The notes: generated by a model not told the origin, from the sequence alone. Shown: positions 1 through 64,000, counted from the first letter of the stretch. The stretch: 64,000 bases of DNA from Tannerella sp. (GCA_031285685.1 JAITVS010000315.1:1-64000); one strand, 5' to 3'. A program made the numbers and translations.

Positions 1-2
1 GT

Positions 3-92
3 GGTGAAACCATCACCAGAACCATGCTGCTGACACCTAGGCACAGGGTTATCGAGCAGCTATTCGATAAGAATTTTTGGGAAACGTTTTAG
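3..92 (+). CDS. Possible C-terminal end of a protein cut by the window edge
   Basis: An open frame runs from the left edge to a TAG stop at 90-92 and encodes 29 residues ending in DKNFWETF. The reading looks protein-like and is followed by a bidirectional hairpin that could end its transcript. So short an open frame can occur by chance. I do not recognise the family, so this is a weak call. Confidence 0.3.
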   Translation, partial: GETITRTMLLTPRHRVIEQLFDKNFWETF

Positions 93-156
93 GGTGACGC
101 ATTGTCGAAGTCAGGAAAAACAACTTTTGAATCTGTTTTTTGTTTTTAAAAAAGAA

Positions 157-189
157 AAAGGCTGCTCATCATATAGATGAGCAGCCTTT
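157..189 (-). terminator. Intrinsic terminator, probably bidirectional
   Basis: A perfect 14-bp inverted repeat (AAAGGCTGCTCATC and its complement) surrounds a 5-base loop. On the minus strand it lies just beyond the stop of the winged-helix gene at 218 and is followed by a T-rich run (complement of positions 145-156). On the plus strand it also follows the possible gene end at 92. Confidence 0.85.
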
Positions 190-217
190 AATAGTGTCGT
201 TTCGTTTTTTACTTTTT

Positions 218-421
218 TCACGCTAACCAAACAAACAAATCTTCTCCTTTTTCTTTGAAAATGAGTTTGCCTTCTTTTGCTAACCATCCTAAAGCAGAGA
301 ATAATTCTTTGTCTGTTTTGATTTTGGTGACTTTCTTCAATTCTTTGATAGTCATCTTTCCGGATGTGCTTAAAGCTGTCCATACGGCTCCGGCTACCGT
401 TCCAATAGATTCAATAGTCAT
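218..421 (-). CDS. Small winged helix-turn-helix domain protein
   Basis: This 67-residue protein is a single winged-helix domain of the family often annotated as DUF2582. It runs from an N-terminal helix (TVAGAVWTAL) through a helix-turn-helix-like segment (TIKELKKVTKIKTDKELFSALGW) to a wing (GKLIFKEKGEDLFVWLA). The length is normal for the family. It may bind DNA, but no target is known from sequence. It has its own promoter box at 447-454 and a terminator at 157-189, so it is probably monocistronic. Confidence 0.85.
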   Translation of the reverse strand: MTIESIGTVAGAVWTALSTSGKMTIKELKKVTKIKTDKELFSALGWLAKEGKLIFKEKGEDLFVWLA

Positions 422-446
422 GATCTTTAAATTTTAAAACCCGGTA

Positions 447-454
447 CAAAGATA
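447..454 (-). promoter_or_regulatory. Bacteroidota -7 promoter box for the winged-helix gene
   Basis: The minus strand reads TATCTTTG, an exact match to the Bacteroidota -7 consensus TAnnTTTG, 25 bases upstream of the ATG at 421. A good TTTG -33 box is not evident at the usual spacing. Confidence 0.6.
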
Positions 455-508
455 CGAACTTTTAATGAATAGCAATAGTTTTTTAGTAAAAAATTGATTT
501 CAGCCTGT

Positions 509-1627
509 TTACCCATCATATTCAATATCAGAATCATTTTCTGTATCAGTGTCTTCGTCCTCGGTTTCGATGTCGCCTCCGATCATATTTATTTCCATAT
601 TTTTATGGACGATTTTTTCTTTGTCCTGAAACGTTTCTTTATTTAGTTCTGCCCAGAGTACATCTTTTAACGTGTCGAGCCCCATGTGTGCAACGGAGGA
701 TATGAATACGTGGGGGATCTTTTCGGGCAGGTTCCGTGAGAGTGCGCTTTTAAGCTCTTCGTCAAGAAGATCGCTTTTTGTGACGGCAAGAACACGGCTT
801 TTTTCCGCTAGATCGGGATTGTATTTTTCCAGTTCGCCGCTTAAAATTTCGTATTCTTTCTTTATATCGTCAGTATCGGCCGGTATCATGAAAAGAAGCA
901 GGGAATTCCGTTCGATATGTCTCAGAAAACGGAGACCCAGGCCTTTGCCCTCACTGGCTCCTTCGATTATGCCGGGAATATCGGCCATAATGAATGAGCG
1001 GTTGTCGCGATATTTCACCATGCCGAGATTCGGTTCAAGCGTGGTGAAAGGATAATTCGCTATTTTTGGCTTGGCGGAAGTTATGACTGAGAGTAATGTA
1101 GATTTTCCCGCGTTTGGGAATCCTACAAGACCTACATCTGCCAGTAATTTTAATTGTAGAATGATATTGCGTTCTTCTGCGGGCTCTCCCGGTTGGGCAT
1201 AGCGGGGGGCCTGATTCGTGGATGTTTTGAAATGAATGTTTCCCCATCCGCCTTTGCCGCCTTTAAGGATACGGATGATTTGTCCGTCCTCGGTGACATC
1301 ACAGATATAGTCTCCGGTATCAGCATCGTAAGCCACCGTTCCGCACGGCACTTCAATATAGCGGTCCGTACCATCTTTCCCAGTACTGCCTTTGGCGCTT
1401 CCTCCTTCACCGGGAGTCGCGATGATATGTCGTTCGTATCTCAGATGAAGCAGTGTCCATAAATTACGGTTGCCACGTAGATATACGTGTCCGCCGTGCC
1501 CGCCGTCTCCTCCGTCAGGTCCACCTTTAGGGATATATTTGGCTCTACGGAAGTGAGAGGATCCTTTTCCTCCTTTACCGGAGCTACAATATATTTTCAC
1601 ATAATCGACAAAATTCGAATCGGCCAT
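509..1627 (-). CDS. obg: Obg family GTPase
   Basis: Obg is a large-subunit ribosome-associated GTPase involved in 50S maturation and stress responses. The glycine-rich N-terminal Obg fold covers about residues 1-160 ([22 protein letters not shown]). The GTPase domain follows, with the P-loop GFPNAGKST at 169-177, switch I NYPFTTL at 191-197, DIPG at 216-219 and TKSD at 283-286. The 372-residue protein ends in a short, strongly acidic tail and has no OCT domain. It is the last gene of an hpt-adk-obg operon and lies 27 bases after adk. Confidence 0.97.
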
Positions 1628-1654
1628 TTTTAAAAACTAATTATTGGTGATTGA

Positions 1655-2230
1655 TTATTCGCTAATATTTTTAATTGCTTCTTTTATACGGCTAAATATA
1701 TCTTCTATGCTTCCTGTGCCTTTGATTGCAACGTGTTTGCCTTTTCCTTTATAATATTGAGCAAGTGGTTCGGTTTGCGAATGATATACTTTCAGGCGTG
1801 ATTGTATTGTCTCTTCATTATCGTCTGAGCGTCCTGATTTCTTTCCGCGTTCAAGCAGGCGTTCGGTAAGTTCTTCGTCTTCTACTTGTAAATCGAGTAG
1901 AACCGACACATCCATTCCGTGTTTCTTAAGAATTTTTTCAAGTGCTTCAGCTTGTGGGATCGTGCGTGGAAAACCATCAAATATTATGCCTTTAGTATCT
2001 TTCAATGTATCAAGAACTTCGTCAAGCATACCACAGATCAGTTCGTCCGGCAACAACTGGCCCTTTTCTATGTATTCTTTTGCGATTTTACCCAGTTCCG
2101 TTTCATTTTGGATCTCCTGACGAAGAACATCGCCTGTAGAAATATGAGCTAAATTAAAATTCTTTTTTATTAAATCGCTTTGTGTTCCTTTACCGGATCC
2201 CGGCGCACCAAAAATTACAATGTTGAGCAT
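1655..2230 (-). CDS. adk: Adenylate kinase
   Basis: Catalyses ATP + AMP = 2 ADP in the cytosol. The P-loop GAPGSGKGT is at residues 8-16, the AMP-binding STGD at 31-34 and DGFPRT at 85-90. At 191 residues it is the short form: the LID is only a brief loop (GKKSGRSDDN) with no zinc-binding cysteines. It lies between hpt and obg on the same strand, 58 bases after hpt, so co-transcription is likely. Confidence 0.96.
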   Translation of the reverse strand: MLNIVIFGAPGSGKGTQSDLIKKNFNLAHISTGDVLRQEIQNETELGKIAKEYIEKGQLLPDELICGMLDEVLDTLKDTKGIIFDGFPRTIPQAEALEKILKKHGMDVSVLLDLQVEDEELTERLLERGKKSGRSDDNEETIQSRLKVYHSQTEPLAQYYKGKGKHVAIKGTGSIEDIFSRIKEAIKNISE

Positions 2231-2288
2231 CTTACTTTAATTTAATAGTTAGTTATTAATGACAAGTCTTTAATAGTCACTGAATGTG

Positions 2289-2831
2289 TCATTCAACGAT
2301 TTTATAGATATTGCGGGACGTACGTCCTAATCCGTTGTAATCAAGCCCGAAACCGACGATGAAATCATTCTCGATTTCCATTCCTATATAATCCGGTTTA
2401 AGATTGCATTGGAGTGATCTCGGTTTGAGAAGCATGGTTGCCAGACGTACATCTGTGGCGCCTTCTTCGCGGAGGCGATTCGTTACATACTGCATTGTCA
2501 GGCCTGTGTCGATGATGTCCTCAAGCAAAACGATCGGGCGGTCTTTGATATCACTGCGTATGGGTAGCAATTCCTGTACGATGCCTGCGGATTTTGTACC
2601 GTGATAGGATGAATAAGCGGCGAATGTCAATTCGTATGTCGGCGGCAGTTTACTCATGAGTTCTGCCACAAACATATAGGCTCCGTTAAGGATACCGACA
2701 AAAAGTGGATTTTTGCCGTCCATATCGTGGCGTATTTCTTCGGCTATTTTTGATATTGCACTGACAATACTGTCTTCGGAAATGTACAATTCAAAGGTTT
2801 TATCGTACAGTTTGATCTGTTTTTCTACCAT
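2289..2831 (-). CDS. hpt: Hypoxanthine phosphoribosyltransferase
   Basis: Purine salvage enzyme that converts hypoxanthine or guanine with PRPP to IMP or GMP. The PRPP-binding motif LLEDIIDTG is at residues 102-110, with FVGILNGAY near 44-52. The frame is open upstream to 2909. I choose the ATG at 2831 because it gives 180 residues, the normal family length, and because a promoter box (2854-2861) lies inside the longer frame and would start the transcript only about 16 bases before this ATG. First gene of the hpt-adk-obg operon. Confidence 0.93.
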   Translation of the reverse strand: MVEKQIKLYDKTFELYISEDSIVSAISKIAEEIRHDMDGKNPLFVGILNGAYMFVAELMSKLPPTYELTFAAYSSYHGTKSAGIVQELLPIRSDIKDRPIVLLEDIIDTGLTMQYVTNRLREEGATDVRLATMLLKPRSLQCNLKPDYIGMEIENDFIVGFGLDYNGLGRTSRNIYKIVE

Positions 2832-2853
2832 CCGGTTTTCGTTTATCAGTCGG

Positions 2854-2861
2854 CAAAGATA
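2854..2861 (-). promoter_or_regulatory. -7 promoter box for hpt-adk-obg
   Basis: The minus strand reads TATCTTTG, matching TAnnTTTG exactly, with a CTTG at roughly the -33 position (spacing 20). It supports the shorter hpt start at 2831. Confidence 0.6.
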
Positions 2862-2968
2862 GTGCAAATCGAACGCAATGGCAAGAGAAAATACATTTTC
2901 TTTTGCCACTGTTTCCCTATGGAAAGCGACACATTGATTGATAAATGAAGAATGTTGCCGATATGCAG

Positions 2969-2999
2969 ACTATCTTCAATTTTAGAGTTTGAAGATAGT
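2969..2999 (-). terminator. Hairpin after the efflux operon
   Basis: A perfect 11-bp inverted repeat (ACTATCTTCAA and complement, loop 9) starts three bases beyond the stop of the TolC gene at 3003. There is no T-run on the minus strand, so it may be a 3'-end stabilising hairpin or a weak terminator. Confidence 0.5.
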
Positions 3000-3002
3000 A
3001 TT

Positions 3003-4328
3003 TTACTGTCGTTCGTAAAATTCCAGGATTTTTTTGCGCAAAATAAAATCGTATTTCGCTTGTGTCCGGTTGGAAAGAGCTTTTGTCATACTGGTTTTTG
3101 AATCGTTGTATTCATACATGGTAGCCCGTCCGTTGTCAAGCTTTTCTTTCATGTATCCGAATGATTTTTCAGCCGATTTATAGGCAACTTCCGCTGATTT
3201 GTATTTTTCGCCTGATGTTGCCGCATTGTAGTATGCCTGTTGGATTTCTTTATATAATGACTTTTTTGAATTTTCCAGTTGAAGTTCCTGCAATTGCATA
3301 TTCAGCTGGGCTGTTTTTACACTGTTACGTGTCGCGAAACGATTGAAGATCGGAATGCTGAGATTGAGTCTGAAATATTCGTTTCTGTTATTTTTAAGCT
3401 GATCGGAAAAAGATATATTGTCGGCACCGTTGATTTTGTAATAATTGTTACTGTAGCCTGCGCCGAAAGATAGAGTCGGATAGAAGGAACTCTGTGCAAC
3501 TTTTATATATTTCTCATTGCTTTTGAGGCGCAATTCTTCGACACGTATAGCTGCACGTGTGGTTAATGCTGTTTCGTAAATGGCATCCGGTTGACGTACA
3601 AGGAGAAGATTAACCATCTCTTCCGGTTCTTCCACTTCGAACCCTTCAGGTGTCGGCAATTCCAGCATCTGGGTGAGTGAAAGTATGGCCATTTGCAGAT
3701 CTGATGCAGCCTGAACGACAGACAACTCATCGTTGGCGATCTGTGCCTCCACTTCATAGATTTGCGCGTCGGATGCCCGCCCGTTTTCATACATTTTCTT
3801 CGTACGCTCAAGTTGTTCACGGCTTAAGTCTGCTTGTTTATTTGCTATATCAAGGATTTCCTTACTATATAATATCTGAAGATACATGGATGTGATATTT
3901 ATTTCCATGTCTTCCTTTGCTTTTTCAAGTTCTGCGGTAACAGCTTGCAGATCCAGTTTAGATGCTGCAATTTCATTGTTTATCATAAAACCGGTGAAGA
4001 TCGGTATGGATGTCGAGGCAGACCATTGAGTGGAGTTTGAGTTCCGGTCCTGATATGTGTTGTCGTAACCGGAAGCCGAGCGTCCGAATGAAAAGGACTG
4101 CGATGCGCTTGCCGTAAGGTTCGGTAAACGCTTATTCCGGGAAGTATTAAGCGTTACCTCTTGTTTGTCTATATTGACCTGTTGCATCTGTATCTCCAGA
4201 TTGTGTTCATAGGCATAGTCAACACATTCCTGCAAAGACCATATTTTGGTATTTCTCCCGGGTTGTTGTGCTTGTAGGTTCAGAGAGAAAAGTAAGATGA
4301 TACATCCTGTTAATATGTTTACTTTCAT
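3003..4328 (-). CDS. TolC family outer membrane efflux protein
   Basis: Outer-membrane channel subunit of a tripartite efflux pump. The 441-residue protein has a signal peptide (about residues 1-20, ending LNLQAQ) and the long helical, Asn/Gln-rich repeats of the outer-membrane efflux family, including LEKAKEDMEINITSMYLQIL and the second-half repeat ENSKKSLYKEIQQAYYNA. It is the last gene of a five-gene operon (ATPase, two permeases, adaptor, channel), 100 bases after the adaptor gene, and so is the likely exit duct for that ABC pump. Confidence 0.93.
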   Translation of the reverse strand: MKVNILTGCIILLFSLNLQAQQPGRNTKIWSLQECVDYAYEHNLEIQMQQVNIDKQEVTLNTSRNKRLPNLTASASQSFSFGRSASGYDNTYQDRNSNSTQWSASTSIPIFTGFMINNEIAASKLDLQAVTAELEKAKEDMEINITSMYLQILYSKEILDIANKQADLSREQLERTKKMYENGRASDAQIYEVEAQIANDELSVVQAASDLQMAILSLTQMLELPTPEGFEVEEPEEMVNLLLVRQPDAIYETALTTRAAIRVEELRLKSNEKYIKVAQSSFYPTLSFGAGYSNNYYKINGADNISFSDQLKNNRNEYFRLNLSIPIFNRFATRNSVKTAQLNMQLQELQLENSKKSLYKEIQQAYYNAATSGEKYKSAEVAYKSAEKSFGYMKEKLDNGRATMYEYNDSKTSMTKALSNRTQAKYDFILRKKILEFYERQ

Positions 4329-4428
4329 ACGAATAATTTATTTTTACATTAAAGTGGTATGGAACGCCGCATGAATTATCATATTCTTATGGTGTAAATC
4401 TTTGATTTTCATGCTCTGTTTCATACGA

Positions 4429-5550
4429 TTATTTTTTGTCTTTATTAATGACAGCGCCGCGTATTTTATTCTCGCTTGTAAGGCCTTCCGTAACTTCTAT
4501 TTTTATACCGTCACTTAAGCCGGTTTTTATCGCATGTTTTTCAAAAACCTGTTTGGGACTTTCCTGCGTCAGTATTTGGACGAAAGCGGAATCACCATTA
4601 AATGTAACTGTACTTTCCGGTATGGTCATCACATCTTCAGCCCGTTTAAGTACGATTTCCGCATTGGCGCTGTATCCGGCACGTATAAATACACTATCGG
4701 GAACTGTTACGGCAGCTTTGATTTCAAACTGGATCGCACCGCTTATTTCTTCCCCTTTGGGCGAAACATATTCGAGCACGGCATCGAATGTCTGGCCTTC
4801 GAGTGCACCGATTGTCAGTTTGATTGGCATCCCTTCGTTGATACGCCCGATTTCCGTTTCGTCGACATACCCCTTAAAGATCATATCGTTCATGTTGGCA
4901 ACTGCTGCGATTGTTGTTCCTTCGTTGAAATTGTTGGTTTGTATCACGGAGTTACCTACTTCTACGGGAACATTGAGTATCATACCGGTAATTGTGCTTC
5001 GTATCTGTGTCGTACTGGCCGTTTTCGAATTTTTGGCGATCCCGTCGCGAACGATTTCCAGTGCGCTTTGTGCATTTTCCTTTTCTTCTTTTGCTTTGAG
5101 ATAGTTCGCTTTGGAGACGTCGTATTCTTCAGCGGTCATAATGCCCTGATTAAATAGCTGCTCATCGCGCTTATGTGTACTTTCAATCTGTTTGAAATTG
5201 ATGCTTGCCACATTCACGCGTGATTCCGCGCTATTGAGTTGGACCATTTCGGGAATCACCTTTACCGTCGCAATGATTTCCCCGGATGTTACATGTTGTC
5301 CGGCTTCTTTCAGCAATTCGGAGATAATCCCAGAAATCTGCGGTTTAATGAGAATTTCATAGCGGGGGTTTACATTGCCGGTTGCGACTGTTTTTGTTTC
5401 GATCGTACTTGTTTCCGGATTGATTAACTCGTAAACAACTTCAACAGGCTGTGCTTTCTTCCATAAGAAAAAGAAAGTGCCGATTATGGCTAAGCCTAAG
5501 AATGACAGCAGGATAATCCGCATGATCTTTTTGACAATTCGATTTTTCAT
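4429..5550 (-). CDS. HlyD/MacA-type periplasmic adaptor
   Basis: Membrane-fusion subunit that links the inner-membrane ABC permeases to TolC. It has one N-terminal membrane helix (about residues 8-30, LLSFLGLAIIGTFFFLW), a biotinyl-lipoyl-like half motif (ISELLKEAGQHVTSGEIIATV), a coiled-coil region around 90-160 and the second lipoyl half and beta-barrel (GMILNVPVEVGNSV). At 373 residues it fits the MacA family. It lies 30 bases after the second permease gene. Confidence 0.92.
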   Translation of the reverse strand: MKNRIVKKIMRIILLSFLGLAIIGTFFFLWKKAQPVEVVYELINPETSTIETKTVATGNVNPRYEILIKPQISGIISELLKEAGQHVTSGEIIATVKVIPEMVQLNSAESRVNVASINFKQIESTHKRDEQLFNQGIMTAEEYDVSKANYLKAKEEKENAQSALEIVRDGIAKNSKTASTTQIRSTITGMILNVPVEVGNSVIQTNNFNEGTTIAAVANMNDMIFKGYVDETEIGRINEGMPIKLTIGALEGQTFDAVLEYVSPKGEEISGAIQFEIKAAVTVPDSVFIRAGYSANAEIVLKRAEDVMTIPESTVTFNGDSAFVQILTQESPKQVFEKHAIKTGLSDGIKIEVTEGLTSENKIRGAVINKDKK

Positions 5551-5580
5551 CTTATTTATGATTTTATTATTGTTTCGTTT

Positions 5581-6840
5581 TTATTCTTCTCTGATAGCAT
5601 CGATTGCTTTGATTTGCATCGCTCTCCATGCCGGAATCAACCCGGCCAGCATACCGCATATTAACAGTACGATTGTCGCGGCTACGGCTGTTCCGATATT
5701 TACGCCCGGATTGAGGATCATCGTATCGTTTGATTGCGGTTGTATGGTTAATAGCCGGTCAACGATGTCCAACAGGAATACACCCGCACTTAATCCGAGC
5801 AGTCCGGCCATCGCTGTCAGCACAAGACTTTCGCTCATGACCTGTGAGATGATGTTCCACGGTTTGGCCCCTATCGCGCGACGTACACCGATTTCGCGTG
5901 TACGTTCCTTGACCGTTACCATCATGATATTACTGATACCGATGATACCGGCGAGCAATGTGCCCATTCCGACCAGCCAGACTAAGATGTCAATGCCGGC
6001 AAAAAGGTTTTCGAACATACCGAATTGCGCGGCCAGATTTATGACGCTTACGGCCTGCGGATCTGTCGGCGATATCTCATTCTGGTTTTTCAGTATGTCG
6101 GTTATATCACTGATGGCTTGTTGTATCGGATGCCCCGGAATAACACTTACACAGAGAAAGTGCAGGATATCCCCCTGATTAAGCGTTTGTTGCATGGTAT
6201 TGAACGGCAGGAATACGGTTGACTCCGCACGGCCGCCAATGTTTACTCCCGATGCGATTTGCTTTATAACTCCTACTACCTGGTAATACAGTCCATTTAC
6301 CCGGATGTATTTTCCACATGGATCTTCATTCTTAAAAAGTTCTTCACATATTCTTGTGCCGATCAGACATACTTTCCGTCGTTCCTGAAGATCTATTGTA
6401 TTTAACAGGCGGCCGAAGTGAAGCTCTTGTTTCTCTATCTGAAAATAATCCGGAAAGACTCCTTTTACATTATAAGTGCCGGCAACTTGTCCATAAACAA
6501 TGTTTTTATCAGAGCGGCTACCCCAGATAACTGGCGAAAGGGCGTCTATGCCTTTTACTTCGCGTTGTATAGCTTCAATATCGCGATTCCGCATAGACCA
6601 ATAACGTCCTTTGTTAAAACCGCGGTATGGTTCGCTTGTACGGTCTGATTCGAAAAATACGGAGTTTGTCGCGAAGCCATCCACGTTTTTAAACATAGCG
6701 TTTTTAAATCCGGTCCCTGTTCCGAGCAGGATTACAAGCATCAGGATACCCCAAAATACTCCGAAGCAGGTCAGCAAGCTCCGTGTCTTATTACGGGTGA
6801 TTGTTACCCAAATTTCAATCCATCTGTCCGCGTCAAACAT
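5581..6840 (-). CDS. ABC transporter permease, MacB/FtsX type (second permease)
   Basis: This 419-residue inner-membrane protein has the MacB layout: TM1 at about 20-42, a large periplasmic MacB-PCD domain (about 45-280), then three C-terminal helices forming the FtsX domain. The FtsX signature VKERTREIGVRRAIGAKPWNI is clear. It is paralogous to the permease encoded just upstream, so the pump is probably a heterodimer. It lies 20 bases after that gene. Confidence 0.93.
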   Translation of the reverse strand: MFDADRWIEIWVTITRNKTRSLLTCFGVFWGILMLVILLGTGTGFKNAMFKNVDGFATNSVFFESDRTSEPYRGFNKGRYWSMRNRDIEAIQREVKGIDALSPVIWGSRSDKNIVYGQVAGTYNVKGVFPDYFQIEKQELHFGRLLNTIDLQERRKVCLIGTRICEELFKNEDPCGKYIRVNGLYYQVVGVIKQIASGVNIGGRAESTVFLPFNTMQQTLNQGDILHFLCVSVIPGHPIQQAISDITDILKNQNEISPTDPQAVSVINLAAQFGMFENLFAGIDILVWLVGMGTLLAGIIGISNIMMVTVKERTREIGVRRAIGAKPWNIISQVMSESLVLTAMAGLLGLSAGVFLLDIVDRLLTIQPQSNDTMILNPGVNIGTAVAATIVLLICGMLAGLIPAWRAMQIKAIDAIREE

Positions 6841-6860
6841 AGTGTCTGTTTTTATCTGTT

Positions 6861-8138
6861 TTATTCTGCCCGCATGGCTTCAATGGCGGATATTTTCGTC
6901 GCTTTTCGGGCGGGGAAATAGCCGGCCAGTACGCCTGCGATGATTAATAATAAAGTGGCCGATACGGCAATACCAAGGCTGACCGTCGGATTGCGAAACA
7001 ACGTGAGGTCTTCACCCATATTACCTCCTGTAGGCGCATCATTAGCGCCCGACATGGTCATGATGTAGTCGACCCCCTCCATCACACCGATGCCCGAAAC
7101 CATTCCGAGGTACCCGAATGCTGCCGTGATCAGGATCGCTTCGAAAATAATCAGTTTCAGTATGGAAGATGGTTTAGCGCCGATCGCTTTGCGTATTCCG
7201 ATTTCACGTGTCCGTTCGCGCACCGTGACTAACATGATATTGCTGACGCCTACGATGCCGGCCATCAAAGTGCTTATTCCGACAATCCAGATAAACAGGA
7301 TGATACCGCCCGTCATGTTGTTGAACATACGCATCTGATTGCCTGTGTTCCACATGCCGATGGCCGATTTGTCGCTTGGGTCGAATTTATGGTTTTTGGC
7401 CAGACTTTCCCGCAGTCGTTGCTCGAATGCTTCGTTTTCTTCTTCGGTTGTTACGCCTTTGACTGTAAAAGACAGGTTATAAAATCCGCGCCCTTTGTTA
7501 TACAGTAGTTGAGCCGTAGAAAACGGAATGTATGCAGGCGAGCTGTTGCTCATGTTTTTGTCGTGATAGATGCCGATCACCTGAAACATGGTGTGTCCGC
7601 AGCGCACATATTCACCGATCGGATTTTTTTCTCTGAAAAGAACTTCCGCCATACGGGGACTTAGTACGATTACTTTGCGTCTCTGGTGTATATCGGCATC
7701 ATTGATGAATCGTCCTTTGTCCGGAAAAAACTGAATACCATTGATTGGTGCGTGATCCGGAAAGACACCGTTTGATGAACCGGTGAAATATTCCTTATTG
7801 TAGGTGAGCGTGTCGCTATGGGTGACGGTTGCTGAGCAAAGCACTACTTCCGGATGCTTATATTTTAATGTGTAATAATCCTCATCTTTAAAAACAATTC
7901 TTCTTCTGGCTTTCATGCCGTTCCATGGTTTGGATGTCCAGCGGGGCCACATTTCAATGCGGTTGTCGGCCATGTCCCGGAAATTGTACATGATACCGTT
8001 GTGTAACCCGTTACCCGCACCCAGCAGTACGATAAGCATGAAGATCCCCCATGCAACCGAAAAGCCTGTCAGAAAAGTACGAAGCTTGTTTTTTTTCATC
8101 GTACTCCATATCTCACGTAAATTATCAAAATCAAACAT
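6861..8138 (-). CDS. ABC transporter permease, MacB/FtsX type (first permease)
   Basis: This 425-residue protein has the same architecture as the next gene: an N-terminal helix, a MacB-PCD periplasmic domain and an FtsX domain with VRERTREIGIRKAIGAKPSS. It overlaps the ATPase gene by 8 bases (8131-8138), which indicates translational coupling. The two permeases differ enough to be distinct subunits rather than a recent duplication. The substrate is unknown. The family includes macrolide, lipoprotein and peptide exporters. Confidence 0.93.
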   Translation of the reverse strand: MFDFDNLREIWSTMKKNKLRTFLTGFSVAWGIFMLIVLLGAGNGLHNGIMYNFRDMADNRIEMWPRWTSKPWNGMKARRRIVFKDEDYYTLKYKHPEVVLCSATVTHSDTLTYNKEYFTGSSNGVFPDHAPINGIQFFPDKGRFINDADIHQRRKVIVLSPRMAEVLFREKNPIGEYVRCGHTMFQVIGIYHDKNMSNSSPAYIPFSTAQLLYNKGRGFYNLSFTVKGVTTEEENEAFEQRLRESLAKNHKFDPSDKSAIGMWNTGNQMRMFNNMTGGIILFIWIVGISTLMAGIVGVSNIMLVTVRERTREIGIRKAIGAKPSSILKLIIFEAILITAAFGYLGMVSGIGVMEGVDYIMTMSGANDAPTGGNMGEDLTLFRNPTVSLGIAVSATLLLIIAGVLAGYFPARKATKISAIEAMRAE

Positions 8139-8802
8139 CGTCTTTTTCTATGATTCCGTCTTTAACATTAATGATGCGGTTTGTCGCTTCGGCGACAGAT
8201 CTTTCGTGTGTTACGATAATCATCGTCATTCCTTCCTGATTTACGTCGCGCAACAGATCCATTACTTCCACTGTTGTTTTGCTGTCGAGCGCTCCTGTCG
8301 GTTCGTCTGCCAGAATGATTTGCGGCTTCGCAATCAGTGCCCGTGCAATTGCTACGCGTTGTTTTTGTCCGCCCGACATTTCGCTCGGCATGTGTTCGGC
8401 CCAATCTTTCAATCCCACTTTGTCTAAGTATTCCAAAGCGAGCATATTTCTTTTTTTTCGTGATATACCTTGATAGTAAAGGGGGAGCGCGACGTTTTCC
8501 ATCGCGTTTTTGAACGAAATCAAATTGAAGGATTGGAAAACAAAACCGATCATCTGATTGCGCAGTTCCGCCGCGCGACTCTCGCTCAGGTTTTTTATCA
8601 GTTGATTGTCAAGATAATAATCGCCGGTATCGTATGTGTCGAGAATACCTAAGATATTCAACAGCGTACTTTTTCCCGAGCCGGACGCTCCCATGAGGGA
8701 TACCATCTCTCCTTTTTCTATATCGAGGTCAATTCCTTTCAGAACATGTAACGGGGCGCCGTTGTTATATGTCTTATTGATGCCTCTTAACGTAATTATC
8801 AT
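8131..8802 (-). CDS. ABC transporter ATP-binding protein, MacB/LolD type
   Basis: This 223-residue nucleotide-binding subunit of the efflux pump has Walker A GASGSGKST (about 38-46), a Q-loop in FVFQSFNLI, signature MSGGQKQRVAIARAL, Walker B IILADEPTGALD and an H-loop in IIVTHE. The sequence is typical of the MacB/LolD/FtsE group. It is the first gene of the operon running to 3003. Confidence 0.95.
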   Translation of the reverse strand: MIITLRGINKTYNNGAPLHVLKGIDLDIEKGEMVSLMGASGSGKSTLLNILGILDTYDTGDYYLDNQLIKNLSESRAAELRNQMIGFVFQSFNLISFKNAMENVALPLYYQGISRKKRNMLALEYLDKVGLKDWAEHMPSEMSGGQKQRVAIARALIAKPQIILADEPTGALDSKTTVEVMDLLRDVNQEGMTMIIVTHERSVAEATNRIINVKDGIIEKDDV

Positions 8803-9082
8803 GCTTTTATTTTTATATGGAAAACAGAAAATGTGTGTTAGAATCTGTTTCTGTTTAAATGTTTTCTATTTAGACGACAAATTTCTTCTTTTGTTACAAA
8901 TTATCACAAGAATAATTAAGTTATTTTCTTTTGTTCTGTTTTTTTAACAAAAATGAAAATATATTATATTTTAAAGGGAGATGTAAAGTAAAAGGGTTAT
9001 CATAATGATAAAAATAAATAAATTTATTTTGTATTGCTTTTGGCTTGCTATTTTGCTGTCATGGAAGATCGGCAACGTTCCG

Positions 9083-9120
9083 GAAGGACAAAACAAAAAT
9101 AAGTTTTCGTTTTGTCCTTC
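9083..9120. promoter_or_regulatory. Inverted repeat, candidate operator
   Basis: A perfect 12-bp inverted repeat (GAAGGACAAAAC at 9083-9094 and its complement at 9109-9120) has a 14-base spacer. The right arm covers the TTTG -33 box of the nnr promoter. No T-run follows, so an operator is more likely than a terminator. The binding protein is unknown. Confidence 0.5.
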
Positions 9121-9141
9121 TCTCAACTTGCATTATATTTG
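9111..9141 (+). promoter_or_regulatory. Complete Bacteroidota promoter for nnr
   Basis: TTTG at 9111-9114, a 19-base spacer and TATATTTG at 9134-9141 match the -33/-7 consensus exactly. The transcript would begin about 12-15 bases before the ATG at 9160. Confidence 0.8.
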
Positions 9142-9159
9142 TCAGAAAATTAATAGACT

Positions 9160-10701
9160 ATGAAGAAGTTATTCGAAACAGCTAAGATTAAGGAAATAGA
9201 TCAGTATACAATTCAGCATGAACCGATCGATTCGATTGATCTGGTGGAGCGCGCGTCATCTGTTTTTGTGAACGAATTTTGTCGCAGGTACGCATCACGC
9301 CAGAATCGTGTCTATGTTTTTGCCGGTCAGGGAAATAACGGGGCGGATGCTTTGGCTGTAGCCAGAATGCTGATCGAAAAAGGGTATAATGTATTTACTT
9401 ACCTGATAAATCCTTCGAATCTGCTTTCGGAAGACTGTGAAGCGAACAAGAGACGCATCCGGAGTGAAGGAAATCAGCAGTTTGTGGAAGTCGTTTCGTC
9501 TTTTGCTCCCCCTAAATTAGAGCCGCAGGATATCATTATCGACGGACTTTTCGGTTCGGGGCTTAACCGTCCGCTTGAAGGAGGATTTGCGAAAATCGTG
9601 GATTACATAAATCATTCGGAGTCTACGGTCGTATCAATCGATGTTCCTTCCGGCTTATTCGGAGAAGATAATAAGAATAACAATTCCCAGTATATTATTC
9701 AGGCGGACCTGACGCTTACTTTTGAATTTCCCAAATTGTCATTTTTATTACCGGAAAATGCAATTTTTGTCGGTGAGTGGAAAGTGCTTCCAATCGGACT
9801 CCATCCGGATGCATTGCTTAAAATCAAAACATCTTACGGGCTTATTACTGATGATGATATTGCTACGTTGATAAGCACGCGTGAGCGTTTTGCGCATAAA
9901 GGAGATTTCGGCCATGCACTTCTTGTTGCCGGGAGTGCAGGCAAAATAGGCGCTGCAGTATTGTCGGCAAAGGGTTGTATGCGTAGCGGAGCAGGACTTC
10001 TGACTGTACATCTGCCGGGGCGCGGAGAGGTAATCATGCAGACGTCTTTACCGGAAGCGATGATTGAAATGGATAAGAATACCGATTATGTGACGGAATT
10101 AGCAAATATCTCGAAATATGACGCTATAGGAATAGGACCGGGTATCGGTAAGGAAAACGGAACGAAAGAACTCCTTGAAGAGCTTCTGAATACGGCGAAT
10201 GCTAAACCATTGGTTATAGATGCCGATGCACTGAATATTATTTCGGAAAACAGTGAATTATTACATCATTTACCTGAAGGAACAATTATTACTCCTCATT
10301 CCGGAGAATTTGACCGCCTTGCAGGTGCAAGCGAGAATGCTTATGAGCGGATGCAGAAAGCCCGCTCTATTGCTGCGGAACAAAAGATCTGTATTGTATT
10401 GAAGGGAGCCTATACGGCTGTATGTACACCAACAGGAAAAGTATTTTTCAATACATCCGGAAATCCAGGAATGGCCACAGCCGGTAGTGGCGATGTATTG
10501 ACCGGAATTCTTTTAGGTCTGCTTGCGCAGGGATATCGTCCGGAAGAAGCTTCGGTGATCGGGGTGTATCTTCATGGAATCGCCGGAAATCTTGCTGTAG
10601 CCAACCTTTCGGAAGAGAGCATGATTGCCGGCGATATAGTACAAATGTTGGGGACCGCTTTTAAACAGATGCACGACACAATGTCATATCTGTCGGATTG
10701 A
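9160..10701 (+). CDS. nnr: Bifunctional NAD(P)H-hydrate epimerase / ADP-dependent NAD(P)H-hydrate dehydratase
   Basis: Repairs hydrated NAD(P)H: the N-terminal YjeF_N domain (about residues 1-210) epimerises NAD(P)HX, and the C-terminal ribokinase-like domain (about 225-505) dehydrates the S form with ADP. Visible motifs are GNNGADALAVARML and VSIDVPSGL in the first half, and PGIGKENG and NPGMATAGSGDVLTG in the second. At 513 residues it is the usual fused length. It is monocistronic, with its own promoter, and convergent with the phosphoglucomutase gene three bases away. Confidence 0.95.
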   Translation: MKKLFETAKIKEIDQYTIQHEPIDSIDLVERASSVFVNEFCRRYASRQNRVYVFAGQGNNGADALAVARMLIEKGYNVFTYLINPSNLLSEDCEANKRRIRSEGNQQFVEVVSSFAPPKLEPQDIIIDGLFGSGLNRPLEGGFAKIVDYINHSESTVVSIDVPSGLFGEDNKNNNSQYIIQADLTLTFEFPKLSFLLPENAIFVGEWKVLPIGLHPDALLKIKTSYGLITDDDIATLISTRERFAHKGDFGHALLVAGSAGKIGAAVLSAKGCMRSGAGLLTVHLPGRGEVIMQTSLPEAMIEMDKNTDYVTELANISKYDAIGIGPGIGKENGTKELLEELLNTANAKPLVIDADALNIISENSELLHHLPEGTIITPHSGEFDRLAGASENAYERMQKARSIAAEQKICIVLKGAYTAVCTPTGKVFFNTSGNPGMATAGSGDVLTGILLGLLAQGYRPEEASVIGVYLHGIAGNLAVANLSEESMIAGDIVQMLGTAFKQMHDTMSYLSD

Positions 10702-10704
10702 TTC

Positions 10705-12453
10705 TCAGATCGCCAACGATTCTTTTATCTTTTCGATTTTTTCCATTGCTGCTTTTTCCGCACCGGGAATATCCTGAACCGATTTTACAGGTTCGTGTAC
10801 TTCAACATAGAACTTAATTTTAGGTTCTGTTCCGGAAGGACGAATCGATATTTTTGTACCGTCCTCGGTATAGTATTGAAGCACGTTCGATGTAGTAGGC
10901 ATATTGAGTGAAAAATCTTCATTTTCTATAAAACTATGACCTTTGAGGGATGCATAATCATATGTCATGGTTACTTTGGAGCCTGCAATTTCTTTTAGCG
11001 GATTATTACGGTACGCCTTCATCATCGCTTCAATTTCTTCGGCGCCACTCTTTCCTTTCTTGACAACCGAGATTCCGACTTCTTTCGAATATCCATATTC
11101 TGCATATATCCGATTCAGCAAACCGAATACGGTTAACCCCTGGTCTTTTGACCATGCAGCGATTTCACCCATTATGCAACAGGACGAAACGGCATCTTTG
11201 TCACGAACGAAATCTTCACAGAGAAAACCGTAACTTTCTTCGCCTCCCCCGATATATGTTTTTTTTCCTTCGTTTTTGCGCATGATATCGGCAATCCATT
11301 TGAAGCCTGTATACACATCGTAATAAGCTACTTCATTTTTTTCAGCGATGGCGCGTATGGTTTCGGTTGTTACAATCGTTTTAACGATGTATTCTTTTCC
11401 GGTAAGTCTGCCGAGTTCTTTCCATCTTGTTATCAGGTAATAAACGAATAAGATAGCCGTCTGATTTCCGTTTAGAAGAATCCATTCGCCTTCGTTATTT
11501 TTTACGGCTGCCCCCATACGGTCCGCATCGGGATCCGATGCAAGAACAAGTTCTGCGTCAGTTTCTTTTGCTTTTTCCACAGCCATAGCCATTGCGGCGG
11601 GCTCTTCCGGATTGGGTGATATAACAGTCGGAAAATCTCCGCTCACAACATCCTGTTCGGGCACATTGATAATATTCGTGAATCCGAAATTTTTCATTGC
11701 TGCAGGAATGAGGCGAACTCCCGTACCGTGGATAGGAGTGTAGACAATTTTGATATCGTGATGACGGGATATGACGTCCGGTGATAATGATATCTTTTTC
11801 AGGTCATGGATGTATGCATCGTCTATCTCTTTGCCTATGATTTCAATGAGTTTTTTATTTCCGTTGAAATTTATTTCTGCTGCGGTGCGTATTTTATTGA
11901 CTTCAGCAATCGTATTCTTATCATGCGGTGCAATCATTTGTGCGCCGTCGTCCCAATACGCTTTGTATCCGTTGTATTCTTTCGGGTTATGCGAGGCAGT
12001 TAGTATAATACCGCTCTGGCAACCAAGCTTACGTATGGTATAAGACATTTCCGGTGTCGGACGCAGATCTTCAAACAGGTAAACTTTTATACCGTTCGCC
12101 GAGAATATATCAGCCGAAATTTTTGCATATTCACGGCTGTTGTTACGGCAGTCATAACCAATGACTACCTTTATTTCAGGGAGATTTGCAAATTCTTTTT
12201 TCAGGTAATTTGATAATCCCTGTGTTGCCGCTCCTACGGTATACTTGTTCATACGGTTTGTTCCTGCGCCCATTATACCGCGCAACCCTCCGGTTCCGAA
12301 TTCGAGGTCCTTGTAGAATGATTCTATCAGGTCTGTCGGATCGGTATTGTCCAACATTGCCTGTACCTGATTACGTGTTGCTTCATCGTAATCTTTACCT
12401 AACCAGGCCTCTGCCTTTTTTCTAACCTCATCTATTAATTCTTTGTTTTCCAT
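10705..12453 (-). CDS. Phospho-sugar mutase (phosphoglucomutase/phosphomannomutase)
   Basis: This 582-residue alpha-D-phosphohexomutase has four domains. The phosphoserine loop TASHNP is at residues 152-157 (Ser154), the metal loop is DPDADRMG, the sugar loop GGGEESYG and the C-terminal phosphate-binding loop RPSGTEPK. The length and EFGTGGLRG start fit the PGM2-like group, which interconverts glucose-1-P and glucose-6-P or uses related substrates. A promoter box lies upstream at 12491-12498. Confidence 0.94.
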   Translation of the reverse strand: MENKELIDEVRKKAEAWLGKDYDEATRNQVQAMLDNTDPTDLIESFYKDLEFGTGGLRGIMGAGTNRMNKYTVGAATQGLSNYLKKEFANLPEIKVVIGYDCRNNSREYAKISADIFSANGIKVYLFEDLRPTPEMSYTIRKLGCQSGIILTASHNPKEYNGYKAYWDDGAQMIAPHDKNTIAEVNKIRTAAEINFNGNKKLIEIIGKEIDDAYIHDLKKISLSPDVISRHHDIKIVYTPIHGTGVRLIPAAMKNFGFTNIINVPEQDVVSGDFPTVISPNPEEPAAMAMAVEKAKETDAELVLASDPDADRMGAAVKNNEGEWILLNGNQTAILFVYYLITRWKELGRLTGKEYIVKTIVTTETIRAIAEKNEVAYYDVYTGFKWIADIMRKNEGKKTYIGGGEESYGFLCEDFVRDKDAVSSCCIMGEIAAWSKDQGLTVFGLLNRIYAEYGYSKEVGISVVKKGKSGAEEIEAMMKAYRNNPLKEIAGSKVTMTYDYASLKGHSFIENEDFSLNMPTTSNVLQYYTEDGTKISIRPSGTEPKIKFYVEVHEPVKSVQDIPGAEKAAMEKIEKIKESLAI

Positions 12454-12490
12454 AATGAAATTGTTTATATCAAAAACTCAAAAAACGATT

Positions 12491-12498
12491 CAAAGGTA
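12491..12498 (-). promoter_or_regulatory. -7 promoter box for the phospho-sugar mutase
   Basis: The minus strand reads TACCTTTG (TAnnTTTG) 37 bases upstream of the ATG at 12453. No clear -33 TTTG box is seen. Confidence 0.5.
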
Positions 12499-12537
12499 TG
12501 AAAAAAATATTTATCCTGATTATCTGATGGCATAAAT

Positions 12538-14238
12538 TTACCATGTAAAAGAATACTCGTATGTTGATTTATTTCCACACCCGTCTGTTACCGTAAGTTT
12601 TAACCGATGGTAGCCCGGATGTAATCTTTCGTTATCGAAAGTGTAGGATATTAATGCGTTTTTGCCGTCATATTCAAAAAGGGCATATTTTCCGTCGATT
12701 TCTCCTCTGTATACCGAAATGCCACTTAAATTATCGGTTATGCGAATGCTTATTTTTTTCTTTTCACGCCATTTGCCGGGATCTATAGGTCTGATAACCG
12801 GTGGGGTGGTATCACATGTGACCGTATATGTTCCGAGTTCGTTTATTTCCGCATCGATCCATCCGTCGCGGAAGGTGCCTCCGACCCATGACATCTTCCC
12901 GCTTGAATTGGTAATGCGTACGATACCGAACTGATCTGTGTTTGTTGAAGTAAAGGCACTGTCCAGGTAGATGGACAATTGCGCCGGGGTGTGTAGTGGA
13001 ACAGGAGTATTATGTAAAGTATGCGTCAAAGAGAAACGTTCTTTTACAAAAGAAGTATTGTGATGCATATAGATGCTGTTATATAAACTGTTACGGGGGA
13101 ATGTCAGCCGGATGCCTTTGGTGCTGAATGAGTTGTAATCATACCACCGCATGAGTTTTGTGCCGATGGTGTCAGGTGGGGTTATATCCTGTTTTTTTCC
13201 TTTTATTTTTATCGGCACTTTGCAGGCATTACCATAGATGTCGGTCAGAGTGATGAGTATATTGTATATACGTTCTTCATCTATATTTATTTTACCGGAA
13301 TTCCGGCTTGCGATAAATTGTGTGCGGTTTCCCGGATCAACAAATGTCTTTATATAAAAAATACGCTTGTCCGACCATTCTTCATAATCCGTATAGCTAT
13401 TTATATATTTCGATTCTTCCAGGGAAAAACGATCGGTATGGCTCCGGAACATTTCAATGCTGTCGACTGTCAGAAGAATATCTTTTATACCGTAAGAGAA
13501 TCCTGTTCCGTCCATACGATCGATGGCTCTTATTCCCAAACCGATTTCACCCCACGCTTCTATTGTTGCAGATATAACCGGGTGATCGTTTTTATTGAGT
13601 TTGAATTCGATATTTTGTTTTTTATTGTTTCCATTTACCATGCCTTTGCCTTCGGTCGGATAGATTTTAAGTCCGCGTACCAGCGGTTTGCGTGTATCCG
13701 GAATATAGGATTTGTAAAAGATCAAAGGATCGATCAATTCGTTTGTCTGCATGTCACGTACTTCGAAATGAAGATGAGGCCCCCCCGAACTGCCGGAGTT
13801 TCCGCTATAGCCTATTAAATCTCCCTGTTTTACGGGTAAAGCATCCGGTTCAAACTTAATATTGACATAATAGCTCTCATTTTCGTATTGTTTCTCTTTT
13901 ACAATTTCGGTTATACGCTGATTAAATTGTTGCAGGTGTCCGTAAACGGTAATCAGGTTGTCATCGGGATGCGTTATATAGATGGCAAGTCCATATCCCC
14001 ATGGACTGACAGATACGCGTGATATATAGCCTTTTTGTACGGCATGCATGGCATGCCCTTCGCTGGATTTTGTACGGATATCAATACCTGCATGATAATG
14101 ATTGGCACGTAAATCACAAAATCCGCCTGATAACTGTATCGGAAAATCAAATGGGTTTGCCAGGCGTTGCGCTTCTGTTTGTATAGGTAACATGGTTGTG
14201 AACAGAAAAGCTACGACAGCAACAAATACTTTATTCAT
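12538..14238 (-). CDS. Exported M23 family metallopeptidase
   Basis: Predicted peptidoglycan-active zinc endopeptidase of the LytM/M23 family, 566 residues. A signal peptide (about 1-23, ending QTEAQ) is followed directly by the M23 domain with metal ligands in NHYHAGIDIR (H49, D53) and the HLH motif at 155-157. The long C-terminal part (about 170-566) is beta-rich and Ig-like and has no obvious catalytic motif. It follows the endonuclease gene by 8 bases and shares its operon. Confidence 0.9.
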   Translation of the reverse strand: MNKVFVAVVAFLFTTMLPIQTEAQRLANPFDFPIQLSGGFCDLRANHYHAGIDIRTKSSEGHAMHAVQKGYISRVSVSPWGYGLAIYITHPDDNLITVYGHLQQFNQRITEIVKEKQYENESYYVNIKFEPDALPVKQGDLIGYSGNSGSSGGPHLHFEVRDMQTNELIDPLIFYKSYIPDTRKPLVRGLKIYPTEGKGMVNGNNKKQNIEFKLNKNDHPVISATIEAWGEIGLGIRAIDRMDGTGFSYGIKDILLTVDSIEMFRSHTDRFSLEESKYINSYTDYEEWSDKRIFYIKTFVDPGNRTQFIASRNSGKINIDEERIYNILITLTDIYGNACKVPIKIKGKKQDITPPDTIGTKLMRWYDYNSFSTKGIRLTFPRNSLYNSIYMHHNTSFVKERFSLTHTLHNTPVPLHTPAQLSIYLDSAFTSTNTDQFGIVRITNSSGKMSWVGGTFRDGWIDAEINELGTYTVTCDTTPPVIRPIDPGKWREKKKISIRITDNLSGISVYRGEIDGKYALFEYDGKNALISYTFDNERLHPGYHRLKLTVTDGCGNKSTYEYSFTW

Positions 14239-14246
14239 GTTTCTTT

Positions 14247-15368
14247 CTAATTATCCGGTGGCAAAGGTAATAAAAAGTCGGCTACGATCGGCAAGTGATC
14301 GCTATATCCTCCTTTGTAAAATTTACCGGCGTATTTACGTAAAGGACTTTGTTCGCCGCGATTGTTTTTTTTGGTGAGCAGAAAATCGGCTGCAAATATG
14401 CGTGGACTTCCTTCTTTCAGGTATTTGTTCCAGTTATGACTTATCATCATCTGGTCGAGTTGCGACCATTCGCCCTGAAATTTATGGGTGCCGTGAAAAT
14501 TAAGTTTTCCGGCATCACCGAACAGATTGATGAGGTTGTATTTGTTTTTTGATCCTTTCGTTAGGGTATGTATACTCTTATCAGATGGATTATCATTAAA
14601 ATCTCCCATTACTATGATGTTTGATTCCGCATTTATCCTATAAAGCGAATCACATAATTTCCGGAGGAATTTTGCCGCATCAATCCGGTCTTGTTCCGTT
14701 TCTTTTTCTCCTCCCGAGCGGGAAGGGAAATGACAGACGAATAAATCCAACCGTTCCTTATTTATCAGGTCTCCCCATACGTGCAGAATATCCCGTGAAC
14801 GCTTTTTTTTATTTGAAAAAGGAATGCGTTCCGACGAATGTCCGAGGTATTTGAATTTATCACGTTGATAAATGAGTGCGTTGTTAATACCGCGGGCGTC
14901 GTTTCCTTTTGTGACGCAGTAGTTGTAGTGCTGTTCTTTGAGAGGGGTGCGGTTTAGCAGGTGTATAAGAACGCTATCGTTTTCAACTTCACACAGTCCG
15001 CATAGAGCGGGTGTTCCCCATTCGCCGATAGCGCTTATAACCTGCGCTGTTTTCCGTAAATGCCGGTAATAACGGTTCGGAGTCCAACGCATTTGTCCGT
15101 CCGGAAGAAAATCGTCGTCTTGTTTCTCCGGGTCATCATAAGTATCAAACAGGTTTTCTACATTGTAGAACATAACGCGAATTTCCTGATGATTATCAAT
15201 ATCCTTATTACTAAAACCGTTTTTCTGTTCTGACTTTTCGTTACTATGTAATGTTTTTTGTTGCTGATGATCCGAATGGTTTTGTGAATTAGCATTGGAG
15301 CATCCATACAATAGCAAGATGAAACACAAAAAGCCGGTGATTGTATTTAAAGACAGGTTATTTTTCAT
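14247..15368 (-). CDS. Endonuclease/exonuclease/phosphatase family lipoprotein
   Basis: This 373-residue protein has a lipoprotein signal (lipobox LLLYGC near residue 22) and an EEP fold: VMFYNVENLFD, CEVENDSVL, VCHFPSRSGG, IVMGDFNDNPSD and a final SDHLPIVADF. The family cleaves phosphodiesters or phosphomonoesters, and the periplasmic location suggests nutrient nuclease or phosphatase activity. The frame is open to 15425, but the ATG at 15368 gives a clean lipoprotein signal and overlaps the upstream gene by 11 bases. Confidence 0.88.
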   Translation of the reverse strand: MKNNLSLNTITGFLCFILLLYGCSNANSQNHSDHQQQKTLHSNEKSEQKNGFSNKDIDNHQEIRVMFYNVENLFDTYDDPEKQDDDFLPDGQMRWTPNRYYRHLRKTAQVISAIGEWGTPALCGLCEVENDSVLIHLLNRTPLKEQHYNYCVTKGNDARGINNALIYQRDKFKYLGHSSERIPFSNKKKRSRDILHVWGDLINKERLDLFVCHFPSRSGGEKETEQDRIDAAKFLRKLCDSLYRINAESNIIVMGDFNDNPSDKSIHTLTKGSKNKYNLINLFGDAGKLNFHGTHKFQGEWSQLDQMMISHNWNKYLKEGSPRIFAADFLLTKKNNRGEQSPLRKYAGKFYKGGYSDHLPIVADFLLPLPPDN

Positions 15369-16914
15369 TTTTGGTCTCTTCCTGAGATACGTATTCGTAA
15401 GCCCCGATAGACGGTCCGAATTCACTTGTCAAACGGTTGACACCATAACGGTCTGTCGGATATTGTTCCGATATACTGCGATCGGCCTTTCCGATACCTA
15501 AAGATTCGTTTGCCAGCCGGAAATCGTATACGTAATCATAATTTCCATCTTTGTTTTTTCCGTCACTCTTTATATACTTCATGCTTTCGACTTTCGGATT
15601 TTCGACGAACAAGACTTCATTAAAACGGCTGTTATCGACCTTTTTCGTTTTCATGACACAGTGATTGAAGTGATAATTGAACTGTCCGTCATCGCCATTG
15701 ATGTAAATGTCGTTTGTAGAAAACATAATTTCTCCACCGTATTTTTTGGTTGTGTCGGCAGACAGGCTACCGTCAATGACACAGTTGTCAAAAAAAGCCT
15801 GTTGCAACGGAAATGAATGCTTCTCTTCGCTGTTATTTTCATTGACATATATGATGTTGTCGGCAAGTGTAAGTGCTTGTATAAATCTTGTTGCGCTGTT
15901 GCTCATCATAGCCGAAGGCATGTAATTGGCCATCGTACAATGCGTGAACTGGTATTTTCCTCCGGACAACATGACGAGATAATCGCTGGCATTACTGAAT
16001 TCCGTATTAGATGCTTCAATGTAGCAGTTGACAGCCCACAAAACGTTTCCGTCCATATTTGTTATTTGCGAATCCCGGATGTCAATTTTCTTTCTGTCCG
16101 GAGTTGATTCTTCAAATGTCAGCCCTGAAATGCCATTGCGTATCAGTGTGTAATTCAGCTCATTATCGAAGCTTGAAGCTCCGAAGAACAAACCGTCCCA
16201 TTGTGCGGAAATATTGTCGTATGATATGGTTGAAGAGAAATTGTTCAATCTGTCGGCACGGAATATAACAGGCTCGTTCTGTGTGCCGTTGGTTTTTATC
16301 GTTCCGTCAATCAGCCATTTGGCATTTTTGTGCATGTAGAATGATGCGCCTTTGTCTATATTGACCGTTACACTTTCGGGTATCATAATACTGTCGTATA
16401 TGAGGTAAGGCCTTTCTGCAGTAAGTGTGGTATCGTTAGCAAAAGTGGTTCCTCCCCTTAGGATATACGCATTCTGTCCGTATGCTTCAAGTAATACGGA
16501 TTGTGTTCTTCCGTTAGTGATAAATACGATGGAATCATGGATAAGAAATGGCGTATTATCGTCATTGGGATTGACCGTCACTTCTACCGCCACATACAGG
16601 CTATCTTTTTTCCAGATAGGGATTTCACTGAAAGAACTGCCTTTACGACCATCTATATTGATGCGAAATCCGCTCTCTCCGCCGCCGGCAAGTAAAATTT
16701 TATCAATTTTCAGCGCTTCGTCGTTTCGGTTGTATATCATAAAATAGCCTGTTGTGGAGCCAATAGTGGTAAATACTGTATCAAACGATAACGTATCGGT
16801 CGAGAATGAAAGTTGGTGATTGGGACTTACGGAGTAATCATCTATATCGTTACACCCCGTCATCAAAACGATTACCAAACCTGCTATCCATGCTATGAAG
16901 GATTTTTTCTCCAT
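15358..16914 (-). CDS. Right-handed beta-helix-like lipoprotein, function unknown
   Basis: This 518-residue protein has a lipoprotein signal (lipobox VLMTGC, Cys about 21). An N-terminal beta-sandwich-like part (about 30-150, LSFDTVFTTIGSTTGYFMIYN) is followed by repeated short beta-strand segments (IRDSQITNMDGNVLWAVNCYI, ASNTEFSNASDYLVML) resembling a parallel beta-helix. Conserved in Bacteroidales but without known activity. First gene of the beta-helix, EEP, M23 operon, which suggests an envelope role. Confidence 0.78.
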   Translation of the reverse strand: MEKKSFIAWIAGLVIVLMTGCNDIDDYSVSPNHQLSFSTDTLSFDTVFTTIGSTTGYFMIYNRNDEALKIDKILLAGGGESGFRINIDGRKGSSFSEIPIWKKDSLYVAVEVTVNPNDDNTPFLIHDSIVFITNGRTQSVLLEAYGQNAYILRGGTTFANDTTLTAERPYLIYDSIMIPESVTVNIDKGASFYMHKNAKWLIDGTIKTNGTQNEPVIFRADRLNNFSSTISYDNISAQWDGLFFGASSFDNELNYTLIRNGISGLTFEESTPDRKKIDIRDSQITNMDGNVLWAVNCYIEASNTEFSNASDYLVMLSGGKYQFTHCTMANYMPSAMMSNSATRFIQALTLADNIIYVNENNSEEKHSFPLQQAFFDNCVIDGSLSADTTKKYGGEIMFSTNDIYINGDDGQFNYHFNHCVMKTKKVDNSRFNEVLFVENPKVESMKYIKSDGKNKDGNYDYVYDFRLANESLGIGKADRSISEQYPTDRYGVNRLTSEFGPSIGAYEYVSQEETKNEK

Positions 16915-16976
16915 AAAAACTTTATTTATATTTTGTAAACGTATTTATCTGTGGTTTTATTGTATTTCCCATATGA

Positions 16977-17018
16977 AAAAAACGAGAGATTACCTTTTCG
17001 GATAACCTCTCGTTTTTT
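16977..17018 (-). terminator. Intrinsic terminator after pepD
   Basis: An inverted repeat of about 19 bp (AAAAAACGAGAG at 16977-16988 paired with 17007-17018, plus inner pairing) has a T-run on either strand. It lies 18 bases beyond the pepD stop. Confidence 0.85.
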
Positions 17019-17036
17019 ATTTCCGGTAATAAGCCG

Positions 17037-18491
17037 TTAAACCGGTATGCTTTTCAGAATATCAAGAAGATGTTTCCACCACAGGTCGACTGTTTTTATT
17101 TCAATACGTTCGTCGGGAGAATGTACGCTTCGCAATGTCGGGCCGAATGAAATCATGTCAAGCTGAGGATATTTTTCGAGGAATAGTCCACATTCAAGGC
17201 CTGCGTGTATAGCCATTATCTTTGCATCTTTTTTGAATAGTTTCTTGTAGCTTTTTTGTGCCACTTTCAGTATTTTGGAGTCCGGGTTGGGCGCCCATCC
17301 CGGATAACCTTCCCCGTGTTCGACTTTTGCTCCCGCCAGGCGGAATACGGATGCCACCTGATCTGCAATAGCATTCTTAGCTGATTCAGTTGAACTACGC
17401 TGGCTTGTTCCTACTACAATTTTTGTAGAGCCGACCATTTTGATTGAAGCGAGATTCGTGGATGTTTCAACAAGCCCGTCTATTTCATGGCTCATGCCTA
17501 TTACTCCATGCGGACATGCGAGTAGTGAGTATATCAGTTTTTCTTTCAATGTTCTCGGGAGGCATTTTTTTGGTTTCTCCGTAGTCTCCATGATTAGTTT
17601 TACATTCGGATCAACACGTTTCAATTCATTTTCGATGTCGGCGGCAAAATTATTCAGCATGACGCGTATCGGTTCTCTGTTCTTAGATGCTGTTCCTATT
17701 ATGGCGTATGCTTCGCGTGCAATCGCGTTATGCAGGTTTCCTCCTTGTATTTCTGCCAAACTGAAAGGATATTTTTCCTGTAACTGATACAGGAAACGTG
17801 CCAGTATTTTGTTTGCATTGCCAAGGCCTTTATGGATATCCCCTCCCGAATGACCACCGTTAAGGCCTGTGACCGTTATCCGAAAAAACTGATTGGACAC
17901 CGGCGCCGGCATCGCTTTATATTCAAATGTAGCTACCGTCCCTTTTCCTCCGGCACATCCCATAAAAATCTCACCTTCATCTTCACTGTCGAGATTGAGC
18001 AGAATATTTCCTGTCATAAAACCTTTTTTTATCGCTTTGGCTCCGGTAAGTCCGGTTTCTTCATCAACCGTAAACAGGCATTCTATAGGTCCGTGTTCGA
18101 TGTCTTTCGATGTAATAACAGCCAAGGCGGCAGCAACCCCGATACCATTATCCGCTCCGAGGGTGGTACCTTCGGCATGCAACCATTCCCCGTCAATTAC
18201 CGTTTTAATAGGGTCTTTATCAAAATCAAAGACCACATCGTTATTTTTCTCGCAAACCATATCTAAATGTGCCTGTAGGATTACAGTCGGTAATTTTTCA
18301 TAACCTTTTGTTCCCGGCTTGAATAAGAGGAGATTCCCGGCTTTGTCTTTTTTTATTTCAATCTTATTTTTTGCTGCAACCTCTTCGATGTACTTTATGA
18401 TCTTACCTTCTTTTTTGGATGGTCGTGGTACCTGGGTGATTTCATGGAAATATTTCCATACAATTTTTGGTTCTAAATCTTTAATTGTCAT
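17037..18491 (-). CDS. pepD: Cytosol non-specific dipeptidase (aminoacyl-histidine dipeptidase)
   Basis: M20-family zinc dipeptidase that hydrolyses unblocked dipeptides. Metal and catalytic motifs are LQAHLDMV (H75, D77), LGADNGIG (D114) and DEETG (E144, E145), followed by the lid domain and MAIHAGLECG. The 484-residue length is normal for PepD. It is monocistronic, with a strong terminator downstream. Confidence 0.95.
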   Translation of the reverse strand: MTIKDLEPKIVWKYFHEITQVPRPSKKEGKIIKYIEEVAAKNKIEIKKDKAGNLLLFKPGTKGYEKLPTVILQAHLDMVCEKNNDVVFDFDKDPIKTVIDGEWLHAEGTTLGADNGIGVAAALAVITSKDIEHGPIECLFTVDEETGLTGAKAIKKGFMTGNILLNLDSEDEGEIFMGCAGGKGTVATFEYKAMPAPVSNQFFRITVTGLNGGHSGGDIHKGLGNANKILARFLYQLQEKYPFSLAEIQGGNLHNAIAREAYAIIGTASKNREPIRVMLNNFAADIENELKRVDPNVKLIMETTEKPKKCLPRTLKEKLIYSLLACPHGVIGMSHEIDGLVETSTNLASIKMVGSTKIVVGTSQRSSTESAKNAIADQVASVFRLAGAKVEHGEGYPGWAPNPDSKILKVAQKSYKKLFKKDAKIMAIHAGLECGLFLEKYPQLDMISFGPTLRSVHSPDERIEIKTVDLWWKHLLDILKSIPV

Positions 18492-18607
18492 GTCTATTTA
18501 TATTTTATAGTTGAAAATTAATTGTTAATTTTGCTCAATTTGTGTCATCTTGTTTGAAAAAAGAAGAATTATTCACTTCAAAAGTGTCGTACAATTATTT
18601 AATCTCT

Positions 18608-18615
18608 TATCTTTG
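18608..18615 (+). promoter_or_regulatory. -7 promoter box for the small membrane protein and OmpH genes
   Basis: TATCTTTG matches TAnnTTTG exactly, 21 bases before the ATG at 18637. The -33 position holds only a partial match. Confidence 0.6.
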
Positions 18616-18636
18616 CGTCCACAAATATAAAAATAA

Positions 18637-18852
18637 ATGCTTGAAATCGTAATATTAAGTGTAATAATTCTTCTTATATGTCTGATATTGCTGTGTGTGA
18701 ATTTCATATTCAAGAAGAACGGCAAATTTCCTAATACGCATGTAGGAGGCAATCCGGCATTACGGAAAAAGGGAATTAAGTGCGCTCAGACTCAGGATTT
18801 TGAAGCAGGCGTTCAGTTGAATCTTTTCGATCGAATGCAAAAGGAAGCGTAA
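18637..18852 (+). CDS. Small single-pass membrane protein
   Basis: This 71-residue protein has one N-terminal transmembrane helix (about residues 3-24) and a short basic cytoplasmic tail containing FPNTHVGGNPALRKKGIKC and a single cysteine. I recognise the tail as a pattern conserved in Bacteroidales but know no function. It shares some layout with NqrM (helix followed by a Cys motif), but one cysteine is too few for that call. It precedes the OmpH pair by 24 bases. Confidence 0.75.
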   Translation: MLEIVILSVIILLICLILLCVNFIFKKNGKFPNTHVGGNPALRKKGIKCAQTQDFEAGVQLNLFDRMQKEA

Positions 18853-18876
18853 GAAGTAAAAGTTATAATATTGAAT

Positions 18877-19503
18877 ATGAAGGAAAAAATACATTATGCG
18901 ATTGAGGCTGTATTAGCGATTGCCGTAGTTATTTTATTTGTATTCCAGTTTTCAGGAAATAAGAAGCCGTCTGATGCAAACGCTGTCGTTTCAAAGGACG
19001 GAGCAACATCCATCAGTACGATGCCGATAGCCTATATCGAATTAGATTCACTGATGTCCACCTATACATATTCGATAGATTTAAATGAACAGATGACAAA
19101 AAAATTTGAAAATTCACGTGCTAATCTGACGGAGAAATGGCGTAATTTTCAAGCGGAAGCATCTGATTTTCAGCGTAAAATTGAAGCAAAGGCTTTTCTT
19201 TCGCAAGAAAGAGCCGAAGCTGAATCGCAGCGTCTGGTGAAAAAGCAGGAAGATTTGCAAAATCTTGAGGCTAAACTTAGTCAAGAGTTTGATGATGAGC
19301 GGTATAGGATGAATGAAGACTTACGTAAGACAATTATTACACAATTACGTGAATTCAATACGGGAAAAGGCTATCAACTTGTTTATGGCAAGATGAATGA
19401 TAATATTCTCTATGCCGATGATGCTTATGATATAACGGCGGAAGTGATTGAATATCTTAATCGGCGGTATTCTTCGTCACCGGCAGTAAAGCCCGGCGAA
19501 TAA
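18877..19503 (+). CDS. OmpH/Skp-like coiled-coil protein, copy 1
   Basis: This 208-residue protein has an N-terminal membrane anchor or signal (about residues 7-26), then a long Glu/Gln/Lys-rich coiled coil (LTEKWRNFQAEASDFQRKI to about 155) and a conserved end (GYQLVYGKMNDNILYADD) typical of Bacteroidota OmpH family proteins, putative periplasmic chaperones related to Skp. A TTG six bases upstream is in frame, but the ATG at 18877 is preferred. It is a tandem duplicate of the next gene. Confidence 0.88.
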   Translation: MKEKIHYAIEAVLAIAVVILFVFQFSGNKKPSDANAVVSKDGATSISTMPIAYIELDSLMSTYTYSIDLNEQMTKKFENSRANLTEKWRNFQAEASDFQRKIEAKAFLSQERAEAESQRLVKKQEDLQNLEAKLSQEFDDERYRMNEDLRKTIITQLREFNTGKGYQLVYGKMNDNILYADDAYDITAEVIEYLNRRYSSSPAVKPGE

Positions 19504-19575
19504 GAAAACAAAAGATTTTTTTGAATGAACGTAGAGGAAGGCTTGAATAAAAAATAAAAGTTATAATAGTTGAAT

Positions 19576-20199
19576 ATGAAGGAAAAATTACATTATGCGA
19601 TTGAAGCGGTACTTGCTGTTGCCGTAGTTATTTTATTTGTTCTCCAGTTTTCGGGGAATAAAAAGTTGTCGGATGCGGATGCCGTTGTTTCGGAGGATGG
19701 AGCATCAGAAAATGTGATGCCTATGGCATATATTGATGTTGATTCCCTGATGTCGAATTATACGTATTCGGTTGATTTGAACGAGCAAATAACTAAAAAG
19801 TATGAGAATTCACGTGCTAACCTGACTGAGAGAATGCGTAAATTACAGTCTGAAGCGGCTGATTTTCAACGTAAATATGAAACGGGAGCCTTTCTTTCAC
19901 AAGAGAGGGCTCAGTCTGAATATCAACGTGTTATGAAAAAACAGGAAGATTTGCAAAAGCTTGAGGCTCAGTTGTCTCAAGAACTTGGCGAGGAACAGTT
20001 TCGTATGAATGAAGAGTTGCGTAAAACGATTATCGCACAATTGCGTGAGTTCAATAAAGGTAAAGGTTATCAGCTTGTTTATGGCAAGATGAACGACAAT
20101 ATTCTTTACGCTGACGATGTTTATAATATAACGGGAGAAGTGGTAGAATATCTTAACAGGAAGTACGCTTCTTCTCCGGTGATAAAACCAAGTGAATAA
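19576..20199 (+). CDS. OmpH/Skp-like coiled-coil protein, copy 2
   Basis: This 207-residue paralogue of the preceding gene has the same anchor (HYAIEAVLAVAVVILFV), the same coiled coil and the same GYQLVYGKMNDNILYADD end. The 5' leader (AAAGTTATAATA...TTGAATATGAAGGAAAAA pattern) is also conserved between copies, so the duplication unit included the translation start region. A terminator follows at 20221-20261. Confidence 0.88.
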   Translation: MKEKLHYAIEAVLAVAVVILFVLQFSGNKKLSDADAVVSEDGASENVMPMAYIDVDSLMSNYTYSVDLNEQITKKYENSRANLTERMRKLQSEAADFQRKYETGAFLSQERAQSEYQRVMKKQEDLQKLEAQLSQELGEEQFRMNEELRKTIIAQLREFNKGKGYQLVYGKMNDNILYADDVYNITGEVVEYLNRKYASSPVIKPSE

Positions 20200-20220
20200 A
20201 AGAATGATTATATGCTGATA

Positions 20221-20261
20221 AAAAATCCGGAACTTTATGTAAAATCAGGTTCCGGATTTTT
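20221..20261 (+). terminator. Intrinsic terminator after the OmpH pair
   Basis: A 13-bp inverted repeat (AAAAATCCGGAAC at 20221-20233, complement at 20249-20261) is followed by a T-run on the plus strand. Confidence 0.85.
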
Positions 20262-20352
20262 TTTATTGTGTCGGAAAACGATGACTGATCCCACCATAAC
20301 CGTGTCTTGCGGTATCAAATCGTCTCCACTCTTTGCAAAGGGCGCTATCATC

Positions 20353-23300
20353 TTATCTACCGCATATTCCTGCGAAAGAGCAGTATTCGCAGTGTTTTGT
20401 GTTCGGGGTCTGGATAAAAGGTTTGCCGGCATCAAACATTTCATCTAAACAGGCTTTCAGGCTGTCTTCGAATTCGTTGCAATAATTTTCGAAATTATTT
20501 ATAATCTTTTTTTCTTTTCCGTTTACCTGACGTATGACAGGATCGAAGTCTCCCTGCCTGAAAAGATTTCTTGCGTAGTAGACAGCGGGTTGTATCTGTT
20601 CCTCTCCGTTTTCCGACGCATATACCCAGGCGTACAGAAATACTTGCATGATTGCCTTTTTGCGGTCTTTTTGTGTTATATCAAACAGGCTTTCCATTGT
20701 GTCGAATGTCAGGGCTGACGGTTTGCCGCTCTTGTAATCGATGATACGCACCGTATTGCCGGTATGATCGATCCGGTCGATAAAACCTTTGATGCGTATT
20801 TTGCGACCGTTGGTAATCTCAAGTGTTCTGTGGAAAAGCCTTTCAGACCCGATATACCGGAAAGGTGTCAGTGAACGGTCCTGTTCCAGAATTTTGCAGG
20901 CGTATTTGCGCATTGTTTCGCCATAGAGATAGGCTTGTCCGACAAGTGGGCGCAGTTCGTCCGTATGGAAAAAATCTTTAGCGAAAGCTTGTTGTATGAT
21001 TTCTGTCATATTTTTCTCCTGTGCCGTGAGCTTCAACAGGTCTGCCGTGACGTTTTTTCCGCAGAGAGGTTTGTATGACAATTCCATTACCCGGTGAAGT
21101 ATGGTTCCAAACGTGTCGTGTTCAAGTGTTTCGCTGACGGCATCTTCTTCGTCGATACCTTTGATCACAGAAAGGTAAAATTTAAGCGGGCAATCGAGAT
21201 AGGTGTTGATTGCGCTGGCAGAAAGGCTCTTTTCTGTTTCGTAGGCTGTAAGTAAGTTCATCACTTCCTCATTTTTGTCAACTTTAAATGGTTCTACATA
21301 GGAGGATGATACATTGTAGACAGACAACTTTTGTCGTATAGGTGTTTTGTAATGATATTTTAACTGGTGCACAAAGCGGCTTACTTCTCCGCTTTGCAGT
21401 CCGTCGGCACGCGTATCGTAAAGCAGAACGACACGTTTGGCGCGATGGATCATACGATAGAAATGATAGGCCCAGACACTTTCCTGATGTTCCGGGGTCG
21501 GCAGTCCGAATCCGCGCCGTAAGTGATAGGGAACGAAAGAACCTGCCGTACTTTTTGCCGGAAATATGCCTTCGTTAACCGATAGGATGATCAGATTTTC
21601 AAAATCAAGTACGCGGGTTTCAAGAACTCCCATTACCTGTAATCCGGATAAAGGTTCGCCGCAAAAGGGAATTTTGATGAAATCCGTCATTTGCTTCAAT
21701 AGCCTGAAATAAGTGTCGGATGACATCTCGGTTTTCGTTTCCCGCATCATTTCCCGCATCCGGTTTACCATTGTATAATAGTGAAAAATAAATTCCTGTT
21801 CAAGTGCATTGGCATTGACCGTAACGTCCTCTTCGTCTGTTGTTGCGTTGTCTGTTTTCTGGGCTTCCGCAAACAGGCCCGGGCTGTCTGAATTCATACT
21901 TTTTTTATCTTCGGTAGCAGAGAGACGGGCATTGAGTTCTTTGAGAACCGCCGTCAGATAATCCGAAATCTCTGCAGCAGTCGAAGGTACGGAAAATAAT
22001 AATTTCAACAGTCGGGTAATAGCCAGAGCTGATACGGAGATATAGACCTGATTACGTTCGGTGATGTCTTTAATAATGCCTGTTGCTTCCACAGGGCATA
22101 CGGAAGATACGTATTTATGACGCAACACGGCAATAACATCCCGGTGATAAAACATGGTATCATTCTCTGTTCTCCGTATATTCTTCTGCAGCGATTGAAG
22201 GTAGTCCATCAGTGAGGCGACAGGTGTACCTGATAGCGAATAACCCAACGTTACGTTTATTCGCGAGATTTGTTCCGGAATGGAATTAAGTACAGGCAGG
22301 AGCAATTGTTCATCGGGCAGTACGATCGCTGTCTGCAATGCTTCCTCGGATGTCATTTTTTTGTTTCCGGATAATTTTTCAAGTATAGGGTAAATCTGTT
22401 TGGCCTGACCGATACGTGATGGTATGCTGATAAGTTCGAACTGTGTGTCGACCGGCTCTTCTTCGGGTAGCGCATGCTCCGAAGGAAACATACTGATATT
22501 GTCTTTCATAAAGAACGAAGCCCGATTGTCCTGATCTTTGATCTTTTCCGAAGAATAATCCCAGTAAAAATCGGCGATGTCCTGTTTTTTAAGTAATGCC
22601 AGGAGTTTCCGCTCCGCTTTTGTCAGCGCATTCAGCCCGATAAAAACTATTTTCTCGTATGGCAGCTTATTTAACTCTTTGTCATTATCATCGTGGTTTC
22701 CATTCTCTGTTTCTCCGAAGGCATCATCATCAAAAAGCGATCCTGTAAACCTTGTCGTATGATTTGATGATCTTCTGCCGGTTTTCTTTCCGAAGTTTTC
22801 AATGACCTCGCGATAGATCATTCCTTCGTAGGCAAATCCTTCTGCCGCAAGTGTCTCGCGTAGTTCCGTGTAGATCGGATAGAGTAACTCCCATACACGC
22901 AGGAAGAACTGTTTGTTCGAATCATCGCTTTTCGGGTGGAAGGATGACCAGAACGATCGTATCGCCTGAATCTGTAACGGTTTCAGAAATGAAAATTCTT
23001 TATCGATATTATTCAGATCCGTGACATTGGTAAATAGCTGTTTTGCATCGACCAGGTATTTGTCTATATCGTCGAAGTCATTTAAAAGCATTTCTCCCCA
23101 ATAGACAAAGTCGTCAAAGGTTTCCTCCGATCCGCTTTGACGGATATAAATATCGTAAAGCAGAAAAAGTAGTTTGATGCGGTCGGCCTGTTGTTTCGGA
23201 TTCAATTTGTAGAACAGGTCGTTGATTGTCAGGATGGAAGGCGAGAATATCGGTTTGGCGGCGACTTCCGACAAGTATTTACGAAAGAATATACCGGAAC

Positions 23301-23391
23301 GCCTGTTCGGGAACACAAATGCCAGACGATGCACATCCGCACCGTATTTATCATAGAAAAGTTTAGCGATTTGTTTTAAAAATGGTGTCAT
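20353..23391 (-). CDS. PD-(D/E)XK nuclease family protein, AddB/RecB-like
   Basis: A 1012-residue protein with an inactive-helicase-like N-terminal part (FVFPNRRSGIFFRKYL, lacking a P-loop) and a C-terminal RecB-type nuclease domain: IKGFIDRID...RIIDYKSGK supplies the PD-(D/E)XK core. A cysteine in LDCPLKFYL and the terminal CEYCSFAGIC (C1001, C1004, C1010) form a likely 4Fe-4S site as in AddB. It probably acts in double-strand break processing with an AddA-like helicase, but no addA is adjacent. It lies 26 bases after an RND pump gene. Confidence 0.88.
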   Translation of the reverse strand: MTPFLKQIAKLFYDKYGADVHRLAFVFPNRRSGIFFRKYLSEVAAKPIFSPSILTINDLFYKLNPKQQADRIKLLFLLYDIYIRQSGSEETFDDFVYWGEMLLNDFDDIDKYLVDAKQLFTNVTDLNNIDKEFSFLKPLQIQAIRSFWSSFHPKSDDSNKQFFLRVWELLYPIYTELRETLAAEGFAYEGMIYREVIENFGKKTGRRSSNHTTRFTGSLFDDDAFGETENGNHDDNDKELNKLPYEKIVFIGLNALTKAERKLLALLKKQDIADFYWDYSSEKIKDQDNRASFFMKDNISMFPSEHALPEEEPVDTQFELISIPSRIGQAKQIYPILEKLSGNKKMTSEEALQTAIVLPDEQLLLPVLNSIPEQISRINVTLGYSLSGTPVASLMDYLQSLQKNIRRTENDTMFYHRDVIAVLRHKYVSSVCPVEATGIIKDITERNQVYISVSALAITRLLKLLFSVPSTAAEISDYLTAVLKELNARLSATEDKKSMNSDSPGLFAEAQKTDNATTDEEDVTVNANALEQEFIFHYYTMVNRMREMMRETKTEMSSDTYFRLLKQMTDFIKIPFCGEPLSGLQVMGVLETRVLDFENLIILSVNEGIFPAKSTAGSFVPYHLRRGFGLPTPEHQESVWAYHFYRMIHRAKRVVLLYDTRADGLQSGEVSRFVHQLKYHYKTPIRQKLSVYNVSSSYVEPFKVDKNEEVMNLLTAYETEKSLSASAINTYLDCPLKFYLSVIKGIDEEDAVSETLEHDTFGTILHRVMELSYKPLCGKNVTADLLKLTAQEKNMTEIIQQAFAKDFFHTDELRPLVGQAYLYGETMRKYACKILEQDRSLTPFRYIGSERLFHRTLEITNGRKIRIKGFIDRIDHTGNTVRIIDYKSGKPSALTFDTMESLFDITQKDRKKAIMQVFLYAWVYASENGEEQIQPAVYYARNLFRQGDFDPVIRQVNGKEKKIINNFENYCNEFEDSLKACLDEMFDAGKPFIQTPNTKHCEYCSFAGICGR

Positions 23392-23417
23392 GATCCCGCA
23401 AAATTAGCAAAATTCTG

Positions 23418-26400
23418 TTAGCTTTTGCGTTTTTTTCGTGGGCGTTTGAGGATAACGATTCTTCGTTTGATCAGGAATAACGGCAGATAAAAGAAAATTC
23501 CGGCGAGAGACATGATCAGCCCGCCGATTGTACCCGCTGCGAGGGGAAACCAGAATGCCTCTTTGTCTAATCCGACCATGAATGGGATAAACCCGAGTAT
23601 GGTTGAGATGATGGTCAGGAATATCGGTACAATTTTTATATTCCATGATTTTATATACGCTTTTGCCGGATTCATCCGTGGCTTGCGCCTTAGAATCCGG
23701 TTATATTCGTTTATCAGATAGATGCTTGCATTGACCGTGATGCCGCATAGTAATACGAACGCGGCGAAACCGCCCTGGTCGAAGTTTAGCCCGAACAGGT
23801 AAAATGTCAGGAACACTCCTATGTATGAGACCGGTATGACAAATATGATTGCGAGCGGCTGTTTGAGGGAGTTGAATAAGATGGATGTCATGAAGAAAAT
23901 GATCAGGATAATCAGGCCGAGAAAAAGATATTGTTTGTTATCCTTCTTATTCCACCAATAGTACCCGCCTTCGCTTTCTGCGGAGTACCCTAAAGGCAGG
24001 TCTTTATTGAACTGTTCGAGCTCGCGTTCGAGAATTTTATTTCCCTGCTGTGCAGAACCGATATATTCGTATTGCAGGCAAAGCAGATATTGCTGGTTTT
24101 CTTTTACAATATTTTGCGGTGTTTGTGTCTTTGTGATGTTTGTGAGTTCGCCTGCCTTATAATATTTTCCGTTCATGGAGCGGCTCATATTAGCTAAGCT
24201 CCATAAATCATATAGGCGGCTTTGTTTGGATGACATTTTTATATACTCGATCTGTTCGTCACCATTTACGTATCCGCAGTTGATATCGCGTCCGAATACG
24301 GGGCTGACCGATGCGTATAGTTCATACGGACGTATATCTTCGGCGGCCATTCGTTGCCGGTTGAGGCTGAATATATATTCTAAGTAATCCTCTTTGTACC
24401 AGGAAAACTGCGAATTGATATGCACTTCCTTGATACGGCGATAGGTAAGTAAACGTTCACGGAGTGAGTCGGCGTGAACATACAGGTCATCATAATTGTA
24501 TCCGTAGACTTTCACGCGCATGCTTCCTGCATTTTCACGTACATCGTTGCTGAATCCATGATCCTGCAGTCCGTATACGCCCCAGCTTCCGCCTCCCAGC
24601 TGCAACGCTTTCGATATCACATTACTTTTTAATTGATAAGGGAAACCGCTCCTTTCAGCCTCTTTCGTAAATAATACCTGGATATTCGCACGCCGCGGAT
24701 TATAGATACTTGTCTGGAATTGGCGTATCTCCTTAAACTGGCTCAGGTAACTTTCCATCTGCCGGATAAGGAGGTTCATCTGCTGAATGGTGGTTCCGTT
24801 GGGCATTGATGCGGAGATTGTGAGTATCGTTTCATCATTACGCGTGAAATAGCTGCCGTCATATACTTTTTGCGCAAACAGGCGGAGTGTACCGCCGAGC
24901 GATTTTTCGATTACCGGACGGATTTTTTCCTTGAAATGGGAAGATGATACGATATTATTGTAACGCTCAGCCCATTTGCTTTCGCCTTCGATCTTATCCG
25001 GAAGCAAAAAGACCGGAATCCCAAATGCTAATAGTAGTATTATAAATGCTACAGGCCGGAATCGAAACAGGAATTTGATAATAAGGAAATACAACTTGTT
25101 AAAATAGACGACGATTTTTTTAGGAGAAAAACGCAGGCGTCTGAACCGGAAGCGTGTGAGTTTCTTCCTGATATTTATATTCTCGATTGCTGCCGGAACG
25201 AGAAATAACGAAACTACGAGTGACACCATCAGGTTTATCATCACTACGGCTGCGAAATCCTGTAAGTTCAGCCGGATTTTTTCGTCTAGGAAGAAGATCA
25301 TAGCCAGCGCCCCTACGGTCGTGAGTGTGGCGGCGAGTATCGAGAGAAATACTTTCCGGTCACGGTTACGCATGTAGTGGTCGGCCATAATGATGGTATT
25401 GTCTATCACGAGGCTTAATGATATGGTGATACCGGCGAGCGAATAGATTTGTATTTCCAGGCTGAACAGGTAGTAAAAAATAAAAGCGATGGAAATATTG
25501 AAGAACAGACTCAGTATGATAAGCAGCAGGTAGCGTATGTTGAAAGTCGTCAGGAAAACGAAAAGAAGAAGAATAAGAATCGTGAGGGTCGTACGGAAGT
25601 AGATCTTATTCAGCTCACTGTCAATATGTTCCGTGGCATCATAATTGATATGCATCTCATATCCTTTGGGCAGTAGTTGTTTGATTTGTGCTATTTCTTC
25701 TTTGACGGATTTGCTGAGACGCAGCTGATTGGCGTCTTCGGTTGCAGTGAGCGACAGATAGATGGAGTTAAGCCCGTTTATCCGGTAATAGTTACTTGGA
25801 GGTTCTTCGCGGTAGGTGACACTGACCAGCTTGTCGAGACGGATCATATGGCCGTTTTTATCCGTCAGGAAAATGTCTTCGGCATGAAAACCTTTCGGTC
25901 TGCCGGCTGTTTCCGTAGATAACGAAAGGCGCATATAGCGTTTATCATGCTCGTTGCTTTCAAACATCACCATACCCAGTGACTCTTTCCGGTTATAGGA
26001 TCCCACCGCTTCCCTGATATCATTGACGGTGATACCGAGTGCATCCAACTGGCTGATGTCATATTCAAGCAGCCATTCCATCGGTGTCGCTCCGGATACC
26101 TCTATTTTGTAAATGCCCGGGAGTTGCGCCAGCACCGGTTTTATATGCTCTTCCGCATATTGTTGTATGATGATCGGTGAGACCATGGCATCAATATTAT
26201 AGACCAGGAGCGGACGCGCCGATTCTTCGTCGGGACGGTTCACATAGATGGTAGGATATGAAGTGGAGGAGGGGAGATTGGGCCATGTCTGGCGTATGAT
26301 AGTCGAAGCCTCGAAACGAACGATGTCCATCGAAGCATGTTTGTCAAGTTCCAGCGTAATCCTTCCGTAGTTATTGCCGGAGGTCGATTTGATATTTTTG

Positions 26401-26624
26401 ACTCCGGTGATGCGCGCCAGCATCGCTTCTAATTTTGAAGTAGCCTCCATCTCAACGATACGTGCTGAGTTGCCCGGCATACTGAAGCTGACGGTCAGGC
26501 TGGGTAATGTGCGCGAAGGCGACAGTTTGACCGTCAGTGACGGTATGACTGCCAACCCGATCAGGGATATCGCCACAAATGCGACGATGACCGTGAATGC
26601 TGATATGTGGGGCGTTTCTTTCAT
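23418..26624 (-). CDS. RND efflux permease, AcrB family (second pump)
   Basis: A 1068-residue inner-membrane RND protein with the duplicated 6+6 transmembrane layout and two large periplasmic loops. The TM4 proton-relay region reads LVIDNTIIMADH, one Asp followed by Asn instead of the Asp-Asp of AcrB, and the TM10 region (GITVNASIYLINEY) lacks the AcrB lysine. It differs clearly from the RND protein at 28433-31507. With only one adaptor in the operon, the two pumps may form a heteromeric trimer or alternate on one adaptor. Confidence 0.92.
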   Translation of the reverse strand: MKETPHISAFTVIVAFVAISLIGLAVIPSLTVKLSPSRTLPSLTVSFSMPGNSARIVEMEATSKLEAMLARITGVKNIKSTSGNNYGRITLELDKHASMDIVRFEASTIIRQTWPNLPSSTSYPTIYVNRPDEESARPLLVYNIDAMVSPIIIQQYAEEHIKPVLAQLPGIYKIEVSGATPMEWLLEYDISQLDALGITVNDIREAVGSYNRKESLGMVMFESNEHDKRYMRLSLSTETAGRPKGFHAEDIFLTDKNGHMIRLDKLVSVTYREEPPSNYYRINGLNSIYLSLTATEDANQLRLSKSVKEEIAQIKQLLPKGYEMHINYDATEHIDSELNKIYFRTTLTILILLLFVFLTTFNIRYLLLIILSLFFNISIAFIFYYLFSLEIQIYSLAGITISLSLVIDNTIIMADHYMRNRDRKVFLSILAATLTTVGALAMIFFLDEKIRLNLQDFAAVVMINLMVSLVVSLFLVPAAIENINIRKKLTRFRFRRLRFSPKKIVVYFNKLYFLIIKFLFRFRPVAFIILLLAFGIPVFLLPDKIEGESKWAERYNNIVSSSHFKEKIRPVIEKSLGGTLRLFAQKVYDGSYFTRNDETILTISASMPNGTTIQQMNLLIRQMESYLSQFKEIRQFQTSIYNPRRANIQVLFTKEAERSGFPYQLKSNVISKALQLGGGSWGVYGLQDHGFSNDVRENAGSMRVKVYGYNYDDLYVHADSLRERLLTYRRIKEVHINSQFSWYKEDYLEYIFSLNRQRMAAEDIRPYELYASVSPVFGRDINCGYVNGDEQIEYIKMSSKQSRLYDLWSLANMSRSMNGKYYKAGELTNITKTQTPQNIVKENQQYLLCLQYEYIGSAQQGNKILERELEQFNKDLPLGYSAESEGGYYWWNKKDNKQYLFLGLIILIIFFMTSILFNSLKQPLAIIFVIPVSYIGVFLTFYLFGLNFDQGGFAAFVLLCGITVNASIYLINEYNRILRRKPRMNPAKAYIKSWNIKIVPIFLTIISTILGFIPFMVGLDKEAFWFPLAAGTIGGLIMSLAGIFFYLPLFLIKRRIVILKRPRKKRKS

Positions 26625-26631
26625 TTTTGTC

Positions 26632-26797
26632 TTGTACTTTTTTCTTGCTAAAAAAGTACCAAAAAAGCAAGACTTCGTGCGCTTCGCTCGTTCTGCCGGA
26701 CGCTCCGCCAGCTAAAATCTATGTAACTCGCTTTGCTCAAACAGCATAGATTTTTGACGCTGTCTCCACTGGCAGAACGGCTTACCGCACGAGGTCG
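26632..26797. repeat. Interspersed palindromic repeat, long copy
   Basis: The element begins with a 48-base block shared exactly with 28365-28412 and containing the palindrome ACTTTTTT/AAAAAAGT. Nested inverted repeats follow: GACTTCGTGCG (26671-26681) against the complement of CGCACGAGGTC (10 of 11 match), CGTTCTGCC (26689-26697) against 26771-26779, and AAAATCTATG (26714-26723) against 26745-26754. It carries no ORF and resembles a non-autonomous miniature or REP-like element. It sits between the TolC and second RND genes. Confidence 0.75.
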
Positions 26798-26819
26798 GTT
26801 CAAATCTTTTTTATTCTCT

Positions 26820-26856
26820 GAAAGCAAATTTTAGTTGTCTATTAAAATTTGCTTTC
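26820..26856. repeat. Hairpin spanning the TolC stop codon
   Basis: A perfect 14-bp inverted repeat (GAAAGCAAATTTTA at 26820-26833, complement at 26843-26856) pairs the last codons of the TolC gene with the bases just after its stop. There is no T-run on the minus strand, so it may protect or process the mRNA 3' end. Confidence 0.5.
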
Positions 26857-28338
26857 AATTGTATTTGAAATCGGCATATTGTATTCGAAATCATATAATG
26901 TTAGTTTACGTATTTTGAAATAGCTGACCCAGTAGTTCTCGAGGGCGGAGATGTAATTGCGCCTTGCTTCCTGCTGGCGTTGGCGGGAAAGTGTGAGTGT
27001 ATTGATATCCGCCTTGCCGATTACGAAACGCTGACGTGTTGTTTTATATGCGTCTTCTGCAATGATGAGCGCTTCTTCGGCAGATGCAATCAGGTCTTTC
27101 TGAATGTTGAAGTCACCGACCGTCATGATCACGTCTTCTTCTACTTTGACTTCGCCCTGACGCGCCGTAATCTCTGTTACGTTGAGGTTATTTTTCGCCA
27201 TGTTGTATCTTCCTTTCCGCACACCCCAGTCTATAAGCGGGATGGATACACTCAGAGAAACAATATCCTGACGCAACGGATCGCGATAAACGCCGGAGAG
27301 TGATCCTGCTACCTGGTTGTAACCGACACTGGCCAATATGGTAGCGTTGAACATGGATTCTTTTTTTGTCTTGTCTACATTCTGCTGACTTTCGAGAATA
27401 TTCTGTCTGTACCCTAACAGGTCCGGATTGTTATTGCGTGCTTCCGCCAATGCCTTTTCGGATGAGATGTCCATTGATTTCGGATAGCTTGGAAGCCGGA
27501 GACGTATGGGCGTATTTTTATCCATATTCAGGAATGAATTAAGAGCGAACATAGCGCGTTTGAGCGATATATCTGCATTTTTCAAGGAGTTGACGGCATT
27601 GATGCGGTCTAACTTCAGTGTCAACAGGTCCGACTGGCTGATTGCCGCGATCTTATAGCGTTCTTCGCCTATGCGATAGAGTGTGTCCATATTGCGTACG
27701 TTTTCGTCGGCAAGGTCGTATTCTGCCTGTGCCATTGCCAGGTTGAAGAAATATTCGGCGGCTAACCCGGCGGTATTTTCGAGGTCGTAAGCCAATTGTT
27801 TTTTTGCTTTTTCATATTTCAGCGGCTCGATTTTCCTTTCCCATTTGAATGCGTTATATCCCAGGAGATCCTGGCTATAGCCGATACGTACCGGGACGGA
27901 AGTGTATTGCGTTTCGGTATTGTCTCCGAAGTTACGCAGATAATCAAGGTTGGTATTGAGAAAAAAAGTACCTCCTAGCAGGTCGAAGTTTTGTACGACC
28001 GATAACCCTCCGTATGCCTCAAAAGCCTGTTGCTGACGGTATGTATCAAGATTTGTTTCCGAATCATAGCGTTTGACGATGGTCCGGTTATATTGTCCCG
28101 GTGTAAGGTTTAATGTCAGGCTTGGCAGGCGTCCGGCTTTAAATGCCCGGTATTCCCAGTAGCCCGACATATAAATATTTTTTGAACGGAAAGCCTCAAG
28201 GGAACTATCGGCCGCTAATGTAATCGTTTGTTCGAGCGTCAGGGTAATGGGAGTTTCTGTCAAAACCCTATTCTGCCCCAATATAGGCGTCAAGGCAAGA
28301 GAAAAGAAAAGGATGGTCAATAAATTTCTAAAAAACAT
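26842..28338 (-). CDS. TolC family outer membrane protein
   Basis: This 498-residue outer-membrane efflux channel has a signal peptide (about 1-21, ending TPILGQ), the TolC-type repeat with LEQTITLAADSSLEAFRSKN near the N-terminus, and long coiled-coil helices in each half (AEYDLADENVRNMDTLYRIGEERY). It lies between two RND pump genes and is their likely outer-membrane partner. The gene is flanked on both sides by copies of the interspersed repeat. Confidence 0.92.
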   Translation of the reverse strand: MFFRNLLTILFFSLALTPILGQNRVLTETPITLTLEQTITLAADSSLEAFRSKNIYMSGYWEYRAFKAGRLPSLTLNLTPGQYNRTIVKRYDSETNLDTYRQQQAFEAYGGLSVVQNFDLLGGTFFLNTNLDYLRNFGDNTETQYTSVPVRIGYSQDLLGYNAFKWERKIEPLKYEKAKKQLAYDLENTAGLAAEYFFNLAMAQAEYDLADENVRNMDTLYRIGEERYKIAAISQSDLLTLKLDRINAVNSLKNADISLKRAMFALNSFLNMDKNTPIRLRLPSYPKSMDISSEKALAEARNNNPDLLGYRQNILESQQNVDKTKKESMFNATILASVGYNQVAGSLSGVYRDPLRQDIVSLSVSIPLIDWGVRKGRYNMAKNNLNVTEITARQGEVKVEEDVIMTVGDFNIQKDLIASAEEALIIAEDAYKTTRQRFVIGKADINTLTLSRQRQQEARRNYISALENYWVSYFKIRKLTLYDFEYNMPISNTIESKF

Positions 28339-28364
28339 ATATTTATTCGTTTAATTGTTTGACG

Positions 28365-28412
28365 TTGTACTTTTTTCTTGCTAAAAAAGTACCAAAAAAG
28401 CAAGACTTCGTG
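28365..28412. repeat. Interspersed palindromic repeat, short copy
   Basis: This 48-base block is identical to 26632-26679. It is followed by GTGGTAAGCCGT, which matches the reverse complement of the far end of the long copy (around 26780-26791) with one change. It therefore looks like an internally deleted derivative holding both ends. Confidence 0.75.
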
Positions 28413-28432
28413 TGGTAAGCCGTTTAGTAACT

Positions 28433-31400
28433 TTATTCCTTCTTTCGTCGAGCATAAATTCTCCAATATACTAACGGAATAATATAAAGACTGACTAACG
28501 TACCGACAATCATGGACGAAATCATGGCTATGGCAAGCGGTTTCTGGATTTCCGAACCCAAGTCGAAGGAAAACATCATCGGAACCATGGCGATGATGGT
28601 AGTCAGCGATGTCATCAGGATCGCCCGGAGACGGCGGTGCCCTGCGGTATGGATGGCTTCCATTACCGGAACACCCGCTTTACGTAGTTCGTTGATCATG
28701 TCGATCTTCAGGATCGAGTCGTTGATGATGATACCACAGGTTACGACAATACCGATCGCACTCATCAGGTTCAACGTATGGCCGAACAGCCACAGGCAGA
28801 CCAGCGCGGCGCAAATGTCTATCGGTATCTCTATAAGGACAATCAGCGGTTGCAGGAAGCTTTCGAACTGCGCTGCGAGAATGAAATACATCAGCAAAAT
28901 GGAAATCAACAAGATGACTGCCAGTTCGCTGAGCATCTTTTTATTTGAAAAGTAGTTGCCTGAAAAACTGACATCCCACGCTTTCATGTTGCTGACTTCT
29001 TCTTTAGTTTTTTTCATCAGTTCCTCCGGATCATTCACTTTCTGATAGGAAACAGGAATATATTCACCGTTTTTACCGGCGACGATGGATTTCAGCCCTT
29101 CTGTGGAAGCTGTTGTGATGAAAAAACTGAGCGGTATTTGTTGCTGTTCTTCCGGAGAACCTGCGTTTGTACGGATAAGTGTTTGGCTGATCACCTCATT
29201 GATGGTTTGTTCTTCTCCCGCTATATTTATGGGAAGATACTGCTGATATGAGCGTAATGTGGCAACTTCGTTATCACGGAATGCTGTTTTCAGCAACCGG
29301 TAGATCTCACTGTAATCCACATTATAAAGCAACAGTTTTTCGCGGTCTATGTGTATGCTGATCTCTTTGTCGAAAGTAACTCCTTCGGAATGTTCACCGG
29401 TAAGTTTTTCCAGTTGTTGTTCTATCCGGCGAATTTCTGCCGCTTCGGGAGAATTTTCCCTGTTGCGCGGGTAAAGTTCGGTTATCAGATCGGACTCACC
29501 GGTAACGAATATTTTTTCGAATATCGTTTCCGGAGGAGCGAATGATGTGACTGCAAGCGGATATTTATTTTTAATCCATCCATATATTTTCTCCTGCGCT
29601 TCTTCCGCCATTCGTGCATTTTCAGTTTTGATATATAATTCACTTTCGGACGACGGCATTTTTTGATCATTCTCAAGAATAAACTGCTGGCGTCCGATGT
29701 AGGCAGAATGTTCGAGTGTCAACGGATCGATTTCATGGCAGAGAGCATTGATCCGTTTCCGGTTTTCGTCCAGATGGATGTTTTCACCCCAGTCGATATG
29801 CGTCAACAGTTCTACCTGGTCGACAGCCGGCATACCTGATTTGGGAATGATCCTGAACATCAGTACGCAAAGGGGGAGTGATGCGACGATCAGGATAGCG
29901 CAGATTGTTTTATGCGCGAAAGTAAAGTCAATCCACCGGTCATACCATCGGAAAAGCCCCCGGGTACTGCCTTCCTGGTACCGGCGGATTTTATCACCCA
30001 AGTTGCGCTTCGTGAAGTTTTTCGCATAGACTAACTTATACAATACGGGTAAGAACATGATTCCCGTGAAATATGAAACAAGAAGTCCGACCGAAACGGA
30101 GAATGCTTCATCCACAAAGATGGCCCCGGCGATACCGCTGAGGAAAATAAGCGGCAGAAAGACGGCTATTGTTGTCAGCATAGAACTCAACATGGGTGTT
30201 ATGACTTCCGTTGTTCCTTTTATACAGGCATCTTCAAGGGATAGACCCTGTTCGCGATACTGGCTTATGTTTTCGGTAATGATGATCGAATTGTCAATCA
30301 TCATACCCAGTGCAAGGATAAGCCCGGATAAAGAGATGATATTGAGTGATTTATCAAAGAAATAAAAAAACTGAAAACACATGATCAGCGATATGATCAT
30401 GCTGATTCCGATGACTGTCGGTGATTTGGCATCGCCGAGGAAAAGGAATGCGACAATGCAGATCAGGATGAAACCGATGACAAAGTTTTCTTTGAGATTT
30501 TGGATGGTATAATCCAGCAGTTCCGTCTGGTTGCGGTTTACCGTAAATTCGATATCCGGGTAAAGACTCCGGAAATGATCAATGGTAGTGTCCAGTGATT
30601 TTTTCAGATTATCCATGTTTTCGGCTGACTGCTTGATGATGGCAAGCGTAACGGCGCGTTTACCGTTTACCAATGAAAAGCCGCGTTCTTCTTCCGGCAC
30701 TACTTTTACTGAGCAAAGATCTTTCAGTTGGTAGATACGGTCCGATTTACGCAGGTAGATATTTTCAATATCTCCGGCTGTATGGAGCAGTGACGAGAAT
30801 TTGACGTTATATTCGTAATATCCGTCGCGGATGATCATACTCCCGGCTTCAATATTATTATTGTTTATTGCTGTTTCTATATCCGAAAGCGTGATACCGG
30901 CAATTTCGAGTTTGTTCATGTCCGGCATGATCTGTACCTGGCTTGATACGATACCTGTCGCGTCAACCATCGTCACCTCAGGTAACTGTTCAATACGGCG
31001 TTTGATCACGTTCTCGGCAAACTCGCTCATGGCAAGGAAGTGTTCGGTTCCCGTTGTTCCGTATTTTTCATCGCCTTTCAGTGTCAGATTGAGGTAGAAT
31101 ACCGGAATATCCGTCGCACTGGCCTTGATGACACGCGGCCGTTCCAAGTCGCGCGGCATATAATTCATCGCCGCGTCTATTTTTTCATTCACTTCAATAA
31201 AGGCCAGGTTTATGTTTGTGCCGTAATCAAAACGCAGGTTTACCTGTGCGCTTCCGTCGCGTGTTTCACTCCGGATATCCCGCAGTTTGGTTACCTGCAT
31301 CAGTTGCCTCCGCAAAGCGGTCACTACCGTATTTTCCACCTCGCGTGCCGAACTGTTGGGCATTGATACCTGCACGGTCATGTCCGGGATCGGAATATCC

Positions 31401-31507
31401 GGCAACAGCGATACCGGCAGGGTAAAATAGGTGATCAATCCGATGATTACCATCGCCAGAAATGCCATCAATACGGCAATTGGCCGTTGTATTAAAAATT
31501 TAACCAT
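28433..31507 (-). CDS. RND efflux permease, AcrB family (first pump)
   Basis: A 1024-residue RND transporter starting MVKFLIQRPIAVLMAFLAMV, with a first periplasmic loop containing VQVSMPNSSAREVENTV. TM4 reads GMMIDNSIIITENI (one Asp) and the TM10 region VVTCGIIINDSIL (no lysine), so its proton relay differs from AcrB. The start ATG overlaps the adaptor's stop codon (TAATG), showing translational coupling. Substrate unknown. Confidence 0.94.
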   Translation of the reverse strand: MVKFLIQRPIAVLMAFLAMVIIGLITYFTLPVSLLPDIPIPDMTVQVSMPNSSAREVENTVVTALRRQLMQVTKLRDIRSETRDGSAQVNLRFDYGTNINLAFIEVNEKIDAAMNYMPRDLERPRVIKASATDIPVFYLNLTLKGDEKYGTTGTEHFLAMSEFAENVIKRRIEQLPEVTMVDATGIVSSQVQIMPDMNKLEIAGITLSDIETAINNNNIEAGSMIIRDGYYEYNVKFSSLLHTAGDIENIYLRKSDRIYQLKDLCSVKVVPEEERGFSLVNGKRAVTLAIIKQSAENMDNLKKSLDTTIDHFRSLYPDIEFTVNRNQTELLDYTIQNLKENFVIGFILICIVAFLFLGDAKSPTVIGISMIISLIMCFQFFYFFDKSLNIISLSGLILALGMMIDNSIIITENISQYREQGLSLEDACIKGTTEVITPMLSSMLTTIAVFLPLIFLSGIAGAIFVDEAFSVSVGLLVSYFTGIMFLPVLYKLVYAKNFTKRNLGDKIRRYQEGSTRGLFRWYDRWIDFTFAHKTICAILIVASLPLCVLMFRIIPKSGMPAVDQVELLTHIDWGENIHLDENRKRINALCHEIDPLTLEHSAYIGRQQFILENDQKMPSSESELYIKTENARMAEEAQEKIYGWIKNKYPLAVTSFAPPETIFEKIFVTGESDLITELYPRNRENSPEAAEIRRIEQQLEKLTGEHSEGVTFDKEISIHIDREKLLLYNVDYSEIYRLLKTAFRDNEVATLRSYQQYLPINIAGEEQTINEVISQTLIRTNAGSPEEQQQIPLSFFITTASTEGLKSIVAGKNGEYIPVSYQKVNDPEELMKKTKEEVSNMKAWDVSFSGNYFSNKKMLSELAVILLISILLMYFILAAQFESFLQPLIVLIEIPIDICAALVCLWLFGHTLNLMSAIGIVVTCGIIINDSILKIDMINELRKAGVPVMEAIHTAGHRRLRAILMTSLTTIIAMVPMMFSFDLGSEIQKPLAIAMISSMIVGTLVSLYIIPLVYWRIYARRKKE

Positions 31508-32589
31508 TAATCTTCCATTCGTTTCACGTTCGTTCCGTCTGCCAGGTGCTCGTTGCCGCTTATGATAATTTCATCACCTTCCTGAAGTGATTTGCTTGTG
31601 ATGGTGTAATACGTTGCGTTTTCCAATCCCGTATCAACATAATTCCATGCCGCTTTCCCGTCTTTATATGCGAATACGACCTGTTTGCCCGTACGCAGAA
31701 CGACAGCGGTTTTCGGTACGACCCATTGTTTGCCTAAGGAACGGAATACGCTGATACGCACATTCATTCCGTTGAATATCTTAGCATGAGGTTGCACATA
31801 TGCTTTCACTCTTATGGTGCCGTCCTTGTCTACACTTGGGTTGATGCTTGCAATGCTGCCGGTAGATTCGATATCGGGCGACGCGTATGACTGGACTTTC
31901 ACCTTATCTCCTGTTTTTATCAGCGGCATTTCATTTTCGAGAATCCGGAAGTCGACTTCCGGTTGTCCTTCGCTGATGATTGTGCAGAAAGGCTCCGATG
32001 CGTCGATTACGCAATAGGGTTTTGAAAAAAGGTTGGCGACCGTACCGGCGATAGGTGTACGGAGTATCGCGTTATCGAGATTATATTTTGCCAGGTCGTA
32101 TTGAATTCTGGCGTTGTTATATCCGCTTCTGATATTGGCCAGCTTAAAAATGTCCTCCGGGATGGAAGCGGAGTCGGCAAGTGAATAGCCTTGTCCGATC
32201 AACACATCCTGCAGCTCGAGATATGCTTTTTGCAGATTATCCTCTGCCTGCAAATAGCCGTTCGACAACTGGAATGTGTCAAGCATAGCAATGGCAGTTC
32301 CTGCCGTTATGCGGTCGCCGTTTTTAACGAATATTTTTACCGGAACATTTCCTGCCGAGGTAGAAACAAACTGTAGTTCGGCTATCTGTTGTGCGCTGAT
32401 TCGCCCGTTGCTGACAAGTTCATGTTCGAAATCGACCGTGCGCAACGTTTTGGTACGCACTTCCGTCTCTTCGGTGGGCAGGATTGTTTCGACCGACGTT
32501 TCCTCCTTGCCGTCATTGTTATTATCCTTCTGTCCGCAGCCGGTCAATCCCCAGATCAGAAATGCCCCTGCAATGAATTTCCAGTTCAT
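31507..32589 (-). CDS. RND periplasmic adaptor lipoprotein
   Basis: HlyD/AcrA-type membrane-fusion protein of about 360 residues with a lipoprotein signal (lipobox GLTGC, Cys18). It has lipoyl half motifs (VKIFVKNGDRITAGTAIAML and TPIAGTVANLFSKPYCV), a short helical hairpin and beta-barrel domains. The frame is open to 32667, but the ATG at 32589 (or 32592) gives the lipoprotein signal directly. First gene of the adaptor, RND, TolC, RND operon. Confidence 0.92.
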   Translation of the reverse strand: MNWKFIAGAFLIWGLTGCGQKDNNNDGKEETSVETILPTEETEVRTKTLRTVDFEHELVSNGRISAQQIAELQFVSTSAGNVPVKIFVKNGDRITAGTAIAMLDTFQLSNGYLQAEDNLQKAYLELQDVLIGQGYSLADSASIPEDIFKLANIRSGYNNARIQYDLAKYNLDNAILRTPIAGTVANLFSKPYCVIDASEPFCTIISEGQPEVDFRILENEMPLIKTGDKVKVQSYASPDIESTGSIASINPSVDKDGTIRVKAYVQPHAKIFNGMNVRISVFRSLGKQWVVPKTAVVLRTGKQVVFAYKDGKAAWNYVDTGLENATYYTITSKSLQEGDEIIISGNEHLADGTNVKRMED

Positions 32590-32768
32590 CATGATATTAA
32601 ATATTTGATTTGCGAATATACGATAATTTCGTATGTGCAATTTACCTAATGTGTTAAAATTTATCAAACAATAGTTTATTTAAGTAAATAATTTTTTATA
32701 ACTAAAAATGACGCGTGTTTAATGATTGTGTTTCAATGTTATAGATTTGCTTCATCTGATGGTTTATT

Positions 32769-33743
32769 TTAAATCTCTGTGATTCGGAAAACGTCAATAC
32801 AAGCATTATAGTTGACTGCAACAATTTGATTATCAAAAACACAGAATGTACTGTAAATATCTTCAGATAGAAAGAATGTCTTAACGTGCTTTATATCTTT
32901 CGATACATCAAACACGCATATTATATTGCATTTGTATTGTTCTATGTCATTGGCGATTAGTATGTATATTCTGCCATTTGCATAATAAATATCTTGTATC
33001 ATGATAAAATGACTGTTTGGAGCTTTTTGCTCATTTTCATATTTATGTATCTGTTTTTTTATCTCGGGAATGAGGGTTAGATCATAATTATTCAATAATC
33101 TTCCTTCATACGAATATTCTTGAAAAACAGGAAGTGCTTGTCCTATTACAAAAAAAGAGTTATCTCCCTTAATGAGGTGTCTGGAAGAATGTGATTTATA
33201 TTCAGAATTGTCCCATGTTTTGTTTTTTTCGCACATGAACCCTCATACGCAACAGCTATCAAATAAAACGGCTTGTAAACTGTCTGAAACGAATGAATGA
33301 AATATGAATTGCTCATTAACAAAAAAGCGTGTAAGACTGGTGAGTCTTGCTTCAGCAGGATAAGGGATGTGGCTAATATAGGCTCCATTAACAAATACTT
33401 CTATAGCTTGTTTCATTTCATTGATAGCATATATTGTGTCGTTTTCTATATGAAAGTGTGAACACCCGATGAATTCTCCGGGTCCTGAGCCCCGATTTCC
33501 AATTTTTTCTTTTAGATTGAATTGTTTATCTAAAGCGAACATAGCTTCACTATAATCAGAGAAATACAGTCGGTCTTCCGTCGCACTGAGACATCTGATA
33601 TTATCAGAGAAAATAGAAAAATCGCTTAGTTCACAAAATGTAGTGTCCGGAATTAGTCTGGAGGTCGTTTCTATATGCCTTTTTTGGCCACAAGAGACAG
33701 TACAATATAATAGAACTAAGAAGATTATAATTTTTGCATTCAT
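32769..33743 (-). pseudogene. Six-bladed beta-propeller lipoprotein interrupted by an in-frame TGA
   Basis: Two frames in the same phase are separated only by one TGA at 33243-33245. The first (from ATG 33743) has a lipoprotein signal (VLLYCTVSC) and the typical family segment GSGPGEF with ENDTIYAINEM. The second holds the C-terminal blades (IQDIYYANGRIYILI, STFCVFDNQIVAVNY). Joined, they give about 324 residues, slightly short for the family. It is the last gene of the peptide cluster. A nonsense mutation is most likely; sequencing error or readthrough remain possible. Confidence 0.8.
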
Positions 33744-33811
33744 TTTTTTATTGATTATATTTATAAATTCCAAGAGAAATATTATTTCCGGAACCATCGT
33801 TATTTTCATTT

Positions 33812-35740
33812 TTACCACCAGACCTGTTTGTTATTTTCGTATGTGAAAATTCTCTCTTCCTTTCCTTTTGTCAGATTTCTGAGCAAAAATAATGCATTAG
33901 AAGGAGCATTGTCGTATGTCAATGTTTGTATTTGCTTGTTCCCGGTTTGTTTTCCTAAAGAAATCCATTTGTTGTCCCAATAAAACAATTCGTATAATTC
34001 ATTGTCCTTTATAAAATTATCATCAGAACGGGGCAGGTATAGTATTTGGCTTATTTCTACAGCCTCTTTTAAATCCAAACCGACCCATTGATCATTTCTT
34101 GTTTGATCACAAATAGCATAGCTCAATGCATTACCGTCAAAAACTTTTGTCATTGTATGAACGGTATCATTTGTATAGGTATATGTGCCGATAATATCTC
34201 CGTTTATTTGTATTCCGTTTTTATCATAAACCTCAATTTCCGCAATATTACCTCCTGTGTGAGGTTGGGGTATGTATCGTATATATCTGTATTTCTGTTT
34301 GTCGTTCATATCAAATGTTTGATAATTATATCCGACGGTATCAGGGATAAACAATTCTTTAGGATTAGAAAATGCTTTGTTGTCTGCTAATTGGAATTTT
34401 CCTCCTTTTATAAATTCAACAAAATCCCACGCGCGATATTCCATATATTTTCTTTTTAACAGGATGGTCTGCAAATTATCTTTATCAGGAATCAGGTAGC
34501 GGATCACTGCCTGTTTATCAACTTTGACCGGATATTGCGCAGGAACATATTCGTCATTAATATAGTAAACAGGTAAGTATACGGCATCATATCCGATATC
34601 ATGAATAACGGCCTTATTGTTTTTGATGTCACCCCAAGCTATCGGAGACCAGTCTTCGTTGTTGAAAACGGCTATATAGACTCTTTTACCTTTGTCTTTG
34701 TTCTGTATTAAATGCTCAATGGGTAAATCGATTACCGGAATATATTCTTTAGTGACATCTTTAATTCTTGGATTTCTAAAAGCTGGGGGTAATTTTTCTC
34801 CATGGGCTAATATAGCCAAAGAATTAGGCTGTATTCCAAATGTCTTTCTGAATACTTTGGTGTATTTATTTCTGAACTTTTTTAGATGACCGTTTAAAGG
34901 CGTTTTTTCTCCTATCATGAAATCTTGGCTTTGGCCGTTATGAATAACGGCGCTCCATTCGTGTCCGTTTGCATGATTTGCCCATTGCGGTATATAATCG
35001 ATAGCAACGGGGATACCGAATGTCCTTCCTATAAATACGAACATGTTTGCAAAATCACGACAAGGGGCTACTTGCATGTGTTTGAGAAAAGACGGTTTAA
35101 TCGTCGGCATATTGTCGGGATAAAAATAACTATTTGTTTTGTACCTTCCGGATATGCTGTCGCAAATAGTAAACAAAGCACTGTCTGTCTGATAATCGAC
35201 ACGATCAAATGCATATTGAAAATAATTTTTGTAATCCTGTTCCCAATTTTCGAGTACTTCTGTGCCGATTCTGTAGGGTAAAAGATATTCACAAAAATCT
35301 TCAAAGCTAAGGTCTTTAGCCCATGGAGTCTGCCATGCCTCAAATGCATGGTCTATCCTTTGAATCAAATATTGTGATTTGATGCTTTCCAAGTCACTGG
35401 TTCTTTTCAAATCATTTAATTTATATCGTTCAAAAATAGAATCATAAAAATCCCTCATATCCAAAACCTCCATTGTTATTGGTGCCTTATTGATACTGTC
35501 CATTATCCGGTAATATTTATCCATCGATTTACCATGGGAAGTGTAAAAGCCATTCATATTTGAAATAAGAAATTCTGCCGCTTTTAACTTTAATGGTTCA
35601 TTTTGATAATGCTCCAATACTTTTTCCAGTTCCGTACGGTTCTCTCCGGCCAGTTCCAAAGCCCATTGTAGCCTGTCGTTTTCTTTTGAACAGGATATAA
35701 GTATTATTAAAGATAGAAGAAAAAGGAGTATGTATTTCAT
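33812..35740 (-). CDS. Transglutaminase-like lipoprotein with C-terminal discoidin-like domain (copy 2)
   Basis: A 642-residue lipoprotein (lipobox LILISC, Cys17). A helical N-terminal region (about 20-200) is followed by a transglutaminase/papain-like core with the likely nucleophile C227 in APCRDFANMF and H260 in NGHEW, a beta-rich middle, and a C-terminal F5/8-type region (about 500-600, VFDGNALSYAICD, WVGLDLKEAVEIS). It is paralogous to the gene at 35945, and both end in a QxWW tail. The protein could cleave or cross-link peptides or act as an inactive scaffold. It belongs to the NVEALA cluster. Confidence 0.85.
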   Translation of the reverse strand: MKYILLFLLSLIILISCSKENDRLQWALELAGENRTELEKVLEHYQNEPLKLKAAEFLISNMNGFYTSHGKSMDKYYRIMDSINKAPITMEVLDMRDFYDSIFERYKLNDLKRTSDLESIKSQYLIQRIDHAFEAWQTPWAKDLSFEDFCEYLLPYRIGTEVLENWEQDYKNYFQYAFDRVDYQTDSALFTICDSISGRYKTNSYFYPDNMPTIKPSFLKHMQVAPCRDFANMFVFIGRTFGIPVAIDYIPQWANHANGHEWSAVIHNGQSQDFMIGEKTPLNGHLKKFRNKYTKVFRKTFGIQPNSLAILAHGEKLPPAFRNPRIKDVTKEYIPVIDLPIEHLIQNKDKGKRVYIAVFNNEDWSPIAWGDIKNNKAVIHDIGYDAVYLPVYYINDEYVPAQYPVKVDKQAVIRYLIPDKDNLQTILLKRKYMEYRAWDFVEFIKGGKFQLADNKAFSNPKELFIPDTVGYNYQTFDMNDKQKYRYIRYIPQPHTGGNIAEIEVYDKNGIQINGDIIGTYTYTNDTVHTMTKVFDGNALSYAICDQTRNDQWVGLDLKEAVEISQILYLPRSDDNFIKDNELYELFYWDNKWISLGKQTGNKQIQTLTYDNAPSNALFLLRNLTKGKEERIFTYENNKQVWW

Positions 35741-35769
35741 GAATATTTAATTATCAGTTAAAAATGTTT

Positions 35770-35925
35770 TCATTTTATCATTTTAAAAAATCGCTCCCAT
35801 TTATATTTGCCTGTTTTCATGTCATTCGATTTCCATACGATGGTAGCTTTTCCGATCACAAGATCATCCGGTAATAACCCCCAGTATCGGGAATCCTGCA
35901 CAAGGTTTCCTGCCAAAAAGTAATA
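35770..35925 (-). pseudogene. 3' remnant of a second signal peptidase I gene
   Basis: The minus strand encodes 51 residues beginning YYFLAGNLVQDSRYWG and ending KWERFFKMIK before a TGA. They align along the whole length with the C-terminus of the intact signal peptidase at 37991-38863 (YYFMAGDLVRDSQDSRYWG to WDRFFKIIK), three residues shorter. A stop codon lies directly upstream, so the rest of the gene is gone. It shows that a signal peptidase/transglutaminase gene pair was duplicated and one peptidase was lost. Confidence 0.88.
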
Positions 35926-35944
35926 TTAAAATATTTATACTAAG

Positions 35945-37912
35945 TTACCACCAAATCTGTTCACCATCTTCATATGTGAAAATACGTTCTTCCTGTCCTC
36001 CGGCATGACATTTTAACCAAAGAAGTGCATTTTGAGGTACATTCTCATAAATTAAAGAATCGCATGTCGCCATTTTCGTACCTAAAGAAGTCCATTGATT
36101 ATCCCAATAAAATAATTCATAAGTGGTTCCTTTACAGATTAGATTACCATCATTTTTAGGACAATACTCAATACGTGTGATTTTTTGATTCTTTCCTAAA
36201 TCCAAGCCAAACCAATAATAAGTCAAGAGAGTTTCCGTATATGTGGAGTAATCCATATCAAAAGCTTTCTGAATAAACTCTTTCTCAATACGATCTCCAA
36301 TCGGTTGACCTTCTAATAAGCGTTCGATGCCTTTGTCATCAGTCGTAAAATAGGATGTTTCAGCGATACTGGATCTATTTTCTCCGGGAGGTAAATAACG
36401 TACATAACGAAATGATTCCGGTAGATCGACTTTTACTTTTGTTATATGCAAGGGAGGCTTTTTAATGCAATGCAACAGTTTTGGATTCTTAAAATCAGCA
36501 GTGTGTGATCCCTCAAACCGGCCACCGACGATTTTATAACCTCGTCGCACCCAGTGGCCGAAAAGCGGATATTTTCGTTTTAATGTTATGCTTTGAAGAT
36601 GTTCTTTATCCGGAATGATTTCATGCTGTGTGTTTTGTTGAAGCAGTATCGGGTAAGTGATTGGTTGAATGCCATTTTCATTTTTATGAATAACCGGTAA
36701 ATATATGACATCCGTATCCAAATGTTCAAATATGATTTTTTTACCTTTCACAGAGGTGTATGCTGCCGGCTGCCAATTTTTCACAGCGGCAAATGTATAT
36801 AAAAATGCATACTTCGTATTTATATTCTGTGTTATTTCTATTTTTCCAGATAGGCCATATGCATCGGAAACATCTTCCGTGTGGATATTTTTAAAATAAG
36901 CCAAACGATTCTTCTCTTTTAGAAGGTCTTTATAATTCCGGATAATAGGGTAAGAACTTCGGTATATCTTTGATACTTTTTTCTTTGAATATACATTAAT
37001 TTCCATTTTGTCTTTGTTTTCTTTCATATAATCACCTCCGTCCAGCAGAGAGGCATCAATTTTGTTGAACTGTTTGGGTATAGAGTCCTTTTCAAAAATA
37101 GAATAAGTATTTTCATTTTCATTGATGAGCGATACCCAGGAATGTCCGCTTTGACTATAATTAGCCCAGTAAATAATATAATCATAAGAGGTGGGGATTC
37201 CTAATGAACGCAGAATGCATACAAGATAGATACAGCGATGAGTACAAGTTCCTGACTGCAATTTATGTAAGGCCAACACATCCGGAGTATAAGGATACTC
37301 AGGAGTTGCCAGCTCAAAGTTGTCTAAAACATGATGATAGATAACAGAAAAGGCTTTTTTAATATCTGTAACATCTTTGATTAAAGGTTGATATGCATTA
37401 TATAGCGTATCGCGGTAGTCCGTCAAAGATTCGTTCATTACACGATATGGGAGGATGTATTTACAAAACAACGATTCGCTTATTTCACTACCCCAGGGTT
37501 GAGATTGTACAACTTTGATTGCATGTTCAATGTTATTAATTAAATATGCTGCATTTATTTTTTCGACATCTCCTACTGCATGAATATTAGAGTTGGTAGA
37601 ATTTATGCCTGACAAATGAATCCATTGTCTCTCAATTTCAGATAGGCTGATTTTTCCCCGGATTGTATCAATCATCGTATGGTATGTATCTATGCCTTTT
37701 CCATAAAAAGTGGCATGTCCCGGCATATTATCAATCAGGTAATAAGCGTATTTTAATTTCATCTTGTCACCTTTATAGTATTTGAAGATTTTCTCCAGTT
37801 CCTCTTTGTTGTCTCCAGCCAGTTTCATTACTTCCGCATGGTGTTGAGAACATCCGACAAACAAAGTAATAGCCATAATTGTATATATATAATTCCGGAT
37901 AGACCTTATCAT
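35945..37912 (-). CDS. Transglutaminase-like lipoprotein with C-terminal discoidin-like domain (copy 1)
   Basis: About 655 residues from the ATG at 37912, which gives a lipoprotein signal (lipobox LFVGC, Cys21). The frame is open to 37987. The domain order matches the 33812 gene: helical N-terminus, transglutaminase-like core with C223 in SGTCTHRCIYL and H257 in SGHSW, a beta-rich middle and a discoidin-like end (FRYVRYLPPGENRSSIAE, YWFGLDLGKNQKI). Cys and His of the triad are present; I cannot place the Asp with confidence. It follows the signal peptidase gene by 78 bases. Confidence 0.85.
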   Translation of the reverse strand: MIRSIRNYIYTIMAITLFVGCSQHHAEVMKLAGDNKEELEKIFKYYKGDKMKLKYAYYLIDNMPGHATFYGKGIDTYHTMIDTIRGKISLSEIERQWIHLSGINSTNSNIHAVGDVEKINAAYLINNIEHAIKVVQSQPWGSEISESLFCKYILPYRVMNESLTDYRDTLYNAYQPLIKDVTDIKKAFSVIYHHVLDNFELATPEYPYTPDVLALHKLQSGTCTHRCIYLVCILRSLGIPTSYDYIIYWANYSQSGHSWVSLINENENTYSIFEKDSIPKQFNKIDASLLDGGDYMKENKDKMEINVYSKKKVSKIYRSSYPIIRNYKDLLKEKNRLAYFKNIHTEDVSDAYGLSGKIEITQNINTKYAFLYTFAAVKNWQPAAYTSVKGKKIIFEHLDTDVIYLPVIHKNENGIQPITYPILLQQNTQHEIIPDKEHLQSITLKRKYPLFGHWVRRGYKIVGGRFEGSHTADFKNPKLLHCIKKPPLHITKVKVDLPESFRYVRYLPPGENRSSIAETSYFTTDDKGIERLLEGQPIGDRIEKEFIQKAFDMDYSTYTETLLTYYWFGLDLGKNQKITRIEYCPKNDGNLICKGTTYELFYWDNQWTSLGTKMATCDSLIYENVPQNALLWLKCHAGGQEERIFTYEDGEQIWW

Positions 37913-37990
37913 AATTATAATCATTCCGGTAAAAGGTGACTTATATTTGATTGTAAGAAGATCGTGTGTTAGATTTGATTGTATCATTGC

Positions 37991-38863
37991 TTATTTAATT
38001 ATTTTAAAAAATCTGTCCCAATTGTATTTACCGGTTTTTGAATTTTGCGACTTCCATACAATCGTAGCTTTTCCAATCACCAGATCATCCGGCAATAATC
38101 CCCAATAGCGTGAATCCTGAGAATCTCGTACCAGATCTCCTGCCATAAAATAGTAATCCTGCTGGAATGTATAATTATCCAACGTGATATTGTCAAGATA
38201 TACCTCACCTTTTTCTATTGATATGTATTTCTTTGTTTCGTATTCTATTATATTTTTGTATAATAGAATGTTCATGCTGTCTATGCGAATATTGTCGTCT
38301 TTTCCTGGTATATACAATGGACCGAAATGTTTAATTGTCCATCGAAAATGTGTCGTATCTTTAGGGAAAACATTGCGGGTTTTTTCCTTAAAGGAAGTCT
38401 CATCTTTTTCAGATAAAGCTTTTTGACGTTCCACGTGTCCTAAACCTTCCATTACTCCTATTACCTTATAAATCCCATTATCAATATAAAATGTATCTCC
38501 CGGAATTGCGACACAACGTTTTACATAAAAGATATTTCCCCCCTGCTTGATTTTATTGGGCGTACTATATGGAAAATCAAAGACGAGCACATCATTTCTT
38601 CTGACTTTACGCATACCGTTTATACGTTTCATTTTTGTTTTTCTACCTTTTAGAAACCCTGGGTTTTCATATATTCTCGGACCTAAAATCAGTTTGTTGA
38701 CTACAATATGATCTCCTGGTAAAATCGAAGGGGCCATGGATGGAGTCGGTATATAAAATGAGGCAAACATAAAGACTTTCATGATTATGGTAAGTATGAT
38801 GATAATCATGAGAAGAAGAACAATTTTGCCTAATTTCCTAAAAAGTATTTTAATTTTCATCAA
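37991..38863 (-). CDS. lepB: Signal peptidase I
   Basis: Type I signal peptidase, 290 residues: one N-terminal membrane helix (about 13-36), catalytic Ser42 in PTPSMAPSILPGD, catalytic Lys115 in FYVKRCVAIPGD, and the C-terminal box AGDLVRDSQDSRYWG. It overlaps the O-antigen-ligase-like gene by 14 bases, so it is translated as part of the peptide cluster rather than standing as a housekeeping gene. Its likely substrates are the cluster's own exported proteins or peptides, which is inference. Confidence 0.93.
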   Translation of the reverse strand: MMKIKILFRKLGKIVLLLMIIIILTIIMKVFMFASFYIPTPSMAPSILPGDHIVVNKLILGPRIYENPGFLKGRKTKMKRINGMRKVRRNDVLVFDFPYSTPNKIKQGGNIFYVKRCVAIPGDTFYIDNGIYKVIGVMEGLGHVERQKALSEKDETSFKEKTRNVFPKDTTHFRWTIKHFGPLYIPGKDDNIRIDSMNILLYKNIIEYETKKYISIEKGEVYLDNITLDNYTFQQDYYFMAGDLVRDSQDSRYWGLLPDDLVIGKATIVWKSQNSKTGKYNWDRFFKIIK

Positions 38864-40658
38864 GTATTTCTTTCATTTTATGTCTCATTTCACGTACGGC
38901 GGTCGATTGTACTTTCGGTTCTTTGGTAAGTACAATCCGCGCGTTTTTTTTAGCCTTTTCTGCTTCACCGGTATCCATATACATTAACGCCATCAGGTAG
39001 TATGGATAAAGACGGCTTGGAACGATATGGGATGATTTTATGAAACATTGTTCCGCTTTGTCATATTGTTTTAAAGCATGGAAATTTTTACCCATAATAT
39101 TGTACAACATCGGGTCGCAACTTATTTTAATAGCTTTTTTCAAAACACCGTTGCTTTCTTCATATAGTTCCGATTTAGACAAACATTGCGCATATTCAAA
39201 AAGAAATTGAATTTGGTCGGATAGGAGGGGATATATGCTGCGGTATTCATTTGCGGCGTTTTTGTGATTTCCGAAATTATAGGACATCTTTATGTTATTC
39301 CACTTTTTATAAGCATTGTAAGTAGGATAGTGGTTATATAGGCATAGCGATACGATCATAAGGCCGCAAAATGCGAATGCTATGGTCACCGGCTTTGGTA
39401 TTGTAAGACCTTTTTCTCCGGTGTTGATAAACGCGAGTAGAAAAACGAGAACAATCAGAAACGGAAGGACACTAAAAGGATATGATGCACTTGCAGCAAT
39501 CAATAAAGCAATCAGTGAAGCTGTAGGCGCGATTTTTCTTCGCTTAATGCCAAGATATAAGCTGTAACCAATGATTCCGAAAAAAAGCAAAAAAACAATA
39601 ATCCCCTGCTCCGCACATATTTGTAGAAATTCATTAAACGCATATTCGGGGTTGCCGGCCACGCGTTTTTCATCATCCGTACCATATCCGGCATCGAAAT
39701 AGGCGGCTTGTATATGTCCATAGCTTCCTGAAAAATTTCCAATACCAATCCCCATCGGATTTTGTTTGATCAGTTCAATCGTATTTTTCCAAATAAATGT
39801 TCGTCCGTCTGCAGAGTCCTTTTTGAGATGATACATTCCGAAACCACCTGCAACGATTAAGAACAATGCGATAAAAGCGACAAAAGCACATCTTTTTTTA
39901 TTAGAAGCTATGAAAGATTTTACTTTTCTGTTTTCAGCAAAAAAGAACAGTAAAACAAAACCGCATCCTCCGATTGCAGCAATCCACGAGATACGGCTCA
40001 TCGCTGCCGGCAGAATTAAAACAGAAGCAATAACAGTAAGTGTGGAAATTCCCCCAAGAAAATATATTGGCATATTGCGGGGATGATACTTAACTTTGCA
40101 ACAAGTTTGGTATTTAAATGTATAAAAAAACGCCATAGGCAAAACCGTTGCAACATAACAAGCAAAAGGTCCCGGATTGAAGAATGAACCGGTTATGCGG
40201 AACAGGTTATGTTGTGATTGCTCGAAGCCGTATAATTGTTTTAATCCCCATATTGCTTCTGTTAATCCTGTGAGAATAAAGCACGCTGAAAGCCAATATG
40301 ATGATTGTTTATTGATTTGGAAAACGAATCTGAAATAGAAATATAGGATAGGGATTAGTAGGGATAGTATATGTTTGGTGGTTGTTTTCTCATAGCCCGA
40401 ATATATTATAAAAAAAAGAGAAGTGCACATAAATAGTACAATAAAACTATCCATCGTTCCAAATTGTACTTTTTTTGCATTAATAATGATTAAGCCAACA
40501 GATGTAATAGCAATAATCTCTATCGATAAGTGAAACCCCAAAAAAAATCCTGAAGTAATGCCATTATTTAAATATGGAAAAATGACAAAAACAGAAAAGA
40601 GTATTGCTGAAAATGGCATTATCCAAATTAAAGGTATCATTTCTTCAGGTTTGTTCAT
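38850..40658 (-). CDS. O-antigen ligase-like polytopic membrane protein with C-terminal TPRs
   Basis: This 602-residue protein has about a dozen transmembrane helices (roughly residues 10-430), a periplasmic loop with the Wzy_C-like sequence NPMGIGIGNFSGSYG, and a C-terminal tetratricopeptide region (about 455-590, LYNIMGKNFHALKQYDKAEQCF). Such proteins ligate or polymerise glycans, or occasionally glycosylate proteins. Finding it inside a peptide/signal peptidase operon suggests a surface-modification role, which is inference. It precedes lepB with a 14-base overlap. Confidence 0.85.
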   Translation of the reverse strand: MNKPEEMIPLIWIMPFSAILFSVFVIFPYLNNGITSGFFLGFHLSIEIIAITSVGLIIINAKKVQFGTMDSFIVLFMCTSLFFIIYSGYEKTTTKHILSLLIPILYFYFRFVFQINKQSSYWLSACFILTGLTEAIWGLKQLYGFEQSQHNLFRITGSFFNPGPFACYVATVLPMAFFYTFKYQTCCKVKYHPRNMPIYFLGGISTLTVIASVLILPAAMSRISWIAAIGGCGFVLLFFFAENRKVKSFIASNKKRCAFVAFIALFLIVAGGFGMYHLKKDSADGRTFIWKNTIELIKQNPMGIGIGNFSGSYGHIQAAYFDAGYGTDDEKRVAGNPEYAFNEFLQICAEQGIIVFLLFFGIIGYSLYLGIKRRKIAPTASLIALLIAASASYPFSVLPFLIVLVFLLAFINTGEKGLTIPKPVTIAFAFCGLMIVSLCLYNHYPTYNAYKKWNNIKMSYNFGNHKNAANEYRSIYPLLSDQIQFLFEYAQCLSKSELYEESNGVLKKAIKISCDPMLYNIMGKNFHALKQYDKAEQCFIKSSHIVPSRLYPYYLMALMYMDTGEAEKAKKNARIVLTKEPKVQSTAVREMRHKMKEILDEN

Positions 40659-40697
40659 GGGTATCGCTCCATAATAAATGATTTTTATACAGAAGAA

Positions 40698-41720
40698 CTA
40701 TGATATAATTTTATCAAGACTTAAATAAGCAAATTGTATGTTTTCGTCTAAACTCATTATTATTCGGTTATTGTCCTTATCATAACAAAAGTCCAATATT
40801 GAATATTCTGTTTCTAATGTTTGAATATAAGTGCCGTCTATACTAAAAATGAGAAGTTGCGTAGGATATCCGTTCTCGGAATTGGAAAAGCGGTCTTTGC
40901 CATTACCATAGGATACAATTATTTTATCATTACAAAATAAAACCTTTTCATAATATCCGAATTTATTTGTTGTTTTATTGTCCCATTTTTTACCATATAT
41001 ATTATATTTAAAGTTCCCATCGAGATCATAAAAAGTCATTAAATCATGATAATGATAACATTCGACATACGCGTTATGTTCTGTAGACGCAGCAAAGCAA
41101 ATTCGTTTTTTCTCAATTTTGGGATGTTTGTATTTCATTAATTTTATTTCGCCTGTGTTGGTTTTGATTTTCGCTACTGTGTGATTATATCCCGAATTTC
41201 CAGTTGGCTCAACAATTCTCCCTATTAATAAGGTGTCATTAATGTATTGGTAATTATCTGGAAATTGCCTTTCATTAAGTGTCATTTTTATTTGTGGTAT
41301 ATATCGTGGATTTGTAATAACGCTATCCATGCATAAATCGAATATAGTTTGTTTTCCATAATCCGTTACATAGATTTTATTATTAGCTTCATTTATTCCA
41401 ATAAAACCTATAGATGCTATTTCATTTGCGCCCTGTCCTCTGTCTATGATGCTTGTTACATAATTATAGTTGTTTTTATTGAAAATATGGATTAATTTAT
41501 CTATAGATCTACCATCTGATATTAAGAGATAATTATTGATTGTGTATAAGCGAGCGAATTGCCCAATTAAAACGTCTTCAATCTCTATCTCCTTGATATA
41601 TTCCTTTACAAAAAGAATATTATTGCGTTTGTTTTGGTATCTTTCAGTGTCGGAACTATTTTTGCAACCCGGGCAACAACAAATGACTAAGATTAATAAA
41701 TATATAATTGTTGTTTTCAT
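40698..41720 (-). CDS. TolB-like six-bladed beta-propeller lipoprotein
   Basis: About 340 residues from the ATG at 41720, chosen because it gives a lipoprotein signal (VICCCPGC, Cys19). The frame is open to 41786. The sequence shows the BF3164-like propeller pattern: FNKNNYNYVTSIIDRGQGANEI and INEANNKIYVTDYGKQ early, blade repeats through to NNRIIMSLDENIQFAYL. Probably an outer-leaf lipoprotein that binds a ligand or partner. It follows NVEALA peptide 1 and a perfect palindrome. Confidence 0.82.
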   Translation of the reverse strand: MKTTIIYLLILVICCCPGCKNSSDTERYQNKRNNILFVKEYIKEIEIEDVLIGQFARLYTINNYLLISDGRSIDKLIHIFNKNNYNYVTSIIDRGQGANEIASIGFIGINEANNKIYVTDYGKQTIFDLCMDSVITNPRYIPQIKMTLNERQFPDNYQYINDTLLIGRIVEPTGNSGYNHTVAKIKTNTGEIKLMKYKHPKIEKKRICFAASTEHNAYVECYHYHDLMTFYDLDGNFKYNIYGKKWDNKTTNKFGYYEKVLFCNDKIIVSYGNGKDRFSNSENGYPTQLLIFSIDGTYIQTLETEYSILDFCYDKDNNRIIMSLDENIQFAYLSLDKIIS

Positions 41721-41754
41721 ATTATTGATTATATAACTTATTTGACAAATTGAA

Positions 41755-41794
41755 ATGCAAATATGACGCTCTTGCAAGAGCGTCATATTTGCAT
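41755..41794 (-). promoter_or_regulatory. Perfect 40-bp palindrome between peptide 1 and its propeller gene
   Basis: Positions 41755-41774 (ATGCAAATATGACGCTCTTG) are exactly complementary to 41775-41794. In RNA this makes a very stable hairpin five bases after the NVEALA peptide stop. No T-run follows on the minus strand, so an mRNA 3'-stabilising or partial-termination element that raises peptide over downstream expression is the likely role. Confidence 0.7.
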
Positions 41795-41799
41795 AGTTA

Positions 41800-42030
41800 T
41801 TACCATTTAGCTTCTTTTACATAAGTATGCCATGTTCTACACCAGCAACCATTGCCAGATTGGTCTAAACACCCATTGGGGCAATCCGAACTTTCACTAG
41901 CTAGAGCCTCTGCATTGTCCAATGATATGTAAGATAAACCGTTATCTTGAGAGTTTACATTCACATTAAATGCAGCCATTGCTGCGATAGCTAAAACGGC
42001 AATTGAACCGAAAATTTTCTTTTTGCTCAT
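41800..42030 (-). CDS. NVEALA family precursor peptide 1
   Basis: This 76-residue precursor has a basic start (MSKKK), a hydrophobic export helix (about 6-21) and the family motif LDNAEALA at 37-44, here with Ala in place of Val. The 32-residue remainder holds four cysteines (50, 54, 62, 64) and several aromatics. The 44-residue leader aligns without gaps to peptide 2, while the C-terminal part differs completely, a leader/core layout. Cleavage after ALA44 would fit signal peptidase I. The function of the family is not known to me. Confidence 0.9.
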   Translation of the reverse strand: MSKKKIFGSIAVLAIAAMAAFNVNVNSQDNGLSYISLDNAEALASESSDCPNGCLDQSGNGCWCRTWHTYVKEAKW

Positions 42031-42141
42031 AATTTGTTATTTTAAATTTATTGTTTTATAATCAATATGTTAGCTGTATTTATCATTTCAACAACATAAA
42101 CCTTGTCGGGTTTCAAAAATTATTTATACTTTTGCCCTCTA

Positions 42142-42221
42142 CCTCCTTTCTTTTTAGGAGGGAAACTGGGGCGGAAGAGTTGTTATTTTCATAAGCTGAG
42201 AAAACTCTCCGCCCTTCTTCC
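42142..42221 (-). promoter_or_regulatory. Two consecutive hairpins upstream of peptide 1
   Basis: On the minus strand a long imperfect stem (GGGCGGAGAGTT, complement of 42203-42214, pairing with 42169-42181, with extra GGGAA/TTCCC pairs outside) is followed by a short stem (42142-42147 with 42156-42161). They lie in the 196-base gap between the thioredoxin-like gene and NVEALA peptide 1. They could end the upstream transcript or structure the peptide-1 leader. I see no clear promoter box here. Confidence 0.5.
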
Positions 42222-42226
42222 CAATG

Positions 42227-42793
42227 TTATAATTTAGCTTCCCTTTCTGTAATTACCTTTTTATACAATGTCCAGATGCCCGGATTATATGACGGATTAC
42301 CAACTATTAAAACCTTATTGTCCTTGTCGAGCAGGAAGCATTGATATTCGGTTTTAGAAGGGAAGCTGTTTAATTTGTCGATCTTATTTTCTTTATCTAT
42401 AAATACGGGATGACGAAATCCGTTTTGTTTGAATATGAATTGTAACTCTTTTTCATCTTTCTTTTTAGGCTGGAAGAAAAATACAAATTCAGGCTTTTGG
42501 TTAAATACAGAATCGGAATCGTCGATAATCTTTTTCCATTCGGCTAATTTTAACCGGCAACTGGTACATCCCAAAGAGTCTACATAGAGCATAATCTTAT
42601 AGTTATCGTTATGTAAATCGATGCAGCTGGTATCTCTGCCCATTGATGTACACACTATTCCTTGTGGAAATTGAATCTCTTTTCCGGTCCATTCGGTCAC
42701 GATTTTTATCGCATCGTCTTTTTGATTGTTTTTTTTGCAGGAAGAAAGGCCGATGATGAAGAATATTGTGATAATGTATATGTGTTTTTCCAT
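42227..42793 (-). CDS. Thioredoxin-like lipoprotein with CxxC
   Basis: This 188-residue lipoprotein (lipobox GLSSC, Cys19) resembles the peroxiredoxin/TlpA fold of Bacteroidota: a strand-CxxC-helix (LYVDSLGCTSCRLKL, C76 and C79), FVFFFQPKKKDEKEL, HPVFIDKENKI and a final CFLLDKDNKVLIVGNP. It may reduce or isomerise disulfides in the periplasm, and the Cys-containing NVEALA peptides next door are natural candidate substrates. It lies 12 bases after the propeller gene in the same operon. Confidence 0.83.
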   Translation of the reverse strand: MEKHIYIITIFFIIGLSSCKKNNQKDDAIKIVTEWTGKEIQFPQGIVCTSMGRDTSCIDLHNDNYKIMLYVDSLGCTSCRLKLAEWKKIIDDSDSVFNQKPEFVFFFQPKKKDEKELQFIFKQNGFRHPVFIDKENKIDKLNSFPSKTEYQCFLLDKDNKVLIVGNPSYNPGIWTLYKKVITEREAKL

Positions 42794-42805
42794 GCATTTT
42801 TGTTA

Positions 42806-43838
42806 CTAAATATCGAATTTATAGAGTTTGGCTTCATCTCCTATGTGTATTCCGTATACGGCGTTATCTTGTTTATTGTAACAGATTGCGTATAGTGGGA
42901 CGTTTGGTTTGTAACAAGCTACCGGATTACCATTCCAGTCGAAAACCATCAGATATTCGCAATGATCGAATGTTAATCCCGCTTCGTCGAATGATTTCCC
43001 TGAATAAATGGTGTAGATGTATTCGTCGCTTGTAGCGACATCGAAAAAGCCGTTTTTATTGCTTCGCCTGGTCGAAACGTGCGGATCCTCCATGCTGCCT
43101 TTGACAACGATATCCTGATAATGAAAGTCCAACTTTTTCAGGTTGATGATGGAGTCCTTGTTTATTCCGTTGATATCGATGACTCCGTTGTTGAAATTGA
43201 TAGCCACAAAGCGCGTCATATCCGGTTTGATAGCGATCTTGCTGCTTATGTAAATAAGGCTTTTGGTGAAATTGTCGAGCTCTTTATATTTATTTTGTAC
43301 GCGATATTCTCCGAAGAAACTTGTTTTTTCATTCGACGGATTGTAATGCATGTAGCGCCCTTCCCTGAAACAGCCTGATGTAATAAAACCTTCCGGCCCC
43401 CTGATGATGGATGTATATGATCCATGATCTGAGGGCAGGAAGGAAAACATAGTTTTTTTCAAATGAAAGGGAATTTCTATAATACACCTCTTGTTACATT
43501 CCGCTGTAATAACCGCATCGTCTGCCGTAGAGATATATGTTATATTTAAAGCTTCACCAGGGCCTTCGCCCCTTTTTAGTAGTGTTGTTTTTTCCAAAGT
43601 GGAGCAATTAACAACGCAAATGATATCTTCATCATTGTTTTGTACATATATATCCTTGTTATTCATTACGATAGATACCGGTTTATAGATGCCTAAATCA
43701 TCGAAAGTTATAACGACTTGTCCTTCAATATTCTCTACAGATTTGAAACATTTTGTAGGATGTATATTCAAATCGCCCTCGCTAGAGCAGGATACACAGA
43801 AAAAAAAGAAAAATATATATATGTACTCTGGATATCAT
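42806..43838 (-). CDS. Six-bladed beta-propeller lipoprotein with frameshifted signal peptide
   Basis: The long frame (42806-43771) encodes a BF3164/TolB-like propeller (KRGEGPGEALNITY, DNAVYGIHIG) but has no ATG at its head; it opens upstream as FCVSCSSEGD, a clear lipobox. An ATG at 43838, 9 bases after the NVEALA peptide 2 stop, begins a signal peptide (MISRVHIYIFLFF) one frame off. Removing one T from the T8 run at 43800-43807 joins them into a 343-residue lipoprotein. The shift may be real, phase-variable or a sequencing error. Confidence 0.75.
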
Positions 43839-43847
43839 AATTAGTTA

Positions 43848-44063
43848 TTACTCCATCGCCAAACCAGTAGTCCATCCGTTTATGGTACAATACCCTCTTA
43901 CTTTAATACAGGTAAGGGGAGCGGTTTCCTGTGCTAATGCTTCTACATTATCTAAAGAAACATCAGAAATCCCATTTTCGTCTGAATTAATATTCATATT
44001 AAAAGCTGCTAATGTTGCTATAGAAATTATAACAATGGAACTAAAGAGTTTTTTTTTGTTCAT
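43848..44063 (-). CDS. NVEALA family precursor peptide 2
   Basis: This 71-residue precursor has a basic start (MNKKK), an export helix (about 6-21) and LDNVEALA at 37-44, the exact family motif. The 27-residue C-terminal core has two cysteines (52, 59). The leader shares 27 of 44 residues with peptide 1 with no gaps, while the cores do not resemble each other. It is the first gene of the minus-strand cluster, behind a -7 promoter box and a direct repeat, and divergent from the histidine kinase. Confidence 0.92.
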   Translation of the reverse strand: MNKKKLFSSIVIISIATLAAFNMNINSDENGISDVSLDNVEALAQETAPLTCIKVRGYCTINGWTTGLAME

Positions 44064-44091
44064 AGTATCAAAAATTTTAATTATTTTTGGA

Positions 44092-44099
44092 CAAAGATA
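44092..44099 (-). promoter_or_regulatory. -7 promoter box for the NVEALA peptide 2 operon
   Basis: The minus strand reads TATCTTTG (TAnnTTTG) about 29 bases before the ATG at 44063. The -33 TTTG box is absent at the normal spacing, as expected for an activator-dependent promoter. Confidence 0.65.
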
Positions 44100-44120
44100 G
44101 GGTGCGAGAAATAAATGAAG

Positions 44121-44140
44121 GTTCCTTTTAAGTTCCTTTT
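44121..44140 (-). promoter_or_regulatory. Direct repeat, candidate response-regulator site
   Basis: GTTCCTTTT occurs at 44121-44129 and again at 44132-44140, an 11-base repeat unit. It sits 21 bases upstream of the -7 box on the minus strand, where OmpR/PhoB-type activators bind direct repeats one helical turn apart. The adjacent response regulator is the natural candidate. Confidence 0.5.
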
Positions 44141-44167
44141 TTATGTTGCAACGATATTTTTATTTAT

Positions 44168-45544
44168 ATGAACAGGAGGGTTAAAATTTCGATATATGCG
44201 ATTGTCGCTGCGATAACCATATTGCTGTTTATGCAGTATTACTGGATAGAAAAGATGTTTCGCGTAGAGCAGAGGCAGATAAAAACTCAGGCCTCATTAT
44301 TGCTGAATGATGCTCTGTCTTTAGAGGTTGCATATTCCAGACTGGAGCGTTCTAGTGCGTTAGATAGAGAAGGGATTTCTGTAGAAAATGAGGGCTGGGG
44401 AGGAAATTTTGAAAATAAAACGGTGGTAGTACATGTTGTTTATCCCCAACCGACTAAATTTGTGAAAAAATGTGAGACGGAAGAAGAGTGGTATGAGTAT
44501 ACAAAAAGTGTTTATTGTGAATATCATATTTCGGGAATAAATTTGATTCGCCTTGATTCGGCTTATAAGGTTGCTTTGGGAAGGTATGCTATAACCTTAC
44601 CATTTGTTTTGGTGAAAAGGGATAGCTCTGATATGGTTTTGGAACAAATGCCGGCTGATATTGATTACAACCGTTATAACTTATCGTTAGATACAATACC
44701 GTTAGGTATAGATGGCAAAGATTTTCTGGTAGCCCGCTTTGACGGGTCGTACTACGGCATGTTCCGGCAAATGAGAAATACTGTGTTTATTTCTTTAGGG
44801 ATTGTACTTCTGCTTGCCGCTATTCTTATATATGTAGTCCATACGATATTTTACCAGAAGAAAATAACAAGGCTGAGGAATGATATGGTAAATAGTATTA
44901 TACATGATCTGAGGGGACCGGTGACTTATATCAGAAAGGCGCTTCCTCGCATAAACGTGGGTGAATCACAGCAAAAATATATCGACGCGATGAGGCGTAA
45001 AAATGAACGCATGGAGCTGATGGTAGAAAAACTATTGATTACCTCCGTCGGTAACAAGGCGATCAGTCTTCGTCCGGAGCCGGTATCTTTATGTGAATAT
45101 ATCGGTGATATTGTTGATCAGTATAACGGGGATAACGAAGGTTTGGGAATCCGGTTTTTATGTGAAAATACTTCGCTCATGGCAACTATAGACCGGCTTC
45201 ATTTTGGGAATGCGGTGATGAATCTGATTGATAACGCGATGAAATATTCCAACGAAAAACCGTATATTTGTGTTCGATGTTATGAGGAAACAAATTATAT
45301 TTGCGTTTCGGTAAAGGATCATGGTATAGGCATTCCTCAGGAATATATGCGTTATCTTTTCGAAAAGAATTTTCGTGTGCCGGAACAGAGATCTCTGCCC
45401 AGATATGGGTTTGGCCTTGGATTGAACTATGTGAAGATTGTAGCGAAAGCGCATGGCGGAGATGTGGAGGTGAGAAGTGAATATAAACAGGGGAGTGAAT
45501 TTATCCTGATGATCCCAGTAATTAAAAAGAAAGGCAATGCGTGA
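44168..45544 (+). CDS. Sensor histidine kinase
   Basis: This 458-residue two-component sensor has TM1 at about 8-24, a periplasmic domain of about 180 residues and TM2 at about 206-228, then a HisKA domain with phosphoacceptor H246 in IIHDLRGPV and an ATPase domain with N-box NAVMNLIDNAMKYS (from 348), G1 DHGIGIP (384-390) and G2 GFGLGL (414-419). The periplasmic part (NLIRLDSAYK) resembles Bacteroidota RprX-type kinases. It overlaps the response regulator gene by 8 bases and is divergent from NVEALA peptide 2. Confidence 0.94.
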   Translation: MNRRVKISIYAIVAAITILLFMQYYWIEKMFRVEQRQIKTQASLLLNDALSLEVAYSRLERSSALDREGISVENEGWGGNFENKTVVVHVVYPQPTKFVKKCETEEEWYEYTKSVYCEYHISGINLIRLDSAYKVALGRYAITLPFVLVKRDSSDMVLEQMPADIDYNRYNLSLDTIPLGIDGKDFLVARFDGSYYGMFRQMRNTVFISLGIVLLLAAILIYVVHTIFYQKKITRLRNDMVNSIIHDLRGPVTYIRKALPRINVGESQQKYIDAMRRKNERMELMVEKLLITSVGNKAISLRPEPVSLCEYIGDIVDQYNGDNEGLGIRFLCENTSLMATIDRLHFGNAVMNLIDNAMKYSNEKPYICVRCYEETNYICVSVKDHGIGIPQEYMRYLFEKNFRVPEQRSLPRYGFGLGLNYVKIVAKAHGGDVEVRSEYKQGSEFILMIPVIKKKGNA

Positions 45545-46229
45545 TGGGAAGTATTTAATCCTTTATGCAGAGGATGATAAAGAATTGGCAGAGCTGTATA
45601 TTGATGATTTTCATGACAGTGGCTATGATGTAATCTGGGCTAAAAACGGACTGGAAGCTGTGGCGTTGTATAAAAAACATTCCCCGGATATTGATCTGGT
45701 ATTGCTTGATATAGATATGCCCGGATTGGATGGGTATCAGGTAGCAGAGGAGATAAGAAAAACGGATTTGCGTACGCCTGTCATCTTTTTGACATTGTTG
45801 CCGGGTTCTGATGATGCGATTAGAGGCCTGGATCTGGGAGCTGACGACTATATCCGTAAGGATATTAATAATAAAGAATTGTTAGCCAGGGTACGCCGTA
45901 CTATACAGAGGGGTTCTCTAAAACAAAATCCGGTTATCAGCATCACTCCGGATACGCGTCTTGATATGGGCAGCCAGATTTTAACTTCATGTGGTTATTC
46001 TCAAAAACTATCTTTTCGTGACGTGAACCTGTTGCACCTGCTTTTTGCCAATAAAAACAATTCTCAAAAAAGAGAATGGGTTATATCCCAAATATGGAAA
46101 GAGAGTATAAATGGAAAAGAATACATGAATAAAAGCATTTCCAACCTGCGCAAACTGATGTCTAAAGATGAAAAAATACAGCTAATAGCAAATCGTGGTG
46201 ATAGTATCATGCTAATGGTTCGTGATTGA
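45537..46229 (+). CDS. Response regulator, OmpR-like winged-helix type
   Basis: This 230-residue partner of the preceding kinase has a receiver domain with acidic pocket E12-D13-D14, phosphoacceptor D58 in LLDIDMPGLDG, T86 and K108 (in RKDI, where most regulators have KP). The C-terminal domain (about 130-230) looks like a winged-helix DNA-binding domain (REWVISQIWKESI, NKSISNLRKLM). It probably controls the divergent peptide operon through the direct repeat at 44121-44140, which is inference. Confidence 0.92.
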   Translation: MRDGKYLILYAEDDKELAELYIDDFHDSGYDVIWAKNGLEAVALYKKHSPDIDLVLLDIDMPGLDGYQVAEEIRKTDLRTPVIFLTLLPGSDDAIRGLDLGADDYIRKDINNKELLARVRRTIQRGSLKQNPVISITPDTRLDMGSQILTSCGYSQKLSFRDVNLLHLLFANKNNSQKREWVISQIWKESINGKEYMNKSISNLRKLMSKDEKIQLIANRGDSIMLMVRD

Positions 46230-46408
46230 TATTAGATAAATTTAGTGGATGCTCCCGTTATTCAAGATTGTATATTAGAATACTATCATCGTCTTTTCCC
46301 CATGCATAGAGCATATAATTCTTTTCATCAACGACGAAAAAAATCCATATTGCTGTATGTTGTGTTTTGTCTGTGGCGAGGAACTGTCCGGAATTTTAAC
46401 AGCTTGTT

Positions 46409-46440
46409 TTTGGTTTTACTTTATTTTTATCTTAAATTTG
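46409..46440 (+). promoter_or_regulatory. Promoter for the HipBA-like module
   Basis: TTTG at 46409-46412, a 20-base spacer and TAAATTTG at 46433-46440 fit the Bacteroidota consensus. The leader to the ATG at 46498 would be about 50 bases. Otherwise the 268-base gap after the response regulator holds nothing I can support. Confidence 0.5.
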
Positions 46441-46497
46441 TAACGAATATTATAGTATCTGTTATTATGATATTTGTCATTTAATGAATATTATTGT

Positions 46498-46827
46498 ATG
46501 TCTTTAGTTTATAATTTTGATATTGATACGATCACGGATGTTTTGAAGATTCTGGCCGGAAATATTCAAAAACGCCGCTTAGAAAAAGGTTTGTCTCGAA
46601 ATGCGTTGTCTGAAATAAGCGGGATACCGGCTGCGACAATTGCTAAGTTTGAGCAGAAACATTCTATTTCATTGGCTTCTTATGTTGCTTTGGCTAAGGC
46701 CCTGGGATATACGCGGGAGATTAAAGAGCTGTTATCCAGGCCTCTTTACAATACAATGGAGGAGCTTGACCGGATTAATAAAAATAAAGAACGAAAAAGG
46801 GGGATGCGTAATGAAGCTCGTAAATAA
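46498..46827 (+). CDS. HipB-like XRE family antitoxin
   Basis: This 109-residue DNA-binding protein has a helix-turn-helix domain (RRLEKGLSRNALSEISGIPAATIAKFEQ), the standard XRE fold. It probably neutralises the HipA-like kinase encoded next and represses its own operon. The ATG at 46498 is preferred over a longer non-ATG start. It overlaps hipA by 17 bases, the usual antitoxin-first arrangement. Confidence 0.88.
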   Translation: MSLVYNFDIDTITDVLKILAGNIQKRRLEKGLSRNALSEISGIPAATIAKFEQKHSISLASYVALAKALGYTREIKELLSRPLYNTMEELDRINKNKERKRGMRNEARK

Positions 46828-47923
46828 ACTTACTGTTCTATACCGTGATCGGAAAGTCGGCGAATTGACAATGACGCCCGATAATCGCAGTTGCGCATTT
46901 GAATATAGTAAAGAGTGGCTGCGTCTTGGATTTTCCATTTCGCCATTAGAGTTGCCCTTGAAGCCGGATTTGTTTATCGCAAAACCGGAGCCGTTTTGGG
47001 GAAACTTCGGTATTTTTGAGGATAGCTTACCTGACGGCTATGGCCGCTATTTGCTAAATAGATTGTTGAAAAAACAAGGAGTGGATGATAGTTCACTGAC
47101 CCCTATTCAGCGATTAAGTATAGTGGGTACTTCGGGAATGGGCGCTTTGTCATATATTCCGGAAGCATATATTGGTGAAGCGAAGGCTTTGCCGGAATTA
47201 GAGCATTTACAGCAATTGGCACTCGACGTATTGTCGGAAAAAACGGATGTAGGGGTGGATATTCTTTATAAAAACAGTGGAAATTCAGGAGGATGTCGTC
47301 CAAAATGCTTGTATCGGGACGAAGATGGATTGTGGTTGGTGAAGTTTCGGCATACTTATGATCCTAAAAACATGGGCCAAATGGAATTTCGTTATAATGA
47401 AATTGCGCGGTTATGCGGTGTTGAAGTTCCGGACTTTAAACTTTTGCAAGGTCAATACTTTGCCAGTAAGCGCTTTGACATTGAAGACGGTAAACGTTTG
47501 CATGTAGCCACAGCCGGAGCATTGCTTAACGAATCTATCTACAATCCCAAGCTTGATTATAAAACATTACTTCATCTGACAGGCTATCTTACGCAAGAAC
47601 CGGCACAGGTTGATGAAATGTTTCGTCGGATGGTTTTCAATATTTTAACCGAGAATAAGGATGATCATGCCAAAAATTTCAGTTTTATTTGTCGCGATGG
47701 TAAGTGGTCATTATCTCCTGCGTACGATCTGACATATAGTTCTGAGGGTTATCATGGAGAGCATGCTACCTCGCTAAATAACCGTGGTTTGCCAACAATC
47801 GAAGATATGCTCATTGCAGGAGAAACAATTCGCATTCCCCGAAAAAAAGGAATGGAAATGATTGCTTTTGTTATGAGTAATTGTAAAGAAATCCTGTCGG
47901 AAAGATTCAAGCCATACAAGTAA
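46811..47923 (+). CDS. HipA-like serine/threonine kinase toxin
   Basis: This 370-residue kinase toxin (HipA classically phosphorylates glutamyl-tRNA synthetase) has the glycine-rich loop NSGGCRPK at 158-165, the catalytic NKDDHAKN at 282-289 and the metal-binding AYDLTYS near 304-310. The N-terminal beta-rich HipA_N region covers about 1-120. The true start is the ATG at 46811 inside the antitoxin gene; the longer frame upstream is the antitoxin read in another phase. It ends one base from the convergent DUF4221 gene. Confidence 0.92.
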   Translation: MKLVNKLTVLYRDRKVGELTMTPDNRSCAFEYSKEWLRLGFSISPLELPLKPDLFIAKPEPFWGNFGIFEDSLPDGYGRYLLNRLLKKQGVDDSSLTPIQRLSIVGTSGMGALSYIPEAYIGEAKALPELEHLQQLALDVLSEKTDVGVDILYKNSGNSGGCRPKCLYRDEDGLWLVKFRHTYDPKNMGQMEFRYNEIARLCGVEVPDFKLLQGQYFASKRFDIEDGKRLHVATAGALLNESIYNPKLDYKTLLHLTGYLTQEPAQVDEMFRRMVFNILTENKDDHAKNFSFICRDGKWSLSPAYDLTYSSEGYHGEHATSLNNRGLPTIEDMLIAGETIRIPRKKGMEMIAFVMSNCKEILSERFKPYK

Positions 47924-47924
47924 T

Positions 47925-49130
47925 TTATAGGCATTCTTTCAATGCGAAACATTTAAAACTAAGCTTGTTTTCATCGAATGTGGGATTGAGAATATGCGAG
48001 TCGCTAATATATAATCCGTCTTTATGCACAAAGGCGATTGATGGGTTGTAAGTATATTTTGGAAATAATGTTTCTCCTATGATGTTGAAGTCTTTATCTA
48101 ATATAATAACGGAAAATTGTATAAAACCATTTGCATAAATATCGAAAAAGCTGTATTCCGGCTTCTTGGTAACTTCCGAGCCGATAATTGCAAATCTGTA
48201 ATATATATTCCGGTACTTGTCATATAAGATATTGTAGTAATAAGAAGACTCCAGAAGTGCTTTATATACTTTTTCCCTGTCATCGGTGAATTTTAAGAAC
48301 TGAAAATCGTTTATGTATTTACTTTGCGCCGGAATCTTTTTTGCTTCATTCGTTTCAATATCCGTAACATAGATATTGTTATCCATAAAGAAAGAGTAAA
48401 TGAGTTGTTTGTCATTAAATTCCCGGCTGAATTGGATACTTATGACTGTTCCTGCAAGTTCTTTGTCATCAATGATCGGGGGAAATCGGAACGGTAGCTC
48501 TTCAAACGTTTGAGAGATCGTGTCAATAGCAACACTGACCGGAATGGCAGATGTTTTTGATCCTGAATAGGGAAGTTGTGTGATATATATTTTACCGGCA
48601 TGTATGATGGCCGGTGCATAGATGTATGAAGATGATGTGAAGTTTGGAACGACATAATGTCCGTTGTTTGTTTGTCCGTATTCAATGAATTGTTTTTTAT
48701 TGCCGGATGTATCGACTTTTGTCAATCCGGGAAGTGTAGAAGCAATGTAAATATTGTCTAAATCTTCGATATGATAGCCCTGTGCGATGCCGACGCCATC
48801 CGGCCCTTCTGTTTCTAATTTTACATCGAAAATATATTTTCCCGTCTGTAAGTCATAAAATAGTATTAAATTCTTCATGTGAGACAGGAATGTCAGGTAT
48901 TCTTTGCCGGACTTATCCGTATATGGAAACAGGGATGAGAATATGAATTTTGTATCATCGTTTATTCGGAAACTTAAATCCTTACCGACTACTTCTTTTA
49001 ATTCATACTTGTTGCTGCCGGATTGTTTGCTTTTAGAATTACTACAGGAGAGACAAATGCAGCAGGCAATTAGCAAGGGGTGAAATTTTATGTTTTTTAT
49101 TGTGTAGCCGAATTTTAAAAGGTGTATCAT
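47925..49130 (-). CDS. DUF4221 family lipoprotein
   Basis: This 401-residue protein has a long-n-region lipoprotein signal (CICLSC near residue 29) and the beta-propeller-like pattern of DUF4221 (GPDGVGIAQGYHIEDLDNIYIAS, FAIIGSEV, YNPSIAFVHKDGLYISDSH). Function unknown; these proteins accompany other propeller lipoproteins in Bacteroidales. It follows the propeller gene at 49155 by 24 bases. Confidence 0.83.
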   Translation of the reverse strand: MIHLLKFGYTIKNIKFHPLLIACCICLSCSNSKSKQSGSNKYELKEVVGKDLSFRINDDTKFIFSSLFPYTDKSGKEYLTFLSHMKNLILFYDLQTGKYIFDVKLETEGPDGVGIAQGYHIEDLDNIYIASTLPGLTKVDTSGNKKQFIEYGQTNNGHYVVPNFTSSSYIYAPAIIHAGKIYITQLPYSGSKTSAIPVSVAIDTISQTFEELPFRFPPIIDDKELAGTVISIQFSREFNDKQLIYSFFMDNNIYVTDIETNEAKKIPAQSKYINDFQFLKFTDDREKVYKALLESSYYYNILYDKYRNIYYRFAIIGSEVTKKPEYSFFDIYANGFIQFSVIILDKDFNIIGETLFPKYTYNPSIAFVHKDGLYISDSHILNPTFDENKLSFKCFALKECL

Positions 49131-49154
49131 CAGGTTGTCGTCTTTGGATAAGGA

Positions 49155-50351
49155 TCAGAATTTACATGTTACTAATATCGGATTCGATTGATCGTTGAAG
49201 CCGGGGCTATTGTATATTTGGCTGATGTCGGGATGTGTTTCCAGCAGGGTGTTGAACTTCTCATCTCCGTTTTGGACTTTATAATTTTCAACCAGTTCTA
49301 TAAATTGTTCGGGATAAATAAGGTAATAGAATGAGTTGTTGTCAATATCGTAATAATTGTCATAATCGGGAATGAGACTGATGTTGTCGAAGTTGATATC
49401 ATCGATTAGGGTATGGCCTGTGTTTATTTTATGCGTTTTTTTGTCGTATACAGACCAGTATGTTTTATCATTATACCTGTTTGAGAAAAAGATATATTTA
49501 TCGTCTTCAACCAGATTCATCAACATATAGATATAACCGTTGCTAATCGCTTTCGTCGCAAAATCTGCGATGTCCGAATAATCTTTTTCATAAAAGGATT
49601 CCGGTGTCTGGTTTTTTCCGAAATCGATTTTATATAATGGAATTGTCTCCCAATCGTCTGTTATTTCGTATATGATATGTTCGGGAGACGAGACAAAACT
49701 TAACCTGGAAAAACGGTTGAAATTTCTTCCTCCAAATACATGAAAATATTGTGCCATATGCTTATCGACGGGGAAGTATTCATGTTCGATTTTTTGATCT
49801 TTTGCATTATAATGGATTAATCTGGCATCGGAGTCATCCGATGTGATATTGCCATTGAAAAACAGATAATAGTCATTGTCCTTTTTATGAAACGATAATG
49901 AAGAAAACGGTAATGGTATTTCTTTTATCATATTTCCGTCATAGTCGTATTGTATAATTTTCCTGCCGCCCATATCCAGTATTTCTGTTTTTTTGCCGGA
50001 GGTTTCCGGATACATATCAGTTAATGAAATATATTTACCAGGACCTTCTCCGTGATTATCGAGACCGGATGTGAAGGCGCCGGTTTTCGCATCAAAGACA
50101 AGTACTTTTTTGTACGATACAATAAACAGGTATCCGTCTTTTATTTCCATTTTGTCTATTTCTCCTATCAGGGAGGATTCCGAATCTTCGAGCAATGTGT
50201 AGCTGATACGATCAAAAAACGATGATAATCTGATATAATCACTGTTTTCCAGATCGACACGGATTGTTTCAATTGTATTTGTTTCATCTCCTTTTGTATG
50301 ACAGGATAGAATTGCTAATGGGAATAGGAATATGTAGATTAATTTTTTCAT
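49155..50351 (-). CDS. Six-bladed beta-propeller lipoprotein (DUF5128-like)
   Basis: This 398-residue protein has a lipoprotein signal (PLAILSC, Cys17) and a full propeller: ISYTLLEDSESSLIGEIDKMEIKDGYLFI, the HGEGPGKYISLTDM signature, and blades to YYLIYPEQFIEL. It resembles the propellers of the peptide cluster but has the longer family layout and no NVEALA peptide beside it. It has its own promoter box at 50383-50390 and forms a two-gene operon with the DUF4221 gene. Confidence 0.88.
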   Translation of the reverse strand: MKKLIYIFLFPLAILSCHTKGDETNTIETIRVDLENSDYIRLSSFFDRISYTLLEDSESSLIGEIDKMEIKDGYLFIVSYKKVLVFDAKTGAFTSGLDNHGEGPGKYISLTDMYPETSGKKTEILDMGGRKIIQYDYDGNMIKEIPLPFSSLSFHKKDNDYYLFFNGNITSDDSDARLIHYNAKDQKIEHEYFPVDKHMAQYFHVFGGRNFNRFSRLSFVSSPEHIIYEITDDWETIPLYKIDFGKNQTPESFYEKDYSDIADFATKAISNGYIYMLMNLVEDDKYIFFSNRYNDKTYWSVYDKKTHKINTGHTLIDDINFDNISLIPDYDNYYDIDNNSFYYLIYPEQFIELVENYKVQNGDEKFNTLLETHPDISQIYNSPGFNDQSNPILVTCKF

Positions 50352-50382
50352 GGTAATATAGTTTTAATAATTGTATTTTTCG

Positions 50383-50390
50383 CAAATATA
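50383..50390 (-). promoter_or_regulatory. -7 promoter box for the propeller/DUF4221 operon
   Basis: The minus strand reads TATATTTG (TAnnTTTG) 31 bases upstream of the ATG at 50351. A small palindrome (ACGAA-TTG-TTCGT) directly upstream could be an operator. Confidence 0.55.
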
Positions 50391-50531
50391 CGAATTGTTC
50401 GTAAATAAGACTTTGTATATTATGTTAAAAATCGCTATCACTTTATTGTCCTTGCTTTTTATGTAAAAATTGATAGTAGAAGAGGAGGGATCATTTTTAT
50501 GGTTCCGCATGAAAATTCAGATTTATCATAG

Positions 50532-50539
50532 TATATTTG
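50532..50539 (+). promoter_or_regulatory. -7 promoter box for the YitT family gene
   Basis: TATATTTG matches the consensus, giving a leader of about 100 bases before the ATG at 50649. No clear -33 box is present. Confidence 0.5.
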
Positions 50540-50648
50540 CACGCTGAAAATCGGACGTTCTGCGCCTGGTTCGCAATGTGTTGACAGATATATTTTTGTG
50601 ATTGCTGTATGACATATAGCGTGAGTTGATTTTTGGATATATAATGTT

Positions 50649-51551
50649 ATGGAGACAAACAAAATGTCACTTTATAAATTGCTGAGGACTTATTTTATTA
50701 TTTCAATAGGTCTCTTTATTTATGTTTTTGCCTGGAAGGCTTTTTTAATTCCGAACGGAATTGTCGGTGGCGGGGCAACCGGACTTGCGACTGTCATCTA
50801 TTATTTGTCAGGAAAGCTGATCCCCGTGCAATATGGTTTCTTCGCGATTAATGTGGTTTTAGTTATTATTGGCTTTAAAGTGTTGGGAAGAAGCTTTGGC
50901 GCAAAAACGATTTATGGTATAGCTTTTACATTTTCGATGCTTGCCGCTCTGCCGGAGCCGGAAATCATTACAAAATCGTTTATTGAAAGTGACAAGTTGT
51001 TGTGCGCTATTATCGGCGGGATCGTAAGCGGGGCCGGGATTGCCATTTCTTTTACACAGGGAGGGAGCGCCGGAGGAACAGATATCATTGCGTGGATTGT
51101 TAATAAATACCGCGATGTTACCCCGGGTAAGATCTTTTTGTATTCCGACTTATTTATTATCGGTTCTTCATTTTTTATCAACTGGGACTTTCGTACGGTT
51201 GTATACGGTTATGTTGTAATGGGGGTATTCTCCTATTCGGTGGATATCTTGTTGTCCGGAACGAAACAGTCGGTCCAGATATTCATACTTTCGGATAAAT
51301 ATGACGAAATAGCTACTAAAATTAATCAGGATCTGCATCGTGGCGTTACTGCTCTTCATGCAACCGGATGGTATTCAAAGGAAGAACGCCGCGTGTTGAT
51401 GATCATGGCGCGCAAATACGAACTCAGCACTCTTTATCAGATTATAAAGAGTGTAGATAATGAGGCTTTTATTTCCGTAGCGAATGTTATGGGGGTTTTC
51501 GGAAAAGGATTTGACCCATTGAAAACAAAGAAGAAAATCACGAAAGTGTGA
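50649..51551 (+). CDS. YitT family membrane protein
   Basis: This 300-residue protein has five or six transmembrane helices (about residues 8-215), including the conserved GGGATGLATVIYY and GGSAGGTDIIAWI, and a C-terminal cytoplasmic DUF2179 domain (about 220-295, RGVTALHATGWYSKEERRVLM). The family is conserved but its transport activity is not established. The first ATG (50649) or the one at residue 6 could be the start. A separate transcript from the ABC-F gene is indicated by the promoter at 51654. Confidence 0.9.
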   Translation: METNKMSLYKLLRTYFIISIGLFIYVFAWKAFLIPNGIVGGGATGLATVIYYLSGKLIPVQYGFFAINVVLVIIGFKVLGRSFGAKTIYGIAFTFSMLAALPEPEIITKSFIESDKLLCAIIGGIVSGAGIAISFTQGGSAGGTDIIAWIVNKYRDVTPGKIFLYSDLFIIGSSFFINWDFRTVVYGYVVMGVFSYSVDILLSGTKQSVQIFILSDKYDEIATKINQDLHRGVTALHATGWYSKEERRVLMIMARKYELSTLYQIIKSVDNEAFISVANVMGVFGKGFDPLKTKKKITKV

Positions 51552-51598
51552 TACTGCAGAAGATAGCTGTGTTTCGGCAACATTCCTCATCAAAATAA

Positions 51599-53326
<1,728 letters not shown>

Positions 53327-53333
53327 TTAACTT

Positions 53334-54023
53334 TCAGAATAAAATTTCTTTTAGTCCGGCAAAGTCTTTTATGATAAAGGGATGTTCAATAGCTTCGTCT
53401 TTATCGTCCCAGCCTTTGCCTTTCAGCCAGATAGACGGGCATCCGAGAGCGTTTGCCGGCGCGATGTCGTTTTTGTAGGAGTCTCCGATAATGACGACCT
53501 CATTCGCTTTGAAGCCAAACTTTTCAAGGCTTAATTTGTATATCGCCGGATCCGGTTTGCGAAGACCGACTTCTGCCGATTCGATAATCTCCCGGAAATA
53601 GTTTGTCAGTCCGAATTCGTCGAGGACGGTCCGCAGGTTGCCGTAAAAATTAGACACAAGGATCATCGGATAGCGAATGGCTAATTCGTCCAATATTTTC
53701 GAAGTGTATTGTATCGTCTGTACTGTCTTTTCGTAACAGGCTTCCGCGATTTCATTTGCCTGTGACATATCATTTAATCCCAGCGTTTCGAACTGAAGCT
53801 TTATTTTTATACCGAGAATATCCCTGAATGTGTGATCCGGAAAGATTATCGGCTGGTTTCCCAATGTACGCTCGACATGCACATAAGCGTCGCGATACTG
53901 ATCCCGGGAAACCGGAACGCCGAAGTCCGTATATACCTGCCGGATGACTTCTCCCCAGTGGACTCCGTTTGTATCAATCGTTCCCCCGTAATCGAATATT
54001 AAACCTTTTACAGATAGTTTCAT
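53334..54023 (-). CDS. HAD family hydrolase
   Basis: This 229-residue phosphatase of the HAD superfamily has motif I FDYGGT with nucleophile D11, but the second Asp of the usual DxDxT is Gly. Motif II is VSNFYG, the motif III lysine is in LRKPDPAIY, and motif IV is IIGDSYKNDI. It overlaps the phosphotransferase gene by 50 bases, so its motif I is encoded within that gene's 3' end. In this operon it could dephosphorylate a phosphatidyl-alcohol phosphate or a free polyol phosphate; which one is inference. Confidence 0.88.
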   Translation of the reverse strand: MKLSVKGLIFDYGGTIDTNGVHWGEVIRQVYTDFGVPVSRDQYRDAYVHVERTLGNQPIIFPDHTFRDILGIKIKLQFETLGLNDMSQANEIAEACYEKTVQTIQYTSKILDELAIRYPMILVSNFYGNLRTVLDEFGLTNYFREIIESAEVGLRKPDPAIYKLSLEKFGFKANEVVIIGDSYKNDIAPANALGCPSIWLKGKGWDDKDEAIEHPFIIKDFAGLKEILF

Positions 54024-54885
54024 ATTTATACAGCATATAAATTAGTAAAACGTTCAGTACCGATAGTTCGAATAGAAAGTAGACCCACGGGAGGCCGATA
54101 AAAAGAGAGATGAACAGAGCCGTTACGCGTGTGTTGAATGACAATATATTCGTATATTTCATCATCGGTTTGCTTGCCCGGCGAAACTCTTCCCTGAAAT
54201 CGGCCGGGTATTCATTGTCTCCGAATTGACCGGCTAACGTTTTTCTGAAAGCCTGCAGTTGAGGAGTCCATTTCTCCTGGTCTTTCGTATATGGAAGATA
54301 GAAAACCATGAAAAGTTTTTCAATGAAGTTCTTTTTCCAAGTGAGATTTTTTACTTGTTCTTTGAGTTTAGTAGAGTCATCAAGTTCACTTCCCTTTTTA
54401 CCTTTGACGAATAGCAGGTGGAAATTTCTTAAATAATCGGCCATTGCCGCCTGTTTTCCGTGGAAAAATCCGGTGATCGCAGCAAGGAACCAGATATAAA
54501 AACCCCATTCCGGCGTGAGCCTCAGGCAGATTGCCGCATAGATGGATACGAACCAGAAGTCGCCGGCGACACCGTCCAGAATGCGTCCGATACGTGAGTA
54601 GTTTCCGGTCATGCGTGCCAGCTGTCCATCGGCGCTGTCATACGAATTTGCCCATACGAGGAGAAGCATGCCGATGATATTCAGCCACAAGCTTGTGTAA
54701 TAAAACATGACTCCGGCCGCTACTCCGAGTATGATGGATAAAATGGTAACCGTGTTGGGTGTTACATTAATCTTTTTGAAGAGCAACGCCCAGCGGTAAC
54801 CGATCGGACGATAGAAGATGAGATCAATCCATTCCTCTGTGTCCTGCGATTTCAGCGTATCTTGTAACGTTACTTTTTTTTCCAT
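53974..54885 (-). CDS. CDP-alcohol phosphatidyltransferase family protein
   Basis: This 303-residue inner-membrane enzyme transfers a phospho-group from a CDP-activated alcohol. The catalytic motif runs D83-x2-D86-G-x2-A-R-x8-G100-x3-D104, then GVAGD, so the last Asp falls at 109, one residue beyond the canonical spacing (108 is Gly). Helices lie at about 45-80, 110-145 and 250-290. The KINVTPNTVT entry resembles phosphatidylinositol-phosphate synthase-type enzymes. It follows the ATP-grasp gene by 39 bases and overlaps the HAD gene by 50. Confidence 0.9.
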   Translation of the reverse strand: MEKKVTLQDTLKSQDTEEWIDLIFYRPIGYRWALLFKKINVTPNTVTILSIILGVAAGVMFYYTSLWLNIIGMLLLVWANSYDSADGQLARMTGNYSRIGRILDGVAGDFWFVSIYAAICLRLTPEWGFYIWFLAAITGFFHGKQAAMADYLRNFHLLFVKGKKGSELDDSTKLKEQVKNLTWKKNFIEKLFMVFYLPYTKDQEKWTPQLQAFRKTLAGQFGDNEYPADFREEFRRASKPMMKYTNILSFNTRVTALFISLFIGLPWVYFLFELSVLNVLLIYMLYKYETICKRFNIRLRGND

Positions 54886-54924
54886 GTAAATTCGATAATG
54901 GGTTGCCTGGGCTAGAATGATGTA

Positions 54925-55782
54925 TCAGTTGCCGATGGTTTTAATGATCGTATCGCCGATTACCGGAATGGCTTCTTTGCGGCACGGTGCAAACGAAGGC
55001 CAGTCATTGAAATCGATGATGCGGATAGTACCGTCGGGTGACACGATGCAATCGCCTCCGTATACAATCAGATTTAACACTTCGGCCGCCTGCCGGCATA
55101 TGTCGTGTAGCTTTTCTTCATCGAACGGAATGCCTTTTGCTTTTCCGTTGATTTCCTCGAATCCGAATTTGCTGTGACTGTTGTCAAACGGGTAGAACCA
55201 GTAAAAGAACGGAGAGCCTGCCACACCATAAAACTTGATGAGATCGCCTTCTAAGTGTTTGTTTATAACCACCCTGCCGATATCTCGTAGTGCGTATTCC
55301 GATAACATGTCCTGAACCTCTTCCGGATGGCGGACATAAGTGACGTCTTCGCGGTGAATCGCGTGGAAGTCGCCTCGTTTGAGCCAGCATGACGAAAAGC
55401 CGTGTTGTTTCAGCAAAGATATAACAGAATCGTGTGAGTCAACAATCACACTGTCGGGATAAGGGATGTTATGTTCCATCAAAAGCCTGGTCATGCGTTC
55501 GCGTTCACTGTTTTCTATGCCGAAAGCGGAATTGACGGATCTGCATCCTTCTTTTTCCCATTGTTGCAGGCGTTTTATCGCACGTTGATTGCGGAGCATG
55601 GTGAATACACGTTCCGGATTTTCGGAGATAGAAAGGAATTCCTGCTCGGTGCAAATGGTGACGTTATAATCTTTTTCCCTGATATATTCGGCTGTGCCAC
55701 TGAATATGGCGGCATCATTACCAATGTGGTTCGGTGAAAAAACAGACGCGCGCTGTATGCCTGTAATGGATACTCTTTTCAT
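54925..55782 (-). CDS. ATP-grasp domain protein, RimK-like
   Basis: This 285-residue protein has an ATP-grasp fold: an N-terminal Rossmann-like part, a nucleotide-binding middle (CWLKRGDFHAIHREDVTYV, RVVINKHLEGDLIKFYGV) and a metal site near GDCIVSPDGTIRIIDFNDWPSF. The family joins a carboxylate to an amine or thiol with ATP. The substrate is unknown; its place in the operon suggests it modifies the head-group alcohol or its precursor. It lies 16 bases after the nucleotidyltransferase gene. Confidence 0.82.
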   Translation of the reverse strand: MKRVSITGIQRASVFSPNHIGNDAAIFSGTAEYIREKDYNVTICTEQEFLSISENPERVFTMLRNQRAIKRLQQWEKEGCRSVNSAFGIENSERERMTRLLMEHNIPYPDSVIVDSHDSVISLLKQHGFSSCWLKRGDFHAIHREDVTYVRHPEEVQDMLSEYALRDIGRVVINKHLEGDLIKFYGVAGSPFFYWFYPFDNSHSKFGFEEINGKAKGIPFDEEKLHDICRQAAEVLNLIVYGGDCIVSPDGTIRIIDFNDWPSFAPCRKEAIPVIGDTIIKTIGN

Positions 55783-55798
55783 AACTACTCTTTTACTT

Positions 55799-56503
55799 TT
55801 AAGAACCGGTGCTTTTCAGGAATCTTTCCGCTTTACAGATATCTTCCGGATGGTCGACATCTATTATTTGGGAAAATGGCCAGGCCTGTAGTTTCAGGCC
55901 GTTTTTCACAAGCTGACGCTGATAATTGCGTAACCTGGACATCCCGGCTTCTACGGAAGCCTTTAAAACCGGGATGCTGTTGTTCCCGAGACAATAGATG
56001 CCGCCGGATATATAACGGAAGCCATGATCGTCTTCATCATGAAATCCCCGTATTGTCATTTGCTCATTTGTTTCCACATACAGCGGCTTTTCATCGTCAA
56101 TATAGTCAGTCACGGCCAGGAGTCCGTCCGCATTGCATTGATTGAATGCATCAATATATCTGGAAAACTCCTTTTCGTGAAAAATCGTATCGACTGTGGT
56201 CAGGCAAAACCTGTCATTTCCAAGGGTAGGCGATAACTCATAAAAACTATGCATCGAACTGGGAGTGCTTTTCTGTATAATGTGCAGAGGAACAGGATAT
56301 TTTGTGTCGCTTATATGCTCATATACTTCGTGCATTTCCCGGTTTACGATAATACTGACCGAGGAAGCGTTATTTGCAGCGAATATACGGATAAGACGGT
56401 CTATCATCGGTTCGCCGTTCAGGCAAACAAGGGGTTTCAGCGTCTTTACTCCTTCATTTGCTAACCGCGAACCTTCACCGGCTGCGATAATTGCGAATTT
56501 CAT
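55799..56503 (-). CDS. Sugar/polyol-phosphate nucleotidyltransferase
   Basis: This 234-residue enzyme has the NTP-transferase signature AAGEGSRLANEGVKTLKPLV at the N-terminus (G9-x-G11-x-R13, conserved Lys23), the metal motif TTVDTIF and SGGIYCLG. It would activate a phosphorylated sugar or polyol with CTP or another NTP, for example an inositol- or glycerol-phosphate cytidylyltransferase, making the donor for the CDP-alcohol enzyme in the same operon. First gene of the four-gene operon and divergent from the FucP-like transporter. Confidence 0.88.
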   Translation of the reverse strand: MKFAIIAAGEGSRLANEGVKTLKPLVCLNGEPMIDRLIRIFAANNASSVSIIVNREMHEVYEHISDTKYPVPLHIIQKSTPSSMHSFYELSPTLGNDRFCLTTVDTIFHEKEFSRYIDAFNQCNADGLLAVTDYIDDEKPLYVETNEQMTIRGFHDEDDHGFRYISGGIYCLGNNSIPVLKASVEAGMSRLRNYQRQLVKNGLKLQAWPFSQIIDVDHPEDICKAERFLKSTGS

Positions 56504-56541
56504 CTTTTATTATTACTTTTTGAGATGGTAAAAATAAACAA

Positions 56542-56577
56542 TATATTTGATTCCGTCAAAAAAATATAGTTACTTTG
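56542..56577 (+). promoter_or_regulatory. Promoter region of the FucP-like transporter
   Basis: TATATTTG at 56542-56549 matches TAnnTTTG. Alternatively its TTTG could serve as the -33 box for TTACTTTG at 56570-56577 (spacing 20). Either would start a transcript before the ATG at 56602. Confidence 0.5.
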
Positions 56578-56601
56578 TCTGCGTTATATTAAGTAAAATC
56601 T

Positions 56602-57858
56602 ATGAAGAACAATAAACATTCTCTGGTAGGAAAGGGTTATTGGTTGCCGTTTGTCCTGATTACTTTTTTCTTCTTTTTATGGGGATTCGCCCGCGCGATA
56701 CTGGATGTTCTGAATCCGTTTTTCCAGGAGACTTTTCAGATAAATAAAACACAGGCATCTTTGATTCAGTTTGTTACTTATCTGGCTTATTTTCTGATGG
56801 CTGTACCGGCAGGTATTCTGATACGTAAACACGGTACCCGTTATGGGGTTGTCATCGGACTTATCGCATTCGGAGGTGCGGCGCTGGCTTTTGTGCTGAG
56901 TCGTTTTTTCGGAGAATATATATTCTGGTACTATCTGTTCCTGCTGTTTGTGATTGGCTGCGGGTTAGCCTGTCTGGAGGTGGCAGCAAATCCTTACGTT
57001 ACGCTGTTAGGGGAGCCGGAAACGGCTGCAAGCCGTATTAACCGTGCACAATCGTTTAACGGATTGGGATGTATTTTTGGTTCTTTACTTGGTGGAGCTT
57101 ATTGTTTCTCGGCTGATAATCCGAATATATCGGTGCCGTATATTTGCATAGGGGTGGTTGTTTTATTGATCGCCATTCTGTTTTCACGTGTAAAATTACC
57201 GGAGTTTGTTACTGAAGATAAAGATGTCCCGGAATCATCTTCTGCAGATTCCCGCGGACTGATGAAGCATCCGATGTTCCTGTTCGGGTTGTTTGCCTTG
57301 TTTTGTTATGAAGTCGCCGAGATCGCCATTAATTCGTTTTTCATAAACTATGCTACGGAGAACAATATGGCTCACTGGATCAGTTCATTCATTGAAGATG
57401 TTTTCGGCACGACACTGAATCCTAATTTCGTGGCATCCATTGTTCTTTCAGTGGGATTGTTCCTGTTTATGTGCGGTCGTTTTGCCGGTAGCTGGATCAT
57501 GAGTTTTGTCCGGGCGGAGAAGGTCCTGCTTTGTTGTGCGGCAGGTACGGTGGTCATGACTACATTGGTATTGATGGATATCCATATAGTATCGTTCGTC
57601 TCTTCGATATTGATCTTTGTTTTTGAGTCCATCATGTTTCCGACAATTTTCGCATTGTCGATAAAAGGATTGGGAAGCCTGACACAGAAAGCGTCCGCCG
57701 TATTGATGATGACCCCTATCGGTGGAGCTGTCGGAACGGTGTTGATGGGTATGGCGGCCGATCATCGCGATATGACATTCTCATTTCTTGTACCGTTGGT
57801 CGCTTTTGTTGTAATACTGATATACTCTGCCGTTATATTGCGAAAAGGAAAAGCCTGA
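56602..57858 (+). CDS. MFS transporter, FucP (L-fucose:H+ symporter) type
   Basis: A 418-residue, 12-helix major facilitator of the FHS family. Diagnostic patches are FFLWGFARAILDVLNPFFQ at the start, GCGLACLEVAANPYVTLLG and ASRINRAQSFNGLGCIFG. It imports a hexose or polyol with protons; the exact sugar cannot be read from sequence. It is convergent with the PfkB kinase gene 9 bases away, a plausible transporter/kinase pair. Confidence 0.92.
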   Translation: MKNNKHSLVGKGYWLPFVLITFFFFLWGFARAILDVLNPFFQETFQINKTQASLIQFVTYLAYFLMAVPAGILIRKHGTRYGVVIGLIAFGGAALAFVLSRFFGEYIFWYYLFLLFVIGCGLACLEVAANPYVTLLGEPETAASRINRAQSFNGLGCIFGSLLGGAYCFSADNPNISVPYICIGVVVLLIAILFSRVKLPEFVTEDKDVPESSSADSRGLMKHPMFLFGLFALFCYEVAEIAINSFFINYATENNMAHWISSFIEDVFGTTLNPNFVASIVLSVGLFLFMCGRFAGSWIMSFVRAEKVLLCCAAGTVVMTTLVLMDIHIVSFVSSILIFVFESIMFPTIFALSIKGLGSLTQKASAVLMMTPIGGAVGTVLMGMAADHRDMTFSFLVPLVAFVVILIYSAVILRKGKA

Positions 57859-57867
57859 GCCCGGATG

Positions 57868-58767
57868 TTATTCGATTTCCGGCATGAATTTATGGTTGTT
57901 TGCTATGACGTGTGTAACATCAGTAAGACATGCTTCGACCGGCCCGGAACGTTCTATTTTAAGTGTGGATAAAGCGGCGGCGAAGTTTCCGGCTTCTTCA
58001 ATAGAAGCTCCTTTGGCCCTTTTATACAGATAGCCGGCCATGTATGTATCTCCGCATCCTGTCGCATCGATGATCTCGCCCGGTATATAAGCCGGTATGC
58101 GGTAAAATCTGTTTCCGTCATAAATGAGTGAACCCATACTTCCGAAAGTAAGCAATACTTCTTTCACTCCCCATTCATGTAGTTTTTGGGCAGCTCTTTT
58201 TGCCTCTTTGTATCCGGTGAGGACCTCCATTTCGTGTTCGTTGGCTTTCAGGAAATGTATATATTGAAGAACTTCCGATTTGTCTTTCCAGTCGATGGCG
58301 TAGACATGTGTATTCCGTACTTCTCTCAGGTATCCTTGCGAGTCAACGGAAACCTTTCCTTTGGATGCCAGGTATTTTACAACATCCGGAGAGAAATCGT
58401 CCGCCAGCAGCGCTCCCAGGTGAAATATTTCCGCATCGATCTCCTGAAGCTGTCCGATCGTGAACGGGTCGGCTTTAGCCCATACCCGTTGTTTACGTTC
58501 GTCCGTGTTTTCTCCGTATATGTTCTCGAAGAAAACGGAATGCTTGCTGGGTAAAACGGTTGTATTTATTCCCTGCGCCTTCATTTTGTCGGCCACATTC
58601 CGCTCGGGGGCGCCGACTGCCGTTACCAGTGCATAATCTATATGGTCGAAATTTTTTATCGCATGTGAAACATAAAAAGATGTTCCGCCGGGCATGTAGA
58701 CCGTATTCTGAGGGGTCGTCACCTTATCCAGGGTAATATGTCCTATACAGCATAATTCATGTTTCAT
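57868..58767 (-). CDS. PfkB family carbohydrate kinase
   Basis: This 299-residue ribokinase-like enzyme has an N-terminal CCIGHITLDKV, a sugar-binding GGTSFYVSHAI and the C-terminal PfkB signature DATGCGDTYMAGYLYKRAKG with the catalytic Asp in GCGD. It phosphorylates a sugar, polyol or nucleoside; the substrate is unknown. The frame is open to 58827, but the ATG at 58767 removes an implausible charged extension and begins 16 bases after the lptD stop, the last gene of that run. Confidence 0.9.
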   Translation of the reverse strand: MKHELCCIGHITLDKVTTPQNTVYMPGGTSFYVSHAIKNFDHIDYALVTAVGAPERNVADKMKAQGINTTVLPSKHSVFFENIYGENTDERKQRVWAKADPFTIGQLQEIDAEIFHLGALLADDFSPDVVKYLASKGKVSVDSQGYLREVRNTHVYAIDWKDKSEVLQYIHFLKANEHEMEVLTGYKEAKRAAQKLHEWGVKEVLLTFGSMGSLIYDGNRFYRIPAYIPGEIIDATGCGDTYMAGYLYKRAKGASIEEAGNFAAALSTLKIERSGPVEACLTDVTHVIANNHKFMPEIE

Positions 58768-58783
58768 CGTGCGTTCTTTTTTT

Positions 58784-61738
58784 TTAATACCATGGTTGTC
58801 CGCTGTTCCGGCCGCTGCTCTGGTCATATTTCAGATCTTTAAGCATGGAAGCGTTTGCGGAAATGGAAAATGAGTATGATTTATAAGGTCCTATAGGTAT
58901 GATTGTTGCGGACATCTGCCAGCAGTGCATCGTGCGTGATATATTGCAGGTCGCGTACGATATTTTATGGTTTTCGACGTCGTATGTCGCATTGAAGTTA
59001 ATGCGCCAGTTTTTAGTTGGCTGTATGCTTCCGTTAAAACTTAATGCATGGACAAATTTATAATTGTATTCCATTTTTGCCGGGTTGAATTTATCATAGC
59101 CGACGGAAAGATTATAATTGAAAGAGAAACTCCATGGGATGCTTACTTTGTAATATCCTTCGTAGTCGTAGTCGCCGTCATCCTGTTTTTTCTTGTCGAA
59201 TATACTGCCCTTTTTGTTGTTATTTGTTTCTTCGGCCGTTTCTTCTTCTTGGGCATACGGATCATCGGGATTATACGGATCATACTCGTCATCTTCGAGA
59301 TCTGTAGACCTGTTGCTTTTTTTACTGTCGCCGTCTCCTCCGAACCATTTCTTAAACGTGTCATTGTTGAATGTGTAGGAAAAACTTGTTCCGGTCGACC
59401 GGAGTCGGCCGATACCTTTCCCGACTGTCCAGCGTGGTTTATTTATTTTGTAGGCTTGTTTTTTTTCTTCGTTATAACCGTATGTGTACGTATCGAATAC
59501 GGCATTTAAATTCAGTGTATAGCTTTTTGTGAGTTTCAGGCGCATGCTTGTGGTCAGGTCACTCCAGTTGCAGGAGTCGGCTACGAGGTTATAACTCATG
59601 CTCCCGGCAAGTTTGTCGATTATACTTATTTTTTTTTCTCCGGAAGGTTCGTCTGCATTCGGTATTTTCGCTTCGATATTATTGTCTAAGGAGAATGTGA
59701 TGCTACCGCTTTTGCCTTGTCCGGGAACTCCGAACAACTGTCCGGCAAAGGGGGAATAATAACCGGTGATTGTGTCGGGAGCGTTTCCCATAGTATGTGT
59801 TCCGTCGATATATGTGTAGTAGTTGTAATATCCGTATTTAGGATCACCGAAATCGGGTACTGCGCTGAATGATATGGACGGATCCATGCGATGGCGTATT
59901 TTGGATACAAATTTACGAAACGGCTTCCATGGAATAAATTCCCCGTACAATGTTGTGGATGCCGCTACGGAGGCGCTGTAATCGTATACGCGATAAAATC
60001 CGTACGTGGTGTCGGACGGGGTTAATCTTTGGAGGTCCGGATCATACGCCTGTTCTATTTCATGTGTATACCAGCGTTCTTTATAGCTTATATTCGGAGA
60101 GATATTGATGTAATTAAGGAGACTATAGGTCGCATTTATCTGACTTTGATGCATCATTCCGTTATTCCAGTCTTTGACGAGGTTCGATTTAAACAGCTGA
60201 TCTTCTTTTGTTGAAATGGAGTTTTTCAACTGTGCGTTGTAACTGAGTGATATTTTTTCATACCAGCGTTCTTTTCCGATGGCGTTTTTACGCTTTAGCG
60301 GGTAAATACGGTTCATGGTAAGCGCCATGTCGGGAAGTGTAACGGAGACGCTGGAGTCCTGTGAGCGCTGGTTGATGTTCATTGTGGCGGAAAGGCTGAA
60401 AGGGCTGTTGGGGAATCTTTGGGAAAGACTGACGCTGGATCCCTTATTGTTTTGCGTGGCGTTATTGATATTCTGCTGCTGATTACGGTCATAACTACTT
60501 GAAGAGTAATCTACGCTGGCCGAAATTGTCCGGAATGGATTTGCCTTGGGGTCTTGCGAATGCGATATTTTTACGCTGAAGTCTTTCCTCTTCTGGTAAT
60601 CGTCCAGCCCTTTGTCGCCGGTTATTGTTGTAAGATATGAGAGCGAAATGTTTCCTGAATATTTGTAACGTTTCCTGTATGAAGTTCTTCCGGATAAGCC
60701 CCATGTCCCTTTTGTATAAATTTCTCCGGTTAACGCCAGATCATAGTAATCGCTGAGTGCGAAATAATATCCTCCGTCACGAAGAAAAAAACCTCTGTTC
60801 ATTTCATCACCGTACGTAGGCATGATAATTCCGGATGAATACGAATCGGTAAAGGGGAAGAATGCAAAAGGTAATACGAGGGGAAACAGCGGAACATCTT
60901 CTATGACAAGATAGGCCGGTCCGGTAACAATGTCTTTCCCCGGACGTACTTTAGCTTTTGTCATGCGAATATAAAAATGCGGATGATCATGTTCGTCGCA
61001 TGTCGTGTACCGGCCTCCTTCCATGTTCATGACATCGTCTGCCATTTTTTTTGTAATACTTGCGGTAACGTAGCCTTCGCCTTGTTCTGTCACTACATAT
61101 TTTGCCGATGCTTTCCTTGTTTTGAAATTGTAATGCATTTCTTTTGCTTCGAGATTCTGGTCGCCTTCCGAAAATACGGGATGACCGAATTCTTCTCCTA
61201 ACGAATCGACTCCGTGTACGGCATACAAAAGGCTGCTATCCATACTCATCTGTATGATTTCGGCCTTAAGCTCGATATTTTGATATTTGACATCGCTTTC
61301 GCCGTATAGATAGGCCATGTTTCCGGCTGCCCAGACAATGGAGTCTTTGGCTTCATAATCGACGGTAGCTTCCAGCGCGCCTTTTTTGGGAGGAATGGTG
61401 TCCGTTGCCAGGCTGTCAGCTGCCAATTCGCCATTATTGGCCGGCATCATGCTATCAGGGAGAGTGGTCAGACTGTCTGTCTGTGATACGCCGGTAGTAT
61501 CTGCAGAAATACGGTCTTCTGTGATCAGGCTGTCCATGACGGAAATCAAACTGTCTGTCGAAGAAATGACAGTTTCTTTTCCTGTGGATTTCAAACTGTC
61601 TGTGATATGCAATACTCTTTCCGACTTCATCTCGGGAGATAAATCCGGTTGTGGTTCGGCTTTGTTTACAGGTTGTTGTGTCACTTTACACCCGGTGCCG
61701 ATAAGAAGTAGCATATACAATAAAATCCGTTTCAACAC
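58784..61738 (-). CDS. lptD: Putative LPS assembly protein LptD
   Basis: This 984-residue outer-membrane beta-barrel exports LPS to the cell surface. A signal-like start (LLYMLLLIGTGC) and a low-complexity Ser/Asp-rich linker (about 30-120) lead to an OstA-like periplasmic domain (about 125-250, NMAYLYGESDVKYQNIEL), then the LptD signature CDEHDHPHFYIRMTKAKV and a barrel to the C-terminal PWY. No ATG fits the signal well: the start is probably the GTG at 61738. Bacteroidota LptD usually runs to this size. Confidence 0.88.
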   Translation of the reverse strand: MLKRILLYMLLLIGTGCKVTQQPVNKAEPQPDLSPEMKSERVLHITDSLKSTGKETVISSTDSLISVMDSLITEDRISADTTGVSQTDSLTTLPDSMMPANNGELAADSLATDTIPPKKGALEATVDYEAKDSIVWAAGNMAYLYGESDVKYQNIELKAEIIQMSMDSSLLYAVHGVDSLGEEFGHPVFSEGDQNLEAKEMHYNFKTRKASAKYVVTEQGEGYVTASITKKMADDVMNMEGGRYTTCDEHDHPHFYIRMTKAKVRPGKDIVTGPAYLVIEDVPLFPLVLPFAFFPFTDSYSSGIIMPTYGDEMNRGFFLRDGGYYFALSDYYDLALTGEIYTKGTWGLSGRTSYRKRYKYSGNISLSYLTTITGDKGLDDYQKRKDFSVKISHSQDPKANPFRTISASVDYSSSSYDRNQQQNINNATQNNKGSSVSLSQRFPNSPFSLSATMNINQRSQDSSVSVTLPDMALTMNRIYPLKRKNAIGKERWYEKISLSYNAQLKNSISTKEDQLFKSNLVKDWNNGMMHQSQINATYSLLNYINISPNISYKERWYTHEIEQAYDPDLQRLTPSDTTYGFYRVYDYSASVAASTTLYGEFIPWKPFRKFVSKIRHRMDPSISFSAVPDFGDPKYGYYNYYTYIDGTHTMGNAPDTITGYYSPFAGQLFGVPGQGKSGSITFSLDNNIEAKIPNADEPSGEKKISIIDKLAGSMSYNLVADSCNWSDLTTSMRLKLTKSYTLNLNAVFDTYTYGYNEEKKQAYKINKPRWTVGKGIGRLRSTGTSFSYTFNNDTFKKWFGGDGDSKKSNRSTDLEDDEYDPYNPDDPYAQEEETAEETNNNKKGSIFDKKKQDDGDYDYEGYYKVSIPWSFSFNYNLSVGYDKFNPAKMEYNYKFVHALSFNGSIQPTKNWRINFNATYDVENHKISYATCNISRTMHCWQMSATIIPIGPYKSYSFSISANASMLKDLKYDQSSGRNSGQPWY

Positions 61739-61763
61739 ATTCTTTTTGCGGATATTTTGGCTG

Positions 61764-61771
61764 CAAAAGTA
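61764..61771 (-). promoter_or_regulatory. -7 promoter box upstream of lptD
   Basis: The minus strand reads TACTTTTG (TAnnTTTG) 26 bases before the GTG at 61738. It may add an internal promoter within the run from DUF4494 to pfkB. Confidence 0.45.
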
Positions 61772-61796
61772 TAATAAATAAACGAGTTACACTTCA

Positions 61797-62366
61797 TTAT
61801 TCTCCTAAAAAGAGTTTACACCAGTGATTAAAACGTAAAACAGTGTCTTCTCCATATTTGCTTAAAGATTCCTGGATTTTCTTGATACTCTTTTCTTTAT
61901 CAAGCTTTGTCTTACTGAAAAATTTATCGGCGAAACAGATCAATTGTTCTTCCAGTGAGACCGGTAAAAAATCCCTGTGCGGGATAGGCAGATTTTCCTG
62001 TTCAATCATTTTGAGCGAGATGCCTGTTCCCGTATGCCTTTCACAAACAAGGGCGTGGTCCGGGAATCCTTCTTTCCGGAGCAGATCCGCCCCGAGATAC
62101 CCGTGGAATATATATTCATATGTTCCGTGGCAATCAATATCCGGTGCATTGCAATAGATAATACCGATGTCGTGTAACATCGCCGCCTCCTCGATAAATG
62201 TGAGGTCCAGATTCATTTCCGGATGGGCTTTGGCGATGGTTAGCGACTTGTCGGCCACGCTTCTGCTGTGTTTTAGCAGTATATGATATACTTCCGACTG
62301 TGTATCGTAATATTTTTCAATGATTTTTAATGGCTCCATCTCATTTACAAGACCGTTTGTTGCCAT
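61797..62366 (-). CDS. HD domain phosphohydrolase
   Basis: This 189-residue protein has the HD metal site: H33 in LKHSRSVADK, H65-D66 in AAMLHDIGI and a later CERHTGTGIS. The family hydrolyses nucleotides or phosphoesters; the substrate is unknown. It lies 41 bases after yggS and is conserved in this neighbourhood in Bacteroidales as far as I recall. Confidence 0.87.
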   Translation of the reverse strand: MATNGLVNEMEPLKIIEKYYDTQSEVYHILLKHSRSVADKSLTIAKAHPEMNLDLTFIEEAAMLHDIGIIYCNAPDIDCHGTYEYIFHGYLGADLLRKEGFPDHALVCERHTGTGISLKMIEQENLPIPHRDFLPVSLEEQLICFADKFFSKTKLDKEKSIKKIQESLSKYGEDTVLRFNHWCKLFLGE

Positions 62367-62407
62367 GCGTTTTTATTGCAGGCATCAACCGTCTGATATT
62401 TTTGTTA

Positions 62408-63076
62408 TTAATACTCTCTTGCTCCGAAAATGGCCGTTCCTATGCGCACCATTGTGCTGCCTTCTTCGATAGCGGTTTTATAATCGTCACTCATACCCAT
62501 TGACAACTCGGTGAATGTGGATTTATCGGTTGCCGGCATTGAACTTATTTCGTCAAAAAGGTTCCGCAACGTACCGAATTCACGTCTGACCTGTTCCGTA
62601 TCATTTGTAAAAGTGGCCATACCCATCAGTCCGCATACCTGTATATTTTCGAATTGTGTCAATACTCCGTCCGTAAAAAGGGTTTTACATTCGTCGGGAG
62701 AGAAGCCGTGTTTGCTTTCTTCTTCGGCGACATGTACTTCGATTAATATGCGTATTTTCCGGTTACATTTTTCTGCCTGCCGGTTTATCTCCTGCATAAG
62801 TTTCAATGTGTCCACACTTTGGATCATTGAAATAAAAGGTGCAATGTATTTCACTTTGTTTGTTTGCAGGGTACCGATAAAATACCATTCAATATCTCCG
62901 GGCAACACCGGTTGTTTGGCAGTCAGCTCCTGTACGCGGCTTTCCCCGAAGATTCTTTGCCCGGCATCGTAAGCTTCCCTGACCGTTTCGGCCGGATGGA
63001 ACTTGGACACGGCAATTAGTTTTACCCCTTCCGGAAGTGAAGAATATATTTCCGATAAATTGTGTTTAATATCCAT
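62408..63076 (-). CDS. yggS: YggS family pyridoxal phosphate homeostasis protein
   Basis: This 222-residue PLP-binding protein (PROSC/YggS) buffers pyridoxal phosphate and affects amino-acid metabolism. PLP lysine K25 lies in IAVSKFHP, followed by FGESRVQEL, FIGTLQTNKVKYI (Thr where many homologues have His) and the phosphate-binding end SMGMSDDYKTAIEEGSTMVRIG. The length is normal. Confidence 0.94.
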   Translation of the reverse strand: MDIKHNLSEIYSSLPEGVKLIAVSKFHPAETVREAYDAGQRIFGESRVQELTAKQPVLPGDIEWYFIGTLQTNKVKYIAPFISMIQSVDTLKLMQEINRQAEKCNRKIRILIEVHVAEEESKHGFSPDECKTLFTDGVLTQFENIQVCGLMGMATFTNDTEQVRREFGTLRNLFDEISSMPATDKSTFTELSMGMSDDYKTAIEEGSTMVRIGTAIFGAREY

Positions 63077-63174
63077 TCTGTTTCTTTTTCAGTCTTATCG
63101 TGAAATTTTATATTGCGCTGATAATATCCGGAAAGTTATTATCCTGTTTTTAAAGAATGATATACCGCATTTTC

Positions 63175-63654
63175 TTATTCGCCGGAACTGGCAATTTCTT
63201 CTTCGGACTTTTTGACTGTTTTAACCTCGGCAACAAACGGGAAGATATCCATCAGGGCCGTTTCTGTTACGGATGCAATGACATAATCAGCCATTGTTCC
63301 TTTCATGCCGGTGTCGATGACGCTGATGGCGTCATGTATTGTAGATGCCTGTGCCAGCATCTGAACAGGAGTTTTTTTCTCTGTGCCGCTCTTTTCATCC
63401 AGCGTAATCATATTGATTTTAGCCCGGTAAAACCGGTCTCCGTTGTCATTGAGAAATGTTTCCGAATAACGTGCACGCTTGATATCCATGACCGTAAATT
63501 CACCGCTGATATATGGACGCATTTCTTCTATTATACGCGCTTCGGCTTCGGTAAATGATAAAGCATCAACCAAATAAGGTTCTGTTACTTTTTTCTGTAT
63601 ACCGTCTTCCGCTACCTTCTCGTAATTAATCTTACATTCAAACCAATTATGCAT
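63175..63654 (-). CDS. DUF4494 family protein
   Basis: This 159-residue cytosolic protein begins MHNWFECKINYEKVAEDGIQ and contains TEPYLVDALSFTEAEARI and MADYVIASVTETALMDIFP, which I recognise as DUF4494, restricted to Bacteroidota. Function unknown. It heads the minus-strand run with yggS, the HD gene and lptD. Confidence 0.9.
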   Translation of the reverse strand: MHNWFECKINYEKVAEDGIQKKVTEPYLVDALSFTEAEARIIEEMRPYISGEFTVMDIKRARYSETFLNDNGDRFYRAKINMITLDEKSGTEKKTPVQMLAQASTIHDAISVIDTGMKGTMADYVIASVTETALMDIFPFVAEVKTVKKSEEEIASSGE

Positions 63655-63695
63655 AATTTTTTATTTTTGTTAAATGATCATCCTTTTTCCGACAT

Positions 63696-63703
63696 CAAAA
63701 GTA
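63696..63703 (-). promoter_or_regulatory. -7 promoter box for the DUF4494 gene
   Basis: The minus strand reads TACTTTTG (TAnnTTTG) about 42 bases before the ATG at 63654. Confidence 0.45.
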
Positions 63704-63750
63704 GTGAAATTTTTGAAGGAGATAGATGTTTTTCGAAAATAATAGCGCTA

Positions 63751-63811
63751 AATGTATATTTATTCAAAAAATAGCTGTAGATTTGCCCTGTTTTTTGAAT
63801 ATTTATTCATT
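63751..63811 (+). promoter_or_regulatory. Two ARG-box-like operators at argR
   Basis: The site at 63794-63811 fits the enterobacterial ARG box (TGAAT-N4-ATTCA with A/T flanks) exactly and abuts the argR ATG. A second site at 63751-63768 differs at one core base (TGTAT). A -7 box, TAGATTTG, lies between them at 63778-63785. Autoregulation by ArgR is likely. Confidence 0.65.
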
Positions 63812-64000
63812 ATGAGTACGAGAAAGCAGCGTTTGTCAGTAATAGAAAGTATCATACGTAAAGAGGTCATACGAAGTCAGGATGATTTGCAAAAGTCATT
63901 GGTAGATAGTGGTTTTGAGGTGACTCAGGCGACCTTGTCCCGTGATATCAGGCAACTGAAAATCGTTAAAATACATGACAGCGAGGGACGTTATGTATAT
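63812..64000 (+). CDS. argR: Arginine repressor, N-terminal part
   Basis: The first 63 residues of ArgR are cut by the window end. They form the winged-helix DNA-binding domain: KQRLSVIESIIRKEVIRSQDDLQKSL, then the recognition segment VTQATLSRDIRQLKIVKI. ArgR represses arginine biosynthesis when bound to arginine. Two ARG-box-like sequences sit directly upstream. Confidence 0.92.
   Translation, partial: MSTRKQRLSVIESIIRKEVIRSQDDLQKSLVDSGFEVTQATLSRDIRQLKIVKIHDSEGRYVY

Follow-up and report, generated by a model that had tools for sequence, protein, structure and literature searches.

The window, the whole 64,000-nucleotide stretch of Tannerella sp. DNA analysed here (GCA_031285685.1, JAITVS010000315.1:1-64000), comes from a MAG that is 92% complete with 5% contamination. 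It contains a gene cluster that extends from a regulator pair at 46229 to the end of a downstream RND efflux operon at 23418. All genes named in an earlier note on this DNA are present, but its boundary at 32769 was set too short, since conserved synteny places the efflux operon within the cluster. The features are as follows, from the regulator to the pump.

45537..46229, plus strand: OmpR-family response regulator; the best match is the RprY model, far under its cut-off
44168..45544, plus strand: sensor histidine kinase with a TM-periplasmic-TM sensor homologous to that of one-component regulators
43848..44063, minus strand: NVA2, class A NVEALA precursor; position and class match 21/22 regulator-adjacent peptides
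42806..43771, minus strand: 6-bladed propeller (TolB_like), partner gene of NVA2
42227..42793, minus strand: thioredoxin-like CxxC lipoprotein with a conserved D-S-x-G-C-T-S-C motif
41800..42030, minus strand: NVA1, class B NVEALA precursor; peptides of its CPNGC..GxGCxC type are also encoded in other loci
41755..41794, minus strand: 18-bp perfect hairpin, directly 3' of the NVA1 stop codon and ahead of the propeller gene
40698..41786, minus strand: 6-bladed/NHL-type propeller lipoprotein, partner gene of NVA1
38850..40658, minus strand: Wzy_C (O-antigen-ligase superfamily) membrane protein with C-terminal TPRs (Wzy_C 78 bits)
37991..38863, minus strand: LEPB, dedicated signal peptidase I paralogue (TIGR02227, 98 bits; Ser42 and Lys115 invariant)
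35945..37987, minus strand: TGL2, transglutaminase-like discoidin lipoprotein (Transglut_core and F5/8)
35772..35898, minus strand: lepB remnant, a second 3' end with 80% nucleotide identity to LEPB
33812..35740, minus strand: TGL1, transglutaminase-like discoidin lipoprotein (Transglut_core and F5/8; C227 and H260 invariant)
32769..33818, minus strand: 6-bladed propeller gene, apparently broken into two ORFs (33243-33818 and 32769-33236)
31507..32667, minus strand: RND periplasmic adaptor (MFP), position kept in relatives
28433..31507, minus strand: RND permease 1, conserved synteny
26842..28338, minus strand: TolC-like outer-membrane factor (OMF), a name given on sequence and position; relatives have homologues in the same place
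23418..26624, minus strand: RND permease 2 (ACR_tran), conserved synteny

The one-strand layout with short gaps or overlaps is borne out: minus-strand genes overlap by 14, 7 and 1 bases, and most gaps measure 3 to 101, the larger ones being 196 after the CxxC gene, 204 after TGL2 and 217 after the OMF gene. Past the regulator, two further propeller-type lipoprotein genes (47925-50351; DUF4221 and DUF5128/DUF4934) stand without an NVEALA gene, adjoined by a HipA-like gene (46640-47923). A tandem OmpH-like pair (18871-20199, plus strand) beside a PD-(D/E)XK gene lies outside the cluster.

Homologues were sought for TGL1 in 149 genomes of the order, for LEPB in 120 genomes of the family and for the Wzy_C protein in genome contigs; profiles made from the window proteins served to annotate the neighbourhoods. 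Conservation of the neighbours beyond close strains, on which the earlier note had made its reading depend, holds in the related genomes. The recurrent order is divergent regulator, NVEALA, propeller, CxxC, NVEALA, propeller, TGL, LEPB, TGL, Wzy_C, MFP, RND, OMF and RND. The cluster occurs in Tannerellaceae, other Bacteroidales families and Sphingobacteriales; it spans gut and oral Bacteroidota and reaches Dysgonomonadaceae, Butyricimonas, Tannerella forsythia and the common gut commensals Parabacteroides and Bacteroides, and a second order is reached with Sphingobacterium and Parapedobacter. The 80 named loci found through Wzy_C share this gene order and contain LEPB in 63, a propeller in 60, MFP/RND in 45, TGL in 42, NVEALA in 40 and CxxC in 33 cases, counts that are lowered because many loci come from MAGs cut at contig ends. 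The LEPB-anchored locus set agrees, its genomes overlapping with the Wzy_C-anchored set so that the two counts are not independent. Across six high-quality Tannerellaceae genomes, 11/11 Wzy_C relatives lie ~15 kb or less from LEPB. The annotation of B. thetaiotaomicron (BT0662, O-antigen ligase; BT0664, propeller; BT0667, lepB; BT0669, RND adaptor; PMC10434189) describes the same gene set. One 2.5 Mb genome (G243, loci L221 and L222) carries 24 NVEALA matches on many contigs, duplicated cassettes among them. A literature search found no description of this gene cluster, and NVEALA went unmentioned throughout 5.39 million open full-text papers.

At the genomic level the cluster is modular. Of 62 genomes with NVEALA matches, 18, some of them incomplete MAGs, have no match to the dedicated LEPB, and several NVEALA loci in LEPB-less genomes retain just the regulator, peptide, propeller and CxxC genes. 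These minimal loci imply that regulator, peptide and propeller form the core, with LEPB, Wzy_C, TGL and the pump as an accessory maturation/export block.

Both NVEALA precursors proposed for the window stand, on the strength of a canonical leader and synteny, though at 23.0 and 22.3 bits they fall below the PF14055 gathering cut-off of 27 bits. The same genome has three other PF14055 places, two of them above the cut-off. The shared leader consists of a basic N-terminus, a transmembrane segment, a ~24-residue spacer and then L..N[VI]EALA, with a short variable tail behind it; the window peptides read NVEALA and NAEALA at this point. In NVA2, whose gene is divergent from the kinase gene, a 44-aa leader ending in NVEALA precedes QETAPLTCIKVRGYCTINGWTTGLAME (27 aa, 2 Cys, C-x6-C). 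The NVA1 leader ends in NAEALA and precedes SESSDCPNGCLDQSGNGCWCRTWHTYVKEAKW (32 aa, 4 Cys); NAEALA is unmatched by the regular expression used, so NVA1 lies outside the automatic peptide counts. From the loci, 117 distinct NVEALA-like peptides were taken, with motif statistics based on 116. N[VI]EALA is almost invariant among these and is followed by a variable tail, with Glu at +3 in 81%. Cysteine makes up ~9% of mature residues and is even in number in 104/116 mature peptides, which supports disulfide formation and, with it, the proposal of exported, disulfide-bonded peptides. The Bacteroides O-glycosylation motif D[ST][AILVMT] is found in just 7/116 mature peptides and is therefore not a general feature.

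At the level of primary structure, the NVEALA peptides fall into two classes. Class A has two cysteines in the arrangement C-x5-8-C, typically CxGxGS[VIL][DE]C, and class B mostly four or more. Peptides with two cysteines account for 21/22 of those beside a divergent regulator vs. 7/86 elsewhere (Fisher p 2e-15, an optimistic value given that the sequences are phylogenetically related). The sole exception has a third cysteine within the same motif, and in a further set the regulator-adjacent peptide had two cysteines in 7/7 cases. NVA2, beside the window kinase, fits class A with its C-x6-C.

The gene that follows a peptide gene encodes a propeller in 122/139 cases. Strong hairpins stand directly 3' of 34% of NVEALA genes vs. 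2% of other cluster genes, with class B at 44% and class A at 12%. Hairpin sequences vary between loci, so it is the structure rather than the sequence that seems to be kept, and its effect is probably a high peptide-to-propeller ratio. Promoter-like sites in a promoter/terminator scan were at chance level.

The signal peptidase I assignment at 37991-38863 is secure, with 98 bits to TIGR02227 against a cut-off of 47 and an invariant Ser42/Lys115 dyad. LEPB belongs to a separate subfamily of ~290-300 aa (E <1e-38 for most), whereas other signal peptidases have ~470 aa and E values near 1e-20. The lepB remnant between the TGL1 and TGL2 genes suggests tandem duplication of a lepB-TGL unit, then loss. 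In genomes that have the dedicated lepB, 59/131 Pfam NVEALA matches lie within 12 kb of it, where <1% is expected; this clustering is not due to chance. Gene linkage makes LEPB a candidate protease for NVEALA precursors, although cutting by LEPB cannot be universal, since NVEALA loci also occur in genomes without it. These loci, and the position of the EALA site ~24 residues past the hydrophobic segment, would suit uncleaved, membrane-anchored miniproteins that control propellers and sensor from the periplasmic face, with lepB and pump serving another substrate. We consider this improbable: a nearly invariant AxA with its flanks, followed by a variable region, is typical of a processing site, and genes of the dedicated lepB subfamily lie near the peptides far more often than chance would give.

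The two proposed transglutaminase-like discoidin lipoproteins (33812-35740 and 35945-37987) are likewise upheld. TGL2 scores 23.9 bits against a Pfam cut-off of 23 and TGL1 19.9, below it. An AlphaFold model (pLDDT 88) predicts a transglutaminase core, with VIA-align Z ~9 to factor XIII/TG2 (rmsd ~4, ~190 residues aligned), and the catalytic residues C227 and H260 are invariant in 34 cluster-type sequences. The N-terminal part is helical, and the C-terminus is a CBM62/F5-8-like, galactose-binding-like domain. The order-level search also returned a second TGL type (~520 aa) in unrelated contexts, so TGL alone does not mark the cluster.

The core fold, the invariant Cys and His and the galactose-binding-like domain of TGL, together with a probable excess of peptide, raise the question of a surface matrix or appendage in which TGLs cross-link or attach NVEALA peptides as its building blocks, propellers and the CBM-like domain act as scaffolds, and the regulator controls assembly according to envelope state. 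Such a structure is unlikely, in our view, given that just 42/80 loci have TGL and minimal loci lack it entirely. The mature peptides are also highly variable, with no conserved Gln/Lys acceptor positions seen in their alignment, and a regulator-specific peptide class would not be expected of a building block.

The protein described as O-antigen-ligase-like with TPRs does carry a Wzy_C domain (77.8 bits against a cut-off of 31.7) and TPRs, but the ligase histidine is missing. The ligase residues of E. coli WaaL are R215, R288 and the catalytic H338, and the catalytic histidine of the N. meningitidis enzyme is H349 (PMC3643930). In the window protein both arginines are kept (R222 and R286), and the position aligned with the histidine is F341. 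This position is invariantly Phe in A1, Phe or Tyr in nearly all others, and His in one. A true O-antigen ligase is rejected on this ground, and the Wzy_C protein should not be called a ligase. In Parabacteroides, a second, diverged Wzy_C/TPR gene lies at the locus end, downstream of the RND operon (L180, L181 and L187). Six cluster proteins and the regulator were run against PADLOC models without a match, and a known anti-phage defence system was rejected.

The CxxC lipoprotein at 42227-42793 proves to be thioredoxin-like, and its homologues often have a fused C-terminal DUF1573. In the cluster of another family (L067:5903-7012), a MauE/DoxX membrane protein is encoded between the CxxC and LEPB genes and hints at thiol redox supply. 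Cysteine-rich peptides, a CxxC lipoprotein, RND efflux genes, the MauE/DoxX neighbour of that one locus and the presence of some B. thetaiotaomicron homologues in an iron-response table (PMC10434189) could reflect an envelope response to redox or metal stress. In that case the peptides would be metal binders or reporters of disulfide state; the response would come from the RND pump and the thioredoxin-like protein, and the sensor would read the oxidation state of the peptide. We think this hardly probable: fold changes in the iron table go both ways, most P values given for these genes are >0.1 and there is no significant coherent change (PMC10434189), and diverse peptides paired with individual propellers are unexpected for a generic metal buffer.

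Two-component regulation holds for the window, where the divergent pair at 44168-46229 combines a HisKA/HATPase kinase with a receiver-wHTH regulator, but such a pair is the minority form and most relatives have a one-component regulator. The kinase scores 74.6 bits for HATPase_c and 24.7 bits for HisKA, just under the cut-off of 26.9; the response regulator reaches 119 bits against the RprY equivalog cut-off of 370. The usual regulator of the relatives is a single protein that joins a sensor (TM, ~150 residues, TM) to an OmpR-type DNA-binding domain (Trans_reg_C). Homology links this sensor with the one in the window kinase and with those in four further kinases encoded close to related clusters; kinase and one-component sensors align over 219 columns with an hhalign probability of 99.2. 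A divergent NVEALA gene lies within ~1.3 kb of 13/14 full-length one-component regulators in the six high-quality Tannerellaceae genomes. One kinase with a similar N-terminus (G235) lies away from NVEALA matches, so the sensor type may not be exclusive to the cluster. A PDB fold search with the modelled sensor domain (pLDDT 79) gave nothing better than E 0.05.

Three propeller genes had been reported, and all are present at 42806-43771, 40698-41786 and 32769-33818, the last of them apparently broken. It is split at an A/T homopolymer into 33243-33818 and 32769-33236, with propeller similarity detectable in the N-terminal half only; sequencing error, decay and slippage are candidate causes. The true start of the gene at 40698..41786 is probably ~22 codons downstream. 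At 43760-43850, the ATG of the TolB-like propeller and its lipoprotein signal lie in different frames with a T-run between them, an apparent frameshift that possibly reflects error or phase variation.

Sequence distances of class A peptides correlate with those of the sensor (r 0.75, 22 pairs). In 16 triples this correlation was 0.83, and 0.67 given the propeller, while that of class A peptide with propeller given the sensor was 0.05. Over 100 non-redundant pairs, peptide and propeller distances correlate at r 0.49, a value that falls to 0.23 when propellers are exchanged inside their loci only (p 2e-4), and for the non-2-Cys peptides the values are 0.41 vs. 0.23; p-values for partner tracking are optimistic, as the genomes are related. 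As judged from these distances, class A peptides track the sensor and other peptides track their own propeller. That the co-variation of peptide and propeller survives within-locus swaps supports a partner-like role for propellers, in line with the suggestion of receptor or immunity functions. Such tracking would fit cognate recognition, and it can also arise from co-inheritance of adjacent genes, without binding.

Our leading interpretation, to which we give slightly less than an even chance, is that the cluster encodes a secreted disulfide-peptide system under regulation, with class A peptides as the signal and class B peptides as effectors that have propeller partners. The precursors would be exported by Sec, and the cluster-encoded signal peptidase I would most likely cleave them after ALA; the housekeeping LepB is not expected to cut that far from the hydrophobic segment. 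The freed cysteine-rich peptide would form disulfides, perhaps aided by the thioredoxin-like lipoprotein, with the transglutaminase-like and Wzy_C/TPR proteins acting in later maturation or attachment. The MFP-RND-OMF-RND pump may then take the product or a substrate across the outer membrane. The class A peptide would be sensed by the divergent membrane sensor, in the window a kinase/regulator pair and elsewhere the fused one-component protein. Class B peptides, in excess over the propeller owing to the post-peptide hairpin, would act as effectors, each bound by its cognate surface propeller as immunity protein or receptor. This division into signal and effector is not absolute, because class A genes also have a propeller next to them. 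A broader version is possible, though we hold it with more reserve: a Bacteroidota-wide peptide pheromone/effector system, in which a membrane sensor reads a disulfide-ring NVEALA peptide and switches on peptide-propeller cassettes, with maturation by the private signal peptidase, TGL and the histidine-less Wzy_C protein, and RND export.

Peptide quorum sensing in Bacteroidota is, to our knowledge, largely unknown. If the pheromone reading is true, Bacteroidota own a private peptide language whose peptide-regulator and peptide-propeller pairs can be read from sequence, and many propeller lipoproteins without annotation, as well as a branch of the O-antigen-ligase superfamily that lacks the histidine, would gain a function to look for.

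Several parts of the cluster resemble known families. The uncharacterised Pfam family PF14055 has the NVEALA-motif leader and Cys-containing tail in common with the window peptides, but covers the small protein alone; its description includes neither the division into two classes nor the link to a regulator nor the maturation module. WaaL and PglL (PF04932) share the Wzy_C domain and two arginines with the cluster protein, which differs in having Phe (Tyr in a few distant homologues) for His and C-terminal TPRs. TGL shares the core fold and Cys/His with the transglutaminase-like superfamily (factor XIII, TG2, 3isr, PNGase fold), but differs in being a lipoprotein with an N-terminal helical part and a CBM62/F5-8-like C-terminus. 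New here are the two peptide classes with their regulator link, the apparent tracking between peptide and partner, and a Wzy_C protein that lacks the histidine and keeps both arginines. SdpC/SdpABI of Bacillus subtilis comprises a Sec-exported, signal-peptidase-processed disulfide peptide toxin with a regulator and immunity; the likeness is one of system layout, by description, and the propeller and RND parts are absent from it.

The closest functional analogy lies in bacteriocin loci under pheromone control whose precursors have a leader in common. The blp, com and pln loci of Gram-positives are pheromone-regulated bacteriocin loci with shared double-glycine leaders. Unlike their Gly-Gly leaders with a C39 peptidase-ABC transporter, the leader here is a TM segment plus NVEALA, ending in EALA, with a signal peptidase I paralogue as candidate protease; no ABC exporter is among the recurrent neighbour families of related loci. 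The RND pump, propellers, TGL and Wzy_C proteins have no counterpart in blp, com or pln. What the cluster has in common with them is a set of small precursors with a common leader, one beside a membrane sensor/regulator and the others each with a partner gene, and candidate leader peptidase and exporter genes within the same cluster.
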